A stretch of 64,000 nucleotides of DNA from Auricularia sp. M13 (Eukaryota; Basidiomycota; Agaricomycetes; Auriculariales; Auriculariaceae): positions 8,432,001 through 8,496,000 of the forward strand of contig CM073193.1 of assembly GCA_037042915.1 (NCBI GenBank). The letters run 5' to 3'. Of this stretch, positions 1 to 64,000 are shown one piece after another. The notes under the pieces are model-generated. The model searched no databases and was not told the origin of the DNA. It worked only from the letters and a program-made list of their open reading frames with translations. Each line of letters starts with the position of its first letter. The first letter of the stretch is position 1. A program made the translations under genes and the position numbers.

Positions 1-1690
1 GACTCTTAGTTGACGACCTATCTACCGCCAATGAATCCGGGGAGGAGTTGGCGAGTTGTGTAGAAGGTCTGCAAAGTTTTAACTGAAAAGTGAGCACAGC
101 TCACTGGGCTCAACAGTGAGCGTCCTCTGCGCACCTGCAAGACGTTGGTTTCCGGGCAGTGCGGGTCAACGTGAAACCCCGTTTGCTGAACGGAGCATCA
201 CGCAGGCCTGCACTGCACGTGAATGACCGTCTTGCAAGGCACTGAACACCTTGCAAGGCGGCGAAGCGCGGTATCGAGCTATCGTTGGGCAGTTGTCTGG
301 TGGCGGCGTGACGCAAGGCGACAGCTTCTTCGGGTTAAAGACCACAACCACCTCATCGGAGTCGGGAAATGGACGGCAGAGCAGGCGAATTGGCGTATAC
401 TCGAGAACAGGTGACAATGTGAACTTGAGCTGGGATTTCAATGGTTCATTGAATGTGTAGGGAACAGGGACGAAAACAAAGTGGAAAAAAAAAGAGAAAT
501 CAAAAAGCCGCCATCGGGGGGACGGAGCGGTGGGAGGATTATTCAAGGATCAATGCCTACGGCGACGAGTCGTTGTACGATGGCGGCGACCCGTTCTACG
601 ACAGCGGCGACCCGTTCTACGACGGCGACGACGCGTTCTACGACGGCTACGACGCGTTCTACTACGGCGGCGACACGTTCCACCATGGCCATCTGGCGCT
701 CCGTACTACGGGCGCCAGGCGCACGTTTAGTCGCAAAGACGGAGTACGCTCAGGCTCGCTGCCCTTGATAGCAGCAATGTCATCGGTGAGCTGCAGATTC
801 TGCATTGAATAAGAAACACAATGCTGAGTCCTAATAAGCGTCGTACCACCTGCTCAACTATGCGCTTTTGCTGTTGAACAATGACAAGAGGATGTTCGTT
901 GATGACGGCGGGATTGACTGCAGAGAATGCATGCCGTTTGGCAGGTGCGACATGAAATTTGGTGGCAAAATGTGGGCTGGCGGGGTTGATGCTCGTGCGG
1001 AGCAGGAGAGAGGGAGAAAGAGGCTACGGTTCGTCGGTTAGCAGAACCTACAGCAATGTGACTGACGCACAGTAGTGACGATGGAATGAAAGGCGGCCGC
1101 GCGCAGAAAACGCTGAGAGAGCAATGCGGACCGAGCAGTCTTAAGGGGCCCATAAAGCTCGTTAAGGGCAAGTTGCATATGGACCGCGCAAGCAGGACTA
1201 GACGGGACAGCGCGCACAACGGCCCGCTGTGGGATGGCAACGATGCGCCTGTGGAGCAAAGGGAACGAAAGGTCGATAGCTATTGATCTCGCTGGTCGGC
1301 GCGAGGAGCGATTCTGCTCGACGGCGACGAACGTTTCATTACTTGTGGGTTGCTCTGAGCCACCAGACCGACGAAGAGCGACGAGGCTCGGCCGAGCAGG
1401 CGGCAAGCGCGAGTGATATTGCATGTCAGCGACGTGCTCGCGACATGGCTCGCCAGCAGCGCGCTCAATAATGGCGAGGACAGCCGGCTTTGTATGAATG
1501 GGACGGAGAAGCTTTGCAGTAGACGCAACGGTGTGCCCGGGGCATACAGCGACGCAGCGAGGAGAATCAACGTCGCGGAGTACCGTCGACTGGCTGCGGT
1601 GTTGAGCGGCGAGAGGCTCTTCGGCGGCGAGCATGCGAGGGAGGAGTGCGAAACAGCAGAGCCGTCGGAACGGCTTTCCCCATCGACGTC
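1..1690. other. No gene recognised; contains a 21-bp repeat
   Basis: I see no domain, conserved motif or consistent splice structure on either strand. Open frames exist on both strands but none has recognisable content. A 21-bp tandem repeat lies at 576-680. A segment at 1441-1485 resembles one at 4251-4290, on the other side of the alpha-actinin gene. Confidence 0.4.
576..680 (+). repeat. 21-bp tandem repeat, five copies
   Basis: Five consecutive 21-bp units begin with TACGA or TACTA and end with a GTTC motif (576-596, 597-617, 618-638, 639-659, 660-680), preceded by a shorter related unit. In one plus frame the unit reads YDGGDPF-like heptapeptides. All three plus frames are open across it, so coding use is not established. 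Confidence 0.75.
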
Positions 1691-1694
1691 GTGC

Positions 1695-3816
1695 CCGACC
1701 GCGCCGTACAAGGAGGTCGACGTCCAGGACTTTACCTACTCCTGGCAGGACGGTCTTGCACTGTGCGCCACTGCCTCCGGCATCGTTCCCCAGTGCTGAC
1801 GCTTTCGCGCAGTTGCGCGCTTATACATTGCCACCGGCCAGACCTCCTCGACTACAACTCGCTTGACAAGGTATTCTGGGTACCGGTTCATCCTTTTGCC
1901 GACCTTCCAACGCCCATTGCAGACAGACCGGCATGGAAATACGCGTCTGGCCTTCCGCGTCGCGCAGGAACACCTTGGCATCCCAGTACGTGCCCGCCCC
2001 CACCGCACATGAACTCTTTACCTGCTCGCTCACCCACCCGCAATAGCAACTTCTCGAAGTCGAAGACCTATGCGACAACAAGCCCGACGAGCGCAGCGTC
2101 ATGACCTACATCGCCTCCTTCTTCCACGCCTTCTCCTCGATGGACCAAGCAGAGACCGTCGCGCGGCGCGTCGAGAAGTTCGCCGAGCTCATGCAGTCCG
2201 TCTGGACGAGCAAGAACGACTACGAGCGCCGCGCCAAGATCCTGCTGGCCGCCGTGCGCGCGGTGCAGGACGAGTGGGCGCAGGCGTCGCTGCGCGGCAT
2301 CTCGTACCCCGAGGCGCGTGCGGCTGCCGCCGCGTTCGCCGCCTACAAGGCGAGCTCAAAGCGCGCGTGGGTCACGGAGAAGCAGGAGCTCGGCACGCTG
2401 TACGGCAACATCCAGACGCGATTACGCACCTACGGCCTAAGAGAGTGGGTCCCGCGCCGGGGCTCTTGCCGCAGGTTCGTTTGCTCGTTCACTCGTGCAG
2501 GGCATTGCCAATGAATGCTAATTGTGCCTGCGCCACTATCAGGATATTGACTCGGAGTGGGCACGATTAGAGGCGGCTGAGGCTACGCGCTCCCGCGCGA
2601 TTAATGCCCAGATTCGCGAGTAAATCTTCGCGTGACCCTTCCCATGGTAACGCATACTGACGAGCTTTCGTGCCGGTGTGATCATTCAGGATTAAGGAGA
2701 CACTACGAAAAGCGTTTGCGGACCTTGCGAACGAGTTCGAGCGACGGTTGCGCAAGATCTCGTCCGAGCTCGCATCGCTGGAAGGTCCGCTTGAGGTCCG
2801 TCCAGCTTCCTCTTTGCATTGGAAGCTGAACGCGAAACTCTCGTTCGCAGGATCAACAGGCGGCCGTAAAGACCATCCAGACGCGATTACCTCCACTGAC
2901 GGAACAGCTATCGACCGTCAAGGCGGCCGAGGACGAGTGCGCGGCGGCGAACGTGGAGGAGAACGACTACACCGTGTTCACGCACCAGGACCTTGAGTTC
3001 GAGCTCACGCTCCTCTCGCAGAACGTCGCCAAGAAGATTGCGTTTATCGACAACCAGGTGCGCCCAGCCGCTCGTTGCCTCTTCCCTTGCCTTGCCTTGC
3101 GTTTTCACCTTTCTGATGCGACTGCATGCAGATTGTGTCGCGCAACATGACGAACCTGACGCCGGCGCAGCTCGAGCAGTTCGAAAGCACCTTCCGCTAT
3201 TTCGATCGCGACGAGACCAACACGCTGCACCCAGCTGAACTCGCAGGCGCCCTCGCGTCGCTGGGCATCGTTTATTCCGTACGCGCACCTCCTTCTACTC
3301 ACGCAGTTGATTCCCATCTGCTGAATGCGCGTGGCAGGACTCGGATATGGACATTATTTACGACCAGCTCGTGCAGATGTACGGCGCAGTCACGTACGAG
3401 GCGTTCATCAATCTCCTTGTGCGTCGCCCGCTTCATGCCTTGCTTACACATTCCGTCCTAATATCACTATTCGCGACAGGTCGATATCACGGAGGACCAG
3501 ACGACGCCGGAACAGCTGCGTGAGGCGTTCCGGGGCATCGTGGCGGACAAGGTACGCATGCTCATTCCTCATTTCTCTTGCTGTCGCTCTGCTCGTGTTG
3601 ACCGCGGTACAGCCCATCGTCTCGGAGCTCGACCTGCGGATGGCCGTGCTGCCGGCGTCGACGATAGATTACCTGCGGCAGGTGATGCCGCGGGTGGGTA
3701 CGGACGGGGACGAGCCCGTGTATGACTACGAGGCCTGGCTGGAGCGCCGACGTGGATATCTTTCGCAATGGCGCGGGCTTCTGCGGCGGCGACGGGAAGC
3801 TGGTCGAGCATTGTGA
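1695..3816 (+). pseudogene. Alpha-actinin, 5'-truncated copy (headless)
   Basis: Alpha-actinin cross-links F-actin; the family has two N-terminal CH domains, spectrin repeats and C-terminal EF hands. Here the readable protein starts inside CH2 (TAPYKEVDVQDF, then DGLALCALIHCHRPDLLDY). It continues through the linker LEVEDLCDNKPDERSVMTYI, spectrin-like helices, one EF hand (FRYFDRDETNTLHPAELAGA) and a second EF-hand pair, to a stop at 3816. Exons: to 1762, 1813-1870, 1923-1985, 2047-2474, 2543-2619, 2690-2795, 2851-3057, 3132-3278, 3338-3418, 3480-3551, 3613-3816. No CH1 or start of CH2 is found upstream. Exon 2047-2474 ends one base out of phase with the next exon; either there is a one-base deletion near 2450, or a weak donor at 2449 is used, which would skip about nine residues. 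The C-terminal exons look well preserved. It is most likely a truncated copy, though an unrecognised new 5' exon is possible. Confidence 0.8.
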
Positions 3817-4406
3817 TGTGTTTCCCTGTGCTGACGAGTCGGATTTGAGCGGCCGCGGCGCAGTCATCCTCAACGTGTTCTTCGAGAGCTGCGAGGCGTC
3901 CCTCTGCGGCAACAAAGCGGCCCTCGATACTGGCACCAGGGCGTTTCTGGGATTGCGCAAGACTGAGCAGTCAGGCGCAGGTAGTTTTGCTCGTGGGCGT
4001 CAAGCTCGGGTCGAGCATGGAAGGAACATTGACAGGGAGAACACTCCAGAGAGAACACTCCAGAGCACGCTCTGTTGCATGCCAAAGATGCGGTTTGGGG
4101 ATGGAAGACCGCGCAACGTCGGCTGCGAGCAATCGATTCAGTGCGCGCAGCGAGCCATTGAGCTCAGCGGCAACGCGCTCGTTGTGATCTTGCATGGCGG
4201 GCAGCGCAAGTGCAAAAATGACGAGTAGAGCAATAGGCACGCTCGAGCGATGTTGCTCGCCGGACACGCACTCAAGGATGGCGAGGACGTCCTGACCATC
4301 CTGAATGCAGGGCAAAGGACTCAGAGGCGCTTGGATTGTGCCCACGGGAGTCACGTCGACGCCATGTGGAGTGCATTGAGCGACGACCGCGGTGCGCGGG
4401 GCCGAC
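3817..4406. other. Intergenic stretch, no gene supported
   Basis: Follows the alpha-actinin stop. A minus-strand frame at 3971-4408 is open for 145 codons but has no family resemblance I can name. The segment 4251-4290 is a diverged copy of 1441-1485 (shared core ATGGCGAGGAC), so the actinin fragment is flanked by related sequence. Confidence 0.35.
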
Positions 4407-6365
4407 ATGGCGCGAGGTTCAGCGAATCCACGCCTACCGCAAGCTGCCGTATCCGTCCCGCTCGCTCAGGCCATGCCCGACTCCAACACCGGGCCTTTCA
4501 CGTGTGTCGGCTTCAGCGCGTCAGCGCAGACTGTCCCGCTCGCCTCTCCAGAGCCTGCCTTCGACGTCGAGCCCATCCCCGGGCTCGACGTCGCGGCATA
4601 CACCTTAGGCGCGCCAGTGGATGCCGTTGCAGTCACCCGTCTGCCTGCCACCGCACAACCTGCACCCGTGCTCAATGACGAGGCTTTCCCCGGGCTCGAC
4701 GCCTTGTCAACCGGACTGCACCGGCCAGCACAGGGCACGTCTGCCGAGAGGGCGTGCACAAACACCACGAGCATGTGGTTCACCGAGCTGGTGCTCGATG
4801 CCGTGCGAATGCCCATGCGCGGTGTTCCATTCGGCTCCAAGCTCGTGTCTGCCAACGGCGCAAATACGTCAACCAACGAGCACAAGCTCGAGGTCGTCGT
4901 GTGCGCGTGCCACGAGCCGCTCGATACGCGGCTCGAGCCGCTCAACCCGTCGCTACATGAGGACGTGCAGGCGCTCGACCAGCACCTCGATACGCAGGTT
5001 GGGTCGAGCGCCAAAACCGGTGTTGTTCTCGAACCTGCGTACCGTGCAGCGCCTGACGTCGAGCTTTACCCTGCCTTCGACGGGCGCACGGCTACGTTGC
5101 TAGCTTGCGGGACGGCACACGGCCCGCCAGGCTCCTTCAACGTCGCGACCTCGCCAGTCTTGCCGGACTCTCTGGATATCGGTGAGTCTTTCTTTTATTT
5201 TGGTCGGAGCATTGCCTGACTACTTCACGCCCGCAGACTTCGGCGACTTGCACCAACCCGCCGTGTTGCACCAGCCCGTCGTGCTGAACGAGTCCGCTTA
5301 CGCGCCGTTGCGACATCGCGCGGACAGCAGGACGCTCGATGCGGTCACAAGCATTTCCAATGCCGTCAGCCCAGCACTGGCCGCTGACGCCATGACTATG
5401 GACAACGCCGCGCAGACAATGTCCTGCGGCCTGCGCGTCTCGTTGACCCCGCTGAGCACGGCAACAGGCGTCGTTTGCGAGCCCAAGGACGCGCCCCTCG
5501 ACGCACGGTCCCTGCGGCGCGAGGCGCAAGCGCCAGCGCCGAGTGTGGGACTTGCCGTTCCTGCGCCCGTCCTTGACGCCGCGCTCGACCGTCCGCCTCT
5601 GCATGCTCACGACATCGAGTGCCTCCTTGGGCTCGACACCGCGTTGTACACATTGCGCCAGGACGCGACGACCGCCCGTGCCGCGCCTGCCGACGCCCTT
5701 CCGCTCACCCAACCTGCGCCCGGCTTGGACGCCCAGCCGTCCACGCTCGTATCGCAATCAGCGCGCGATCGCGCTGCGTCCACAACCTTGCGTACGGCGA
5801 GTCATCGTTCGACGCGCCGTTCAACGCGCCGTTCAACGTGCGGCAGCCGCTGCTCGAGCAGTTCGACGCGCCGTTCAGCGTGCCGTTCAACGTGCGGCAG
5901 CCGCTGCTCGAGCAGTTCAACGCTCCGTTCAACGTGCCGTTCAACGCGCCGTTCAACGCGCCGTTCAACGCGCCGTTCAACGCGCCATTCAACGTGCGGC
6001 AGCCGCTCCTCGAGCAGTTCGACGCGCCACTCAATGCGCAACCGCCATTCGACGCGCCTTGGCTCACGCAGCCTCTTGTCCCCCGGCTTCCCGGCAGCTC
6101 TGCCCAGCTCGCTCCCGTCGACTTCCACTGCCCATTGCCTATCATCACGCACACTCAAGCAACACTCCGTTCAAAAAAGGCGCGTGCACCGAGGTCTCGT
6201 ATTGGAGCAAAGTATCCCGCAGAATACATGGCGCTCAAGGCGCAGCGCTTCGATCCGTGCGCATGGCATCGCAAGGGTGTCGACTTCACCAAAATCGCCC
6301 GTACGCCGTATGCGAGACTCGACGCCAAGATTGCAATTTTGAAGGACTCCATGCGGGAGTTCTGA
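4407..6365 (+). CDS. Low-complexity hypothetical protein with 12-bp repeat tract
   Basis: I do not recognise this protein. The first exon from ATG 4407 is Pro/Ala/Leu/Asp-rich, with loosely repeated PGLD segments (EAFPGLDALS, EPIPGLDVAA). A good intron, 5182-5236 (GTGAGT to CGCAG), joins it in frame to a second coding block. From about 5815 a 12-bp repeat begins and all frames are open. The most protein-like C-terminus (FDPCAWHRKGVDFTKIARTP, ending at 6365) is in a different frame from the block just after the intron, which would end at 6342. Either another intron or a frame change in the repeat lies between them. The repeated peptide reads FNAPFN and LLEQF units in the final frame. No signal peptide or membrane segment is seen. 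Function unknown. Confidence 0.45.
5815..6045 (+). repeat. 12-bp tandem repeat with nested 30-bp unit
   Basis: The 12-bp unit TTCAACGCGCCG repeats many times. A 30-bp unit starting TTCAACGTGCGGCAG recurs at about 5832, 5886 and 5988. The unit is a multiple of three with no stop codon in any of the six frames, which creates long spurious ORFs on both strands. Confidence 0.85.
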
Positions 6366-6715
6366 ATCTGATGGAGATGGGAATTTGGGGAGCTTGGGGG
6401 AGTTGGGGGTAGTGGGAATTTGGGAGTACTGACTTAGATAGACTTAGAGGGCTGAGAGGCCTAGGAGTGGGCAAAAAGATTCAATTGGACTCTGGGAGTT
6501 GTGGGAGTTGGGAGTGGGAATATGTACATAGGAGTAACCCTCAAACTTGGGACTTGAGGAAAGCTGGGACTTGGGACTCGCTTTTTTGGGACTGCAAAAG
6601 TTGGGACCTGGGACTGGGTTCTTGGGACCGGAATATGAGGGGGTGGACTGTATTGTGGAAATTGGGACCTGGGACCCGAGTCTGTAATATAAGGAACTTG
6701 GGACCATTATACTGA
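6366..6715 (+). repeat. G-rich degenerate repeat tract
   Basis: The plus strand is a run of variants of TTGGGACT, TGGGAGT and TTGGGGGAG with strong purine/G skew and many GGG triplets at short spacing. No coding content is seen. It starts directly after the stop at 6365. G-quadruplex potential is an inference from the GGG spacing. Confidence 0.7.
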
Positions 6716-6900
6716 ATACAGGAGTGCTTATATACCTGCGGCGGCCGTGCGAGCGCTTTTGCGCGCAGCATTGCCAGAGACATCCTCGCAGTGTTCAACT
6801 TCGTCGGGCGGGCCAGCGACTTGAACGGCCGCCACGGCGGGGTCATTGTCATCCGTCGCAGACAACATACTATGCGAATATGAACGTTAAACAGGGGCTC

Positions 6901-7832
6901 TCAATCAGTCTCGGATTCCACGTACCAATTCTGAGTCGAAGGAGCTGTAGCTGCGTGCTTGGTAGACAGCCGTGGGTCCAAGGCGGCGTCATACACTGGT
7001 GACGGCGGACGGGACCTGGTGGGAAGAGCATCCATCGCCAGCAGACTGTGCCGGTCAGAGCTGTCATAACGCAGAGGTGGGAACGTTGGGAAGGAGTCCT
7101 TGAATATGGCACGGCTGAACGGGTTGGGTGGATCCGTGGCGTGTGTTCGAGGCGGTGGACCTTCGTTGTTGTAGCTTATGGTGTACACGTCGACGATGAG
7201 TTTGTCGTCCCATGTCCATCCGCAACCAAGTCCTGCAATAAGAACTGGCGTATTGGGAACCATAGACTCCAGAAGCGAGAACCGTTCCTGGTCTCTATGG
7301 ACCCAGCAACTGAAGAATAGTTAGTTGTATAATAGATATCGAGATACGACACGCACGACACCGTCAATTGATCGCCTGGCCATATATCTGGCCGGTCAAT
7401 GGTGACGTCGAAGCTGAAGCAGTTGACGGTGCCCGAGATTGATCTGGTGTCTGACGACACGACCCGCCAAGAACAACCTCGGAAGGCAATGAAAGCGCGG
7501 GGCAGCGGACCAGGGACGGGCTCGATGGCTGCAGGGATCAACGTGGACGCCGTAATCAGCAAGGTCCTGTCGGCGATGGCGCCGGAACCTCGGATGCGCG
7601 CGATTGTTCCAGGAGGGCATGGTTTCTTCAAAGTCCGATGCGCAATGCAAATGGGGATGTCCGAATCTGGCTTCGCTGAGCGAGGTAATTCCTAGCCAGT
7701 GGAAAAACACGCACAGTGCAGTGGCAGGGTTGCATGATAAATGTTATAGCCCTTCAGGCCCACAAAGTCGGCTGGGATGCGCTCGGGCTCGTAGAGAGCA
7801 ACCACGATGGAAGTGATCTGGAAGGATGACAT
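6901..7832 (-). CDS. Array paralogue A, uncharacterised protein
   Basis: Unknown function; first member of a five-gene paralogous set. Exons on the minus strand are 7832-7715, 7666-7357 and 7309-6901, giving 278 aa; phases 1 and 2 add up exactly. A TATA-like box lies at 7889-7896, about 55 bases upstream of ATG 7832. After the second intron comes the shared core: a Cys at the junction, an RDxxRF motif, then PVLIAGLGCGW and KLIVDVYTI. An earlier block (TIARIRGSGAIADRTLLITA) has the alternating hydrophobic pattern of a beta-barrel. The C-terminal third is Pro/Ser-rich and probably disordered. No signal peptide or membrane helix is visible. Closest relative in the window is B. An OB-like fold is my inference from strand pattern only. 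Confidence 0.7.
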
Positions 7833-7888
7833 GTGATGCGAAGACCCACGGCGTGAAATCTGATGGCCAAAAGGTCGGGATGTGTTTG

Positions 7889-7896
7889 TTTTTATA
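7889..7896 (-). promoter_or_regulatory. TATA-like box of paralogue A
   Basis: TATAAAAA on the minus strand, about 55 bases upstream of the ATG at 7832. Confidence 0.55.
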
Positions 7897-8372
7897 GCCC
7901 AAAAACCTGTAACAATAACTCGAGTGTCTGGAATGTGTGTTGTGCGACATTGTTCCCGTGACAGCTGTCAGACGGATGTAGACGTTGATTACATAAGCGT
8001 TCCAGTCTCCGCAGTTGTCTTACCAATGAAATATGAGACAACGACTTCTGAAGGCCTTAGAGACACTCTGAATCCAGATACTCATTGAATCATTTCCGCG
8101 TTACCACGGCTGGATCTTTTCCAGCGGAGCATTTGGCAGCCGGAAGCTAAGTGCGTACCAGCGCCTTTCACCTCCTCGCACAACTACATGGCCTGATACA
8201 CCTCCAAGGTAGTTTTTTTGCCCTATAAAATGCTATACGCTGGGCTGCAGGCACTTGAAGAGGTTAAAATAGTTTTTGAGCAGTGCGGGCTGCTCGTGAT
8301 CTCGCAATAGCGGCGACGGCCTACTATAATACTACTGTATTTATACTAATGATAGTTGTATGAACATTGAAC

Positions 8373-11300
8373 CTATAATAGTATCTCGGTATATGTTACA
8401 TTTTCCGCGCTATCCTGACCACCGGGAAGTCTAACGATTCCATGCTCGCGGCGTCTCACCCGCGAAACCGCGGTGTACAGTTGCCCGTGGGAAAAGACAG
8501 GTCGACATAAGTCCATAGCCACAACATCCAGTGTCAAGCCTTGGCAACTGTTGAATGTCGCGGGCGTAGGCTGGAGCTAGAGGAAATTGACGTCGTTGCA
8601 ACGTTCTTCGAGTTTCAGGCAGGAATGTCTCGAAGGTAATGCGCGGAATGAGGATGTCTTCCTCGTCGATCGCAACACCAGCCACAGTGTCCCTAAGCAC
8701 ACGGACTGTGATCAAGCGCACTCCCACATCCATGACTACGACTCTGACGTTCTTGACGAGCCCGCGGAGATAGAAAAATTGCGCAAGAGTCGAAAAACGG
8801 CATTAGTCTTGATTGTTACGGAATGGCCGGGAAGTCCAGGTATCGGAGCGCGCGCCGCATAGTCTAGAGACGCAATTCCGCGTTCTGGCATGCCGGCTTC
8901 CTCTTCCTCCTTGATCCTGTCCGCAGATAGATAAGTTCGTGCCACGCCGGCAACGCGATCAAGGATCTGAGCGTTGTAGCGATCTATCTGTCTGTTCGTG
9001 GGGCAGAGAATTGACCTCTTTAGACACGCCTTCGGATTGTTGATAACTTCCTGAGGATAGACGAATTCGATCATCTCCTCCTCTGTTTGGACATGCCGCA
9101 GCAAATGCAAAGGAACCTGCGGACCAGCGCCATCCCCGATGGAATCCACCCATGTGGAGTATTCAATGTCGTCCGCGTTGCGTATTGGGATAGTGAGGCG
9201 CCGGATGGTAAAGAGATTCCAGAGTGGCGAACGGCGAATAGAGGCATCGACCACCTGAGCACGAGTCCCGCGACGAACCACAGGACATGTTTGCCTGAAA
9301 TCGCCCGCAAGAATGACGATTTTCCCTCCAAAGGGTCGAGTGTCGCCCGTAACACGCCGGCAAGTCTCTTCCACACACCCCAAGGCAGCCCGATTAGCCA
9401 TAGGAGCTTCGTCCCATATGAGGACGCTGAAACTCCTGTAGTAGTTGGGCGGGAGTCGCCCCTGCTCGATCGGTGATCGGAGCAGCTCGTTATTTTCATC
9501 AACAGGTATCTGAAAGCCTCTATCAGCAGGCTTTTGAGCAGATGATAATAACATACCTTGAAGCATGAATGCGTCGTACGTCCGCCTTCATATAGAAGCG
9601 CAGCAAATGCAGATGTGGCAGTGGGAAGTACAATTTCGCTCCTGGAACGAACGTAATCGCAGATAACATTGATAAGGAAGGTTTTTCCACGTCCAGCCTT
9701 CCCATCTATGAATAGCAGTAGAGGTCGGTCATTCTCTATTGCATCGACCACCTGGTTGAAAATCTCCCGCTGCTCTACAGTCAATCGCGGGACGGCTGCC
9801 GCGATGTTGTTTCTGAACTTGATAAGGTGGGGAGCCCATCTGTCAAGCTCATACGCGACCTCGCCCACAAACGAAGTGGGTTGAGGCAATCCCAAGTCGT
9901 CTAGGCTCCGGCCAAACTCCTCGAGCATAAGCGCCAACTCTTGCAGAGCCCTCGAGTAAGCCGCTGTTCGTGAACCTCCGTTGTCATAATAAAAATCCAT
10001 GCTCAGCTCGTCACGGAACAGTTCCCATAATTTCAAGGGGAAGTCGACCTCTCCAGAATCGTGCACAATGAGGTGAACGAAGAGCAAACGGATCTGTCGC
10101 GGCGTTCTGAGGGACTGTACGGCCTCATGGAGTGCAAAATTTGCCTCGTTCCGATCAGCAAACAGGCCCATAGACTGCGCAGCTTCTTGGTACGTCGGAT
10201 ACACCACCGTGCCAAACGTGCGCGCGTCGAGAAAGGAACTCGCCGGACGATTGAGAAGAATGGCTCGTAGATAGAAAAGTTCGCCCTGAGAAGGTTTCAC
10301 AGAGGCAACACGTACAAAATGACGGTGAATCTCAGTCCGCTGCAAGACCAGCCTTGTGACATCGCCGTCGAGCACATCAGATTCTTGGTAGACACCAGGA
10401 TTATTGAGCAGCCGCGAATCCCACGGTATATGACGAAATCTGGTATAGAACTCCGTGTATGTGAGATCGGCAAAGGACAGAGTCTCCTGACCAGACACAA
10501 AAACTCCAGTAGGCCGGTGGAAATAGCGGTCCAAGAGAGAAAAGTTACTGACAGGCCCGTGCGCGCGCTGATACTGACGGTGTTTTCGTGACGCTGGTAA
10601 ATGGATGGGTAGGCCTGTGACACCGGGATATTTGCTCGACACATGGAATCCCATGATGCGCCAGGCAGCTTCACCAGCGGACAGATAACGCGCCCGCCAA
10701 TAGTTGTCAATTTCGTCGACAACCTCTGTACCATCGGGGCGCAGACGCACGTGCGCCTTGTCCACGCCTAGAGATCAATCAGCCAACGGGCTCACAACTA
10801 CTGAACGTAATGCACGAACCCTTTCGGATATACTTGAAAAGATATTGAAAGATATGGGATGAATTTGCAACCTCGAAATTGATATGGCATTCAAGAGCGC
10901 GCAGCAATGGCAGGCAGTGAGGTACTACCATGCTGTCCGCAGGACTACGTCGACGATACTGCGGCCGCCCGTCAAACGCGAACGTCGTGGTTTCCTGCAT
11001 GGCTTTGGGATAACCGAAACGACAGAGATTTGGAGGGAGGGGTTCGGCGTAGGCGAAGCGACGCGCTTTCGGCTGACAGTACTCAGGTAGTTCATCTGCG
11101 CTGGGATGATTATGACGCATGAAGCGGTGGACCAAGGCCGCGTCCGACGAATTTTGAGGCATTTCAGCGGACACTATGCGATCGACATCGCTAGGCGCCA
11201 AGCAGTCCCTCTCGAATTTGATCAGAATATGGCAATGCGGTAAGCCTCTTTTCTGAAACTCGACGGCGAATAGTCGGTACACCTGAATGTAGTAAATTAG

Positions 11301-12724
11301 TAAACGAGCACCATGAGAAAAAGAACACGCACCACTCGCCCGGCATTGGGAAACATCGTCTTGAGGGTTTTGAGCAGTACAGCAAGTTTCTGCTTGAATA
11401 CTCGCACGACCACAATAGGAACGTCAGACCAATTTTGACCCGGGCGCAGCTTTTCGCGAATTTCAGGCCAGTCGGGGTTGCAGGTCATCGTAATGAAGAA
11501 CGTCGGCACGCCGCAGTTAGCAGCAATAGTCAGTGCATCTGCAATCTGCTCTGAACACCAAGCATTTGAGCCAAGAAACGACGCCGGAAGAAAGACGTTT
11601 TCCTGCTCGCAGTGCGTGTCCACGCCCATCAACGCAGCATCCTCGCGGCGAGCAGCGAGCTGACCCGCGCGAATGTACGCCAGTCTAGACTCAATATTTC
11701 GCGTGAACATGTCGACAACATATTCATTCGTCAGACGGCCGAACACCGCAAAACGATCCTCGCGCAGAAGTCGAGCGCGGCAATGCCAGAGCTGGCTCGT
11801 AATTGTATCGTCGTCATTGGAGTCTAGCCCTATAGCAGGCCGTCGCGCTGCTCGTCCCCAGCCCAACGTGCCGTGTGGGAAAAAAAGGGGATAGACGAGC
11901 GGCTCCCAGAAACGGTTGACAGCGGAGATTGAATGTACATTGCGCTGCGTTCTGCGCACATCATCCACAAATCCCGCCTGTGGCTCGCGTTTCTTTGATA
12001 TAATAATGGACCGCAACTATTTTGCCTGTTAATACTGTTCGCCGAGAGTAGTGGTCAGCATTACCTTGACGTCGGAAGCGATCGTGTTCTCGAAGCACAT
12101 GATCCCAGCAATCTCATTGGTACCCGCTTCACGTATGAGTAGTTGCACGTTTGGCAAATCGCTCTCACGGCTTTGTCTAAATACATTGATATAGTGCACA
12201 TAAGGGTTAACACGTAGTAATGCGGCACCAAGGGCATCAATCCATTCCTGCGGCAAGAGCTGGAACCACCCCGCGCCCGTGTGTGGAGCCCTCCCTCGCA
12301 TAAACCCGTCGTACAAAAGCCAACGCACGGCGGAATTTGTATGATCGGGACGTACACGATGGTAGATACGGCCTTGCACAGCAAAATGAGCGGGCATGCC
12401 ACTGTAATCCGGAAATTGAGCAGTTGATTCTAACTGTGCAAACGTATATATGAGATTCAGAGTGCGCGAGAGCGATGAAACTCTAGGATCTCCTAGGAAA
12501 GTCGTAAACTCGTCGGGAAGTGGTGGGAGTGGTTCAACGTCGTTGAATTTCTCTCCACCGGGTCCGCAGCAAAATCCAGACGATTCGCCGGTGAGAAGCT
12601 CTATGCCACAGTACTGGCAATGGTTCGGTGCCTGTGTTCGCTTGTTCTTACCCCACCACAGCGTGTTTTTCAGAACACGGGCGACCTTCCACGTGTCGTC
12701 TACTGATGCGAGGGATGACACCAT
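8373..12724 (-). mobile_element. Helitron (rolling-circle DNA transposon), coding span
   Basis: The span holds a complete-length RepHel gene with Helitron-specific Rep and Pif1-type helicase domains. The element itself must be longer, but I could not fix its ends. Downstream of the stop, a short hairpin (GCTGGA/TCCAGC, near 8110-8130) is a possible 3' structure, but no clear CTRR end follows it. It lies between array gen A and the other array genes, on the same strand. High protein conservation with only two late frame breaks suggests recent activity. Confidence 0.9.
8373..12724 (-). CDS. Helitron RepHel protein (HUH Rep plus Pif1-like helicase), frame-broken at 3' end
   Basis: Minus-strand exons are 12724-12065, 12016-11333, 11282-10820, 10767-9557, then 9509 onward; introns of 47-52 nt keep phase. 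In order: an N-terminal zinc-binding region (CQYC...FCCGPGG), a Helitron-N Rep block (FFITMTCNPDWPEI), the HUH motif in RGLPHCHILI, the Rep tyrosine region YLFKYIRKG, then a Pif1-type helicase with Walker A GKAGRGKT, Walker B VLIWDEAP and GDFRQTCPVV, and late motifs CQGLTLDVVAMDL and YTAVSRVRRREHG. Rep nicks and joins single-stranded DNA; the helicase unwinds during rolling-circle transposition. Two one-base frame breaks occur in the last 130 codons (near 8757 and 8555), so this copy probably cannot make the full helicase. It is a plain DNA transposon gene with fungal-style introns. Confidence 0.92.
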
Positions 12725-13104
12725 GATGTCGGGTTAGATCACAGCTATTGACTCGAGGTCAACGAATGACAGCTAAATACCCTCTCTGGACTGAACGTAG
12801 GGTCTGAAATCGTATGAGTGAGACGCTATCGTTGTCTCAGACGCAATTTGTGAGACGTGACAGAACCTGAGCACGCTGACTCAGCAGGACGCAATCCGGC
12901 CCGCGCAGCCCGCAGACCAAACTCCGACTTTTCGCTGGTCATCTTGCTGTCCGGACGGTACTGCTCGCATTTTGCGCAGGTATCCCTAATAAATCGTCTA
13001 ACCGCACGCAGGCTCCAGCTTTCGCTGCTCGCTGTTTATCCGATACCCCTACTCCTGGTGCTTGCCTTCAACACGTGCAGCATCTAAAGCCGTGCAAATG
13101 TTCT
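12725..13104. other. Helitron upstream flank, no gene seen
   Basis: Probably includes the 5' end of the Helitron. Several copies of GAGAC/GTCTC-type words occur at 12810-12860. No coding content recognised. Confidence 0.3.
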
Positions 13105-13540
13105 CGCCAACGCGTGGCTTCCTGTGTCACGCGGATGAATAACCGGATGAGCGAGGCACAGCACCTGAGCGAGGTTGAGTCTTTTTGTGTGAGCGCGAAA
13201 GACGTCGTGAACCCGTTCCCGTCGCTGTTCTACGGCCCTGGCTGGCTTGCGTTTCACCCAGCAAAGTCCCGGAGAGATCAGCCTCACACTCGACAGCCGA
13301 CATTATTGGAAGTCAACGCTGCCCACCAGCAATCTGCGCTTCCAGTTCAAATCGCGCGGGCAGTATCGCCGTGCACTATGTGATGGAGCCGCCGAGTGCA
13401 GATGGCCCGCTCAATTCGGCCGTGCGGTGCTGGGTCAAGGGCGCACACACGATTAACATGGACGAGACGTTCGCGTCGCAATGGTACGTCGCCGTGTCTT
13501 TCAGAAGATCAAGTCAAGAATGATTGTCATTCACAGGCGC
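13105..13540 (+). pseudogene. Decayed unknown coding region
   Basis: Protein-like segments follow each other across three plus-strand frames: DVVNPFPSLFYGPGWLAF (to about 13255), then EISLTLDSRHYWKSTLPTS (about 13270-13340), then MEPPSADGPLNSAVRCWV and NMDETFASQWYVAV (about 13380-13500). No splice sites at the joins would restore one frame, so I read it as a broken gene. I do not recognise the family; the segments look like a beta-rich protein. A further coding-like piece (PNGSFSGLFAISYDE) on the same strand ends at a good donor near 14912 and may belong to the same former gene. Confidence 0.35.
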
Positions 13541-13572
13541 AACGATACTATGTACATGAAGCTTTCGTGCAT

Positions 13573-14550
13573 TCAATGCGCCCTCTTGTGATGCCACTCG
13601 CAGGACTCTATTAATTCGATAAAGGCGGTCATACTGTAAGTCCACGTTGCCAAAATATCATGGCGTTCTAACAGATCAATGTTCGCTATTGTAGATCTCT
13701 TTAACCGTTTGATGTGACGCTCCACATAACATTCCAACCTCCTCATGCTAAGTTCCAGAACTTCATCCAGATTCTCCCATCTCTCTCGCGAAAGCTGGAT
13801 CCAGTTGGCAAGATTTCGAACGGACACAAAGCCAGCAGGGTCGCACATAACATGTGGAAGACCAAGACCTACAACTGGATTACCGAGAACGAAGTAAGCC
13901 TGCTCGTAATGTCGATGAGATGATTTATCAGTCTTTCATAATCTTACAGGTAAAAGATTGCGCGGAACTACGTCTACATCCAAGTTGACAAAGCGGTCGA
14001 TGGCACGCAACAGGCGTGCGCGCAAAGCTCGTTTGTTCAGTAACGCGGACATGGTAATTACACGCCTGCACCCGACCAGCTGCGCGTTTTATATCTGTTC
14101 TATTGACATAAGTTTGGTAGACTGAGACATTTTCAGGGGCGCTCGGTACAATGCTCGCACGATCCGTAACAAAGTGAAACAGCAGTCTCGAAGAACACAA
14201 TGTGATCTGCAAACCAGGTATTGATTCTCGACCATGCCGCATGTAGTTTCTTTGCACTGACATCGCGCTGGCAGACTTCGTGGAGCATTAATCCACCTAT
14301 ACCCTCGTAGATCACCTGCATGTGATGCAGGCGCGCCAGGACCTCGTGCACGCATCTAACGGTTCGTATAGCATGCTGAACCCACGCTTTCACATAGGTA
14401 CGACGATGCATCAACCGGATATTGATCCTGGGCAGATTACCGACAACAGCCGGCGTGCGCGACAGGAAATACTGCTAAGAGGATCGGTGTGTAATCGAAT
14501 GCGGATTAAACGGAATTACTTACGGAGTTTTCCAGCTTTCGAAAGGTCAT
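13573..14550 (-). CDS. Unknown gene H, multi-exon
   Basis: Not recognised. A TATA-like box lies near 14618-14626, about 70 bases before ATG 14550. A 27-nt first exon (14550-14524, MTFRKLENS) joins through a GTAAGT intron to 14473, continuing with QYFLSRTPAVVGNLPRINIR and an alpha-helical stretch (YVKAWVQHAIRTVRCVHEVL, HAAWSRINTWFADHIVFF). A later part reads AIDRFVNLDVDVVPRNLLP, then an intron, then VSVRNLANWIQLSRERWENL and a helical tail (LERHDILATWTYSMTAF), stopping at 13573. The joins in the middle (about 14190-14050) are not resolved. Probably a soluble helical protein; no motif points to a reaction. Confidence 0.45.
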
Positions 14551-14769
14551 CGCGGCTAAATATGATCCAGAGAGCAATATGCAGGTCGCAAGTCAAGTTT
14601 AGCAGATTGGTCCCAGGTTTATATGCTCGTGAGGAGGCAACACATGACTGATCAACAACATGTCTCAGTACATGCGCGTCAGACATCAGCCTCCACGAAT
14701 CATTGGGCAAGACCGAGACCTGAAGTGAGGTTGCCGAGATTACCGACGCGCCTGCGCTGGCGATGGCGC

Positions 14770-15500
14770 GTTCAACCATGGTCATCGCGCAGAATCCGCC
14801 CCTTGCCATTACCGCGAATTCAGTGGCGCACCGCCACCGCGAGCAAGTATTGCCCTCAACGCCGCCGACCAACGTCCCAACGGCAGTTTCAGTGGTCTGT
14901 TTGCCATCTCTTACGACGAGGTGAGTGTTAAGCTAGCCGCTGAGATTGACAGTTTGCAGAGCGCGTCCCTCACTGCGAATGATCGCCATCATCACCTGCA
15001 AGGCTTGTCGCTGCAGCCTCCGTCCAAGATGCTGCGGTGGTCTCAGTCCCCTCCTGGTGGTCGCACGCGACGACGTCAGTCGTCGGCTCGTCGTTTTTGC
15101 GCCGCTGACGCGGACATTCGCACGGAACCCGTCCGCACGGATTCCCTGGATCGACAACCCCGCGTCATCCAGGTCGCCGCCTAGGTCAAATCTCGTCTCC
15201 GTCGCCACCGACAACGTAAAAGTGCGCTCAAAATCGCGTGCTAGACACGGGGGAGTCACCTGAGCGCGCGATGATGGTCAGCGTGTACATGCAGCTCGCT
15301 TCATCGGTGCTTATAACGTTGAACAGCTTTCAGCGTCGTCGCGCGGAATATGCGTATCGCGTGGCTGAAGGACGTCGCAACCGACGCCACAGGTTGGAGA
15401 GCTCGCGGTTCGCGGAGAGTATTGAGAACAGCGAAGACAGGCAGCTCACGCAAGATGCGTTTCACGTATCAGCTCGCAGAACACAAACACTGTTGAAAGG
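14770..15500 (+). other. Coding-like fragments, unassigned
   Basis: A plus-strand stretch up to about 14912 reads PNGSFSGLFAISYDE before a GTGAGT donor; plausible continuations after 14964 stay open to 15184 but have no recognisable content. The upstream region overlaps the promoter of gene H on the other strand. I cannot build a coherent gene. Confidence 0.2.
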
Positions 15501-16124
15501 GTCGTGACCTACTGCTTCGCGCAGGATAAGCAGCGTCTCAAAGCGACGCAGATTCCACGGTCCGTTTGTCCACTGCCGCGGCGCCCTCCCTCCTACGCAG
15601 CCCGCCGCCAGTCTCCCAGCGCTGAAGTGAGCGGTGCTCGCGCCCAGAGTTCTCCCATGAATCCCAGGCTTACTCAGGACGTATACCAGCGGTGCGCAGA
15701 ACACCTGCAGATATTGCCACGCCTAACATATACTTCAGATTAGTATACGTTACGGGTCGTACTCCCAGTAGACACTCGTGCATAAGCGCAACTATGTAGT
15801 CTCAGGTAGTTTCTCTCTATCAGTAATATAAGGCCACTACTCAAATGTCACTCATTTCAAGGGTGATCGCACGATTGATATTAGCACGGCCACGTTATTT
15901 ACGAACATACAGCGGCAGTCTCAGAAATACAAAAAATGGGCACGATGATCAAGGGAAACTACTGAGATGCAAGGTCGGAAATCGTTGCAGCTTGAGCTAA
16001 GGGGCTCCGGGGGTGTGGGCTCTTAGTATAGCGTCGGCGCGAGCGAATGACTCGATCGGTGATCGCCCGCTCGGCGAGCAACTTGTTTCCAGACGGAACT
16101 GAATCCAAGCAGGCGCTTGGAGTA
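15501..16124. other. Intergenic, nothing recognised
   Basis: Downstream of array gene B on the minus strand. No conserved coding, repeat or RNA structure seen. Confidence 0.35.
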
Positions 16125-17030
16125 TCATCCTCGGAATCCGATACATCTATAACGATTGGAATATCGTCTTCCCTGTGGACCGTCAGCTACCATATTCTCC
16201 GGCAAAGTTAACTTAACAACGTACTCGGGAATAGTCACAGGACCTGGACTATAGGCCGGAGGAGCCTCGGCCAACACAGCGTAGTCGTTGACAAAGCTGC
16301 AGCGTGTAAACGGGCTGGGAAACATTGCGAGAGGCCTTTCGGGTGAAAGGCCGACGTTGTTGCACCGAATCTCATGCACATCGATTGCGAGTTTGTCGTC
16401 GGCCCAGCCGAATAGTTTGCCGCATACAATCAAGGGCATGTCGCGGACCAGAGGAATGAGAGTACGGAACCGCTTCTCATCCCTGTTAAAGCAGCATCTT
16501 GCAAAATGGCAAATTAGCGACAGAACCTCCGAGGAGAAAACGATCTACCTGATGACCGTCGGTTTATAAGGCCAACGATCCGAGTTGTCACACGTCAGAT
16601 CGACAACAACAGCAGCGGGATTGCCAAGGTCAACGATGCGACCAGATGACACAACGCCGGTGACAGTCAACGACGGCTCGTACAGTGCTGCAGCCGCCGA
16701 GCGAGTGGAGGGTGTTGTAGCGACATAGAGAGGGATCAGCTCGCAAGCAGTGACCAAGATCGATCTGCCGACGACGCTGAAGCATCCCGAAAGATGTGCG
16801 TTGGTGGCGGACGGCAGCAACTTGGCATCGGGCTTCTGCAGGGGAAGAGCCACGGTCACAGGGAAGACGTCGTCTGTGAAATATGAGGCTCATGTGCACA
16901 GGGCAAGGCTCAATGACATACTGTTCATCACCAACTCAGAGAGATATGTAGCGCAGTGGCTGCCTCCACCAGACTCCACCGAGGATAATGTGGGCTTGAA
17001 GAGGTCGATTTGAGTGTCGATGTACAGCAT
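16125..17030 (-). CDS. Array paralogue B, uncharacterised protein
   Basis: Exons 17030-16922, 16873-16549 and 16497-16125 on the minus strand give 268 aa with exact phase arithmetic (phases 1 and 2, as in A and E). A TATA-like box sits at 17093-17100. The N-terminal half contains a strand-rich block (LSGCFSVVGRSILVTACELI) matching the equivalent block of A (LLITASTLIP). After the second intron the core reads CFNRDEKRF, then MPLIVCGKLFGW and DDKLAIDVHEI. A Pro-rich tail follows (EAPPAYSPGPVTIPEY). Closest to A in tail and motif. No signal peptide or transmembrane segment. Function unknown; a nucleic-acid or protein-binding beta-barrel is conjecture. Confidence 0.7.
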
Positions 17031-17092
17031 GATTGGCGAAGAGCGATAGACAATGGCGAGTTTGACGTCGAGCTGGCAGTCCACGCGCAGCC

Positions 17093-17100
17093 TTTATAAA
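17093..17100 (-). promoter_or_regulatory. TATA-like box of paralogue B
   Basis: TTTATAAA, about 65 bases upstream of ATG 17030 on the minus strand. Confidence 0.55.
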
Positions 17101-17443
17101 TCACAGATCCCAGGCTCGCGTGATCAAGATCTCACAGCTCAAGCCTGAATCAAAGTCTCAGGTTTAAACTCAATCAGCTGGTGTTGACGCGACACGGTCT
17201 CGAACTCTTGATCAGAGACATCGGACTCTAAAATGACAACTGTCATGAATTTGGTGCCGAACACAGCACGCAGATACAACGAGCTCGTTGCTAGCCGGTT
17301 TGGGATTGTGCTGGATTGGGATTGTGGTTTGCTTGCAGTTAAGAACGAGCTCGCGACGAGAAGAGTTTCTGGATAGTACAGCAATTTATTATAAACTCAA
17401 GATACAATCACATTCGTAAATCAAGTCCATATACAAACTACAC

Positions 17444-17970
17444 CTACACCGAGCGGCGGGACAATGCAACATCTGCGTCATCAAGGAAGGCATGAAGATG
17501 TTCCATCCAAGACTCGAAAAACTCGGCGTGGCGACGGACAGTACGGTCCGCACGCGAAGACGACGCAAGCTCCATGTGCACATCAAACTCCAAGCCGAAC
17601 AACCTCCTGCGGGCATGCCTCAGGCGTTTGCGAAGAATGCTAATGTGTGGGAGGCGCCGAAAAGCGCGAGCAGCCCAGGTGCGCGGGTACCGAGGCTGCT
17701 GAATGCGGCCCCAATCGATGAAGGGAAGACCGCTGCAGGATTTACTGCAGCGCTCTGCGTAGTAACACTAACACAAAAGTGAGCACATAGAACGCAGGCG
17801 GTAGTAATTTACGCACATAAAGAGGCTGCAGCGGATAGTCATTGGCCGACTTGACGGCGAAGGACTGCTCGCGATGAAGCGCGCAACGGCAACCTGCAGG
17901 GTGCAGACTGAGCCAAGCACAGACGTTGCCAAGAGCGTAGCTGCGCACCGTATGTCTGAGCACAGCGCAT
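17444..17970 (-). CDS. Unknown gene G
   Basis: A TATA-like element near 18022-18028 precedes ATG 17970 by about 55 bases. The best coding evidence is the last exon (about 17750 to stop 17444), which reads DWGRIQQPRYPRTW, a basic stretch (ILRKRLRHARRRLF) and a charged helical end (HAEFFESWMEHLHAFLDDAD). An intron with donor GTGCGT near 17815 and acceptor CGCAG near 17755 is likely, but the first-exon frame that fits it is not resolved. The family is not recognised. It lies between B and C in the same orientation as the array. Confidence 0.35.
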
Positions 17971-18752
17971 TGCGGGAGAGAGGAAGCGATCTGGGCAGGC
18001 GGATGGGTCTTGAGCAAACCATTTATACTGTGGGAGCGAGCAAGTGTCGGAGTTCGACACGGTTTACATCCGACCCCGTCTCCCGCGCCAATATGACACG
18101 CGCGAGACAGAATTGTGTTCTGTATATTCACGTCATTCGATTTCTCTCCAATTATATGTACTTATTTTAACGCCCGTGAAGCACGGATGTTGGCATTATA
18201 AAGAAGCAAGGTACACTATCCTCGACCGCGAACTCCATGAGACTGCCAACCAATTCTGACACATCAGTCGTCACCATTATTATCCGAAGTACCACTCTCT
18301 AGGACATTCAGCTCTTATATCTGAGGAAAGGATACGTGTATTCTTACATTCTCAAGGCAAAGGCGCAATGTTGCACAGTAGCGACTTCGCTCACACAAAA
18401 TACTACCGTGCTGCCGGAAAATCTCACTGAACATATGGGAAGCCATGAATTTACCTCCCGCAGGCGTGGTATATATGACCTCAGCCTGTGGTCTTTACCT
18501 GTCAAGGATTTAATGTCTCAGATGAAGTTTTGTAGACAACATTGTCTCATATACAGCATATGAGACTCCTGCCACCATCATGATCGTCTCGGCGCTGACT
18601 ATGCCCGTGTTGAATAGAGGATAGGTTCAGAATTAGATCATAGCTGCTTATGAGCCTGGTATTCACGGAGGTTTCGCAATATGTACATTGACATCAAGAG
18701 CCTGCCAATTCGCAAGAGACCATCACTATCAAATTCGAGGGACACAGAGATC
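17971..18752. other. Intergenic between genes G and C
   Basis: Contains the probable promoter of G. No coding content recognised. Short GTCTCA/TGAGAC words around 18510-18570 are palindromic but too short to interpret. Confidence 0.3.
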
Positions 18753-19778
18753 TCATTCTTCCTCTGCCTCATCAATCACCAGCTTCCTCTTTACAGCCCT
18801 CCGCTGTTTAGCCACAGACCGGCGTCCAGACCTGTAGCATAGTGAGAAAGTTGGATCTAATCAGGTCCGTGTACTTACGCGCTCCCGCTCGATTCCAAAG
18901 ATTGGTCTGGCGGAGGGAGGACCACCTCATCTGCTACCGCGGTTCCCTGCTGGGTCTCTGCGCTGAGATACTTCTACATTAGGAAGCTGCGAAGCAATGA
19001 AAAGCTCACACTCACCCTCCTGACTCTGACTTGGTGGCAGGAGTCACTGAACTCAGCGGAAACTTTCTACGCTTCGCCGGTGCACCTCCCAATTCCGCTC
19101 GCGCAGCAGACGCAGAGCTTGAGGTCCCGCCAACGTTGAGCTGAACCTGGTCCACGTCTATCAACAGATTACCGCTTGCAAGATGAAGCCCATGCGCAAG
19201 TCCAATGACGAAAACAGGCACGCCCGGCTGCGGACGCGGTGTTTTCTTCCAACGCGGTTTTCCTCCATCAAAACGACAGCTATCTTCAGGTAAGATAAAG
19301 TCCCCATTGCTAGATGAATAATTGCTTACTACACGCGCGACGAACGTGCCTGATCACGGACGTAGTCGGACGTTGTCACAGAGTAACCAACGGAGGCTGT
19401 GTCATCCATTGTCTCCGGGATGCTACTGGTATGTCCGAGCACGAAAAAGGTCGGGAATGGTCGTTCAGGAATCCTATCTTCATAATCCGCAGAAGACGCA
19501 TCTCCCGGAAATGCGGCCAAATGGATGACATCAATCCACACCGTGCCGTTAGGAGGCGCGTACACCTTCCCGAGTATGTCCGCAACGGTCCCGTCTGGCA
19601 GGAGTGCTTCATTGGCGGGAGACCAAGTCCTGATCTCAGCAGAGACATCGACGCCACTGGTCTGAATGACCGTATCATACAGAACATGATGCGTGGTCTT
19701 GTGCGTGTTTGGGTTCTCCGATGATACGCGACGGCCGTTGGCAAGACCGAAGTAGCCGCTAAGCAGGAAGGACGTCAT
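18753..19778 (-). CDS. Array paralogue C with basic C-terminal tail
   Basis: Exons 19778-19330, 19279-19016, 18962-18879 and 18831-18753 give 291 aa with exact phases. It lacks the first intron of A, B and E but keeps the phase-2 intron just before the core Cys. N-terminus is MTSFLLSGYFGLANGRR; a strand-rich block includes VWIDVIHLAAFPGD; the core reads CRFDGGKPRW, VPVFVIGLAHGL and GNLLIDVDQVQLN. The C-terminus holds GRRSVAKQRRAVKRK followed by an acidic end, a bipartite-type nuclear localisation signal. A second basic patch (APAKRRKF) lies just after the core. A TATA-like box is at 19841-19848. A nuclear location is a reasonable inference from the basic clusters; biochemical function unknown. 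Confidence 0.75.
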
Positions 19779-19840
19779 GTGTGCGAGTATATGTCAGCTG
19801 TTGAGTGAGAGTATGGTGCTTTAGCAGAAAAACAGGGAGC

Positions 19841-19848
19841 TTTATAAA
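19841..19848 (-). promoter_or_regulatory. TATA-like box of paralogue C
   Basis: TTTATAAA, about 65 bases upstream of ATG 19778. Confidence 0.55.
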
Positions 19849-19859
19849 CCTGAGCGGAC

Positions 19860-20529
19860 TTAGCGCAGAGTCTGGAATCCTGCCCATGAGACACCGCGTT
19901 TGGCCCCATTTCCTCGTCATCAGTCTCAGGAAGCACAACTAAGACAAAGGAGACTATGTTGTGTCAAGGTCTCACTCCATCAGAGCAAGACCGCGCGGCG
20001 CGCATAGATCATTCTAACTCCGCTACCAGCTCTGCTCTCCTCCCTGACGCCGACGTCCATGCAGCCAGCCAGCACGGGAAGGCTTAGCGCCGCGGCCAAT
20101 CATATGGATCACTGGAACAACCCGCACTTCCACCCTATCACTGGGTGATTCCAGATGCTACGTGAATCATGCGCGCCATTGACCGTGCGCACGGGAGCCA
20201 AGCAGCGCGAACGACGATGCGCACATATGTTCACGTGGCGCGCACGAAGATCCCAACGCGACGCGCCCGGCAGACTGTGTGAGCGAGACGGTGGCGGCGA
20301 GGGCTGACACGTCGTCGCGTTAGCTGCGAATTCCGAGTCAGCCACACTTATCGCGTGTCTGCGGGAGGTCACCCTGCGCCACGCAGACGATATGGACGAG
20401 CCGGGCGCAGAAGGAGGAGGTACGAGTTCTTTGTCATGCATGTAGTGCAAACAGTGCAGAATGATATTATGTTCTAGTCTTCCTGAATGCAACAAAGTGC
20501 CCTCAGATTATAGTATGTACATGGGCTGC
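19860..20529. other. Intergenic, nothing recognised
   Basis: Upstream of C and downstream of gene F. A minus-strand frame at 20109-20495 is open for 128 codons with no recognisable content. Confidence 0.3.
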
Positions 20530-20989
20530 TCAAAGGAAAGCGAGTAGATACTCCACGAGTGCAAGCGAACTGATTTCGAATTTTTTGTAAAAAGTTTTAT
20601 GTCCCTCAAGGTCCTGGCGACCTGTCTCTTCCAACTCCTGCAAGTGCCTCTCGGCAACATGACGGATAATCGGTTTAATATCGAGTAACTGCTCTCGGAG
20701 ATCGAAGCCATCCGCACTGCCCTGTTCGATCCATTCTCGCGGATTATCGACTGAAACTTCGCCTTCTTCACTGATATTCACAGGTGGAAGCCAACTTCCA
20801 GCGAATGGATTCTTGAGAGACAATTGCAGCTAGATCTGGATTATCACCATGGACGCTTGGTCATGCAACAGAGATCATACCTGTAGTAGGTTCAAAGGCA
20901 CTTCGCTGGCAGGCAAGTCGCTAAACTTGCTTAAGGGATGCCGAAATGGGATTCAGGAAATACTGAGGCATTATCTCGTACAGAGGCGC
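20530..20989 (-). CDS. Unknown gene F, small acidic protein
   Basis: Not recognised. A TATATAA-like box (21026-21033) precedes ATG 20989. The main exon reads LKNPFAGSWLPPVNISEEGE, DLREQLLDIKPIIRHVAERH, then HKTFYKKFEISSLALVEYLL, and stops at 20530. An intron near 20838-20886 (GTATGA to TCTAG) joins upstream sequence SDLPASEVPLNLLQ in phase. Reaching the ATG requires one more very short intron (about 34 nt, GTATTT to TTAAG) or a frame break. The product is acidic and helical, roughly 115-120 aa, with no signal peptide. It sits inside the array in the same orientation. Confidence 0.45.
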
Positions 20990-21277
20990 CATGGTTTGGA
21001 AAAATAAATGATGGAAGAAGTCGGGTTATATAGGCAAATTCATGCTGTCTCACTTTGGTGCTTGACTCTCGAAGCACCACAGAAGTTGTCTGGGACTGCT
21101 GACATGAGACACGGGTCACACGCGCGTTTACGCAGGCTGCCGTTTCAAATCGAACGTAATTTGCCCAGCGAACATACAATCAATTTATAACATCATCTCA
21201 ACTACGTACATGGCGTTGAAAGTGTACATGAAACAGAAATGTAATATCAGAAGCAAGACGAGCAGACAGGAAGGCCT

Positions 21278-23059
21278 TCAGAAGTTACATGGCGTCGCGC
21301 GGAAGCCGGTGTAATAGGGTCTCGGGGTAGCAGAACGCGAGGGCACAGCTTCGACGGAAAATTCGGATTCGGACATGAGCGTATCGCGGTAGTCTTCGAG
21401 AGGAGGTGAATGATCAGGTTCCATAATCGGGACCGCAGCACAACCCTGCTCCATACTCTGGGAAAGTGGCGGTAACGCAAGCAGCGCGTCCGCGCGACCA
21501 CAGTCGCCAAGCGGGCCCAGGTTCGGGAACTGGCTGTACAGGAAAGCGTCGAATGCTTGTTGATGGCTCTCCACCCAATTTGACGCGACATTGTGGTCAT
21601 CTCCAGTCTGCGCGGGGCCGCTCGTACGTCCTGATGCAGAGCGAATCGAGGGCTGCGAGGTGCCGGCCGCAGGGGACGAAGACCGAGGTGTCATAGATAG
21701 ATAAACGGGCGCGGGAAAATAGTGAAGCGTAGTTGGCGAGAACATGGGCGAGGAGGTGCCCGCCCACCGAGCTGAAGCAGATGCAATACGCGGGGTAGAT
21801 CCAAACTCAACCGGTTCGCCGATGGGAACTGCGGCCTCATCCGCCACTTGCGACGCGGGTTGAGTGGGCAAGACGGACGGCGAGGGACTGACGGACCAGG
21901 GAGCTCGGCGAGACACAATGCGCGGAGCAGGAACAAACCCGAGCGGTTCATCGACGAGATCCGCAACGTTGTCGGCCATCCCTGACGCGGGCGAGTAACC
22001 AGGAGACCTTGGCGAGTAGCGAGGCGAAGTCGGCGAATAGCGAGGCGAAGTCGGCGAATAGCGAGGCGAAGTCGGCGAGTAGCGAGGCGAAATCGGCGAG
22101 TAGCGAGGTGAGATGGACGAAGAGCGCAACGACGCGGAAAAAGACTGGACGGTGTCGTCGCGGCGTCCGTTTGAGGCACCACGGTAGGCTGACTGGTCAC
22201 TTCCTCCCGCGGGGAACCACGCGTAGCAGACAGAGGCAGTGGCAGAGATCCCGCCGCTTCGTCACGAGGCAAAATTGAACGAAGCCTGTCTCGCCAATTA
22301 GAGAAAGAAAGAGAGGTCAACATTCACACGTACCACCCGCACAAATTCTCTGTCGGCGCCATGGGATATAACGATGAGCGCAGCAGACAATGAGCGTTGC
22401 AGGGAATCTCGTTGCTGTCGAATTTGGCGTCGTGGACGGCAACGACGAGTGTACCGGCATCAACGCCCACCACCAGTCCAGCGACATTGGCCTTCTCGTG
22501 ATTTTCAAGGGGCTCGGACTTGCTAACGTGCCCGGTGTCACTGTTGATTTCGCACCTGTCCACGTCGGTCAGACCAGTCCGACCTGGATTGATATATGCC
22601 GCACCTGACTGTCAAAGCCGGAGCCCATGTCTGTCCGAGCCCGACTACGACTCCAAAAACCCCATACGCGGGAAGAGTGACAGAGCCTGTGAAGACGAGG
22701 GATGGAAGGGGAGAGGGTGACGCGTCGGACCGGACCGGGTTTTCGGAGATAAATACGTGCGGAGTTTTAACGTAGAACGTGTCGCGCGCGAAGTCCGCGG
22801 GCCCAAGAACTTGCGCGTGGGTGCCGTGCGCGATCAGACGCGTGTTTGGACCAGCTGGGACGGCCACGAGTACTGAGAGTTCCGTGCCTGCCCGGTATAA
22901 CGTCAATACTTCATCACGACAACCGAGGCATACAATAGACGAACCGCGAAAGTCGATGGTGGAGAAGTAGACATGCAAGAAAGGATCCCCGTTTGCCCCT
23001 GGGCAGACGACAATTGGGGACCGTAGTTCGAGCGACGCGTCAAAGTGGAAGTGGGGCAT
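21278..23059 (-). CDS. Array paralogue D with RNA polymerase II CTD-like heptads
   Basis: Exons 23059-22605, 22555-22334, 22285-22201 and 22144-21278 give 542 aa; all lengths sum to a multiple of three. N-terminus [13 protein letters not shown] matches E (MATFHFDSFLKLR). The phase-2 intron before the core Cys is conserved; the core reads CEINSDTGH, then [20 protein letters not shown]. Residues 269-309 are tandem heptads: YSPISPR, three [14 protein letters not shown] and a partial YSPASG. The remaining tail (to 542) is Ser/Pro-rich and acidic, with a loose internal repeat ([13 protein letters not shown] versus [13 protein letters not shown]), which supports this frame. The intron 22145-22200 that sets the heptad frame has a fair donor but a weak branch site. 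Heptads of this type are otherwise known from Rpb1, where they are phosphorylated and recruit RNA-processing factors; such a role here is inference. Confidence 0.7.
21980..22102 (-). repeat. 21-bp tandem repeat encoding YSPTSPR heptads
   Basis: On the minus strand the unit TCGCCGACTTCGCCTCGCTA recurs as a 21-bp period, five full units plus a partial one. In the annotated frame of gene D each unit encodes a CTD-like heptad. Neighbouring units differ at synonymous and single non-synonymous sites, so the array has begun to diverge. Confidence 0.85.
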
Positions 23060-23094
23060 GTCGAGAGCTCGAGCTTGTTCATGGCCAGTGCAAG

Positions 23095-23102
23095 CTTATA
23101 TG
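23095..23102 (-). promoter_or_regulatory. TATA-like box of paralogue D
   Basis: CATATAAG on the minus strand, about 37 bases upstream of ATG 23059. Confidence 0.45.
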
Positions 23103-23499
23103 TTCGCACGGCCTGTCACTTAGCATTTTGCATCCGAAGTGTACACGGACACCGAAGAATCACGGATTCGCAATCTCACAGCAATGTCAAACTAATTGCA
23201 AGCACACGGTATCTCTTTACATTACACAAAGAAGCCCTTGTCCGTCGAGCAACTATCACTGGTCCTTCCTAGGTTTACTCCAGCGCGCGAGCTTCAGGAC
23301 GAGCTGCGCAGCAAAATTCAACCCGAACTGGGGAGTTGCGGAAACTCGCTCTGTGAATATGGACCAATGCAAGTCTGCGAGATCACAGATCAGTCCAAAG
23401 AAATTTGAAAAGTCTGGGACTACATACCGAGCCTTCTCTTGCTGTTGTACGAATCTCGAGCGACCTAACACAGCCGTCACCCTGGAAAAGCAGTTAGCT

Positions 23500-24252
23500 T
23501 TAGCGGAAACTTCGACAAAAATGCACGCACAGCCGTGAGGCAAGTCGTCTGACGCAAGTACGGCCAGAGCAGAACAGACCACGAGCGCGATGTGAGCTTC
23601 GAGAGTTACAGTCATCCAATTCAAACTTCCGAACATCGATAGTCAGCGCATCACTGCTTGCACTGATAACCAAGCCCGATATAATAAGGACTGTGCCTGC
23701 GGCCAAATGCCGAAATGTGGCGAATGCATCAATTTGGTCGTCGACACGGCATCTGCAACGGACGTGAGTACTGCGTTTAAAGAGGACACGTAATTCAATA
23801 ACCTCACTGTAACCGGCGCAGGCAGGCGTCTAGTGCGCTGCACTGTAAGATCGAGAACGGAAAGCGGGAAGTTTTTTTCGCGCGCTAAAGCATCCGTGGT
23901 TGGAGCGACCACCGCGGGTGAAAAGCGAGCTTCCTCGGAGCGGGTAATGACAACGATGGATGTTGCTTCCACAAAAAGAGTGTCACAGACAACGTGCGCC
24001 AGGCCAACGACCCGCGCCCACGTCTCATTCACAATGGAAACGTCGTCGTTGGAGCCGCATGGCGTCGTGACACAGACGGCGAAGGTGCAACCTTTGATAA
24101 TGAGCGGGAGTCGGCGCAAGCTTCCAGGAGCGCGTACCATCATGCACCGTGGTAGAAAAGTATATCCGAACATGTGGCTTACGGTGTCGCGTGGGAATGA
24201 TGATGGAGGGATTGCGCAGCTTGAGGAAGCTGTCAAAATGGAAGGTGGCCAT
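23500..24252 (-). CDS. Array paralogue E, shortest family member
   Basis: Exons 24252-24138, 24091-23803 and 23752-23500 give 218 aa with phases 1 and 2, the same intron positions as A and B. N-terminus MATFHFDSFLKLRNPSIII resembles D. The core after the second intron reads CRVDDQIDAF, then TVLIISGLVISASSDALTID and VRKFELDD. It lacks the long Pro/Ser tail of A, B and D; the final 35 residues are Cys/Arg-rich and may be an extension past a missed splice site. A TATA-like box is at 24282-24288. A separate downstream minus frame (to 23256) could hold a further exon. Function unknown. Confidence 0.65.
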
Positions 24253-24281
24253 TGCACATGAACAACGACAATGCTCTGTCC

Positions 24282-24288
24282 TTTTATA
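24282..24288 (-). promoter_or_regulatory. TATA-like box of paralogue E
   Basis: TATAAAA on the minus strand, about 32 bases upstream of ATG 24252. Confidence 0.5.
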
Positions 24289-24701
24289 GTGGCCACTACT
24301 TGTCTCGGTCGACCCGTACCAGACAGTACATGAGGGAAAGTCTGAGGAAGAAAATGCCAGACAACGCAAGTGTCACGCAAGGCCGAGTGAGACATGGACA
24401 AAAGTATTTAAACCGCTCCAAATTTGGCAAGTCCGAGGCGTCTAAAAATGGAAATTACCCCCGTGTTTGACAGCTTAGGGGGAATATGGTAACTATACGA
24501 GGGGATCTTACGCGATGTGCTGACCGACTCCGCAGTAGCTTTGGCACGGTTTAGGAACGATGAGTGACGATGTGGGGTTTGAAATCAGGCATGGGACATT
24601 GCTCAGCACCTGCGCATACCGGACTTATTTCGTAGTCGGCACCTTCTTAAATACGCTGCCCCACGTCCAGAATCCTGTCTCAACATCCCCCGTCAGACAC
24701 A

Positions 24702-25145
24702 ATGCGCTTTGCCTCTCTCTTCACTGCCGTGGCCGTTGCTACCGTTCCCGCGCAGGCTTTCATCGCTTGGAGCGGCAACAACTGTGACGGCGACAAGGGA
24801 AACGACGTGAAGTGCGACGGAAGCTGCCACAGCTTTGCCGGACGCCACTCCTTCATTGTTCGTCTTCTTCACCGTTGCCTCACGGCGGAAATCTAATACG
24901 CTCTGCAGGCTGGAGTTTTTGAGGGCGAGACGGGCTGTGTCTCGATGTGGACGTCCTCGGGCTGCGCTGGACAGCGTTTCAACTTCACCAACCAAAAGTA
25001 TCAGCAGTGCACGGTATGCCTGAGCCTCGCGCTGCCACACAACGCTAGTACTCACGACCGATGACAACAGAACGTGAACACCGGAACGAGCATCGAGTCC
25101 TTCAAGTGCTGGATTGGCACCGTGCAGGGATGCCCTCAGGGTTGA
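24702..25145 (+). CDS. Small secreted cysteine-rich protein
   Basis: Exons 24702-24857, 24909-25013 and 25071-25145 give 111 aa with exact phase. Introns have GT-AG ends and a CTAATA branch site in the first. The N-terminus MRFASLFTAVAVATVPAQA is a typical signal peptide with cleavage after AQA. The mature part of about 92 residues has eight cysteines, compatible with four disulfides (NNC, VKC, GSC, TGC, SGC, QQC, FKC, QGC). No enzyme motif. Such proteins are common basidiomycete secreted or effector-like products; role unknown. Relatives survive nearby as fragments: an exon-3 copy at 27761-27848 and a signal-peptide exon at 48578, both next to F-box gene copies. Confidence 0.8.
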
Positions 25146-25948
25146 TTTCCATTCCGTCGTCCTCCCAGTTAGAGCATCGCGACTTCGAAAGATTCATACA
25201 TCTCTCCGCATTTATGTCCTTGTCTCAAAAAATATAGCCATTGAGCTGGTACGGACCCGCAACGAGCTCGTATCTAAGCAAGCAAAGTCGTATAATTGCC
25301 GACGCATCCGCAGGAGGAAAGCGATGGAAGAGGACAAGCAAACATCCGGCGGTGCTGTCAGAGTGCCGCTGGATGCAGTGGCAACAGTGTGGCAATAAAC
25401 CCTGGGCGCGCGCAGTCCCACAGCGCGCTGTTTACTGACTGTCAGTAAATCCAAGCATCGAAGCATAAAGGTGTAGTGCTGTTATGAGGGATATACCGAC
25501 TTTTGCACCAGAAGCGATGGTGCGGTCGAATGCAGAGTCGGTACTCCCAGGACCACTCCCGAATGACAGGTTATGTAAGGAGAAGAGCGCGCGGTGTCCT
25601 GTACCAGCAGATACGCGTGTTTTACGCATAATAAGGTTGCATTCTACATGTTGCACTTGATGAACGTCAAGAAAGGAGTGGCATTGAGGAATATTCGCAG
25701 AAGGCGTAATGCCAGCGGCTCATCAGATAAAATTTGCATGCAACTAGAGCTACGAGAGCATCTGAGAGTTGTGCAGAAGAACTGAATTACTGGCAATAGC
25801 TGCTCGTGCAGCGCCAGCATCGAAGAGTGGCCGTGGAGCCGGCTCAGATGAGCAGGCGGATCACAGGCAATTGCATCCGGAGTCGCTTCTTTTCCTCGTC
25901 CTCCAGAGTGAAGTCCACCTGCGCCACACGCTGCCACACTTCGCCCAG
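25146..25948. other. 5' flank of F-box copy 1, part of a segmental duplication
   Basis: From about 25220 the sequence is homologous to 51090-50405 read on the minus strand. The duplicated upstream part contains short open frames in both copies (CRRIRRRKAMEED versus RRLIRRRKVKG), but they are not aligned in length and I do not call a gene. Confidence 0.4.
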
Positions 25949-27695
25949 ATGCGCAAGGCCGTGACGTTTGATGACTTCAGGGCCTTCATACTCGACGACA
26001 TGATGGAGGCCGCAGGCTTCCAGGCTGATGGTCAAGACATCCCGTGGATGTGGTCCGCCGCAGTCGTCCAGCATCTTGACTTGCTGGTATGCAACATGCA
26101 CCGCTGGATTGACTGCGTCCACGTGGGGATTGGCAAACAGTACAACTGTCTCAATCCTGTCAACACGCTTCCCGTCGAGGTTCTGTGCATGATTTTCGCG
26201 GCGACAGGGGCGGCAGACAACATCGAGGAACAGCTCACTCTGGCCAGCGTCTGCCGCCACTGGCGCTCTGTGGCGATGGAGAACTCTGCACTCTGGTCCA
26301 AAATCACCATTGATAACAGATATCGCATATCCCGGCAGGTTGGTCTCGAGCTCGAATGGCGCCTCGCTCGAGCCGAACCAGCACCAGTCAGTCTATATTT
26401 TCGTTCCCATATGCCTTGCGCGGACGCTCGGCTCGCGGACTCACTGCTGCTGCACATGTATCATATACGTTCGCTCGAGGTGGACGTGCATCACGACATC
26501 TTGACGCGGGACTTGCGAAATGTGTTGACCATGCCGGCGCCATGCTTGTTGAAGCTTTCTATCGAAGCATACTCGGAGCGTGAAGGACTAGGTGGTCCCG
26601 TCGTTTGCCCTCTTCCAGACAATCTCTTCTCTGGCGATGCACCTCGGCTGCGGCAGCTAGTCCTGACCAATTTGCCGCCACCGCTACCGACGTGGCCGCC
26701 GCTGCGTAATATCGAGCGCTTCACACTCAATGCTTTGTCTGTGGAGGAATCGCCACTCGTCGCTGCGCTCCTATGCTGCCCCCAACTGCGTTTTCTGGCT
26801 CTCGACATCGAGTGTTTTCAGGTAGACGAGGCGGGGCCCGTGCGTCTGGATTCGATGCTGCAGAGTCAGCACATGGCCATCAAGTTCAATTTAGGGGACA
26901 CCTCGATATCCCAGATCCAGACGTTCTTGACGCATATTCACTGCCGGGATGCGAAACATCTGTTCATCTCCATCGTCGATAGAGTCGACGCGGCCGCATG
27001 GTTCATGGCCTCGGCTCTCGAGTGTGGAGCCAAGGAGCTCGATTTACACGACTGTCGCAAATCGGCAAGGGCGTTTGTTGTGACGGCCGTCGCTCGCACG
27101 TCAGCAGGCGAGGTTCGCGCCGCGGATTTCAGGCTGCACTCTCTCTTACCCCTGGCCCCGCTTTTCCCCTCGCTGTGCCATCTAACAATCGTCGAGAGGA
27201 TGTGGCCCAGAAAGTACTCTCCCGATATGCCGGACCTGCACACGCTCACCGTCGTGCTCGAGCACCCGGTGCTTTCCATGCGCGACACCACTGGCGCCGT
27301 GGGGTTGTTCTTTCTTTCGCTCCAGCCGGACAACGCTTGGTACCTCCCGGGGCTCCGCACGCTGAAGCTGGCATTCAAGGACCCATGCGTGGACCCGCAG
27401 ACTGGTCGACCACCACGCTCTGGTGGCCCGCCGCTTGTTGTTTCCGCTTATGACATCGCAACATTCCTTACCTGGCACCTCCGCTCCGACCGTCGCCTTA
27501 CCCTGGTGCTGCAAAACGTCAAGCTCTTCGAGCCGCAACATAGTGCAGAAGTTCAGCAATTGGAGGCGATGCTCGAGGAGCTCGTCATCGAGCCGCACTT
27601 TTCTCCCGAACCAGCAGACGTGCACGTCGACGTTTAGAATATCCTTCAATCTTCGCTCTTAGACAGTCTTCACATCATCTAATCTATGTTGAGCA
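25220..27695 (+). repeat. Segmental duplication copy 1 (with F-box gene)
   Basis: About 2.4 kb homologous to 48660-51090 in inverted orientation. Similarity runs from before an ATTGAGCTGG motif upstream of the gene to CTAATCTATGTT about 55 bases after the stop, then ends sharply. The encoded F-box proteins are of equal length and mostly identical. Confidence 0.85.
25949..27637 (+). CDS. F-box protein, copy 1
   Basis: Single exon of 562 aa from ATG 25949; this start is chosen because copy 2 and the pseudogene at 52608 share it (MRKA/MRQA). An open extension upstream lacks an ATG. The F-box spans about residues 70-119 (NPVNTLPVEVLCMIF, ASVCRHWRSVAM, ALWSKI). The rest is leucine-rich without a strict LRR register, including conserved blocks MPAPCLLKLSIEAYS and YLPGLRTLKLAFKD. 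F-box proteins bridge substrates to Skp1 in SCF ubiquitin ligases; substrate unknown. Large F-box families of this type are typical of Agaricomycetes. The inverted near-copy at 48716-50404 shows recent duplication. Confidence 0.88.
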   Translation: MRKAVTFDDFRAFILDDMMEAAGFQADGQDIPWMWSAAVVQHLDLLVCNMHRWIDCVHVGIGKQYNCLNPVNTLPVEVLCMIFAATGAADNIEEQLTLASVCRHWRSVAMENSALWSKITIDNRYRISRQVGLELEWRLARAEPAPVSLYFRSHMPCADARLADSLLLHMYHIRSLEVDVHHDILTRDLRNVLTMPAPCLLKLSIEAYSEREGLGGPVVCPLPDNLFSGDAPRLRQLVLTNLPPPLPTWPPLRNIERFTLNALSVEESPLVAALLCCPQLRFLALDIECFQVDEAGPVRLDSMLQSQHMAIKFNLGDTSISQIQTFLTHIHCRDAKHLFISIVDRVDAAAWFMASALECGAKELDLHDCRKSARAFVVTAVARTSAGEVRAADFRLHSLLPLAPLFPSLCHLTIVERMWPRKYSPDMPDLHTLTVVLEHPVLSMRDTTGAVGLFFLSLQPDNAWYLPGLRTLKLAFKDPCVDPQTGRPPRSGGPPLVVSAYDIATFLTWHLRSDRRLTLVLQNVKLFEPQHSAEVQQLEAMLEELVIEPHFSPEPADVHVDV

Positions 27696-27739
27696 CAATT
27701 GCTAATTCACGGCCCGTCATGGTCGGATTGATTCCTTCG

Positions 27740-27848
27740 CGGCAGGTCCTATTCACGACCGATTGCAACAGAACGTGAACACAGGAACCGCGTCGTGTCC
27801 TTCAGGTGCTGGCCTGACACAGTGCAGGGACGCCCGCGGGGTTGATGT
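27740..27848 (+). pseudogene. Exon-3 fragment of a secreted cysteine-rich protein gene
   Basis: The sequence from the end of an intron (CACGACCGATTGCAACAG) through AACGTGAACACAGGAACC to GGGTTGATGTCC closely matches the last intron end and exon 3 of the gene at 24702-25145. A one-base gap shifts the frame. There is no exon 1 or 2. It begins about 45 bases beyond the end of F-box duplication copy 1. Confidence 0.7.
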
Positions 27849-28373
27849 CCATGCTGAGCGTGCAATTGCAGGTCCTCAACCCCGCCTTCCTCCGACTCGT
27901 GCTCCTCAGGCTGCCGGTGTACAGCATTTCCGGCATCCCCTCAGGCTGCCGGGGCGTGTCGCCTCCGAGTCGGACGCCGGCTGGTCTCCCCGCGCTGCAG
28001 ACTGCATATCCCACCATGATATAACGGTACATCAAGGACAAATCAAGGATATCAGACTGGAGTCCGGCCCCATGGCCATACTATCGCAGTATCACGTGAT
28101 TCACGAGGATAATTCATTTCAGCATTCTGCTAAAAACGTCAGTCCGCTCACTGGGGGGGAAGCTCGAGGGAAGGAAAGAAGGCAGGAAGGGTTCAGGCCT
28201 CAGGCGTGACACCTCCCAGCGCACCCTGGCTCGATGTCCCAGTTTGGACAAACAGTACATTATAGAAACTACCTCGTTCATTCATTCATTCGTTTGGAAA
28301 AAAAGTGTCTGATGCTACAGGTGTATGTGTATATGCACAACAACGACATCCCTCTCCGCGCCATCCCCGTAAA
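27849..28373. other. Intergenic between F-box copy 1 and RNF10
   Basis: No gene recognised. It contains the 3' flank of the RING gene. Confidence 0.4.
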
Positions 28374-30441
28374 TCACCGCCGCCGCCTCGCGCCGCCCCC
28401 GCCTCCGCCAATGATGACGAGCTTGGACTTCTTGCCCCCGCCGCGGCGCCCACCACCACCCCCGCCGCCGCGCGTCTGCCCCTCGAAGTCGGCCCAGGCG
28501 TTGTCGAAGTCCTCCAGGTGGTCCTCGTGCGCGTAGTCCGCGGCATGGTCGTGATCGCGCGACGAGTGCAGCGCCGCGGCGAAGCTGCGCGAGCCCCACG
28601 CGCCTGTGGGCGCTGGACGCGCAGCCGGCGCGTCCTCGTCATCGTCGTGTTCTGCAGGAGGCTGCTCCTGCGGCACGAACAGCTCGTCGGGAACGGCTTC
28701 CCACACCTCAGCTGCGGGCGCAGGCGCAACAGCAGGCGTAATCCCCAGCCTCGCGCGCTCGCGCTCCTCGGCCTTAACCCGCGCCTTCTCGTCCTTCTTG
28801 TCCTTCTCCTTCCTCCTCGCCCGCCGCATGCGCAGCGCAGCCTCAAACGGGACCAACGCATCGGCGCCCACGACGTCCCTCAAATCGGCCTCGACGAACA
28901 CGACGTCGGCCGCCTCGGGCACATGACCAAGATACTTGCAGCGCTTGCGCAGCGCGTCGTCCACCGCGCCCTCCTGCGCCGCCTCGACGCGCACGGCGAT
29001 GACGTCCGGAAACGCCGCGTAGCTCCCGAAACGCGCGAGCAGCGCGCGGATGTCGAGCGGGTGCAGGAAGATCGGCGCCCCGCTCGCGGCCTGGTAGAAG
29101 AAGTACGTCGAGGTCGACGGCGGCGGCGGGTTGACGTTCTTGCGCGCGCGCGGCGCGCGGGCGGGCGTTGCTGCCGGGGACGTTACGGAGAGCAGGGCTG
29201 CGGGGACTTCTTCGGGCGCTGTCCCGCCACTTCCGGGCGTGGATGCCGCGCGGCGCTGCGATTCGTACTCTGCCCGGCGCCGCGCACGCTCGGTGATGGC
29301 TTCGGCCTCCTGGCGCGCGCGCAGCTCCGCCTCGCGCAGCGGGCCGATGTCCAGCGCGGACGCCTTGGCGAGCTGCCTGCGCACCTTCTCCTCGGCGGCA
29401 TCGACGAACGTGACGCCGAGCGCGTCGCCGAGGCGCTCGAGCGTGCGGCGCTCGGTGGCGAGCTCGTCGAGCTCGCGCGAGAGCTCGGCGATCATGTAGT
29501 CCGGCGTGGCGAGCATGAACTTGGCGAACGGGAAGACGTCGGGCATGAAGTGGAACGGCGCCTGGTGCGGCGGGAGCGCGTCCGACGGCCAAGTGGGCGA
29601 GCGCGGCAGCGCGAGCGTCGTCATCTGCGGGCGCTCCATGAGCCGCATCTGCAGCACGCCGTGCTCGGCGGCGGCGGACTGCTCGTCGTGCCAGTGGACG
29701 CTGCGCAGCTGGTGCGCGGCGACGCTGTCGAAGCAGATCGGGCAGCGCGCCCACTTGGTTGTTTCAGATGTGCCGAGGTAGTGCAGGATGCACGGGAAGC
29801 AGAAAATCTGGCGCGGGCCCGGTTTCAGCTCACAGTAGCAAGCTGCGAACGGCACGCACATGGCCGCACTTGGTCATCCGGGGCGCGGCGGGCGGCGAGA
29901 GACAGATCGGGCAGGCGTGGCTATCGGACGAGTCCCGGCTGACGTCGGCGCTGGACCCCGCGATGGTGAGGGCCGAAGAGCGGGGCACAATGACCTGCAG
30001 AATGTCCTGCCACTGGAAATATCTGCACAAGAGCTCAGCGCCCATTTACTGCTGAGCAGGCACAACGCACATGTCCGGGTCTGCAAAATGAACTGTATAG
30101 TCGCCATGGGGGTTCATTATGAAGCGGTACCTGTCCCGTGGGATGAGTCCTAGGATTATTCAAGCATAATTTCTCCGAGCTCACTGGGCGTTGACGAACT
30201 CTGCCGCACGGGCCAGTCAGCAAGGTAGCGAGGCCGATAAGGAGCCCGGGCACTCACTCTCCTTGTTCCAGATGCCCTGCTGGGTGCCCGTGCGGCGGCT
30301 CCGGCGGGGCGGCGGGAGGTGGGTCTGACGCGGCGGCAGGCTGAAGTTGAGGAGATGGTTGAGCGAGCCGGCGGCGGCGGCCATCTTGCGCTTCGAGCCC
30401 GGGCTGTTGTCGACGCCTGTCACGCGCTGGGCGGCGCTCAT
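28374..30441 (-). CDS. MAG2: RNF10/Mag2-type RING E3 ubiquitin ligase
   Basis: Exons 30441-30258, 30200-30185 (16-nt microexon), 30130-30071, 30022-29860 and 29807-28374 give 618 aa with exact phases. After an N-terminal basic Ser/Pro region comes the family-typical NKEKFVNAQYRFIMNP, then GDYTVHFADPD and FQWQDILQVIVP. The C3HC4 RING is split by intron 4: CPICLSPP, TKCGH, then FCFPCILHYL and CPICFDS. A central helical, Arg/Glu-rich region (residues about 230-300) and a further conserved block (IFLHPLDIRALLARFG) follow, then a basic linker and a Gly-rich C-terminus. Human RNF10 ubiquitinates 40S ribosomal proteins in ribosome quality control; yeast Mag2 is its relative. The domain order supports orthology well. 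Confidence 0.9.
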
Positions 30442-33400
30442 CGATGCGCGCGCGGCGATGGGAAGGTGACTCGGATAACTAAGATGGGAGGCCGGTCCTC
30501 CCTTGCCTGACGTCGCCAGGCGAGGTCAAGGCGCGAGATGCGGCTCCCGCGGCCCCGGCAATTTGCGCATACCTGACTCGCTGCTTTCCCACGCCTCAGA
30601 TGTCCAGCCCGTCCTCCAGGACCTCGTCTCAATCCACAAAAATCATAATAATTACTCGTAGGAGGTGGTCTATGTGGGAGACGGCGCGGGTGACTCGAAA
30701 CAGGCAAGTCTCTGGCTCTCCTGAACCCCGATGTTCTGGACTTGCGACGTTCCCTGTCAATATCGCCTTTCAGTAATACTCCGGGGACGGAGACTTGAGA
30801 GGGACTCGTCCTAGCGTTGCTTTCCCACTTCCCTATTTACCCAGAATAGCATTTGGCCGGCGCACCCTGACCGTCGCGCTGGTCGAGCTCCCCAGAGTCG
30901 AAACGTTTGCGCCGCAGCGCAGCATCAAGTTGAGCATCCCAGAATGCACCTCCCGAAGCCTATATTCGCCATTGACCAACTTCTCACCTCTGCTCAAACT
31001 TGAGTACTAATACTGTACATCCTTCACCGGCCATGTTTTCCCAACTTGCATCTCGCAGGGTACTTCAAGTTATCCCGAGCCAAAGCTTGAAACATGTTCA
31101 GCGTCAACAAGGCCGCATTGTGACTCATTACTGAGTCCTGAGTATGTAGTGGTACTGATGCCGCGGAGAAGCTGTGCTGAGCTGTGGCGCAAATACCTAT
31201 CGCCCCACCTCTTCGACTTCGTCTTCGACACCGTTTCACCGGACGCGAAGACATCTTTCATACAGCTACGACTGACAAGCTGGTCCTCTGCGACGTCTCG
31301 GTGTTTCATATCACTCAGCACGTTCGCCATTCAATCTGAAGCCGTCCTTCGCTGACCAAGCCGTGACTTGGATCTCATTGAAGTCACACTGTGCGCAAAT
31401 ACAGATTGATCGGCAGCTCTGCCCAGTACCTAACAGCCGTTCCCAATAGGACGACACAGCCCTCCGAGTCGCTGTGTTCCAGTGGCCGATGCCGTTCGGC
31501 AGTTTGCATCTGAATTGAAGGCGGAACGCTCGCTGCCACTATCGGTGCATACTTAGAATCCACGTGGCCGGTAATAACATACTGTACTTAGGTATCGTCT
31601 ACAGAATGGGCCAAGTATTCCGTGTCCTTGTCGTAACTTATCTCAGTCCGCTTTTGTACCATGCGTAGTGTAAGTCTGGCCCTGCCACCACTGACATCCT
31701 ATTCCCCGCCAGGTGCAAAGCAATGCCGCCCACGCGCTCCGTGTGATTTATCCTTTACGTATGTATGTATATCCCGTGTTATGTAAATACAAATCTCAGG
31801 CCCAGTTTATTACTTGACGAGTCGGCGAGGCTGCATTTCCGATCGGGTCCGCTGTTTAACACTGATCGTCCCGCATGATGGCCTCCAGGAGACCGACAAC
31901 CTCAGTTATTTCCATCCCTCCGTCCTGCTCGGTGCCTTGACTGTACAAGTAGCGCTGATCATCGTTTGGCACAGCACCGCTGATGCCGCGGAGGATGGGC
32001 GAAAACAAAGCGTTCGTGGCACGTGCAGAAGTCTATCTACCGTGTCCAGCCTCCAGGCCGCATGAGGGCAATCCCCGCGTCCATCCCCGCAATACGAGCG
32101 CCGCAGTCTGAAAAGAAAGCGGATAGAGCTGTATCCTGCGAGTCTGGACGTCTATTCCGTGGGTTGGCCAGACCGTGCACGGTGCAATTAATCTCCCATA
32201 GCGAATGCGGAGCTCTTTTGTCTAGACGAAGATGGGTTTGTGGAAAGGGTCGCATGCGCAGGACTCGGAACAAGCGGCTCGCGCTCATTTCCGTCACGCT
32301 CTGATCCTTAGCATTCCCTACAGTGACACCGGCCCATCTCATCTCGCTACCTAATAGCCAGACTCGCGCTCCCGCCTCGTCGTATGGCACGGAATTGCGT
32401 GCGGCCCTGCACGGTCCCGGCGCAAGCGCGGAAATAAGTACTGACATGCATACTGATCTCGCGCATGGGACCGCAACTATCAGGCTTCAGGCTTCGGGAG
32501 ACGGCCGATCTGTTAACTTACAGTGCATCGTGCCTCAGTTCCTAAGTAGCATGCCGGTGCGGCGAGGCGGATTCTCAGGCACTCTGGTGCTCGACGAGTA
32601 ACGTCACCGCTTTGCACACCAGCCCGATTCAGACCGCGAGCACGCGGTATTCCCTTATACCACAAGTATTCCCTTGGAGCGAGCCGCCGCGTCAATTCCA
32701 CCGGCACTGAGTACTGACCACGCGAAGGCATTCTGCAAAGGCGTTTAACTTCGTATCCCGCGCACAGGCACAGCGTAACGAGTTAAGCTGCGTCTGGCGC
32801 CCAGTTCAGCGACCTCTGGCGCCCAATTCAATTGAAAAGACAGCGCGCACAGGATGCCTCTGAGGATGTGCAGTCCCTATAGCACGTGCACGTGGGCGAC
32901 AAGCCGCGGCTTGCCTCTTCCGTTCTGCAGCCGTCCCCACATGCCTGGCACTGGCAGATGAAACGGCGCGGCGGATCCTCGCGGCCAATCGCAGGTGGGT
33001 GCGCATGCGTTCGTGCTCATGACGCAGCGCTGAGCCACACCACGCTCAGGCTGGGGAAAGTGAAACAATCCGCTCAGGACGCTCGGCCGAGAGCCCAAGC
33101 CCAAGCTCAACATCGGAGTACTGTAGCAACACTTGGTCACAGGCCAAGATCCGAACCGTTTTGCTCTGTTCAGACGGTAGGTATCCGCATTCGACCTCTG
33201 TTCTCGCGTCCGCAGCTGAGCGCTGACTGTACGATATCGATGACTCGAGCTGTCCTCCTCCGGAGAATCTCCAAAAGTGGCAATGGGGCCGACGCACGCT
33301 GGAATGCGCGTGGGCTGACTAATCCTGTTGCATCTCACGTCAGCACGGCGGAATCAGCTGCTGCGGCTCCGAGTCGCTCAATTGACGACGATCCCGGACG

Positions 33401-34140
33401 GTATGCTGTCCCCGGAGAGAGAGACGCTGCTACCATGCTACGGACGATTAGCCCTCCGGCGCGAGGGCAATGCCGCTGTCCGCTCGTCTCCAGGGCGATA
33501 CTAAGGAGAAACCCTCGAAACTGTAACGCGCATGCTCAGCCGGGTGGAGCCCTGCTGGTGGCAAGAGTCCGATCTTTCCCTCCCTCCCTCGGACTCCTTG
33601 GCTAGAGATTCAGTATGCAGCCATGGGTGTTGATCTCGGTGTTGTCCCCGGAGCGATCACCCTCCAGACTTACAGTTAGTATTACTGCAACAGTGAATAA
33701 AGGCGGTGGGAGCGCACCTCCGACGCCGTTTGCCTGAGCTTGAACAGAGCCACACGATGGCGACATACCGCCAGACGATGGTGCACTCCTCCGCACCTGA
33801 ACATTTTCCCTGCACAGCTGCTGGCAGGTTTTGAGTACTCAGTACCGTACACCGCATCAAGACAACACAGAGACTCGTCCATGCATGATAACCGTTGTCT
33901 CCTTAGTCAATGACATGACCTCGGGAGTTCTCCATCAGCCCACATACTGAGAACCTCAGCACTCAATTCCTGTCATGGCGCTGTCACACAGCGGTTGCCG
34001 CGGCTGCCCGCATCGCTGACCAAGGCAGTGACTCAAAGAGAACAACTCCCAGGACCCAAACTACGCCCGGAACGGGGACGCAAGGCAGCGAAAAACGCTC
34101 CATCCGCAGAGAGACGGTGACGGATCGCCATTGTACTACT
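30442..34140. other. Gene-poor stretch, first half
   Basis: No conserved coding on either strand. Open frames such as 32886-33605 plus have no recognisable content and no supporting splice sites. It presumably includes the RNF10 promoter. No repeats stood out by eye. Confidence 0.4.
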
Positions 34141-34233
34141 CTAGAGAGAACTGAAATCGGAGGATCGCAGTGGCCCGCCAGAGCTGAAATCCGTCTGGCA
34201 GGCCAGCGATCCTCCGATTTCAGCTCTCTCTAG
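34141..34233. repeat. 93-nt near-perfect hairpin
   Basis: Arms 34141-34168 and 34206-34233 are inverted copies matching at 27 of 28 positions. The pairing continues inward (TGGCC with GGCCA, GCCAGA with TCTGGC) with one 2-nt bulge and one mismatch, leaving a loop of about 11 nt. The loop repeats part of the stem (GCTGAAATC). It could be a small inverted-repeat element or a small-RNA precursor. Confidence 0.85.
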
Positions 34234-37200
34234 TTCTAGTCTCAGTCAGACCACATCTCTATCTCGATTCGAGGAAGCGAACAATTAGATTGCGATATCA
34301 TCCTGAACACACAGGTAACAGCACTTCGCTATCAATTAATCCGCCGGCGAGCGCGAGCGACGGATCTACATGCGGCGGAAGCATCGCACCGTCACTGACG
34401 ATCCCGACGTCCTTGCATTCGCGCTGTCCCAGGTCCGGCGACTCGATTCGCTACCTAGAATCGAGATGATGCGAGCGTCCGATAGAATCGCGCTGCGCGC
34501 TGCGGTAGCCTGCGGATGCGGACTCGGAGGACCGTGAGAGCGTCGCCGTAGTTCACTAGCCCGCAGCCTTGGGACGAGTCTTCGGAGAGCTGATTTCACG
34601 GGATACGGTACGGGCTGCAGAGCCCCCCTCTGCGGCTGACTGTGGCATATTGAAGACTCTTGCCACTGCAGTGCAATTATAATAAACCCATGACATCTCT
34701 TCTGACGTAGTCTCCTTTGCAGACTTTACGAAGGAAGATAATCGTTCCAAATGTAAAGTCTGCATCAAAACGCGCCTGCCTGATCGCTGGTCGGCCTTCG
34801 GTAAAAGCCGGTGATGGCGCAGATCAGACGGCTCAAGCCGGAAGCCGAAAAATAATTCAAAAATAATTTCTCCCAGTAGTCTGAGCACTTTGAGTCCATA
34901 TAGCAAGACAGTTAATGTTTAAAATACCTTAACATTATAACATAATAGGTCCAGGGGGCTCAATTTTTTTCCATCGACTCCCACGCGCAGCAGAGGGTTA
35001 TCGGGCGCCTAACGGCACTTGTCGATCGAAATCGTTGAAACCGTCCGCAACATCGTTCTACTCCCTTTCTCGACCCGAAATCGGTGAAATAATGTCATAT
35101 AATCAAGTTTAAGCATTATAGACGCCCCAGGAAGTGAAGAGGGCTTGCCAAACGCGTCGGCAATCGGCGTGCTGAGATCACGTGCCGCAGCGAAGGCCGA
35201 CCAGCGGTGTCGGATGCTGAATTGATACAGACTACTTCTGACGCAAAGTAAGTACTTATCGCTCAGATGTCTATGATACTTTCTCGCCCTCCGAGTCTTC
35301 CAGTTGCGCTGATGAGTACGTACGAAGCGTAACCCCGTGACGATGGACCGCAGTTAGCAGCACCGCGGGCCAGTGGCGACCCTCCACGTCCGCCCTCACG
35401 AGATGCAGTATCGCAGCGGGACCGCACAGCGTGAGATCTATTTCAGTATTTCTGTCAGTACAGGGGCATCTTCACGTTGGAACTTGTCACGCAGCCAGAA
35501 AACGATTGAGAACGCGGATTGCAGTGCAACTGTCAGCTGCGTGGAAGTTCGCGACCAAATACCAAATACCAAATGGTCCCGTCCGCGGCATCCGTACGTG
35601 GCCAAACGTGGTGCTGAAGCCGAGATCTTGAATATCATGATAGGCTGCAAATTTGAACTAATAAATCGTCATGGCTGTAAGTATCAGTATGGATGGACGC
35701 AGGACGGTGATAAGCGATAGGTAGTGACACGGGCCGCCTTCGTGTGTCCTTGAGCTGGCTCCTGGCGTCATGATGCTGTAAGCATATACATAGTAACCCG
35801 GTTCGCCTCGGAGCGGCTGTCGTTTATGCTTCGGGAGGGAATGCCAATGCCCACCCTGAGAATCTCGGGAGGACAAAATAGGATGACCCGCAGCTGGCGC
35901 AGTTTCCTTTACATTCACAATTACTCGGAAGATGACATACCATTACATAATGCATCGATGAGTGAGCAAGCCAGTCCAGGCCGGCCTCCAAGTCGCATTC
36001 AAAGTAAGTATTGAATTCTGCAGCGCCAGAAATACAACCAGAGACTCAGAGGCCGGCGTCGAACATAGAGTATATTTACTGCAGCTGTGAATCTGACAAG
36101 CCGGCCACCGACCACCGACCACCGACGCCGACGCCGTCCCCAGCGGAGCGTAAGGGTACAATGCCGCAGCATGAGAACAGTATCTGTAAGCTGCTGCGAT
36201 CCTGCCATTCATTCAAAATACAAGCCACATTCCCGATATAGCAGGCAGAACGCCGGATGCGGTGTCGCCGGTCCAGTATGTAATCGTTTCTTGTGCAGCA
36301 GCACAGTGCATCAGGATCAAGCCACCAAACGTCGTCCGGTCGGTACGCAGCCGTCTCTTAAGTCAGGAGGCCGAGGGAGGGAGGGAGCGGGCAATCCGCA
36401 TCGATATCGATATCCGATCCCGCGCACTGGCACCAGTGTTTCCGGCTTTCGTCATTTGCACCGCTCGGAGGGGGATCGGCGTCGGCATGCCATCCCCATC
36501 CCCCATCCCCGTTGTACCGTAGCTGCCCTGATTCTCATGCTATTCCTTTGCGAGTTTTTCTTTCCTTGCCACGCCCGCCCTGACGCTCTATTTCCCCAGC
36601 ACGTGAAAGTTGAAACGGACTCGCAAGTCCGCAGCAGACCGACGCTTGCAACTTGTCCGTGATGCCAACCTCTCCCGGGCGTGGGCGTGGGCGTGGGAAG
36701 CCACAGTGACAGCATACCGCTTGTCTAACAGAAACACCACACCGAGCCATGCGCACCGTACCCTGCAGCTGTAGCATAACTCGTCATGCATCTATTCATT
36801 AACAACCATCAAACCCTAGCCTGAGCACATTCGCTGCCGAGACACGTTAAGCAAATCCACGCCGAGCCCGAACCTGAACAGAACAAGCTCCTGTGTAAGA
36901 AGGCCCCATCATATCCAGTACAGTACAAGCACAAGCGTAACAGTAACACTACAGCCCTATTCCTGAGATCGCCTCCCACACACTGCACACAGGCACACAC
37001 GGAGTCGGAGAGAGAGACGCGTTGCTTGATTGCAAGTTGAAGTTATGTATCCAGTAAGTTAGGGCAACAACAAACAGGCCTGATGCTACAGTTGGGTTGA
37101 GGGGCGGAGGCAAGGGGAAGGAAAGCTTCCCACGGACAGAGAGACGCACGAGACGAGACGACGACAAGATAGGGGGGGATGATGATGTGTGGGAGAAAAT

Positions 37201-37427
37201 ACCGAAATTATAGCCAAGTAAGATGATGATGATGCACGCAGCGCATGATCGTAAAAGAGGCGAGGCAGGCAGGCAGGCAGGCAGGGAAGGTCCGAACAAA
37301 GACGAGAGGGCGACGGCAGAGGGACTAACTACTAAGTTGGGAGGCCGCAGCAAACGGGGCGCGGATAGCAAAAATACGGTGCTGTAGGGGTTAAACTATA
37401 GGCGATTACGGTTAAGGGCCAGGCAGA
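34234..37427. other. Gene-poor stretch, second half
   Basis: No gene recognised. It contains an inverted repeat at 34719-34763, AT-rich short inverted repeats near 34910-34945, and a GGCA simple repeat at about 37265-37286. Downstream of the GNAT gene. Confidence 0.4.
34719..34763. repeat. Small inverted repeat
   Basis: GCAGACTTTAC (34719-34729) pairs with GTAAAGTCTGC (34753-34763); inside, GGAA and TTCC can also pair. It could form a stem-loop of 45 nt. Confidence 0.6.
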
Positions 37428-38644
37428 TCACCAGTGGCCGAGCTGGGTGTCGCGGAAGCCGAGCTCGAGCCAGTCCTCGACGCCGGCGGGGCGCGGCTGG
37501 TCGGCCGCGGGCGCGAGGCCCTGGAAGCCGACGCGGTGGTAGACCTTGGCGGCGGGGTTGTTGTGCGCGACGTAGAGCACGACGGCGTGTTTGTGCTCGC
37601 GCAGCAGCAGACTGAACGGGGATTAGGCACGCAGGGAAGGGAAGGGACGAGACTGGGATGGACGCACTGCTGGCAGACATGGCGCACGAGCCGCTCGGCG
37701 CAGCCCTGCTTGCGCACGTCGGGGCTCGTGTACACCTTCGTGATGCCGGAGACGTTCTGGAGTGGGGGTTAGCGTGCATGTCAATGTGCAGGACAAGAGC
37801 GGACGGCCGCACCTCGCTCTGGCGGGTGGTGGCGACGATAGATGCGACCTGCCTGACACGGCCGAATTCGACCTCGTGCAGCCAGACGAGCCTATTCCGG
37901 ACGAGATAGGTGGCCTCGTTAAGCGCGCCGTCGTCTGTCAGGACAAAGGGTTCCTGGCGTCCGTCTTAGCCAAGCGTAGCAGCAACAGGTCAAGCGGCTA
38001 CATACTGAGGTGGCCGCAAAGCCCTTGCAGAGCTTGGCGACGGCGGGGATGTCGTGCTCCTCAGCGATGCGCAGGGTGTAGGTGCTGCGGTCGGCGACGA
38101 GCGTCTGGCGGCGGCGGGCGATGGTGCGGGCGGTGCAGAAGGAGAAGACGGCGGAGTAGTACGGCTCGCGCTCGATCTGGGCGCCGGTCATGTTGGCCCA
38201 CAGGCGCGCGAACGCCTTGGCGACGCGCGTCGGCGCGAACACCGAGTACACGCGCTCGACGGGCGCCCGCGCGCGCAGCTCGGCGGCGAGCATCGACAGG
38301 CGCGCGTTGAGCGCGGGCCCCGAGAGCGCGTCGAGCGCGCCGGGCGCGACGAAGACGAAGACGGGGTACGTGCCCAGCGCCCACTCCGTGCAGCTCAGCA
38401 CCATCTCCACGCCCGTCTCGAGCGCGCCGTCGGCGGCGGCGCGCGGCGCGCTCAGCGACACCCAGAACTGGCCCGGCGTCGGCGGCGCGCCCGCGAGCTC
38501 GCGCTGCAGCGCCTTGCGCGCGTGCGGCAGCATGATGTTGGCCTGCATCTCGTGCCGCGCCCAGACGGCCCACACGGCGGGCGGGATGTCGCGGGCGCAG
38601 GCGTGGGCGGCGACGTGGATGTTGTCTCGGACGGGGGCGGGCAT
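37428..38644 (-). CDS. GNAT-family N-acetyltransferase
   Basis: Exons 38644-38006, 37953-37813, 37756-37668 and 37611-37428 give 350 aa with exact phases. The C-terminal half holds the GNAT fold: ISG-type strand VSGITKVYTSP followed by the acetyl-CoA pyrophosphate loop VRKQGCAERLV (R-x-x-G-x-A), then HAVVLYVAHNNPAAKVYHRV with the family motif B (NNPAAKVYxRVGF). The N-terminal half (about 200 residues) resembles the leading domain of fungal two-part GNAT proteins, ending RTYTLRIAEEHDI-like before the second domain. It transfers acetyl from acetyl-CoA to an amine; substrate unknown. A GAC/GTC simple repeat lies just upstream of the ATG (about 38670-38700). Confidence 0.85.
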
Positions 38645-39271
38645 CGTTGCGGGCGGCGGCGGCGGTGACGGGGACGACGACGACGACGACGACGACGAGG
38701 AAGGGTGGTCGATGCCGCTGCTGGCTGCAGTCCTTTATATGCAGCAGGGGTCGTATTTATCCCCCCAGCGGCGATACGGCCGTGACAGGCCATGACTTGC
38801 GAGCACAACCGGTGCAAGGAACGGCCAAGCGGACCTCCAAATTATTTCCATCCGCGTGACACTGACACGCCGGCATTTCCGGAGGCGTGACTCGACCACC
38901 AAAACACCTAACATTTCCTCCCAAATCCCGCAGCGCCCAGGGTTACCTCCTGCTAGCGTAATAGCCTGATTATCCCTTGCAATTATCCTCGCTCTCTCAC
39001 ACACACACGGGTCCGCTTTTCCCGCGCAGCACGGGGGCGCCTCTCAACTCCATCCCCAGTGCTCACTCGCATTCCAAAGATTGCATTTCGGGGGGAAAAG
39101 GGAAAACCGCATCAACCCACAGTTTACAGTCTGAGCGTATCACAAGCCGATTCTCGTTTGGTTTGCAACAGTAACAGCGTCCGCATCCTGAGGCCTGCCC
39201 GAAGGCGCAGGCCGCAGATCGCATCAGCAGCCCAAACAGCCACGAGCCCATAGAGCAAACACGGCCTATAC
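38645..39271. other. Intergenic between GNAT and amidase genes
   Basis: Promoter side of GNAT and 3' side of the amidase. A CGA trinucleotide run lies at 38670-38700. No gene seen. Confidence 0.4.
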
Positions 39272-41838
39272 CTATTCCAAGCCCGAGCCCAAGCACGCCT
39301 CGACGACCTGCAGCATCCGGAGCAGCCGCTCCTCGCCGAGCCGCCGCCCGACCAACTGCAGGCTCACCGGCGCGCCCGCGTACGTCTCCGGCGCCCACTG
39401 CGCCTGCACGAACGCCTCGACATCGTTCCGCGGCACCCGATCGCACTCGGCTTCGGGCTCGGCAGTACTAGTAGCGTCCGCGAACTGCTGCGGATCGAGC
39501 CTGCCCATCGGAAACACGACGCCGGGGTAGTCCGCGAGGTTCCAGTAGCTGGTGTATCCCCACCAGCGCACGCTCTCGTGCGGCGGCGCGAGCGTCGGCG
39601 CCGCGGGGCACAGCACGGCGTCCACCGCGCGGCCGCTCCGCGTGCGCGCCGCCGTCGCGTTCCAGTGCGCCAGCAGGCGCGCGCGGAACTGCTCGCGCTG
39701 CACGTTGAGCGGCCACGTCTCCGCGGCGCTGTACGCGCGCGGCGGCGCGTGCGACAGGATCCACTCCGTCTGCGGCACCGGCGGCTCGGCGCCCTCAAGT
39801 AGCGTCTGGCGGTACTCGGCCCCGCCGTCCAGGAAGTAGAGCTTGCTCTGCGCGGCATCAAATCAGCTCCAGCGAGCGATCGAAAACGGGGGGGATGGGA
39901 AAACCCAAACGCACGATCAAATCCCAGTGCGCCTGGTGCTCCATGGGCTCCCAATCGACGACCTCATGCCCCGCCTTGAGCAGCGCGTCGCGCACCCTCT
40001 TCAGCGCGCGCACGATGGGCGGGTGCGGCGCGACGACGCCGTCGTCCCACAGCACGCCGATGCAGAGTTTCTCGGGCAGCGGCACGTCCGCGAGCGGGCG
40101 CCAGGGGATGTCCAGGACCTGGTGCTCGAGTCTTGGCGCGTCCGCGGCGTGCATGACGCGGCAGAAGAGGTCGAGGTCGCGCGCCGAGCGCGCGAGCGGG
40201 CCCACGCACCCGACGATGTTGTCCATCCCGTCGTGCGAGCCGAGCAGCCCCGCGTGCGGCAGCCGGCCGACCGAGCCTGGCGAGCGAGTAACGTCAGCGA
40301 TTCGATTGAACTAGCAGCAGTAGCAGCAGTGGCGTGCGCTGAACGCCGGGGCGAGAAGCCAGAAGCCATGCATGGCTGGCTGTTGGCTGCCACCGGCGTT
40401 CATCGCGGCCTCGGCAAGCAAGCGGACGTGCCTTTGAGGCCGTAGAGCCCGCACCACGCGGCCGGGATGCGCTGGGGTGGTGCGTCAGTGCCGCGGGCTA
40501 TGGCGAAGCGGGCTAGGCTCCTAGCCGCCGCTCAAGGACCACGACGCACGATGCTTCCCCCCTGTCAGCCCAAGACGCCAGTTAGCCGTGGAGCCACAGT
40601 TGTCAGACGGGGCGATTAGCACGCACGATATCCGTCCCCACGCCGAGCGGGCTGCCGCAGCACGCGATCAACGCGCTCTCGCCGCCACTGCTGCCGCCGG
40701 GCGACAGGGTGCGGTTGTACGGGTTCGTCGTCGTGCCGTAGATGCTGAGTTATTTTGTTTCCACGTGTCAGCCCGCGCGCATGGCAACTACCTACTGCGG
40801 GCGGGGACGCACTTGTTGTTTGTCTCGAGCGACTGGCGGTTAGGTTTCGATGTTTTCGATCGTGGTCAGCGCGCCAGAAACAATTGCGAGCTAGGTAACA
40901 ACAACTGACCAGCAGCGTCTGCGGGTTGGCCGTCTACGCCGGCGGACAGTCAGCCACAGGTCCGAAGAACGCGGGTGTGGTCACAACTGACCTTGACGTA
41001 GAATACGGCGCCTGCTCGCCGCAGGACGTCGACCACCACGGCGTCCTAGAAGGCCGTCAGAATATAACCCATCCACTTGGAGCGGAGTGCGTGCCTTGTC
41101 CGCGACAGTCTTGTAGGCCCAGGCGGTGTAGCCGGTCGAGGTATCGCGGCCCTTCATCAGGATATGGTCCTTGATCGAGACCTGCGCGTGGGGAAGTAAG
41201 TATCCCAGGGATCATGCCCAGCGATCGGCGGATCGACGCACGGGCAGGCCATGCAGCGGGCCGACGAGCGTGCCCGTGGCCTTGAAGTGGTCGTCGAGCT
41301 CCTGGGCGCGCACGAGGCCGTCCTCGATGAAAATCTCGGTGAGGCAGTTGGTCAGGTCCTGCGCGACGACGGCGGCCTTGGCGAACGCCGTCAGCACGTC
41401 GACCGCCGTCCACTCCGCGCTCGCTGAAGCCCGGCATTAGCATCGCGCATATACTCCGCGCTCGTCGCGCTCACCGATCTGCTCGACAATATGCGTCGCG
41501 TCGGAGCGCACGATGGCGCGCTCGCGCTCGGACAGGCGCGACAGCGGCAGCGCGCTGACATCCGCATTCAAGGGCTCCGGGACCGCCGCCGGGTTGAGCC
41601 GCCATTCCGCGAACCGCTGCAGGATGGCCTCCCGCTCCCGCTGCTTGCGCACGCCGACGGGGTGCACAGGCGCCGCCAGGGTGCTGCCGGCCTGCGTCTT
41701 CGCGGCGCCCAGAACGGCAACGCTCGTTTCGGTTTCGTCGCGCTGAGACGGCAAGCGATCGCATTCGCCGGCCCGAGCGCCTTCCATGGTTACTATTGTT
41801 GTTGCTGTTGCCGTCGCTGTGGCGCCCGACGAGCTCAT
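39272..41838 (-). CDS. Amidase (amidase-signature family), multi-intron
   Basis: Hydrolyses amides; cytosolic AS-family enzyme. Minus exons: 41838-41475, 41423-41242, 41181-41095, 41045-40992, 40933-40910, about 40744-40627, 40561-40550 (12-nt microexon), 40471-40432, 40276-39915, 39847-39272. Catalytic Lys is in PVSIKDHILMKG, the Ser region in TLSPGGSSGGESAL, then GTDI + GGSI + RIPAAWCGLYGLKG, the classic signature assembled across the microexon. The C-terminal part reads CPAAPTLAPPHESVR and YTSYWNLADYPGVVFPMG. Two introns (41046-41094 and 40277-40431) begin with GC rather than GT. The exon 5/6 junction (40910 to 40744) does not keep frame with any GT-AG pair I found, so either it is misplaced or this allele has a frame break there. 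All other joins are consistent. Confidence 0.82.
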
Positions 41839-44174
41839 CTTGATCGCAGGCAAAGGCGAAACAGGTTCCCGCGGGGGGAAAGCGCTGGCTGGCGAGGGGG
41901 CCGAAGGGGGAGGGTTTCAGGCACCTTGGCTTCTCCCCCGCCCCCGCCCGCGCGATTTTTGTACTCCAGTCGCACACACACACGCGGACGGATGTCCAAC
42001 CAACCCCCCAACATTTGCGCGACGCAAATTGATCGACAGAACCGAACCCGCCCCCGCGTCAATTCGCAAGATTCCAGATTGCAGATTCGCCAGATAGATG
42101 CTTCATGTGCCAACAACGTTCCGATCCCCACCCACACCACACCACGCCCGCTCACCTGGCCTGCCTGGAGACGTCGGCTGCTCTCTGGCAGCTCCAGGAA
42201 TCTAGATGGAGATGCAGAATCGCGATTCGCTCGACGTTTGCCTGAACCTTCTGATTTGCTGCTCGCGACACAGGCGCCCGCGTTTTCCCAAGCGGCCCGG
42301 CGCGCGGGGTGTCAGGCGTGCTGCTTAAATCAGACGTTTGGCCCGCGGCCAAGCTCTGGGTGGATCCACTGCACACGCCTGCTCTGCATTCAGCAGCCTG
42401 GCAGGCGCTAGCGGCCTGCGAGAACCCCCATCCCATGCCACACCCCCCTCGCTCTGCTCCATCTGTCCAGCCTTCCGCTTCTCGGGCTTGATACCGCAAC
42501 TGCATTGGAGATCAGACTTTCGTGCTTGCCTGGTGTGGTCGTCTTCGCGCTCGGAGCTTCTGCCGGCTCAACTTCCAGGCAAGATCGACACGCCAAACGC
42601 GAAACGCTCAAAGTGAAATCTACGCCCTGCTCCCTACTCTCTCCCCCTCTCGCGCTTATGTCAAACATCCTGCTCTCCTTGTCGCATATTTCCTGCTCAT
42701 CGACTCGGAGAGGGTTTCATCCAGCCGCGCAATCGCGGGTGGGTGGGTTCTCGCCGCGCGCGCACGCCCGAGCGCCTGCAGGCATCTTTCCACTGGCAAC
42801 AGACATCTTCCTTCCCTCGCCCGGCTTCGTCTTCTCAACCGGAAAATCGGGGCAAATACGAGCCCCGTGGGCTGCCACATAGACCAGGAACTGAGGAAGC
42901 GCGTGCGGTTTGGCGCCCGCGGCGCTTGTTGCCATCCTGAGCGCGTCCCGCGCGCGATGCCTGCCAGTGCTCACCTGCTGCGCTCACCTGTCTGCTGTCG
43001 CGAACTCAATCGATCCGGATCCGCGTGATAGTGCCTGCATGATCACGGACGCAGGGCCATTCGAAATCCCTGCACCGACGCCGACGCCGCCTGTAGATCC
43101 ACCCCCACCCCTCGCTGCAGCCCTGCACGCACCGTCAGTTAGCGTTCACTGCGCCCGCGCTCCGAGTCCAGTCCTCGACAAGCAAGCAAGGGGCCTGACG
43201 TGGACGTTCGGCGGATTAGTACGCCTGGCGCTGCGGGAGGAAAGCCAGGACCTCGCTCTGGCGGTTAATTACCACATCCTCAGCACGGTGCTCCGTCAGT
43301 GCAGGAGTCAAACCTACGGCAAAGTAGGGTGGGGATGCCGTCCATTCCATGGGAGATTTCCGCGCTCGCCTCTCCCCCCTCGCCCTTTTCCCTTTCTCAG
43401 GCTCGGCGTCAGGGAGCGCATTTCGCGGGCTGCTACTACTACTGCCCTGTCAGGATCCGGGCGGACGCTACTCGTACGAACTGTAATCCTGCCCGCTCGA
43501 GGGTGCCTCGACGACTCGTGACGGCGGGGGCCGCGAGATATGCTTTGGCGTTTGGCTGCTACCCTGGCGCTCGAGTCTGGCAGCGCTGTCGTCCTGTAGC
43601 GATTCTCCATAGGCAGTCTAACAGGGCTGGCGGCGTCTCGCTCTTATGTACTGCTTGCTGAGGATGCAGTATGCAATGGGACGCCCGACGCCGCGGTGAG
43701 GTCATCCGCATTACATTGCGTTCTCCCCCAAGCTCCCGTTTTCTCAGACTGAGTGCCGCGGCGGAGCACCGGCGCGCGTGCGCTGGCATCAATCCCATCC
43801 CGAATTCTTTTTGGCGCTCAGGATGCCAGGATGCCCAGGATGAGGACGCACGGCGTGCCGCCGTCCGCCCGAGTAGGTGCAGCGCGGTGCCTTTGCTGCT
43901 TCGAGGCTTCGCAAGCTTTGGGGCCAGGGAAGCGATTCGCATGCCGCAGCGTACACACGCCACTGCACTCTACGCTCTTGCAGTATCATATCGTATCATA
44001 TCATATCAGATTAGCGCCCCGCCAACATCGATGCGTGCCACTGCTACGCTATCAGGCTCGCGTTCCCTTCTCAGGCCTGCACGCCCGTCGCCATGCGCAA
44101 TTCTACGCGCCGGTGATGTAGCGTGCCGCTGGCAGTGATATTCTCACCTCGGGCTCTTTCTTTCCTGCGCGCTC
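41839..44174. other. Intergenic stretch, no gene recognised
   Basis: Amidase promoter side, then about 2.3 kb without conserved coding. Open frames (for example 42910-43521 plus, 43559-43963 minus) have no recognisable content. A short ATATC/ATCAT repeat lies at 43985-44010. Confidence 0.4.
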
Positions 44175-45574
44175 TGACAGAAAAATAGCCAATGAAGTAT
44201 CAAGACTGTTCAGCCATTTTGAAGGTCTCAGATGTGGTCCGGCCTTATGGGAGTGTATCTGGCCTGAGCAGGCCTGACCCGGCGCCCATACACTACTTGA
44301 TCCGGCCTGATCTGGCGCATCTGCCGGATCCGGCCGGAGCAGACTCGTTCTGTCGAAGCCTCAGCGTCAGGCATGTTTCAATGATCTGACCTGCTTTGGC
44401 CTGCGCCCATGGAGCAAGCTCGAACAACCTTAGACTGTTGTGGCACTAAGGTTAGGTGTTTTGGTGTCAAATGCCGTGCATTACAGCATACCGGCTGCAC
44501 ACAGTGTTTATTTTGCATGCTGCGGCCAGGTGTAGCTGGGATCTTTGAGCTCAATGCCGGCTTGAATATGCTGCCCTGTAACAAGGCGCGGTGCTGACCA
44601 CCAACGCGAAGCGCAATTCCCAGAGTGGAGCATGACATCATAAACCAATGCTACAGGCTGAGGCCAACTCTTGTACAGTGCCACAGCTCTTTATGGCGTG
44701 CGGCGCTGTTGACACTAGGCCCAGAGAGCACAGTTCTGAGCCTCAGTGTAGCCGGTGAGTGTGTGAGATGTTATTTGCTCGGCGTTTGTCTCATGATCAT
44801 ATTGCACAAGTTCAGGTCAAGTTCATTGGACACTTTAGTCTAGCTGTTAGTGTGCACGCAGCTTAACGCTTATGTCGCGAGTTCGATTCCCAACACTGGC
44901 CTTTTGTAAAAAGATGTAGTAGTGTACTTCCTAGCTGAGCTTGCGATGTGTACCCGGACTTCAGATTATAATAAGGTAGTGCACGGACTTCTAGTTAATT
45001 AGATAGTATAGTTAATTAGATAGTATAGTACCCCTTCTAGTTAATTAGATAGTATAGTACACGCTTAGATCATTCAAATAGTAGGTAGCACGGACTTCTA
45101 GTTAATTAGATAGTATAGTTAATTAGATAGTATAGTACCCCTTCTAGTTAATTAGATAGTATAGTACACGCTTAGATCATTCAAATAGTAGGGCAGTGTG
45201 AACAAGAATACAACGTACAAGTAAACTGCGAGGTAATACAGGTGCAAGCGAGAGAAGAAAGCGAGTTAACATTTTGAACATTTTTATATATCTGACAGTA
45301 TTCGATGGTCATCCGAATCCCCCCTGAGCGGCAATATCAGGCCTGCTCAACCTGGGAGAGCGTATCTGGCCTGAGCAGGCCCGAGCAGGCCTGACCTGCC
45401 GCATCTGGCCGATCCCGGCCGATCCCGACTGCGCCGCCGCGCCAGGCATTTGGGCGGTATATCATGCAGGACGTTATCCTGATCCGCTCATATGGAGCGG
45501 ATGCACAGACACGACCTGGTCTGGGGGTATCGGAGCAGATCTCGTCTGATATTCGATTGGCTATTTTCCTGTCA
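44175..45574. mobile_element. 1.4-kb non-autonomous element with terminal inverted repeats
   Basis: Left end TGACAGAAAAATAGCCAAT (44175-44193) pairs with the right end ATTGGCTATTTTCCTGTCA (to 45574); 22 of 26 terminal bases match. No transposase is encoded. Inside, GTATCTGGCCTGAGCAGG occurs near both ends in direct orientation (44255 and 45362). A 107-bp tandem duplication lies at 44981-45191, and a Pol III box-B-like word (GTTCGATTCCC) at 44883. I found no convincing target-site duplication. Confidence 0.6.
44981..45191. repeat. 107-bp unit in two tandem copies, each with 18-bp subrepeats
   Basis: Copies start at 44981 and 45088 with GCACGGACTTCTAG. They are almost identical. Each contains three copies of TTAATTAGATAGTATAGT. 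Very AT-rich compared with its surroundings. Confidence 0.9.
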
Positions 45575-47018
45575 TCATCTCGCTCTCGCAATTCGCTCGC
45601 CATGTCTAATCAATTGCTATAAGCGCCGAAGAGATCTCAGGCTGCGCAGGGCGATTTTCAAACAGCTGCCATAGCTAGCTCTCTCACTGACCATGGCGCA
45701 ACCCACAATCGCATCCCATCCTCATCTCACCTCATCTCGTCGCTGCCATCCATTCAGCACACAGCGCCAAGCTGACCAAGGTTTCCCTGCCCACGGAGCT
45801 CAGCGCTCATCTGAGTCTGACAGCGGACAACTCGAGGGTAATGGCAGACTCAAGGTTTATTAGTACATCAACATGCCAGAGCCCGGCTCTCCGCATCCCC
45901 CTCATTCCCATCGCCCAACCCCCCATGTCTATCTCAGGAATATTGCAGCGTCAGCGTGACTGGCCGACGCGGCCTAGACCTCGACTCGTACCTCAGGCTA
46001 CTCTACTCCGCATCGCAATCGCCATCGCGCCCTGCACGCCTGCCGCCACCCGCCCCTCATGCTCCCCGCCCAAGCTTTTCTCGCCATTTACCACGACGGG
46101 CAGTACTTAGCCATACGCAGGCAAGCGCAGTTTACCGCCTGATGATTGGTGGCTGACCATTCACGAGAGGAGGCCGCGGGCGCAGACGGCGCCTGCGTCC
46201 GCCGGCACCGGATCGACTTCGACGTGGACTCGGACCTCTGCGAGCGCGAGCGGTGCCTGTGGCGTGTAGCTGGCCCCGGTGCACTGGGAACGGGCACGGG
46301 CACGGGACCGGGGTGGATTTACCCCCCGCTCACCGTAACGGGTTGGCAGCTAGCACTGTAAGGGCTGAGCATCATGCATCATAATCTATTGCAGGTTACC
46401 GTACCTATGCCGGATTTGTTACTTACTTAACGGGCAAGCAGTCACTACGTGGGAACATTCAATTATGTTAATATTCCGCGGGAGTGTCCGGGTCCTAAAG
46501 GGCAAGGATGACAACAAGACCACAGTTGTCAGCTGTCAGTTGTCGGACGGTTGACAGGTCGACTTTTTGGGCTCACGGGAAACCATGTGAGCACGCCAAT
46601 GATTTGCTCTGTCCACGGTATTATGACGTTTTGAGCTTATTGGCGTGGACCTGTGGCCAGCCAGTTGAGTGGGAATTACATGCGTTCCTAGGGCCATTGC
46701 CAAACTTATGAGATCACACCTTGCGTTGCGCTGCATGTTGCACTGGCAAAGTTTTCGTGACTTGGTGACCATGGCCAGCCTATGAGAATCGCAACCGTGC
46801 CGTCCAGGGAGTCGCGAGGGGACCAACGGGATGAGATCATTCCTCGGGCTGCGTTTGCCCGCTGCCGCTTGCTGCAGATGATGAGCCGCGGACTAGCTGA
46901 TGATGAACGAATCCGGTTGCTGTATATATGCATGGTGGTGGATATCAGGGTCGTAAAACAGATGAAGGCTCGCCGCTCAGCGAGCAATACACAGCGTTCA
47001 AATATGAACTGCATGATG
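45575..47018. other. Intergenic stretch, no gene recognised
   Basis: Right flank of the inverted-repeat element and 3' flank of the C2 gene. No conserved coding or clear repeat seen. Confidence 0.4.
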
Positions 47019-48219
47019 TCAATTGTACGCACCAGGGACCGACGGGTCCCCGTCCTCAGACGCCAACCTGCGCGCGAACTCGGCGTCCGCCTCCTCCGCG
47101 CGCAGCCGGTCGACGTCGATGCCATCCGCGCGCGCCAGCTCGGCCGCCAGGCGTGCGTCCTCGGCCTCCTGCGCCGCCCTACTAAGCGCCGACTGCTGCT
47201 GTTGTTGCCGGACGTGCCCCGGCCGCAGGATGGACGGCACGGCCTGCAGTGCGGGCTGCTGTGCGGAGCGCGCAGGTGCTGGGGCGGGGGCGGTGAGGAA
47301 GTCGTCGACGGAGGGCGGGGGGCGGTAGGGGATTGCGCCGGCGGGCGGCTCGGACGGCACGGGACGCGGCTTGGACGAGGAGCCAGGTGATGCTGCGTGC
47401 GGCCGCAGGCCCGCGGGGATCTGGTCGGCCGGCGCTGGCGCAGGTTGGGGTTTGGGTTTGGGCGCGGGCGCGGGCCGTTCGTATGGTGCTGGCGGGAGGC
47501 CGCCGGGCTTCGTCTTCGGCGACGGTCGTTGATATGGCGCGGGTGCCTGGCCAGGGACCGCTAGAGTTGAGCTGGGAGGCAGGTTCTGCGGGGTGTGCGC
47601 TGGCGACGGCGTCTTGGGCGGCGTCTGTGGCGGCCGCCACAGTCGGTCTGAGGGATGCAGCTTGGATGGCCGACGTGCAAGGGGCGGTGCCTGTGTAAAG
47701 CGTTGAGTACTCAGTGCCAGTACTTAGCATGATGCAGCTTACCGCAGAATAAAAGGTCATTTCGAGGTACACCTCGCCAACATCGCGCCCGTTGCGCGTC
47801 AGCTTGACCCAATCTACACGGACTTAGGAGCGAATCGCGCGGACATGCTCGCTGCTCACCGTCGAACTCGCCCTTGGCCAGGGTGCCGGCGACGTCGACC
47901 TCGGCCTCGCCGATAAGATCATCGATTTTGTGCTCTTTCGTGAACACCGAGATCTTGAGCAGCCGCTTAACCTCGTTTGACTCGGAGACGGGGAACCGGA
48001 ATTCGTCGTCCCAGACTGGATGCTGGCCGCCGCGCTCGTCGACCTTGGTGCGCTGCCCGCCGCCGTCGAACCGGACGATGCAATATGGATCCTGTTTCCA
48101 GAGCGACTTGTTCGGCAGGTTGCGCTGCGTGACCATCAGCCGATATGCTCTATGCGTTTGAGTGTGGTGCTCACCGCCTTGAGGACGACGACTACGAGCG
48201 TGCCCAGGTTTTTGGACAT
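47019..48219 (-). CDS. C2-domain protein, Inn1/Fic1-like with proline-rich tail
   Basis: Exons 48219-48175, 48124-47860, 47813-47743 and 47690-47019 give 350 aa with exact phases. The C2 domain fills residues 1-127: LGTLVVVVLKARNLPNK, DPYCIVRFDG, HPVWDDEFRFPV, LLKISVFTKE, DDLIGEAEVDV, DWVKLTRNGRDVGEVYLE. The tail is strongly Pro-rich (PSPAHTPQNLPPSS, PAPYERPAPAPKPKP), suited to SH3 binding, and ends in an Ala/Arg/Glu helix. This order matches fungal Inn1/Fic1 ingression proteins, which link membrane to the cytokinetic ring through SH3 partners. The role here is by family analogy. No motif for lipid hydrolysis. Confidence 0.8.
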
Positions 48220-48577
48220 TGTGTCGTGCAAAGCGGATCGGAGATGACGCAGGGGTGTGGCGGTGCTGAACGGCGCTTGATCCAGGAATGTCCGATCTTA
48301 TGCAATCCTTGCCCATCCGCAGAACGCCCATGGAGCGGCCTTCTCAGGCTTCTGCCAGACAGCGGCTCAGACTGACAGCAAACTCTCGTGATTCTGCGCA
48401 GCTCTTGTTATTTGCCAAACTGGCCGCGTACCACACCTAGACAGGTCGTGTCGGAGGTTTCCGCAGTGCGAGCCCAGAACTTACCGACTGGCGGTGCCTC
48501 AGGGAAACCATCGTCCATGAGAGTCTGCGTCATGCCTCCAGGCGTAAAGTGAGCGTTCTCAGCCATCGCAACTCGAA
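48220..48577. other. C2 gene promoter region
   Basis: Lies between the C2 gene start and a truncated secreted-protein exon. No other gene seen. Confidence 0.35.
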
Positions 48578-48660
48578 ATGCGCTTCTCCTCAGCCTTTGC
48601 CCTCGTCTCCGCCGCTCTTCCTGCCTCGGGGTCGACTCGGCTTATATTATCAATTCTATT
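48578..48660 (+). pseudogene. Signal-peptide exon of a lost secreted protein gene
   Basis: ATG 48578 opens MRFSSAFALVSAALPASG, closely similar in start and pattern to the signal peptide of the secreted protein at 24702 (MRFASLFTAVAVATVPAQ). After about 20 codons the sequence runs straight into the 3' flank of F-box copy 2 and stops at about 48673. No cysteine-rich exons follow. Confidence 0.5.
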
Positions 48661-51090
48661 TAACATAGATTAGATGGTGTCAAGATTGTTAGAGAGCGAA
48701 GCTTTCAAGAGTGTTCTAAACGTCGACGTGGACGTCTGCCGGTTCGGGCGAAAAGTGCGGCTCAATGACGAGCTCGTCGAGCAACGCCTTTAATCGCTGA
48801 ACTTCCGCGCTATGTTGCGGCTCGAAGAGCTTGACATTTTGCAGCACCAAGGTAAGGCGACGGTCTGAGCGGAGGTGCCAGGTAAGGAATGTTGCGATGT
48901 CATAAGCGGAAACGACAAGCGGCGGGCCACCAGAGCGTGGTGGCCGACCAGTCCGCGGGTCCACGCATGGGTCCTTGAATGCCAGCTTCAGCGTGCGAAG
49001 CCCCGGGAGGTACCAAGCGTTGCCCGCGTGGAGCGAAAGAAAGAATAGCCCCACGGCACCAGTGGTGTCGCGCATGGAAAGCACCGGGTGCTCCAGCACG
49101 ACGGTGAGCGTGTGCAGGTCCGGCATATCGGGGGAGTACTCTCTGGGCCACATCCTCTCCACGATTGTTAAGTGGCACAGCGAGCGGAAAAGCGGGGCCA
49201 GGGGTACGAGAGAGTGCAGCTTGAAAACCGCGGCGCGGGCCTTGCCTGCTGACGTGCGAGCGACGGCCGTCACAACAAACGCCCTTGCCGATTTGCGACA
49301 GTCGTGTAAATCGAGCTCCTGAATTCCACACTCGAGAGCCGAGGCCATGAACCATGCGGCCGCGTCGACTCTATCGACGATGGAGATGAACAGATGTTTC
49401 GGATCCCGGCAGTGAATATGCGCCAAGAACGCCTGGATAGTGAATATCGAGGTGTCCCCTAAATTGAACTTGATAGCCATGTGCTGACTCTGAAGCATCG
49501 AATCCAGAGGCACAGGCCCCGCCTCGTCTACCTGAAAATACTCGATGTCGAGAGCCAGAAAACGCAGTTGGGGGCAGCATAGGAGCGCAGCGACGAGTGA
49601 CGATTCCTCCAGAGACCAAGCTTTGAGTGTGAAGCGCTCGATATTACGCAGCGGCGACCACGTAGGTAGCGGTGGCTGAAAATTGGTGAGAAGCAGCTGC
49701 TGCAGCCGAGGTGCATCGCCAGAGAAGAGGTTGTCTGGAAGAGGACAGACGACGGGGCCACCTAATGCTTCGCGCTCCGAATATGCTTCGATGGAAAGCT
49801 TCGACAAGCATGGCGCCGGCATGGTCAACGCATTCCGCAAGTCCCGCGTCAAAATGTGGTGATGCACGTCCAGTTCGAGCGAACGTATATGATACATGTG
49901 CAACAGCAATGAATCCGCGAGCCGAGCGTCCGCCCAAGGCATATGGGAACGAAAATATAGACTGACTGGTGCTGGTTCGGCTCGAGCGAGGCGCCATTCA
50001 AGCTCGAGACCAACCTGCGGTGATAGGCGGTATCTGTTATCAATGTTGATTTTGGACCAGAGTGCAGAGTTTCCCATCGCCACAGAGCGCCAGTGGCGGC
50101 AGACGCTGGCCAGAGTGAGCTGTTCCTCGATGTTGTCTGCCGCCCCTGTCGCCGCGAAAATCATGCACAGAACCTCGACGGGAAGTGTGTTGACAGGATT
50201 GAGACAGTTGTACTGTTTGCCAATGCCCACGTGAACGCAGTCAATCCAGCGGTGCATGTTGCACACCAGCAAGTCAAGATGCTCGACGACTGCGGCGGAC
50301 CACGTCCATGGGATGTATTGACCGTCGGCCTGGAAGCCTGCGGCATCCATCATGTCGTCGAGAACGAAGGCCCTGAAGTCATCGAACGTCAGGGCCTTGC
50401 GCATCTGGGCCGGCGTGTGGCAGCGTGTGGCGCACGAGGACTTCACTCAGGAGGAAGAGAAAAAGAAGCAGCTCCGGATGAAAACCGACTGTGATCCGCC
50501 TGCTTATCTGAATCCTCACCTCACCGACCCACTCTTCGAAGGCGGCTGGTGCACAAGCAGCTATTGCCAGTAATGCAGTTCTTTTGCACCACTCTCAGAT
50601 GAATTTTCTCTCGCAGCTCGAATGGCACGCAAATCTTATCCGCTCGCATTTCCTTCAAGTTCTCCAAACTAAGATTCCTCATTGTCACTCCTTTCTTGAC
50701 GTTCTTCAAGTGTAATATGGATTGTGCGACTTTTTATGACTTAACAACGCCTCGCTACTGGTACTCATCCTGGGTGCACCGACTCTGCCTTCGATCGCAG
50801 CGCGTTCAATCGCATCTGGTGCGAGAGACGGTATACTCCAACCCACCTTCCTGCTCCGATGCTTGGTCTGAATGACAGTCAGTATGTAGACGACGCGCTG
50901 TGGGACTGCACGCCCAGGGTTTATTGCCACGCTGTTGCCACTGCGTCCGGCGGCACGCAGCACCGCACCCGGATGTTTACTTGTCCCCTTCACTTTCCTC
51001 CTGCGGATGAGTCGGCGATCATCCGAGCTTGCTGGCCATGAGCGCTTGATGGGTCCGTGCCAGCTCGATGTCCATATTCCTTGAGGCACT
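48660..51090 (-). repeat. Segmental duplication copy 2, inverted
   Basis: Inverted homologue of 25220-27695, including the F-box gene, about 55 bases of 3' flank (ending near CTAATCTATGTT) and roughly 0.7 kb of 5' flank. The flank is more diverged than the coding part. Confidence 0.85.
48716..50404 (-). CDS. F-box protein, copy 2
   Basis: Single exon of 562 aa from ATG 50404, the same length as copy 1 at 25949. F-box at about residues 70-119 (NPVNTLPVEVLCMIF, VCRHWRSVAMGNSALW). Scattered substitutions relative to copy 1 (for example AAGFQADGQY versus AAGFQADGQD; CRLSPQ-type changes in the linker) leave the frame intact, so both copies look functional. Substrate-recruiting role in an SCF ubiquitin ligase is by family; the Leu-rich remainder would bind substrate. 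An in-frame ATG 14 codons upstream-type extension exists but is not shared with copy 1. Confidence 0.87.
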   Translation of the reverse strand: MRKALTFDDFRAFVLDDMMDAAGFQADGQYIPWTWSAAVVEHLDLLVCNMHRWIDCVHVGIGKQYNCLNPVNTLPVEVLCMIFAATGAADNIEEQLTLASVCRHWRSVAMGNSALWSKINIDNRYRLSPQVGLELEWRLARAEPAPVSLYFRSHMPWADARLADSLLLHMYHIRSLELDVHHHILTRDLRNALTMPAPCLSKLSIEAYSEREALGGPVVCPLPDNLFSGDAPRLQQLLLTNFQPPLPTWSPLRNIERFTLKAWSLEESSLVAALLCCPQLRFLALDIEYFQVDEAGPVPLDSMLQSQHMAIKFNLGDTSIFTIQAFLAHIHCRDPKHLFISIVDRVDAAAWFMASALECGIQELDLHDCRKSARAFVVTAVARTSAGKARAAVFKLHSLVPLAPLFRSLCHLTIVERMWPREYSPDMPDLHTLTVVLEHPVLSMRDTTGAVGLFFLSLHAGNAWYLPGLRTLKLAFKDPCVDPRTGRPPRSGGPPLVVSAYDIATFLTWHLRSDRRLTLVLQNVKLFEPQHSAEVQRLKALLDELVIEPHFSPEPADVHVDV

Positions 51091-51397
51091 GAACCGAGAA
51101 TGCCCGCTTATAACTTCATACCGCCTACTGTACCTCAGGCCTCAGGAATCTGGTATGTACCACTTGCGACTGTACGCCGACCTTCGCAACCTCATCGCTT
51201 TCTTGGCACCGCAGCCGTCGCGCCGGTGCTGCCTGATATGGGCCGCGCAGCGTGATTCATGCCATTTGAATTTCGGGCGCCTATCAGCGACGGTTGCCTA
51301 TAAAGGTGCTCTAACCGCGTGCATCGTCACGTCAGTTCCCTTTCTTCACTTCCTCTTCGTTGACCTCGATTATCTTTTCCTTCGCCCGCTCTTGACC

Positions 51398-52160
51398 ATG
51401 TTCTTCAAATCCTCTCTCCTTGCGGTCGCTGTCGCGCTTTTCCCCAGCGCACACGCCTTCTCCGGCAAGACCTGCAGAATCATGCCCCTTGGCGGTGCGT
51501 ACGCTCCGTAATCGCAGTGTGCTTAGTCTCATAAGACTCTCAGCATCAATCACAAACGGCGTTGGCAGCAGCCACGGCAATGGGTACCGCGACGACCTGT
51601 ACAACTTCCTCGAGAGGGACGGCAACGTCGTGAACATGGTCGGCTCGCAGAAGGCCGGCGACTTCCACCACCCGCACAATGAGGGCTACCCGGGCGCGAT
51701 CATCACCGAGGTCAACGCGCACGGCCAGGACGCGATGCCGTACTACCGCCCGAACATCGCGACCATCCTCGTCGGCACGAACGATGCGAACCGCAAGATT
51801 GACCCTGCTGGGATGCCCGACCGCCTGTACAAGCTCATCGACGATGTGCTGAACTGGCCGTGGCTTACCATGGTCGTTGTCGCTACGCTCCCGCCGAACG
51901 CGAACCCCGAGGGCAACGCTATCATCGACCAGTACAACGCCGCCCTGCCCGGCGTCGTCCAGCGATTCAACGACCAAGGCCGCTGGGTCGTCCTGGCCGA
52001 CATCCACTCCGTCGTCGGACTCGGTGACCTGGTCGACGGCACGCACCCCAACGACGCCGCGTACGAGCGCATGGGCCGCAAGTTCTACGAGGCCATTCAG
52101 GTCGGCGAGTCTAGGGGCTGGCTTGCGGACGTGTACGGCCCGCCGCCCGTGCAGGATTAA
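51398..52160 (+). CDS. Secreted SGNH hydrolase (GDSL-type esterase)
   Basis: Exons 51398-51494 and 51544-52160 give 237 aa with exact phase. The signal peptide MFFKSSLLAVAVALFPSAHA is followed by the block I motif RIMPLGASITNGVGSS, assembled across the intron. Block III is ILVGTNDANRK (G-x-N-D), and block V is DGTHPNDAAYERMG (D-x-x-H). These supply the nucleophile Ser, oxyanion-hole Gly/Asn and catalytic Asp/His. Block I has Ala where GDSL enzymes usually have Asp, a variant the splice site creates and which I believe also occurs in other fungal SGNH esterases. Closest to carbohydrate-esterase family 3-like enzymes; likely deacetylates plant polysaccharide, but substrate is not proven. Confidence 0.85.
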
Positions 52161-52607
52161 TGAGCTATCTTGAGTAATTTATTGGTTGATCTTGCAACCT
52201 GGCTTGCTTTCTATGACCCTGCTGCGCCTTTCATCGCGGAAGTGTCTCAGCAAGTCTTTACAGCACCTGAAAGTCGCGGTCCACGCAGTCTGCCGCGTGT
52301 TCTCGGCGTACTTGGGACGATGCTGTACCACATCAATCTTTTGTCGGATTGGGACATCCCCGATGCATGCCGGCGCCCGACTGTGGGCATCCGGATGCTC
52401 ACTCGACGATCAGTCGGAAGCATGGCCGAGAGCGTCACGATCCTAGCTACGCAGTAGAACTTAGAAGGGTTTCTGAGAAATATGGCTACAGTATATCACG
52501 TATACTTGAAGTGGTCAAACTGAGCAAAAGCGAAAAGAAGTGGCGTCGCAGTGGCCGGGCAGACATTTAAAACCTCTCGCTCTTACCCACAACGTGCAGG
52601 ACAGCAA
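52161..52607. other. Intergenic, nothing recognised
   Basis: Between the SGNH hydrolase and the F-box pseudogene. No coding content or repeat identified. Confidence 0.35.
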
Positions 52608-55068
52608 ATGCGACAGGCGCTGACATTGCAGGACATTGAGGCCACCATCGTTGCGGACGTAGTCTCTGCAACAGGCGCAGACCCCGCTGATCCCACATTC
52701 TTCTGTAACTGGTCTGTCGGAAAATGTGCATTCAGTATACCTAGCTGGGCCATGTAGGACCTAGCTAGTTCTAACCATCTAGCACCTCATATACTAGATC
52801 TGTGTAACGACTTGCAGGCCCAGCGTCTCTGGCATGATCTGCCAGATCCGCTAGACGATGCTAGGCCCGCCGGTTATATTAAGAACGAGCTCGGTCTACC
52901 AGGTAGGTGAAAATATGTATAATAGCTTGTACACATCGCCCACACGGGCGTGTGTACTTCATTTGTCACTTCTTACAATCTTACTGCCTAGTATATACTC
53001 CGTAATATTACAACCTCTAAGTCATCTAACAGAGCTTATGCCATTACAACAATATGTACAATGAGATACTACAACAATATGTACAATCAGTTATTAGATA
53101 CATAATTGTGGAGCGGTGGAGCAAGTGCCGCTGAGTGGAGCACAACGCGCACGCTTGATGTCCCATGTACCCCCACCGGGGGCCACTCGATTGACAATGT
53201 TTTAATCGCGTTCGACGGCTGATACGCCCCTGGTCCGTGCGCAACATTTTTTGAATTGTTCCCTCGTCTGTTCTGGCCGGCATTGACGGCCGGAATAAGG
53301 TGCTGCAGCACCCAACTGCCGTTTCAAGACCTCTTTCACAATGTGGACATGCTCTCAGACATGAGATAAGCTCTATCTAGACCCTGCTAGGTCTGGCTAG
53401 ATATACGGTATACGGGAGCTAGGTCTCGGTAGATCTTTGCCTCTAGCATCATCTTCCTAGACCGAGCTCCTGCACTTTTTCCGACATCCGTCCAGGGCAT
53501 CAAACTCGCGCACGAGGTTGCAGACGTCCTGCACGACTGGATAAATAGGACTATTCGGGGTATAGGGGAGGAGTTGAACCGCTTCAATCCTATCAACAAG
53601 CTCCCCGCAGAAATCCTGTCTATGATCTTCGCCGCGACGTCTGCCGGCGTCTATATGAAGCAGCTAGCCTTGTCCGCCGTCTGTCAACATTGAAGAACGG
53701 TTTCACTGGATAACCCAATGCTATGGTCCGAGATTTGTATTGGAACCAATACGCGGCCTTCGCCTGACGTAGCGATGGGTCAACTGGGCCGACAACTGGC
53801 AGTGTCTCGCACCAAGGGCGCTCCGGCTGATGTCTCCCTTCGCTGTATTAGGGCGCCGGCAATTTCTCGATACGAACATTCGGACCCGTTGCTGGAGCAC
53901 ATCTCTCATCTTCGTTGTCTGGATCTACATCTTGACGCCCGTTTGCTGGCCCAGGATTTTCGTGCTGCGTTAACAATGCCTGCACCGCGCCTTGCAGCGC
54001 TGAAGTTGTCTACTACCAACTTCGAGACCGGCGATGGGTTTCCCTTCCCACCCGATACATTTTCCGGCCACGCTCCGAGACTCAGACGACTTTCGCCCAC
54101 CAACGTTTTCTTACCTCCGCCCATTTGGCAGCCTTTGCGAGGTCTTACGGAGCTCACGATCCGACTCAAGCCTATCGCTGTCATCTCAGACCTGGTGCTG
54201 GTTCTGCATGCATGCCCAGGTCTTATTGAACTTGTGGTTCACGCAGATCAATGCGAATTTCCTCTCGACTGGAACGACGTACCTGCACGCAGCCTCCCTC
54301 TGGCTTCCATGCCGACACACGTGCAGCTAAATCTGCCGGGGTCTGCTCCCCATCAGATTCGCAATTTTCTGTCCAAAGCCGGTTATTCTTCGCTCCCCAA
54401 GCTGACCGTTTTATGGCCTGGACTGGACAGCGCTTGCGCGTGGTTATCAGATTCCGAATATCCGCAGTGCGTGACGACTACCCTTTGTCTGGCGCAGGAT
54501 TCAGCCGGCCTCGACGGGTTGAACCTTTCCGATGCGCGTAACTGCGCTCGATGAGGTCAACCACACGCGTGCAACAATTCTGAGGGTATCGTACTCGCAG
54601 AACGCGTTGCGTACACTTGCAGCGCCCTTTCCATGGCTGCGCACCCTGGAAATTGCCGAGCGTCTCTGGCCATTGACGACATTCCCGCTGCTGCCGCATG
54701 TCGAAGGGCTCGCCGTTAGGCTGTACCTCCCAGGCAAAGCAAGGCGTCGCACTCTTGATGTCGTCGGCATCTTCTGTCTTCCTCTGGATGCAACCGCGAC
54801 GTGGGAACTTCCTGCGCTGCGGCGAATAAGTCTCATATACAAACCCAGGGCCGTGGCGACAGTACCCGTGACGCCCGACGGCTCATTAAGTGCGCCGCTG
54901 GTTATTTCCGCCCACGATATGGCCATATTCATTAGGTAGCACCTCAAAACGATCGATATGCTGGCACTTTCTTTGCAGAATGTGCTTCTGTACAAACCGG
55001 AGGACCACGACGAGACCCGAAACCTGAAATGCATGGTCAGCAGCTTCGAGTATGATTACGATGGTTAG
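52608..55068 (+). pseudogene. F-box protein pseudogene, interrupted
   Basis: A diverged paralogue of the two F-box genes at 25949 and 48716. It starts MRQALTLQDIEATIVADVV, is interrupted by about 0.77 kb (52715-53486), then resumes with KLAHEVADVLHDWINRTI and the F-box (NPINKLPAEILSMIFAATS, LALSAVCQH). The F-box Trp is replaced by TGA at about 53692. The body continues (LWSEICIG, LTMPAPRLAALKL), changes frame once near 54535, and meets a TAG at about 54938 before the family C-terminal block (LALSLQNVLLYKPEDHDE) ending at 55068. Two stops, one frameshift and the insertion make it non-functional. It marks an older duplication than the 2.4-kb pair. Confidence 0.85.
52715..53486. mobile_element. 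Putative insertion with short inverted ends in the F-box pseudogene
   Basis: TGTCGGAAAATGTGCA (52715-52730) and TGCACTTTTTCCGACA (53471-53486) are inverted copies matching at 15 of 16 positions. They bound the segment that splits the F-box homology. The inside is AT-rich with many CTAG-type words and an 18-bp direct repeat (ACAACAATATGTACAAT, near 53045 and 53071). No coding. Flanking TCTGTC and TCCGTC may be a decayed target duplication. An unspliced intron is the alternative. Confidence 0.5.
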
Positions 55069-55277
55069 GTGGACGTTTGGCACTTGCTGTAGCCTCAGGC
55101 TAATGAATAAACAGCATCTGCTACGACGTGCACTGCTTCAAACAACATAGTCAGGATTCGGGTGAACAGATGATAGTGCGGTCAATGCAATGATATGCCT
55201 TGCCGTTGTCACTTGTCAGATGGGGCTCAGAGCGCTTCTCGAAAACTTTACCCAGGAAAACTGCAGGTTAGTCATTA

Positions 55278-55567
55278 GGGGGTTTCAAACCTGCCGAAAA
55301 CGAGCTCGAAAACGCGGCCGAAAACGACGCGTTTCGGGGTCCGTGTTCGGCCGTTTTGATGGCACCGCGAACACGGCTTTTCGTCAAAAACGCAAAAACA
55401 GGCTCGGAGCTGTTTTCTGTGTTCAAAACACGGCCGAATCTCGTTTTTGGGCGCTTTCCGCTCTCTCCCGCGGACGGTACGAGCGGTACCACTTCGGCTT
55501 GGCGTCCGTTTTCGACGCCGTTTTCAGATTCGTTTTCGGCCGCGTGTTGGCCAGGTTTGAAACCCCC
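55278..55567. mobile_element. 290-bp MITE with TA target duplication
   Basis: Terminal inverted repeats GGGGGTTTCAAACCTG (55278-55293) and its complement (55552-55567) are perfect, and are flanked by TA on both sides (55276-55277, 55568-55569). Imperfect pairing continues inward (GCGGCCGAAAACGA motifs on both arms). No ORF of its own. The TA duplication suggests mobilisation by a Tc1/mariner-type transposase elsewhere in the genome. Confidence 0.85.
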
Positions 55568-55569
55568 TA

Positions 55570-57334
55570 TTCTTGCTCTTCTGTAAATCGTGGAGGGCCG
55601 GCTTCGCCAGCAGGCACCTTGCTTGCTTTACAAGGAGCAGATGCAGTTTATCATAATGAGTCAAACGTGGGGTTGACCGTGGTCAACGCAGGTGTGAAAT
55701 GTAAACCATACAGCGAATTTGAACTCAACCGGAAAACAAACAACGCAGCAGAAAATCGCTCTTACTCAGTTAGAGACTAATGCTTCAAGTCTTCTTCTTA
55801 GAAGAATAATCATCTACTTATTCCACGTTGTCGACAATGTTTGCAGAGCAGAATGGCCTTTCGATGACTAAGCCGGCAAGCGGACCGGGTGGCAAAATCT
55901 CGGATCAAAGTTGCAGGTCTCCCAGCGGACAATTATGAGGAAGGAGGGACCTAGCAAGCAAGGTGATCCCGTTTTGCTCTGGAGCGGCTATCAGCCGCTC
56001 CGGCCGCTCCGATGCTCTGGCAGATAACAGAGCAGCCACAGCCGTGAGCCACGCCGCTGCGTTGTCGGGCACCAGGTCGAAGTGTACTACAAAACTCGAA
56101 AAAAATGATGATAATCCATTTTGTTCCAAATGAAGAAAAACCGAGTTTCCGTATGGTGTCCAAAAACACGATTTTCATGATTTGGAACTTGGTGAGGCTG
56201 GTGCTGGACCATCGGAGGGCTTCGGGCACCGAAATCGGGGCGCGAAAAATTTTCACAAGTCCGTCCGTGTGCGCAGTCACAAAGGCGGAGCGACCGTCGG
56301 TCGGAGTCTAAAATGCCCCTTTCCCTTCCACACGTCGTCGCTGCCGACGTAGGCCCCCGGCGCATCAGTGCACCCCTCCCCACCATCGGCTCCTTCGTAT
56401 ATCGTTTCTTGCCCTGCGGCGACCCTTCTGGTGCTTCGTGGCTCGTGCTCCTTGTTGGGCTTGCTATTGGGCTAGTTTCTGCACTTGGGCTGCTAACGTC
56501 TCGCGTTCTTGCTTCGTGGTGCTTTGCTGGGCTTGCTGCGGATTCTGTGCTGGCTACAACCTACTTGTAACTAACTGTCTTTTTTCCAGAAAGGATCGCT
56601 TTGCTCACGCCCCGTCACGGTATGTCGCTCCTTGTGTACCGCGCGCAACAGTCGCTAAAATTTTCTTTTCAGATCGCCGACGACTTGTATCGCGCGTTTC
56701 GGAGTCGTGGAACTCGCGCCCGTGGCACGTGGTACGTCTGACATGTCCGTCTCTTTTTTCACTCTCTTATATGCACCCTTCAGGCTGCATACCATACGCT
56801 CTATTTTGGACCCTCGAGCGGGGTTGTTCTTTATATTATATCTTGCCCAGTTGTCGCGCAATCGATTTTTTTTTCTTGCCATTATCTGTCCTTTGCCCGA
56901 AATGTGCAGCAAGTGAACAAGTAACCAGAAAGCTATTATAATTGTATACCTCGTAGGGGGTGCTCCAGCCTGCTCCAGAGCATGCCAGAGCAGCCAGTGG
57001 CTGCTCTAAAGGGGGGGGTTATCTTCCGCGCTCTGCCGCTCCAGAGCGCACAGAGCGCGCCAGAGCGAAGGTCAAATTTACAGAAGCTGTCTAGTTGCTT
57101 GCATGCGACGTTTGTCGGTGCTCTTAAATTCAATCCATAGATTGTGGCGTTTACCAATACTAAGCTTCTTGATTTCCACTCCCCTGTCAGTGCTTAACCG
57201 GAAGCAGAAATCTCTGTAACAGAAGTTGAACCCTCACCAATTACCGTCAAATTCCGAACCTAGTTTTGATAAATATGAGCGCATAGATGCCGTTGTGGCC
57301 TGGCGGACCACCGGAAGCTGATTAACTTGACCTC
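55570..57334. other. Unresolved region with possible small-exon gene
   Basis: No gene firmly recognised. Plus-strand exons with good splice signals may occur at 56587-56609 and 56674-56727 (introns GTATGT to TTTCAG, CTTTTTTCCAG acceptor), reading IADDLYRAFRSRG-like peptide, but no start or family can be assigned. CCAGAGC-rich low-complexity patches occur near 55975-56040 and 56955-57065. Confidence 0.25.
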
Positions 57335-58669
57335 ATGCCATCGTACGCTCCACGCGTGGTCCAGCTGCCATCCGAGCTCTGGTTGCGCATTCTCGAGGAT
57401 GCAGCGGGATGGGATCCCGCTTACGTGGACATCGAGTTTCTACGCGAAGGACAGCGGAATCCCCTCCTTCTGTCCTGTGCTCTAGTCTGCCGGCAATGGC
57501 TCCCTCTTGCACTTCGCATATTGTACCGCGAAGTGCTCGTCGGCATGTGGGACTATTTTGATGAGGACGATAAATACTACGGCCAGACCATCGGCCCCTT
57601 GCAGCACTTAACGGAGACTCTGGCACGCTTGACGCGGAGTGGCAGCGACCTTCCGCGCACAATCCAGGTCTTGCATCTGTGCATCGGGCTGAAAAAGCCC
57701 CGCGACCCCATATACGATCGCTATGTCTACCCTGACTTCAGCTCTGTCGGACGCGCTGTCCAGCTTTGTCCGCACCTTCGGCATCTCAGTCTGCGCGTTC
57801 ACTGCGAGCCATCGGGTCGGGCCTGGTCGCTTTCGCCGCATGTCATCCAATCCTTTGCTTCTGCCAAGCACCTAGAGCAACTCACATACACGGACCAGCA
57901 GGATGCTATGACCATGATGCGACTGCGCACAGTCGCTGCCATACGAGCCGCGGGCGGTGGCGATTATAATGTTGTGCACTCCGCGCTCACATTGAAACCA
58001 CTATTCCAGTTGCTTGCTGTCCTACCCGGTCTCAAACAGCTGAACGTCAGCGTGCTAGACGCCGATGGATCAGGCGGTCTCCACGAAAATGTCCATCTGC
58101 CCCAGCTGCTCGAGCTGCGGACACCTGCAGGCCCAACCTTCAGGCAGCTCATGCATAACTCGCCGTCACAATTACAGAGTGTTCTGTTCGACTATATGGA
58201 TGCTACGTCCGTCTATGCCTTACCTACACACACTCTCCGCACTCTCATCATGCGTGGGGATTACCTTCCTGAGTCGCTCGCCATGTTTACGAAATTGGAG
58301 CACGTTGGCATAGAATATGCCTTCGTGGGCACTCTGTCCCTGCGGCTGTTTGAGACCATGCCGCTGTCCGTGAAATATCTCACCTTCTATGGTGAATTTC
58401 GCGAACATAGTTTCCATCTCGAGAAGGATGGCCCCGTCACGGACGACTACGAGCTGCAGCACGAAGTTCTCGACAGCAGCACATTCCAGGACTATCTCGC
58501 CGGTCCTCTGCGCCATTTACGGAGACTTTCAGTTGTGTTGCATCCCGGGCTACGTATTAATCCGTCTGCTGGCTTCCTGGCCCGGCTCGCAGCCAATGGG
58601 ACCGTATTCGCAGTTGTTAATACTGTACGCCCGCGTTCCCCCCCGTTGCCCGTTCTGACAAGCCTCTGA
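57335..58669 (+). CDS. F-box protein, divergent member
   Basis: Single exon of 444 aa from ATG 57335. The F-box is at the N-terminus, residues about 8-62 (VVQLPSELWLRILEDAAG, LLLSCALVCRQWLPLALRIL, YREV). The remainder is leucine-rich with repeated strand-helix units (LCPHLRHLSLRVHC, LAVLPGLKQLNVSVLDADG, AMFTKLEHVGIEYAF), resembling degenerate LRRs. It differs clearly from the 562-aa copies: the F-box is at the extreme N-terminus and there is no MRKA leader. SCF substrate adaptor by family; substrate unknown. The frame is intact. Confidence 0.87.
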   Translation: MPSYAPRVVQLPSELWLRILEDAAGWDPAYVDIEFLREGQRNPLLLSCALVCRQWLPLALRILYREVLVGMWDYFDEDDKYYGQTIGPLQHLTETLARLTRSGSDLPRTIQVLHLCIGLKKPRDPIYDRYVYPDFSSVGRAVQLCPHLRHLSLRVHCEPSGRAWSLSPHVIQSFASAKHLEQLTYTDQQDAMTMMRLRTVAAIRAAGGGDYNVVHSALTLKPLFQLLAVLPGLKQLNVSVLDADGSGGLHENVHLPQLLELRTPAGPTFRQLMHNSPSQLQSVLFDYMDATSVYALPTHTLRTLIMRGDYLPESLAMFTKLEHVGIEYAFVGTLSLRLFETMPLSVKYLTFYGEFREHSFHLEKDGPVTDDYELQHEVLDSSTFQDYLAGPLRHLRRLSVVLHPGLRINPSAGFLARLAANGTVFAVVNTVRPRSPPLPVLTSL

Positions 58670-59095
58670 AACACAGGACTCTCGCCCTTGGCTTATAACC
58701 CGCCGTGGGTCGGTGGTTGGGAATAACGCTATTGATTAACAGGGTAAAGAGATGCGTTCCGAGTCGTGTATACAAGCTCAGTGCCCTTTTGCTCGAGCTG
58801 CGTGCGAGCGATTTCGCCCACCTGTACGCTTATTCGCTCCTGCTCTGAAGAAAATGAGCTATGACATGCATGGCAGTTGAATCAGGCCATGTATTGGATT
58901 TCGGCTTATTTGTTGCGGGGATATAGGATAAACCCACCAGTTCTGATATATCAGAGTTACTAATATCTTTGACTACTACGTGATAGACTAGGATTCAACT
59001 AAAGGACCGAGGGTACCGAATCTCGCTGACTTTTCTCAGAAACGAATGTCGAGATGAAGGGCGCGTCCCCCCAAACGTCCGGTGAGCGATAACGC
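58670..59095. other. Intergenic, nothing recognised
   Basis: Between the convergent F-box and aldose epimerase genes. Presumably their 3' ends. Confidence 0.4.
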
Positions 59096-60564
59096 TCACG
59101 ACCTCACAACGGAGAATGCGTAGGTGGAGTCCCAAACGTACTCCTGTCCGGGGCTGACAATCTGGTTAATGCCCCACTGCGGGTTGTTGATGGCATCGAT
59201 CCAGGACTCCTGCTCGACGACGATGCACGAGTGGTTGACGTAGTGGCCCTTGCCCTGCGACTTCTTGCGCGGAATCGGGTTCGTCGCGTTCCAGATGCCG
59301 TTGCAGGTGTAGATCTGCAGCGCGGGCTGGTTCGTCGTCACGTCGAGCTTGATGCCCGAGTTGACGCTCCAGAGGGAGAACACGGGCTTTTTGCCCTCGT
59401 TGTTGTCGTACACCCACGCGTTGTCAAAGCCCACGCAGCCTTCGCGACATTATCATCAGCCTCCCGCAGACGTACCGCATTTCGATTGACAGCGACGTAC
59501 CTGGGCCGCACCACTTGCCATCCTCAAGCGCGACGCCGACACTCTTGGCCTTGCGGAAGTCAAGCGCGGTGTCGGTGACGTTGATGAGGTTGCCTGTGGG
59601 GATGAGGATGTCGTCCGCCTCGATGACACGCGACGCGGCCCATTGCGCGTGGTGGCCGACGAGGTCCTGCGACTCCTGGAACGCCTCGAGGTTCCAGTAG
59701 TGGTGCGCCGACAGCATGATGGGCGTCTTCTTGTCCGTGGTCGCCTTGATGGTGATGCGGAGGCTGCTGCGCTTGTTGAGGGTGTATGTCACCTGCCAAG
59801 GCACCGGTCAGCAGCGATGCGATGAGACAGCGCAACGCGTGGGGACGCACGGTGGTCTTGACGGTGCCGGGGAAGCCCTCTGTGCCGGACGGGTCGACGA
59901 GGCTGAAGCTAACCGAGTTCAGCGTGCGCTTCGACACGGTCCACGGGCGACGGTCTGTACAATGAAAAGGCTGGTCAGCACGGAAGGCGCCCGCGGACGA
60001 ACGAGGAACCTACCATAGCCAATGAAGCCGCCGTGCAGCGGGTTCTTGCCGTCGTGCTCGTTGTTGGAGACCTGGTACTTCTGGCCGTCGATCGTAAAGG
60101 TGCCATTCTTGATGCGGTTGGCGTAACTGTACCCCAGATCGGCGTCAAAACTTCAAGGCGCGCGGGGAAGCTGCAGCAACATACCGGCCGACAATGGCGC
60201 CGAGGTACGGGTGTCCCTTCTTGTCGTTCTCGTACAGCTTACGGTCGTCGAAGCCGAGGTGGACGTCGCGGAACACGCCATACTGTGGGAAGAACAATCA
60301 GTCTCTGCGAAGGTTTGACCAAGAGAAGACGGACCTTGTCTTGCGTCCAATAGTTAGTGAGCGTGGCGCCATACGGGATGAACGTGGCGCGCGCGGACGC
60401 GTCGGGCGCGACGATGTCAATCCCCTCGAGCGGCTACAGAAAAATTTAGCAACCCAAGCCAGCCCAGCCAGTCACCAGCACCGACTCACATCGGTCGTCC
60501 CACCAGCGAAGGCAGGCGCGACAAACACAGACGCGAGCGCAAGGGCGTGAAGCACGGGCAGCAT
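59096..60564 (-). CDS. Secreted aldose 1-epimerase (mutarotase)
   Basis: Starts at ATG 60564 with a signal peptide (MLPVLHALALASVFVAPAFA). About six introns of 50-60 nt split the gene; exact limits were not all fixed. Conserved blocks in order: ATFIPYGATLTNYW, YGVFRDVHLGFDDRKLYEND, GHPYLGAIVGRY + ANRIKNGTFTIDGQ, NEHDGKNPLHGG, VSFSLVDPSGTEGFPGTV, ITIKATTDKKTPIMLSAHHY (catalytic His), LIPTGNLINVTDTALDF, GFDNAWVYD, LQIYTCNG, and VVEQESWIDAINN (catalytic Glu). It interconverts alpha and beta anomers of aldoses. Secretion suggests a role outside the cell on sugars from polysaccharide breakdown; no neighbours confirm this. Confidence 0.9.
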
Positions 60565-61153
60565 GGTCTCCGAGTGCGAACGAAAGCTGGGGCGTGTCAG
60601 CTGGGGAAGCCTTCCCCGCGCGCTCGCATCGCCTGCTTATATGTTGCGCTGATGCACGTCATGCGGGGTCACGAACGCATATGATGCTCGTGCTCGGGAT
60701 CACTGTCATGGACAGAAGAGGCGGTCACGCGCGGACCCGGGAATCAATGCGCTTTGGGCTCGTAGGACAAATTCCGCGGTCGGAGCCATGTGGCAGGCAG
60801 GCCTGCCTCCCGCGGTTCAAACTCATGAGGCATTTGTTCCTGGGCACATTTCAGGGCACATACTTGCCAACTACTGAACCCGACGTTCATCGAAATATGT
60901 AGAAACCATGCTCTTCACTTGAACGTTGTCGTATCCTCAATTGCCACATCGACCGCAACTAGCAACGAATCTGTACCAGCACACCTTCGTGCGCACTGAC
61001 ATTATTCTGGATATACGAATAGTCCGAGCATGCATAATCTACATAGTATGCGAACGAGCGTCGTGGCATCCCGAGCCCACCCACCAACTGCCAACGGTAA
61101 AAGTCTAGAAAAAGAAAAAGTAAAGAGAGCAGCCGCGCCATCCCGGCGGCGCC
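60565..61153. other. Intergenic, nothing recognised
   Basis: Promoter of the aldose epimerase and 3' side of the membrane-protein gene. Confidence 0.4.
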
Positions 61154-62707
61154 TCACACCCTACCAGGACCAATGGGGGCCTCAAGCTCCGAGTCGCGAT
61201 CGTCTTCAAACACCAGCCCGCGGCTCTTCTGCTCCTGCAGCGAACTACAGTACATGTTGCATCAGTTGGCAAGGAAAGCGAAAGCGAGAGGGAGAGTGAG
61301 AGGGAAAAGGGACGCACGTCGCACTCGGCTGGCTCTGCAGCTTCTTCATGGCATATCCCACATCCTTTACGCCGTCGACAAACTCCGTCTTCTCAACGTC
61401 CACCGCGACGCTTACGGCGGTGCGCGCGGTCGAGAGCCCGCCGGACGGCATGGAAGGCATGCGGTTGCCCATCATCAGGTTGAACCGGCCCATGCTGCGC
61501 CCCGCCGATGGCTCGTAGAACTCGGCGAGCCCGCGCTGCATGCGCGTCGCGCACACGGCGTTGATCAGCACTGGGATTGGAAATGGTGAGGAGAGATGAG
61601 GAGCGGGAGGAGGCAGGGACGAGAGCGGAGACGTACGCGCAAAGACATTGGGCGCCTGGCTGACCGCGTCGTTTAGATTGAGCAGCAGAAACACGCTCGC
61701 GAAGAGGTAGCCCGCCGTGATGCACGCAAAGTATACCACTCCCTTCAAATCCGGGAAACGCGTCAGCTCTCTCAATACATGCTGGGAGTGCGATTGACGC
61801 GGGGATGTCACGAACTGACCTGCTGCACGAGGAACATCCACAAGCTCCCCCCGCGCCGGTCGCCGCGGGCGAGGTAGAATGTCATGAGGCACAGACACGT
61901 GAGGTCAAACGCAAACTGCACGAATGTGTTGAGCCGGTGCGCGCGCAGGTTCGTCGCGGCGCAGAGGAAGAGCGGCGGGACATAGACCGCGTCGGACTGC
62001 GGAGGGAGGCGGTCAGCATAGCGTGTGCGCAAGCAAGATACTGAGAGAGCGAGATAACGCACCATGTAAATGCCCAGCACGACGAAGGCCCAGTAGGCGA
62101 GGTAGAAAAGACCGAGGAGGACCTTGACGAGCGTGTTCCGGCCGGAGAGTGCGACGCTAATCCAGTTGAAGTCTCAGTGCACTCTGAAGGATGTTACAGT
62201 GGCGAACGCACACGCGAATGTAGAGCAGGCCCGAGGTGAACGCGACGGAGCCGTAGGCGCACGAGTGAAGGAGGTAGTTCCACACCTGCGTTGGCGCGTG
62301 AGAAAGGACAGGGGATAGGGGAAGAATAATGGACAGACCTGGCAATCGACGTCAGGCGTGAGTACGTTGCTGATCCGGACGCCGATAATGAGTGCCGCGA
62401 GGGTCGCGTAGCGCGCGAGGAGGTAGAACTACAAGTGTGCAAAATATGAGTTAGAATTTGAACTGGGGAACGGAGGTGTAAGTGTAGAATGTACCCCGGC
62501 GGCGACGTTTAGAGGACGTTTGCCGATGACGAAGGAGAAGTCGAAGCCGAGCGTGGCGAGGAACTCGCACCTTTCGAAATCTATTGGGATTCCAACAAGG
62601 ATAGCAATGGGGACGCACAGGTAGATGCCGAAGCAGGTATGTACGATGAGGATGAAGGCGCGGCCGCTCATGTAGAGCGTCGTCGGGTCCTGCCAGTTCT
62701 TGACCAT
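61154..62707 (-). CDS. Multi-pass membrane protein, basidiomycete family
   Basis: About seven exons. Likely coding begins at or before ATG 62707 (MVKNWQDPTTLYMSGRAF); an upstream exon with the first membrane helix is possible. Hydrophobic segments follow: FILIVHTCFGIYLCVPIAIL, FYLLARYATLAALIIGV, WNYLLHSCAYGSVAFTSGL, VLLGLFYLAYWAFVVLGIYM, FAFDLTCLCLMTFYLA, VVYFACITAGYLFASVFLLL. The soluble C-terminus (MGRFNLMMGNRMPSMPSGG, VDVEKTEFVDGVKDVGYAM) ends in a last exon LQEQKSRGLVFEDDRDSELE, stopping at 61154. The layout of six or seven helices with a cytoplasmic tail resembles the large uncharacterised 7TM-like families of Agaricomycetes. No ligand or transport motif seen. Confidence 0.65.
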
Positions 62708-63258
62708 CTTGGATCTTGAGTTTGGGTTTTCTGCTCGAACAAGGTATCCTGCAAACTTGAAGTAAAGTGGAAGGCCACTGGCAGCGAGCGACGGGGGTCG
62801 GCGAGAGGGAGAGAGAGCGAAAGGGAAAGAGGTGGGGTTAGGAGGCGACGGAGTTGCAGTGGGGTAAGTGTGTCGACGGAAGATGATCGAGCGCGTGCCG
62901 CGTAAAGGAGGATGGCATTGGACGGCATTAGCACGCGCACAGATGGTATTGGAAGCCGATTTCTGGTATATGGTGCTGCCCACAGAAAGAACGCGTCGCT
63001 AAAGGCATTCGGCAGCATCGAAGGTTTGCTGAAATATTCAACATTTACGGGTCCCAGGATGATTTTAGGTATTCCGGTGTAGTTTCAATGCACTGAGCCA
63101 TACAGTCATGTATCTTAGCAGCAAGATATGAGATTGGGTAGTCGCTGTCGCTGTGAACGGGAACGTGAACGAGAACGAGAACGGAAAAGAGACGCGATCG
63201 GCCTCTTCCGAGGGCCGAACCTTCCGTTCTCCGCGACCGCGAACTCGTGCAGACCGAC
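62708..63258. other. Divergent promoter region
   Basis: Lies between the minus-strand membrane-protein gene and the plus-strand Fip1-like gene. It may contain an extra 5' exon of the former (LVRAENPNSRSK leads into its ATG in frame). Confidence 0.35.
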
Positions 63259-64000
63259 ATGGACGACGACGACGACTTCCTGTACGCCGGCGCTCCCACC
63301 GAGCTTCCCCCGCCGCCAGCGAACAAGGCCGCGAGTCCGGAGCCTGATGAGTGCGTGTCAGAGCTGCAACCCTGCCTTTGCGACTTACATTAATTGTACA
63401 GACCTCAGTCACCCCCGGAAGAGCCTGCGCCTGCACCGACAGCTCAGTCTAATGCTCCTGAGCCGTCTGAAACGGTGGAGATGGCTATGGACGTTGCGGA
63501 CGAGGGCAACGGCGACGACGGTGGCTCGGGCGGCGAGCAGCAAGACGAGGAGGAAGAGGAGGAAGACAGCGACGACGTACGCGATCTCATATTCACTCAA
63601 AGCTTGTACTTATGCGTCTGCTACTCTCAGGATATTGAGATTATCATTGACGCGCCCGCACGCTCGCTCGACTTCCGGTGCGCGTATTTCGCTTTCATTA
63701 CTGCCTCAACTAATCCACTCATAGCGGCCAGGCACAAGGCCGAGCAGGACCAGTTGCATCCTCGCGTTTAACCCCAATAAAACGTCAATTTCCCTGCAAT
63801 TTTTACAATGAAGTTGACTGACACAGCTCCAGCTCCAGCTGCGCCCACACCAGCATTAACAACGGAATACACGCCTATACAGCGCGACGCCGCCATCCCG
63901 CAACGACCACCTCCTCCGGCGCCCGCGCCCGCAACCCCTGCATCACTCCCAGCGCCCGTTGTAGCAGCTTCCATACCGCCTTCATTCGGCGGGTCGACTC
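63259..64000 (+). CDS. Fip1-like pre-mRNA polyadenylation factor, N-terminal part
   Basis: Runs off the window end. From ATG 63259: MDDDDDFLYAGAPTELPPPP, intron 63351-63401, then a Pro-rich and very acidic block (EEPAPAPTAQSNAPEP, QQDEEEEEEDSDD), intron 63577-63630, then DIEIIIDAPARSLDFR, intron from 63678, and a Gln/Ala/Pro-rich region ending TTEYTPIQRDA and PP-rich sequence. An acidic start followed by an IEIIID-ARSLDFR segment and low-complexity linker is the pattern I associate with fungal Fip1, which tethers poly(A) polymerase in the cleavage and polyadenylation complex. The diagnostic Fip1 motif would lie beyond the window, so this call is moderate. Confidence 0.55.

Follow-up and report, generated by a model that had tools for sequence, protein, structure and literature searches.

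RNA polymerase II CTD-like heptads on a passenger gene of a Helitron in Auricularia sp. M13

Heptads of the RNA polymerase II C-terminal domain (CTD) are almost a signature of Rpb1, and we know of no earlier case of a DNA transposon imitating them. Canonical Helitron1 elements have a 5' TC, a 3' CTRR and insert at AT, and how Helitrons find their targets and work with the host nuclear machinery is, to our knowledge, poorly understood. PIE-1 bears a CTD-like heptamer (our literature search for this heptamer found no paper); PIE-1 and Pgc are animal germline regulators, not transposon proteins, and no long heptad array is known to us in either.

Helitrons with accessory genes are already described, to judge from the available sections of the sources cited here. 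RPA-like proteins that bind single-stranded DNA have been acquired at least three times, and PHRPA in plants is an accessory protein beside the transposase (PMC4683698); other Helitrons carry deubiquitinases (PMC9741609) or, in fungi, TET/JBP dioxygenases (PMC12730594). RPA-like genes are reported absent for the Pleurotus RepHel ORF (PMC4289320) and do not occur on the Fusarium Helitrons, among which the Helitron2-like FoHeli elements combine Rep with a PIF1 helicase, as does the element described below; unlike that element, they are accompanied by no mention of a gene array or a CTD-like tail in the accessible text (PMC5148889). Outside transposons, Pgc and PIE-1 offer a precedent for proteins other than Rpb1 that act on P-TEFb, a role like that of the decoy considered below: Pgc binds it and PIE-1 is a presumed inhibitor, according to the available part of that source (PMC3484670). 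What would be new here is an accessory protein of a sort that we have not seen described, with a CTD-like tail; in the portion of the open-licence literature covered by our searches, no protein of a Helitron or other transposon was described as carrying CTD heptads.

The window, the whole stretch of 64,000 nucleotides that we analysed (positions 8,432,001 to 8,496,000 of contig CM073193.1, assembly GCA_037042915.1), contains a Helitron of which gene D is a passenger. All comparisons beyond the window are within this one genome. The features of the element, in window coordinates, are as follows.

6739..24507, minus strand: stretch common to the window and its copy on contig C12, starting at 24507; the window passes into other repeats at 6739
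11300..12016, minus strand: Helitron Rep region (Helitron_like_N, PF14214; E 1.4e-28)
8736..10774, minus strand: PIF1-like helicase part of the Helitron transposase, split between two frames that overlap (E 3.6e-20 and 5.8e-26)
23766..24252, minus strand: paralogous D core in tandem with D, on its upstream side, as pieces in several frames (E 1.8e-6, 1.1e-4 and 2.6e-4)
16548..16889, minus strand: further paralogue exon in the array (E 4.6e-25)

Profile matches thus predict both a Rep (HUH) domain and an SF1B/PIF1 helicase, about 11 kb from gene D and on the same strand. Near-identical copies with exact ends and different flanks are dispersed in the genome. The copy on C12 is 99.25% identical to the window over 12.7 kb, begins at the same point (24507) between different flanks, and differs by one insertion or deletion of about 500 bases in the block from 24507 to 6739. 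A related Helitron is present in four copies (on C1, C2, C7 and C9) that are 99.35-99.58% identical over 15.6-16.3 kb and share one exact 3' end, ...CTTCCCTTGTA, followed by four different flanks. A similar 3' end, ...TTTTCCTTGT, closes a piece common to C12 and C1. Neither end reads CTRR as in canonical Helitron1; the ...CCTTGT found here has a counterpart in the CTCCTGT of Fusarium FoHeli3-5, as given in the available part of PMC5148889.

Gene D had been modelled in a first-pass annotation as four exons (23059-22605, 22555-22334, 22285-22201 and 22144-21279, minus strand) with a 542-aa product. Comparison with the C12 copy leads to a simpler structure.

22605..23059, minus strand: exon 1, start of the conserved core (MPHFHFD...), with related cores at 28 genome matches
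22556..22604 and 22286..22333, minus strand: the two introns
22334..22555, minus strand: exon 2, end of the conserved core, from similarity to related cores and translation
21279..22285, minus strand: exon 3, coding for a Ser/Pro-rich tail that looks disordered and that includes the heptads and a C-terminal ...CNF; open in the C12 copy and with homologous tails elsewhere
22145..22200, minus strand: stretch annotated earlier as an intron; its counterpart in the C12 copy has one more base and is coding, in frame
21980..22102, minus strand: CTD-like heptads, from frame translation, Pfam and the 21-bp repeat unit

In the C12 gene, two introns, of 49 and 48 nt, are enough: its three exons encode 575 aa, with core and heptads in one frame. 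Since it is open and in frame through the stretch corresponding to 22200-22145, the CTD reading frame proposed in the annotation is right and its third intron is probably not real; the refutation test built on that intron, in which its skipping or retention would put the repeat in another frame, is probably wrong with it. Inside this stretch, upstream of the heptads, the window copy lacks one base that C12 has. As assembled, it would either splice out a 56-nt GT..AG segment or be a copy that may be frameshifted (or that contains a one-base assembly error).

The heptads lie where they had been placed, at residues 269-309 of the four-exon model. The run opens with YSPISPR (residue 269, base 22102), continues with a three-fold unit and closes with YSPASG, and the DNA beneath it is a 21-bp tandem array (21990-22108). 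Pfam RNA_pol_Rpb1_R (PF05001) matches the run with E 2.2e-10 and 40.7 bits, above the curated cut-off of 20.3. A sequence search of the PDB (E <= 1) returned 27 distinct matches, 22 of them, with E as low as 1.1e-73, named as RNA polymerase II or CTD peptides, the others being four designed SAKe proteins and one CDK7 entry. Three exact YSPTSP hexamers occur in the tail, where 0.0004 are expected per shuffle, and this count was reached in none of 50,000 shuffles; since the copies in a tandem array depend on one another, a fair estimate of chance is about 4e-4, for a single unit in a single tail. The array of the window is two heptads (42 bp) shorter than that of the near-identical C12 copy, so that the array is, on this comparison, partly a product of 21-bp slippage.

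The core of D is a protein other than Rpb1, as the annotation had also held. It matches no Pfam family at E <= 10, including any RNA polymerase core domain, and nothing in the PDB by profile or single-sequence search, and the real Rpb1 of the host is located on C5. Three comparisons between D cores gave dN of 0.24-0.42 and dS of 1.22-1.36, which points to a core under constraint. RPA homology, as in PHRPA, was sought for D and not found. An OB/RPA identity of the core is without support from Pfam, the PDB, PF16900 or two AlphaFold models (mean pLDDT 30 and 38, each built on an alignment of three rows); PF16900 has one strong match in the genome (C4) and one weak match below the cut-off (C7), neither at a D gene. 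That the core has an OB fold is a hunch from strand patterns, and the core is possibly nucleic-acid-binding. No relatives of D were confirmed in viral contigs.

Across the genome, the D core has 28 matches, which are not independent because many are fragments of a single gene or come from copies of a single element. Of these, 25 lie within 20 kb of a PF14214 match on the same strand, compared with 1.8% of random places drawn on nine contigs of known size. The three exceptions are C2:3026300 and, on C1 near 8.380 Mb, a pair of pieces that are 63 kb from the transposase of the window. The transposase DNA of other lineages is about 66-75% identical to that of the window in its main blocks, and the D tails are therefore old homologues.

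Six distinct D-family tails were read. YSPTSP heptads are present in four of them (window/C12, C3, C5 and the four-copy element, whose tail reads HSPTSPY YSPTSPG YSPSTPT) and are degenerate or missing in two: the C7 tail near 3.612 Mb has FSPTSPG, SHPVSPP and YNPISPR, and the C12 tail near 1.097 Mb has no heptad. In 50,000 shuffles of each tail, the observed count of [YF][ST]Px[ST]P was reached 0 times for window/C12, C3 and C5, 3 times for the four-copy element, 805 times for the C7 tail and 50,000 times for the C12 tail near 1.097 Mb. D-like cores at C5:169 kb, C2:4267 kb and C2:3026 kb have no heptad tail within the stretches examined. Between lineages, the heptad units differ with pS of 0.44-0.78 and pN of 0.15-0.27, values that are supportive only, because the units were chosen by motif; within the C3 units, amino-acid-changing differences exceed silent ones (pN/pS 2.79). 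All six distinct tails (21279-21320 in the window, and its homologues) end in [CA]-x-Phe, with a YSL-like motif before it in several; the extreme C-terminus of the family is, by this comparison, conserved.

The Rpb1 of the host provides a reference for these heptads. In its main CTD exon, YSPTSPR accounts for 5 of 14 full heptads and is the commonest form, followed by YSPTSPH and YSPTSPS with 2 each; the count covers this exon, and further CTD exons exist outside it. Like the Rpb1 CTD (PF05001), D carries tandem Y-S-P-T-S-P-x heptads in a disordered C-terminal part, and the YSPTSPR variant is common to Helitron D tails and host Rpb1. D differs in having a core without an RNA polymerase domain, few heptads, a transposon-borne gene and different Ser2 codons: the heptads of the window, C3, C5 and four-copy lineages use TCN or ACG at position 2, and all five host YSPTSPR units use AGY there.

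Heptads of this quality are confined to the two families in our scoring. At E <= 0.06, Pfam heptad matches occur at 17 places (35 candidates scored), 11 in the D family and 6 in Rpb1; relaxing the limit to E <= 10 gives 34 places, of which 7 are outside both. A strict DNA pattern for YSPTSP finds 27 sites (15 in the D family, 5 in Rpb1 and 7 others), and its backwards control finds 1. Four of those 7 other sites were read (L048-L051), and all are solitary. A fifth heptad stretch outside D and Rpb1, at C2:2879388, was taken from the Pfam match list. Around it (C2:2879230-2879590, L052), a frame of degenerate heptads (YSPQYRPTSPKYAPMSPEY) precedes a coiled-coil-like stretch, and there is no D-family match.

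The recurrence of related tails on distant copies suggests that the transposon may plug into the host transcription machinery. Our preferred reading, held tentatively, is that D is a Helitron accessory protein whose CTD-like tail docks on CTD kinases, CTD readers or condensates and so links transposition to transcribed chromatin. CTD heptads would have expanded inside the long Ser/Pro-rich tail of the protein; the tail would be a substrate of host CTD kinases of the Cdk7/Cdk9 type and would be taken up by CTD readers or Pol II condensates. The accessory protein and the transposition machinery might thereby be brought to transcribed, open and partly single-stranded DNA, which would suit rolling-circle excision or insertion. 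From the sequence, CTD kinases and CTD-binding factors, which the annotation had also named, are plausible partners of the tail. The annotation had overlooked that D belongs to a Helitron, that other Helitron lineages have heptads in homologous tails, and that YSPTSPR is present in host Rpb1 as well. The low number of heptads would be no obstacle, because yeast can manage with spaced di-heptads and the unit in mammalian cells is the penta-heptad, as reported in the available part of PMC6548728; tyrosine-driven self-association of the CTD is likewise documented in what is available of PMC10519987.

The main rival is an ordinary disordered Ser/Pro-rich tail that serves as a substrate of proline-directed kinases (CDK or MAPK), with an SPxSP unit amplified by 21-bp slippage, a likeness to the CTD that is convergent, and no CTD-specific binding. 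This is a serious possibility. The degenerate SP-rich tails in two of the six lineages and the difference in copy number between the window and C12 are what it would predict, and another ORF of the four-copy element also has SP-rich stretches. It accounts less readily for Tyr1 and the full YSPTSP hexamer, which recur in four lineages, for a heptad variant that matches host Rpb1, and for the finding that all 17 best heptad places are in the D family or Rpb1. With these points in mind, we lean, short of conviction, toward a genuine CTD mimic in some Helitrons, one that may be matched to the R7 variant of the host and may couple rolling-circle transposition to active transcription.

A different use of the same mimicry, with the tail as a decoy that titrates P-TEFb or other CTD kinases and readers and so damps host transcription or silencing around the element, has its precedent in Pgc and PIE-1 (PMC3484670, available part); it is unlikely, given few heptads per protein and the harm that such a decoy would do to a chromosomal parasite's own transcription. 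We consider it quite improbable that the Helitron captured part of the Rpb1 CTD exon and carries the heptads as non-functional cargo. Helitrons are known to capture gene pieces (PMC4289320, in the portion available), and the same YSPTSPR block is found in host Rpb1, but D showed no Rpb1 sequence besides the heptads and the tails recur with a common C-terminus; because the Ser2 codons differ from those of the host YSPTSPR units, recent capture of that block is disfavoured. A mere minisatellite, in a gene that is dead or has been misread and with the CTD frame untranslated, would fit the one-base deficit of the window copy upstream of the heptads and the other frames that are also open over them, but is very improbable given a C12 copy open through three exons, a core under constraint, and tails of like sequence and C-terminus in diverged lineages.

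If the preferred reading, that of a docking CTD mimic, is true, it would be the first imitation of the CTD by a DNA transposon that is known to us, in a form that matches its host, and Helitrons would gain a direct route to open, transcribed DNA. A short peptide also makes the question of how Helitrons engage the host machinery testable.

Several further observations concern the surroundings of the element. The 1.6-kb piece common to C1 (8380606-8379019) and C12 (1097149-1098730) is 99.37% identical between the two and carries both a gene like D and the ...CCTTGT 3' end. On C1, 58 kb separate this piece from the end of the Helitron block in the window, and on C12 the distance is less than 6 kb; the piece is likely to be the 3' part of the Helitron, split off on C1 by nested insertions. 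Window positions 1-6738 are other repeated DNA that adjoins the Helitron at 6738/6739; blocks 95-100% identical to it are found on C10 (1879457-1894314), C2 (2795748-2806221) and C3 (1108731-1110760), and the probable explanation is an insertion of another mobile element into the Helitron. Within it, at 5792-6040, are nested direct repeats with 12-base steps, one frame of which codes for repeats like NAPFNVRQPLLEQFDAPF. Just outside the Helitron block, on the plus strand at 25769-27637, is an intact-looking ORF for an F-box protein (PF12937, 8.1e-9).
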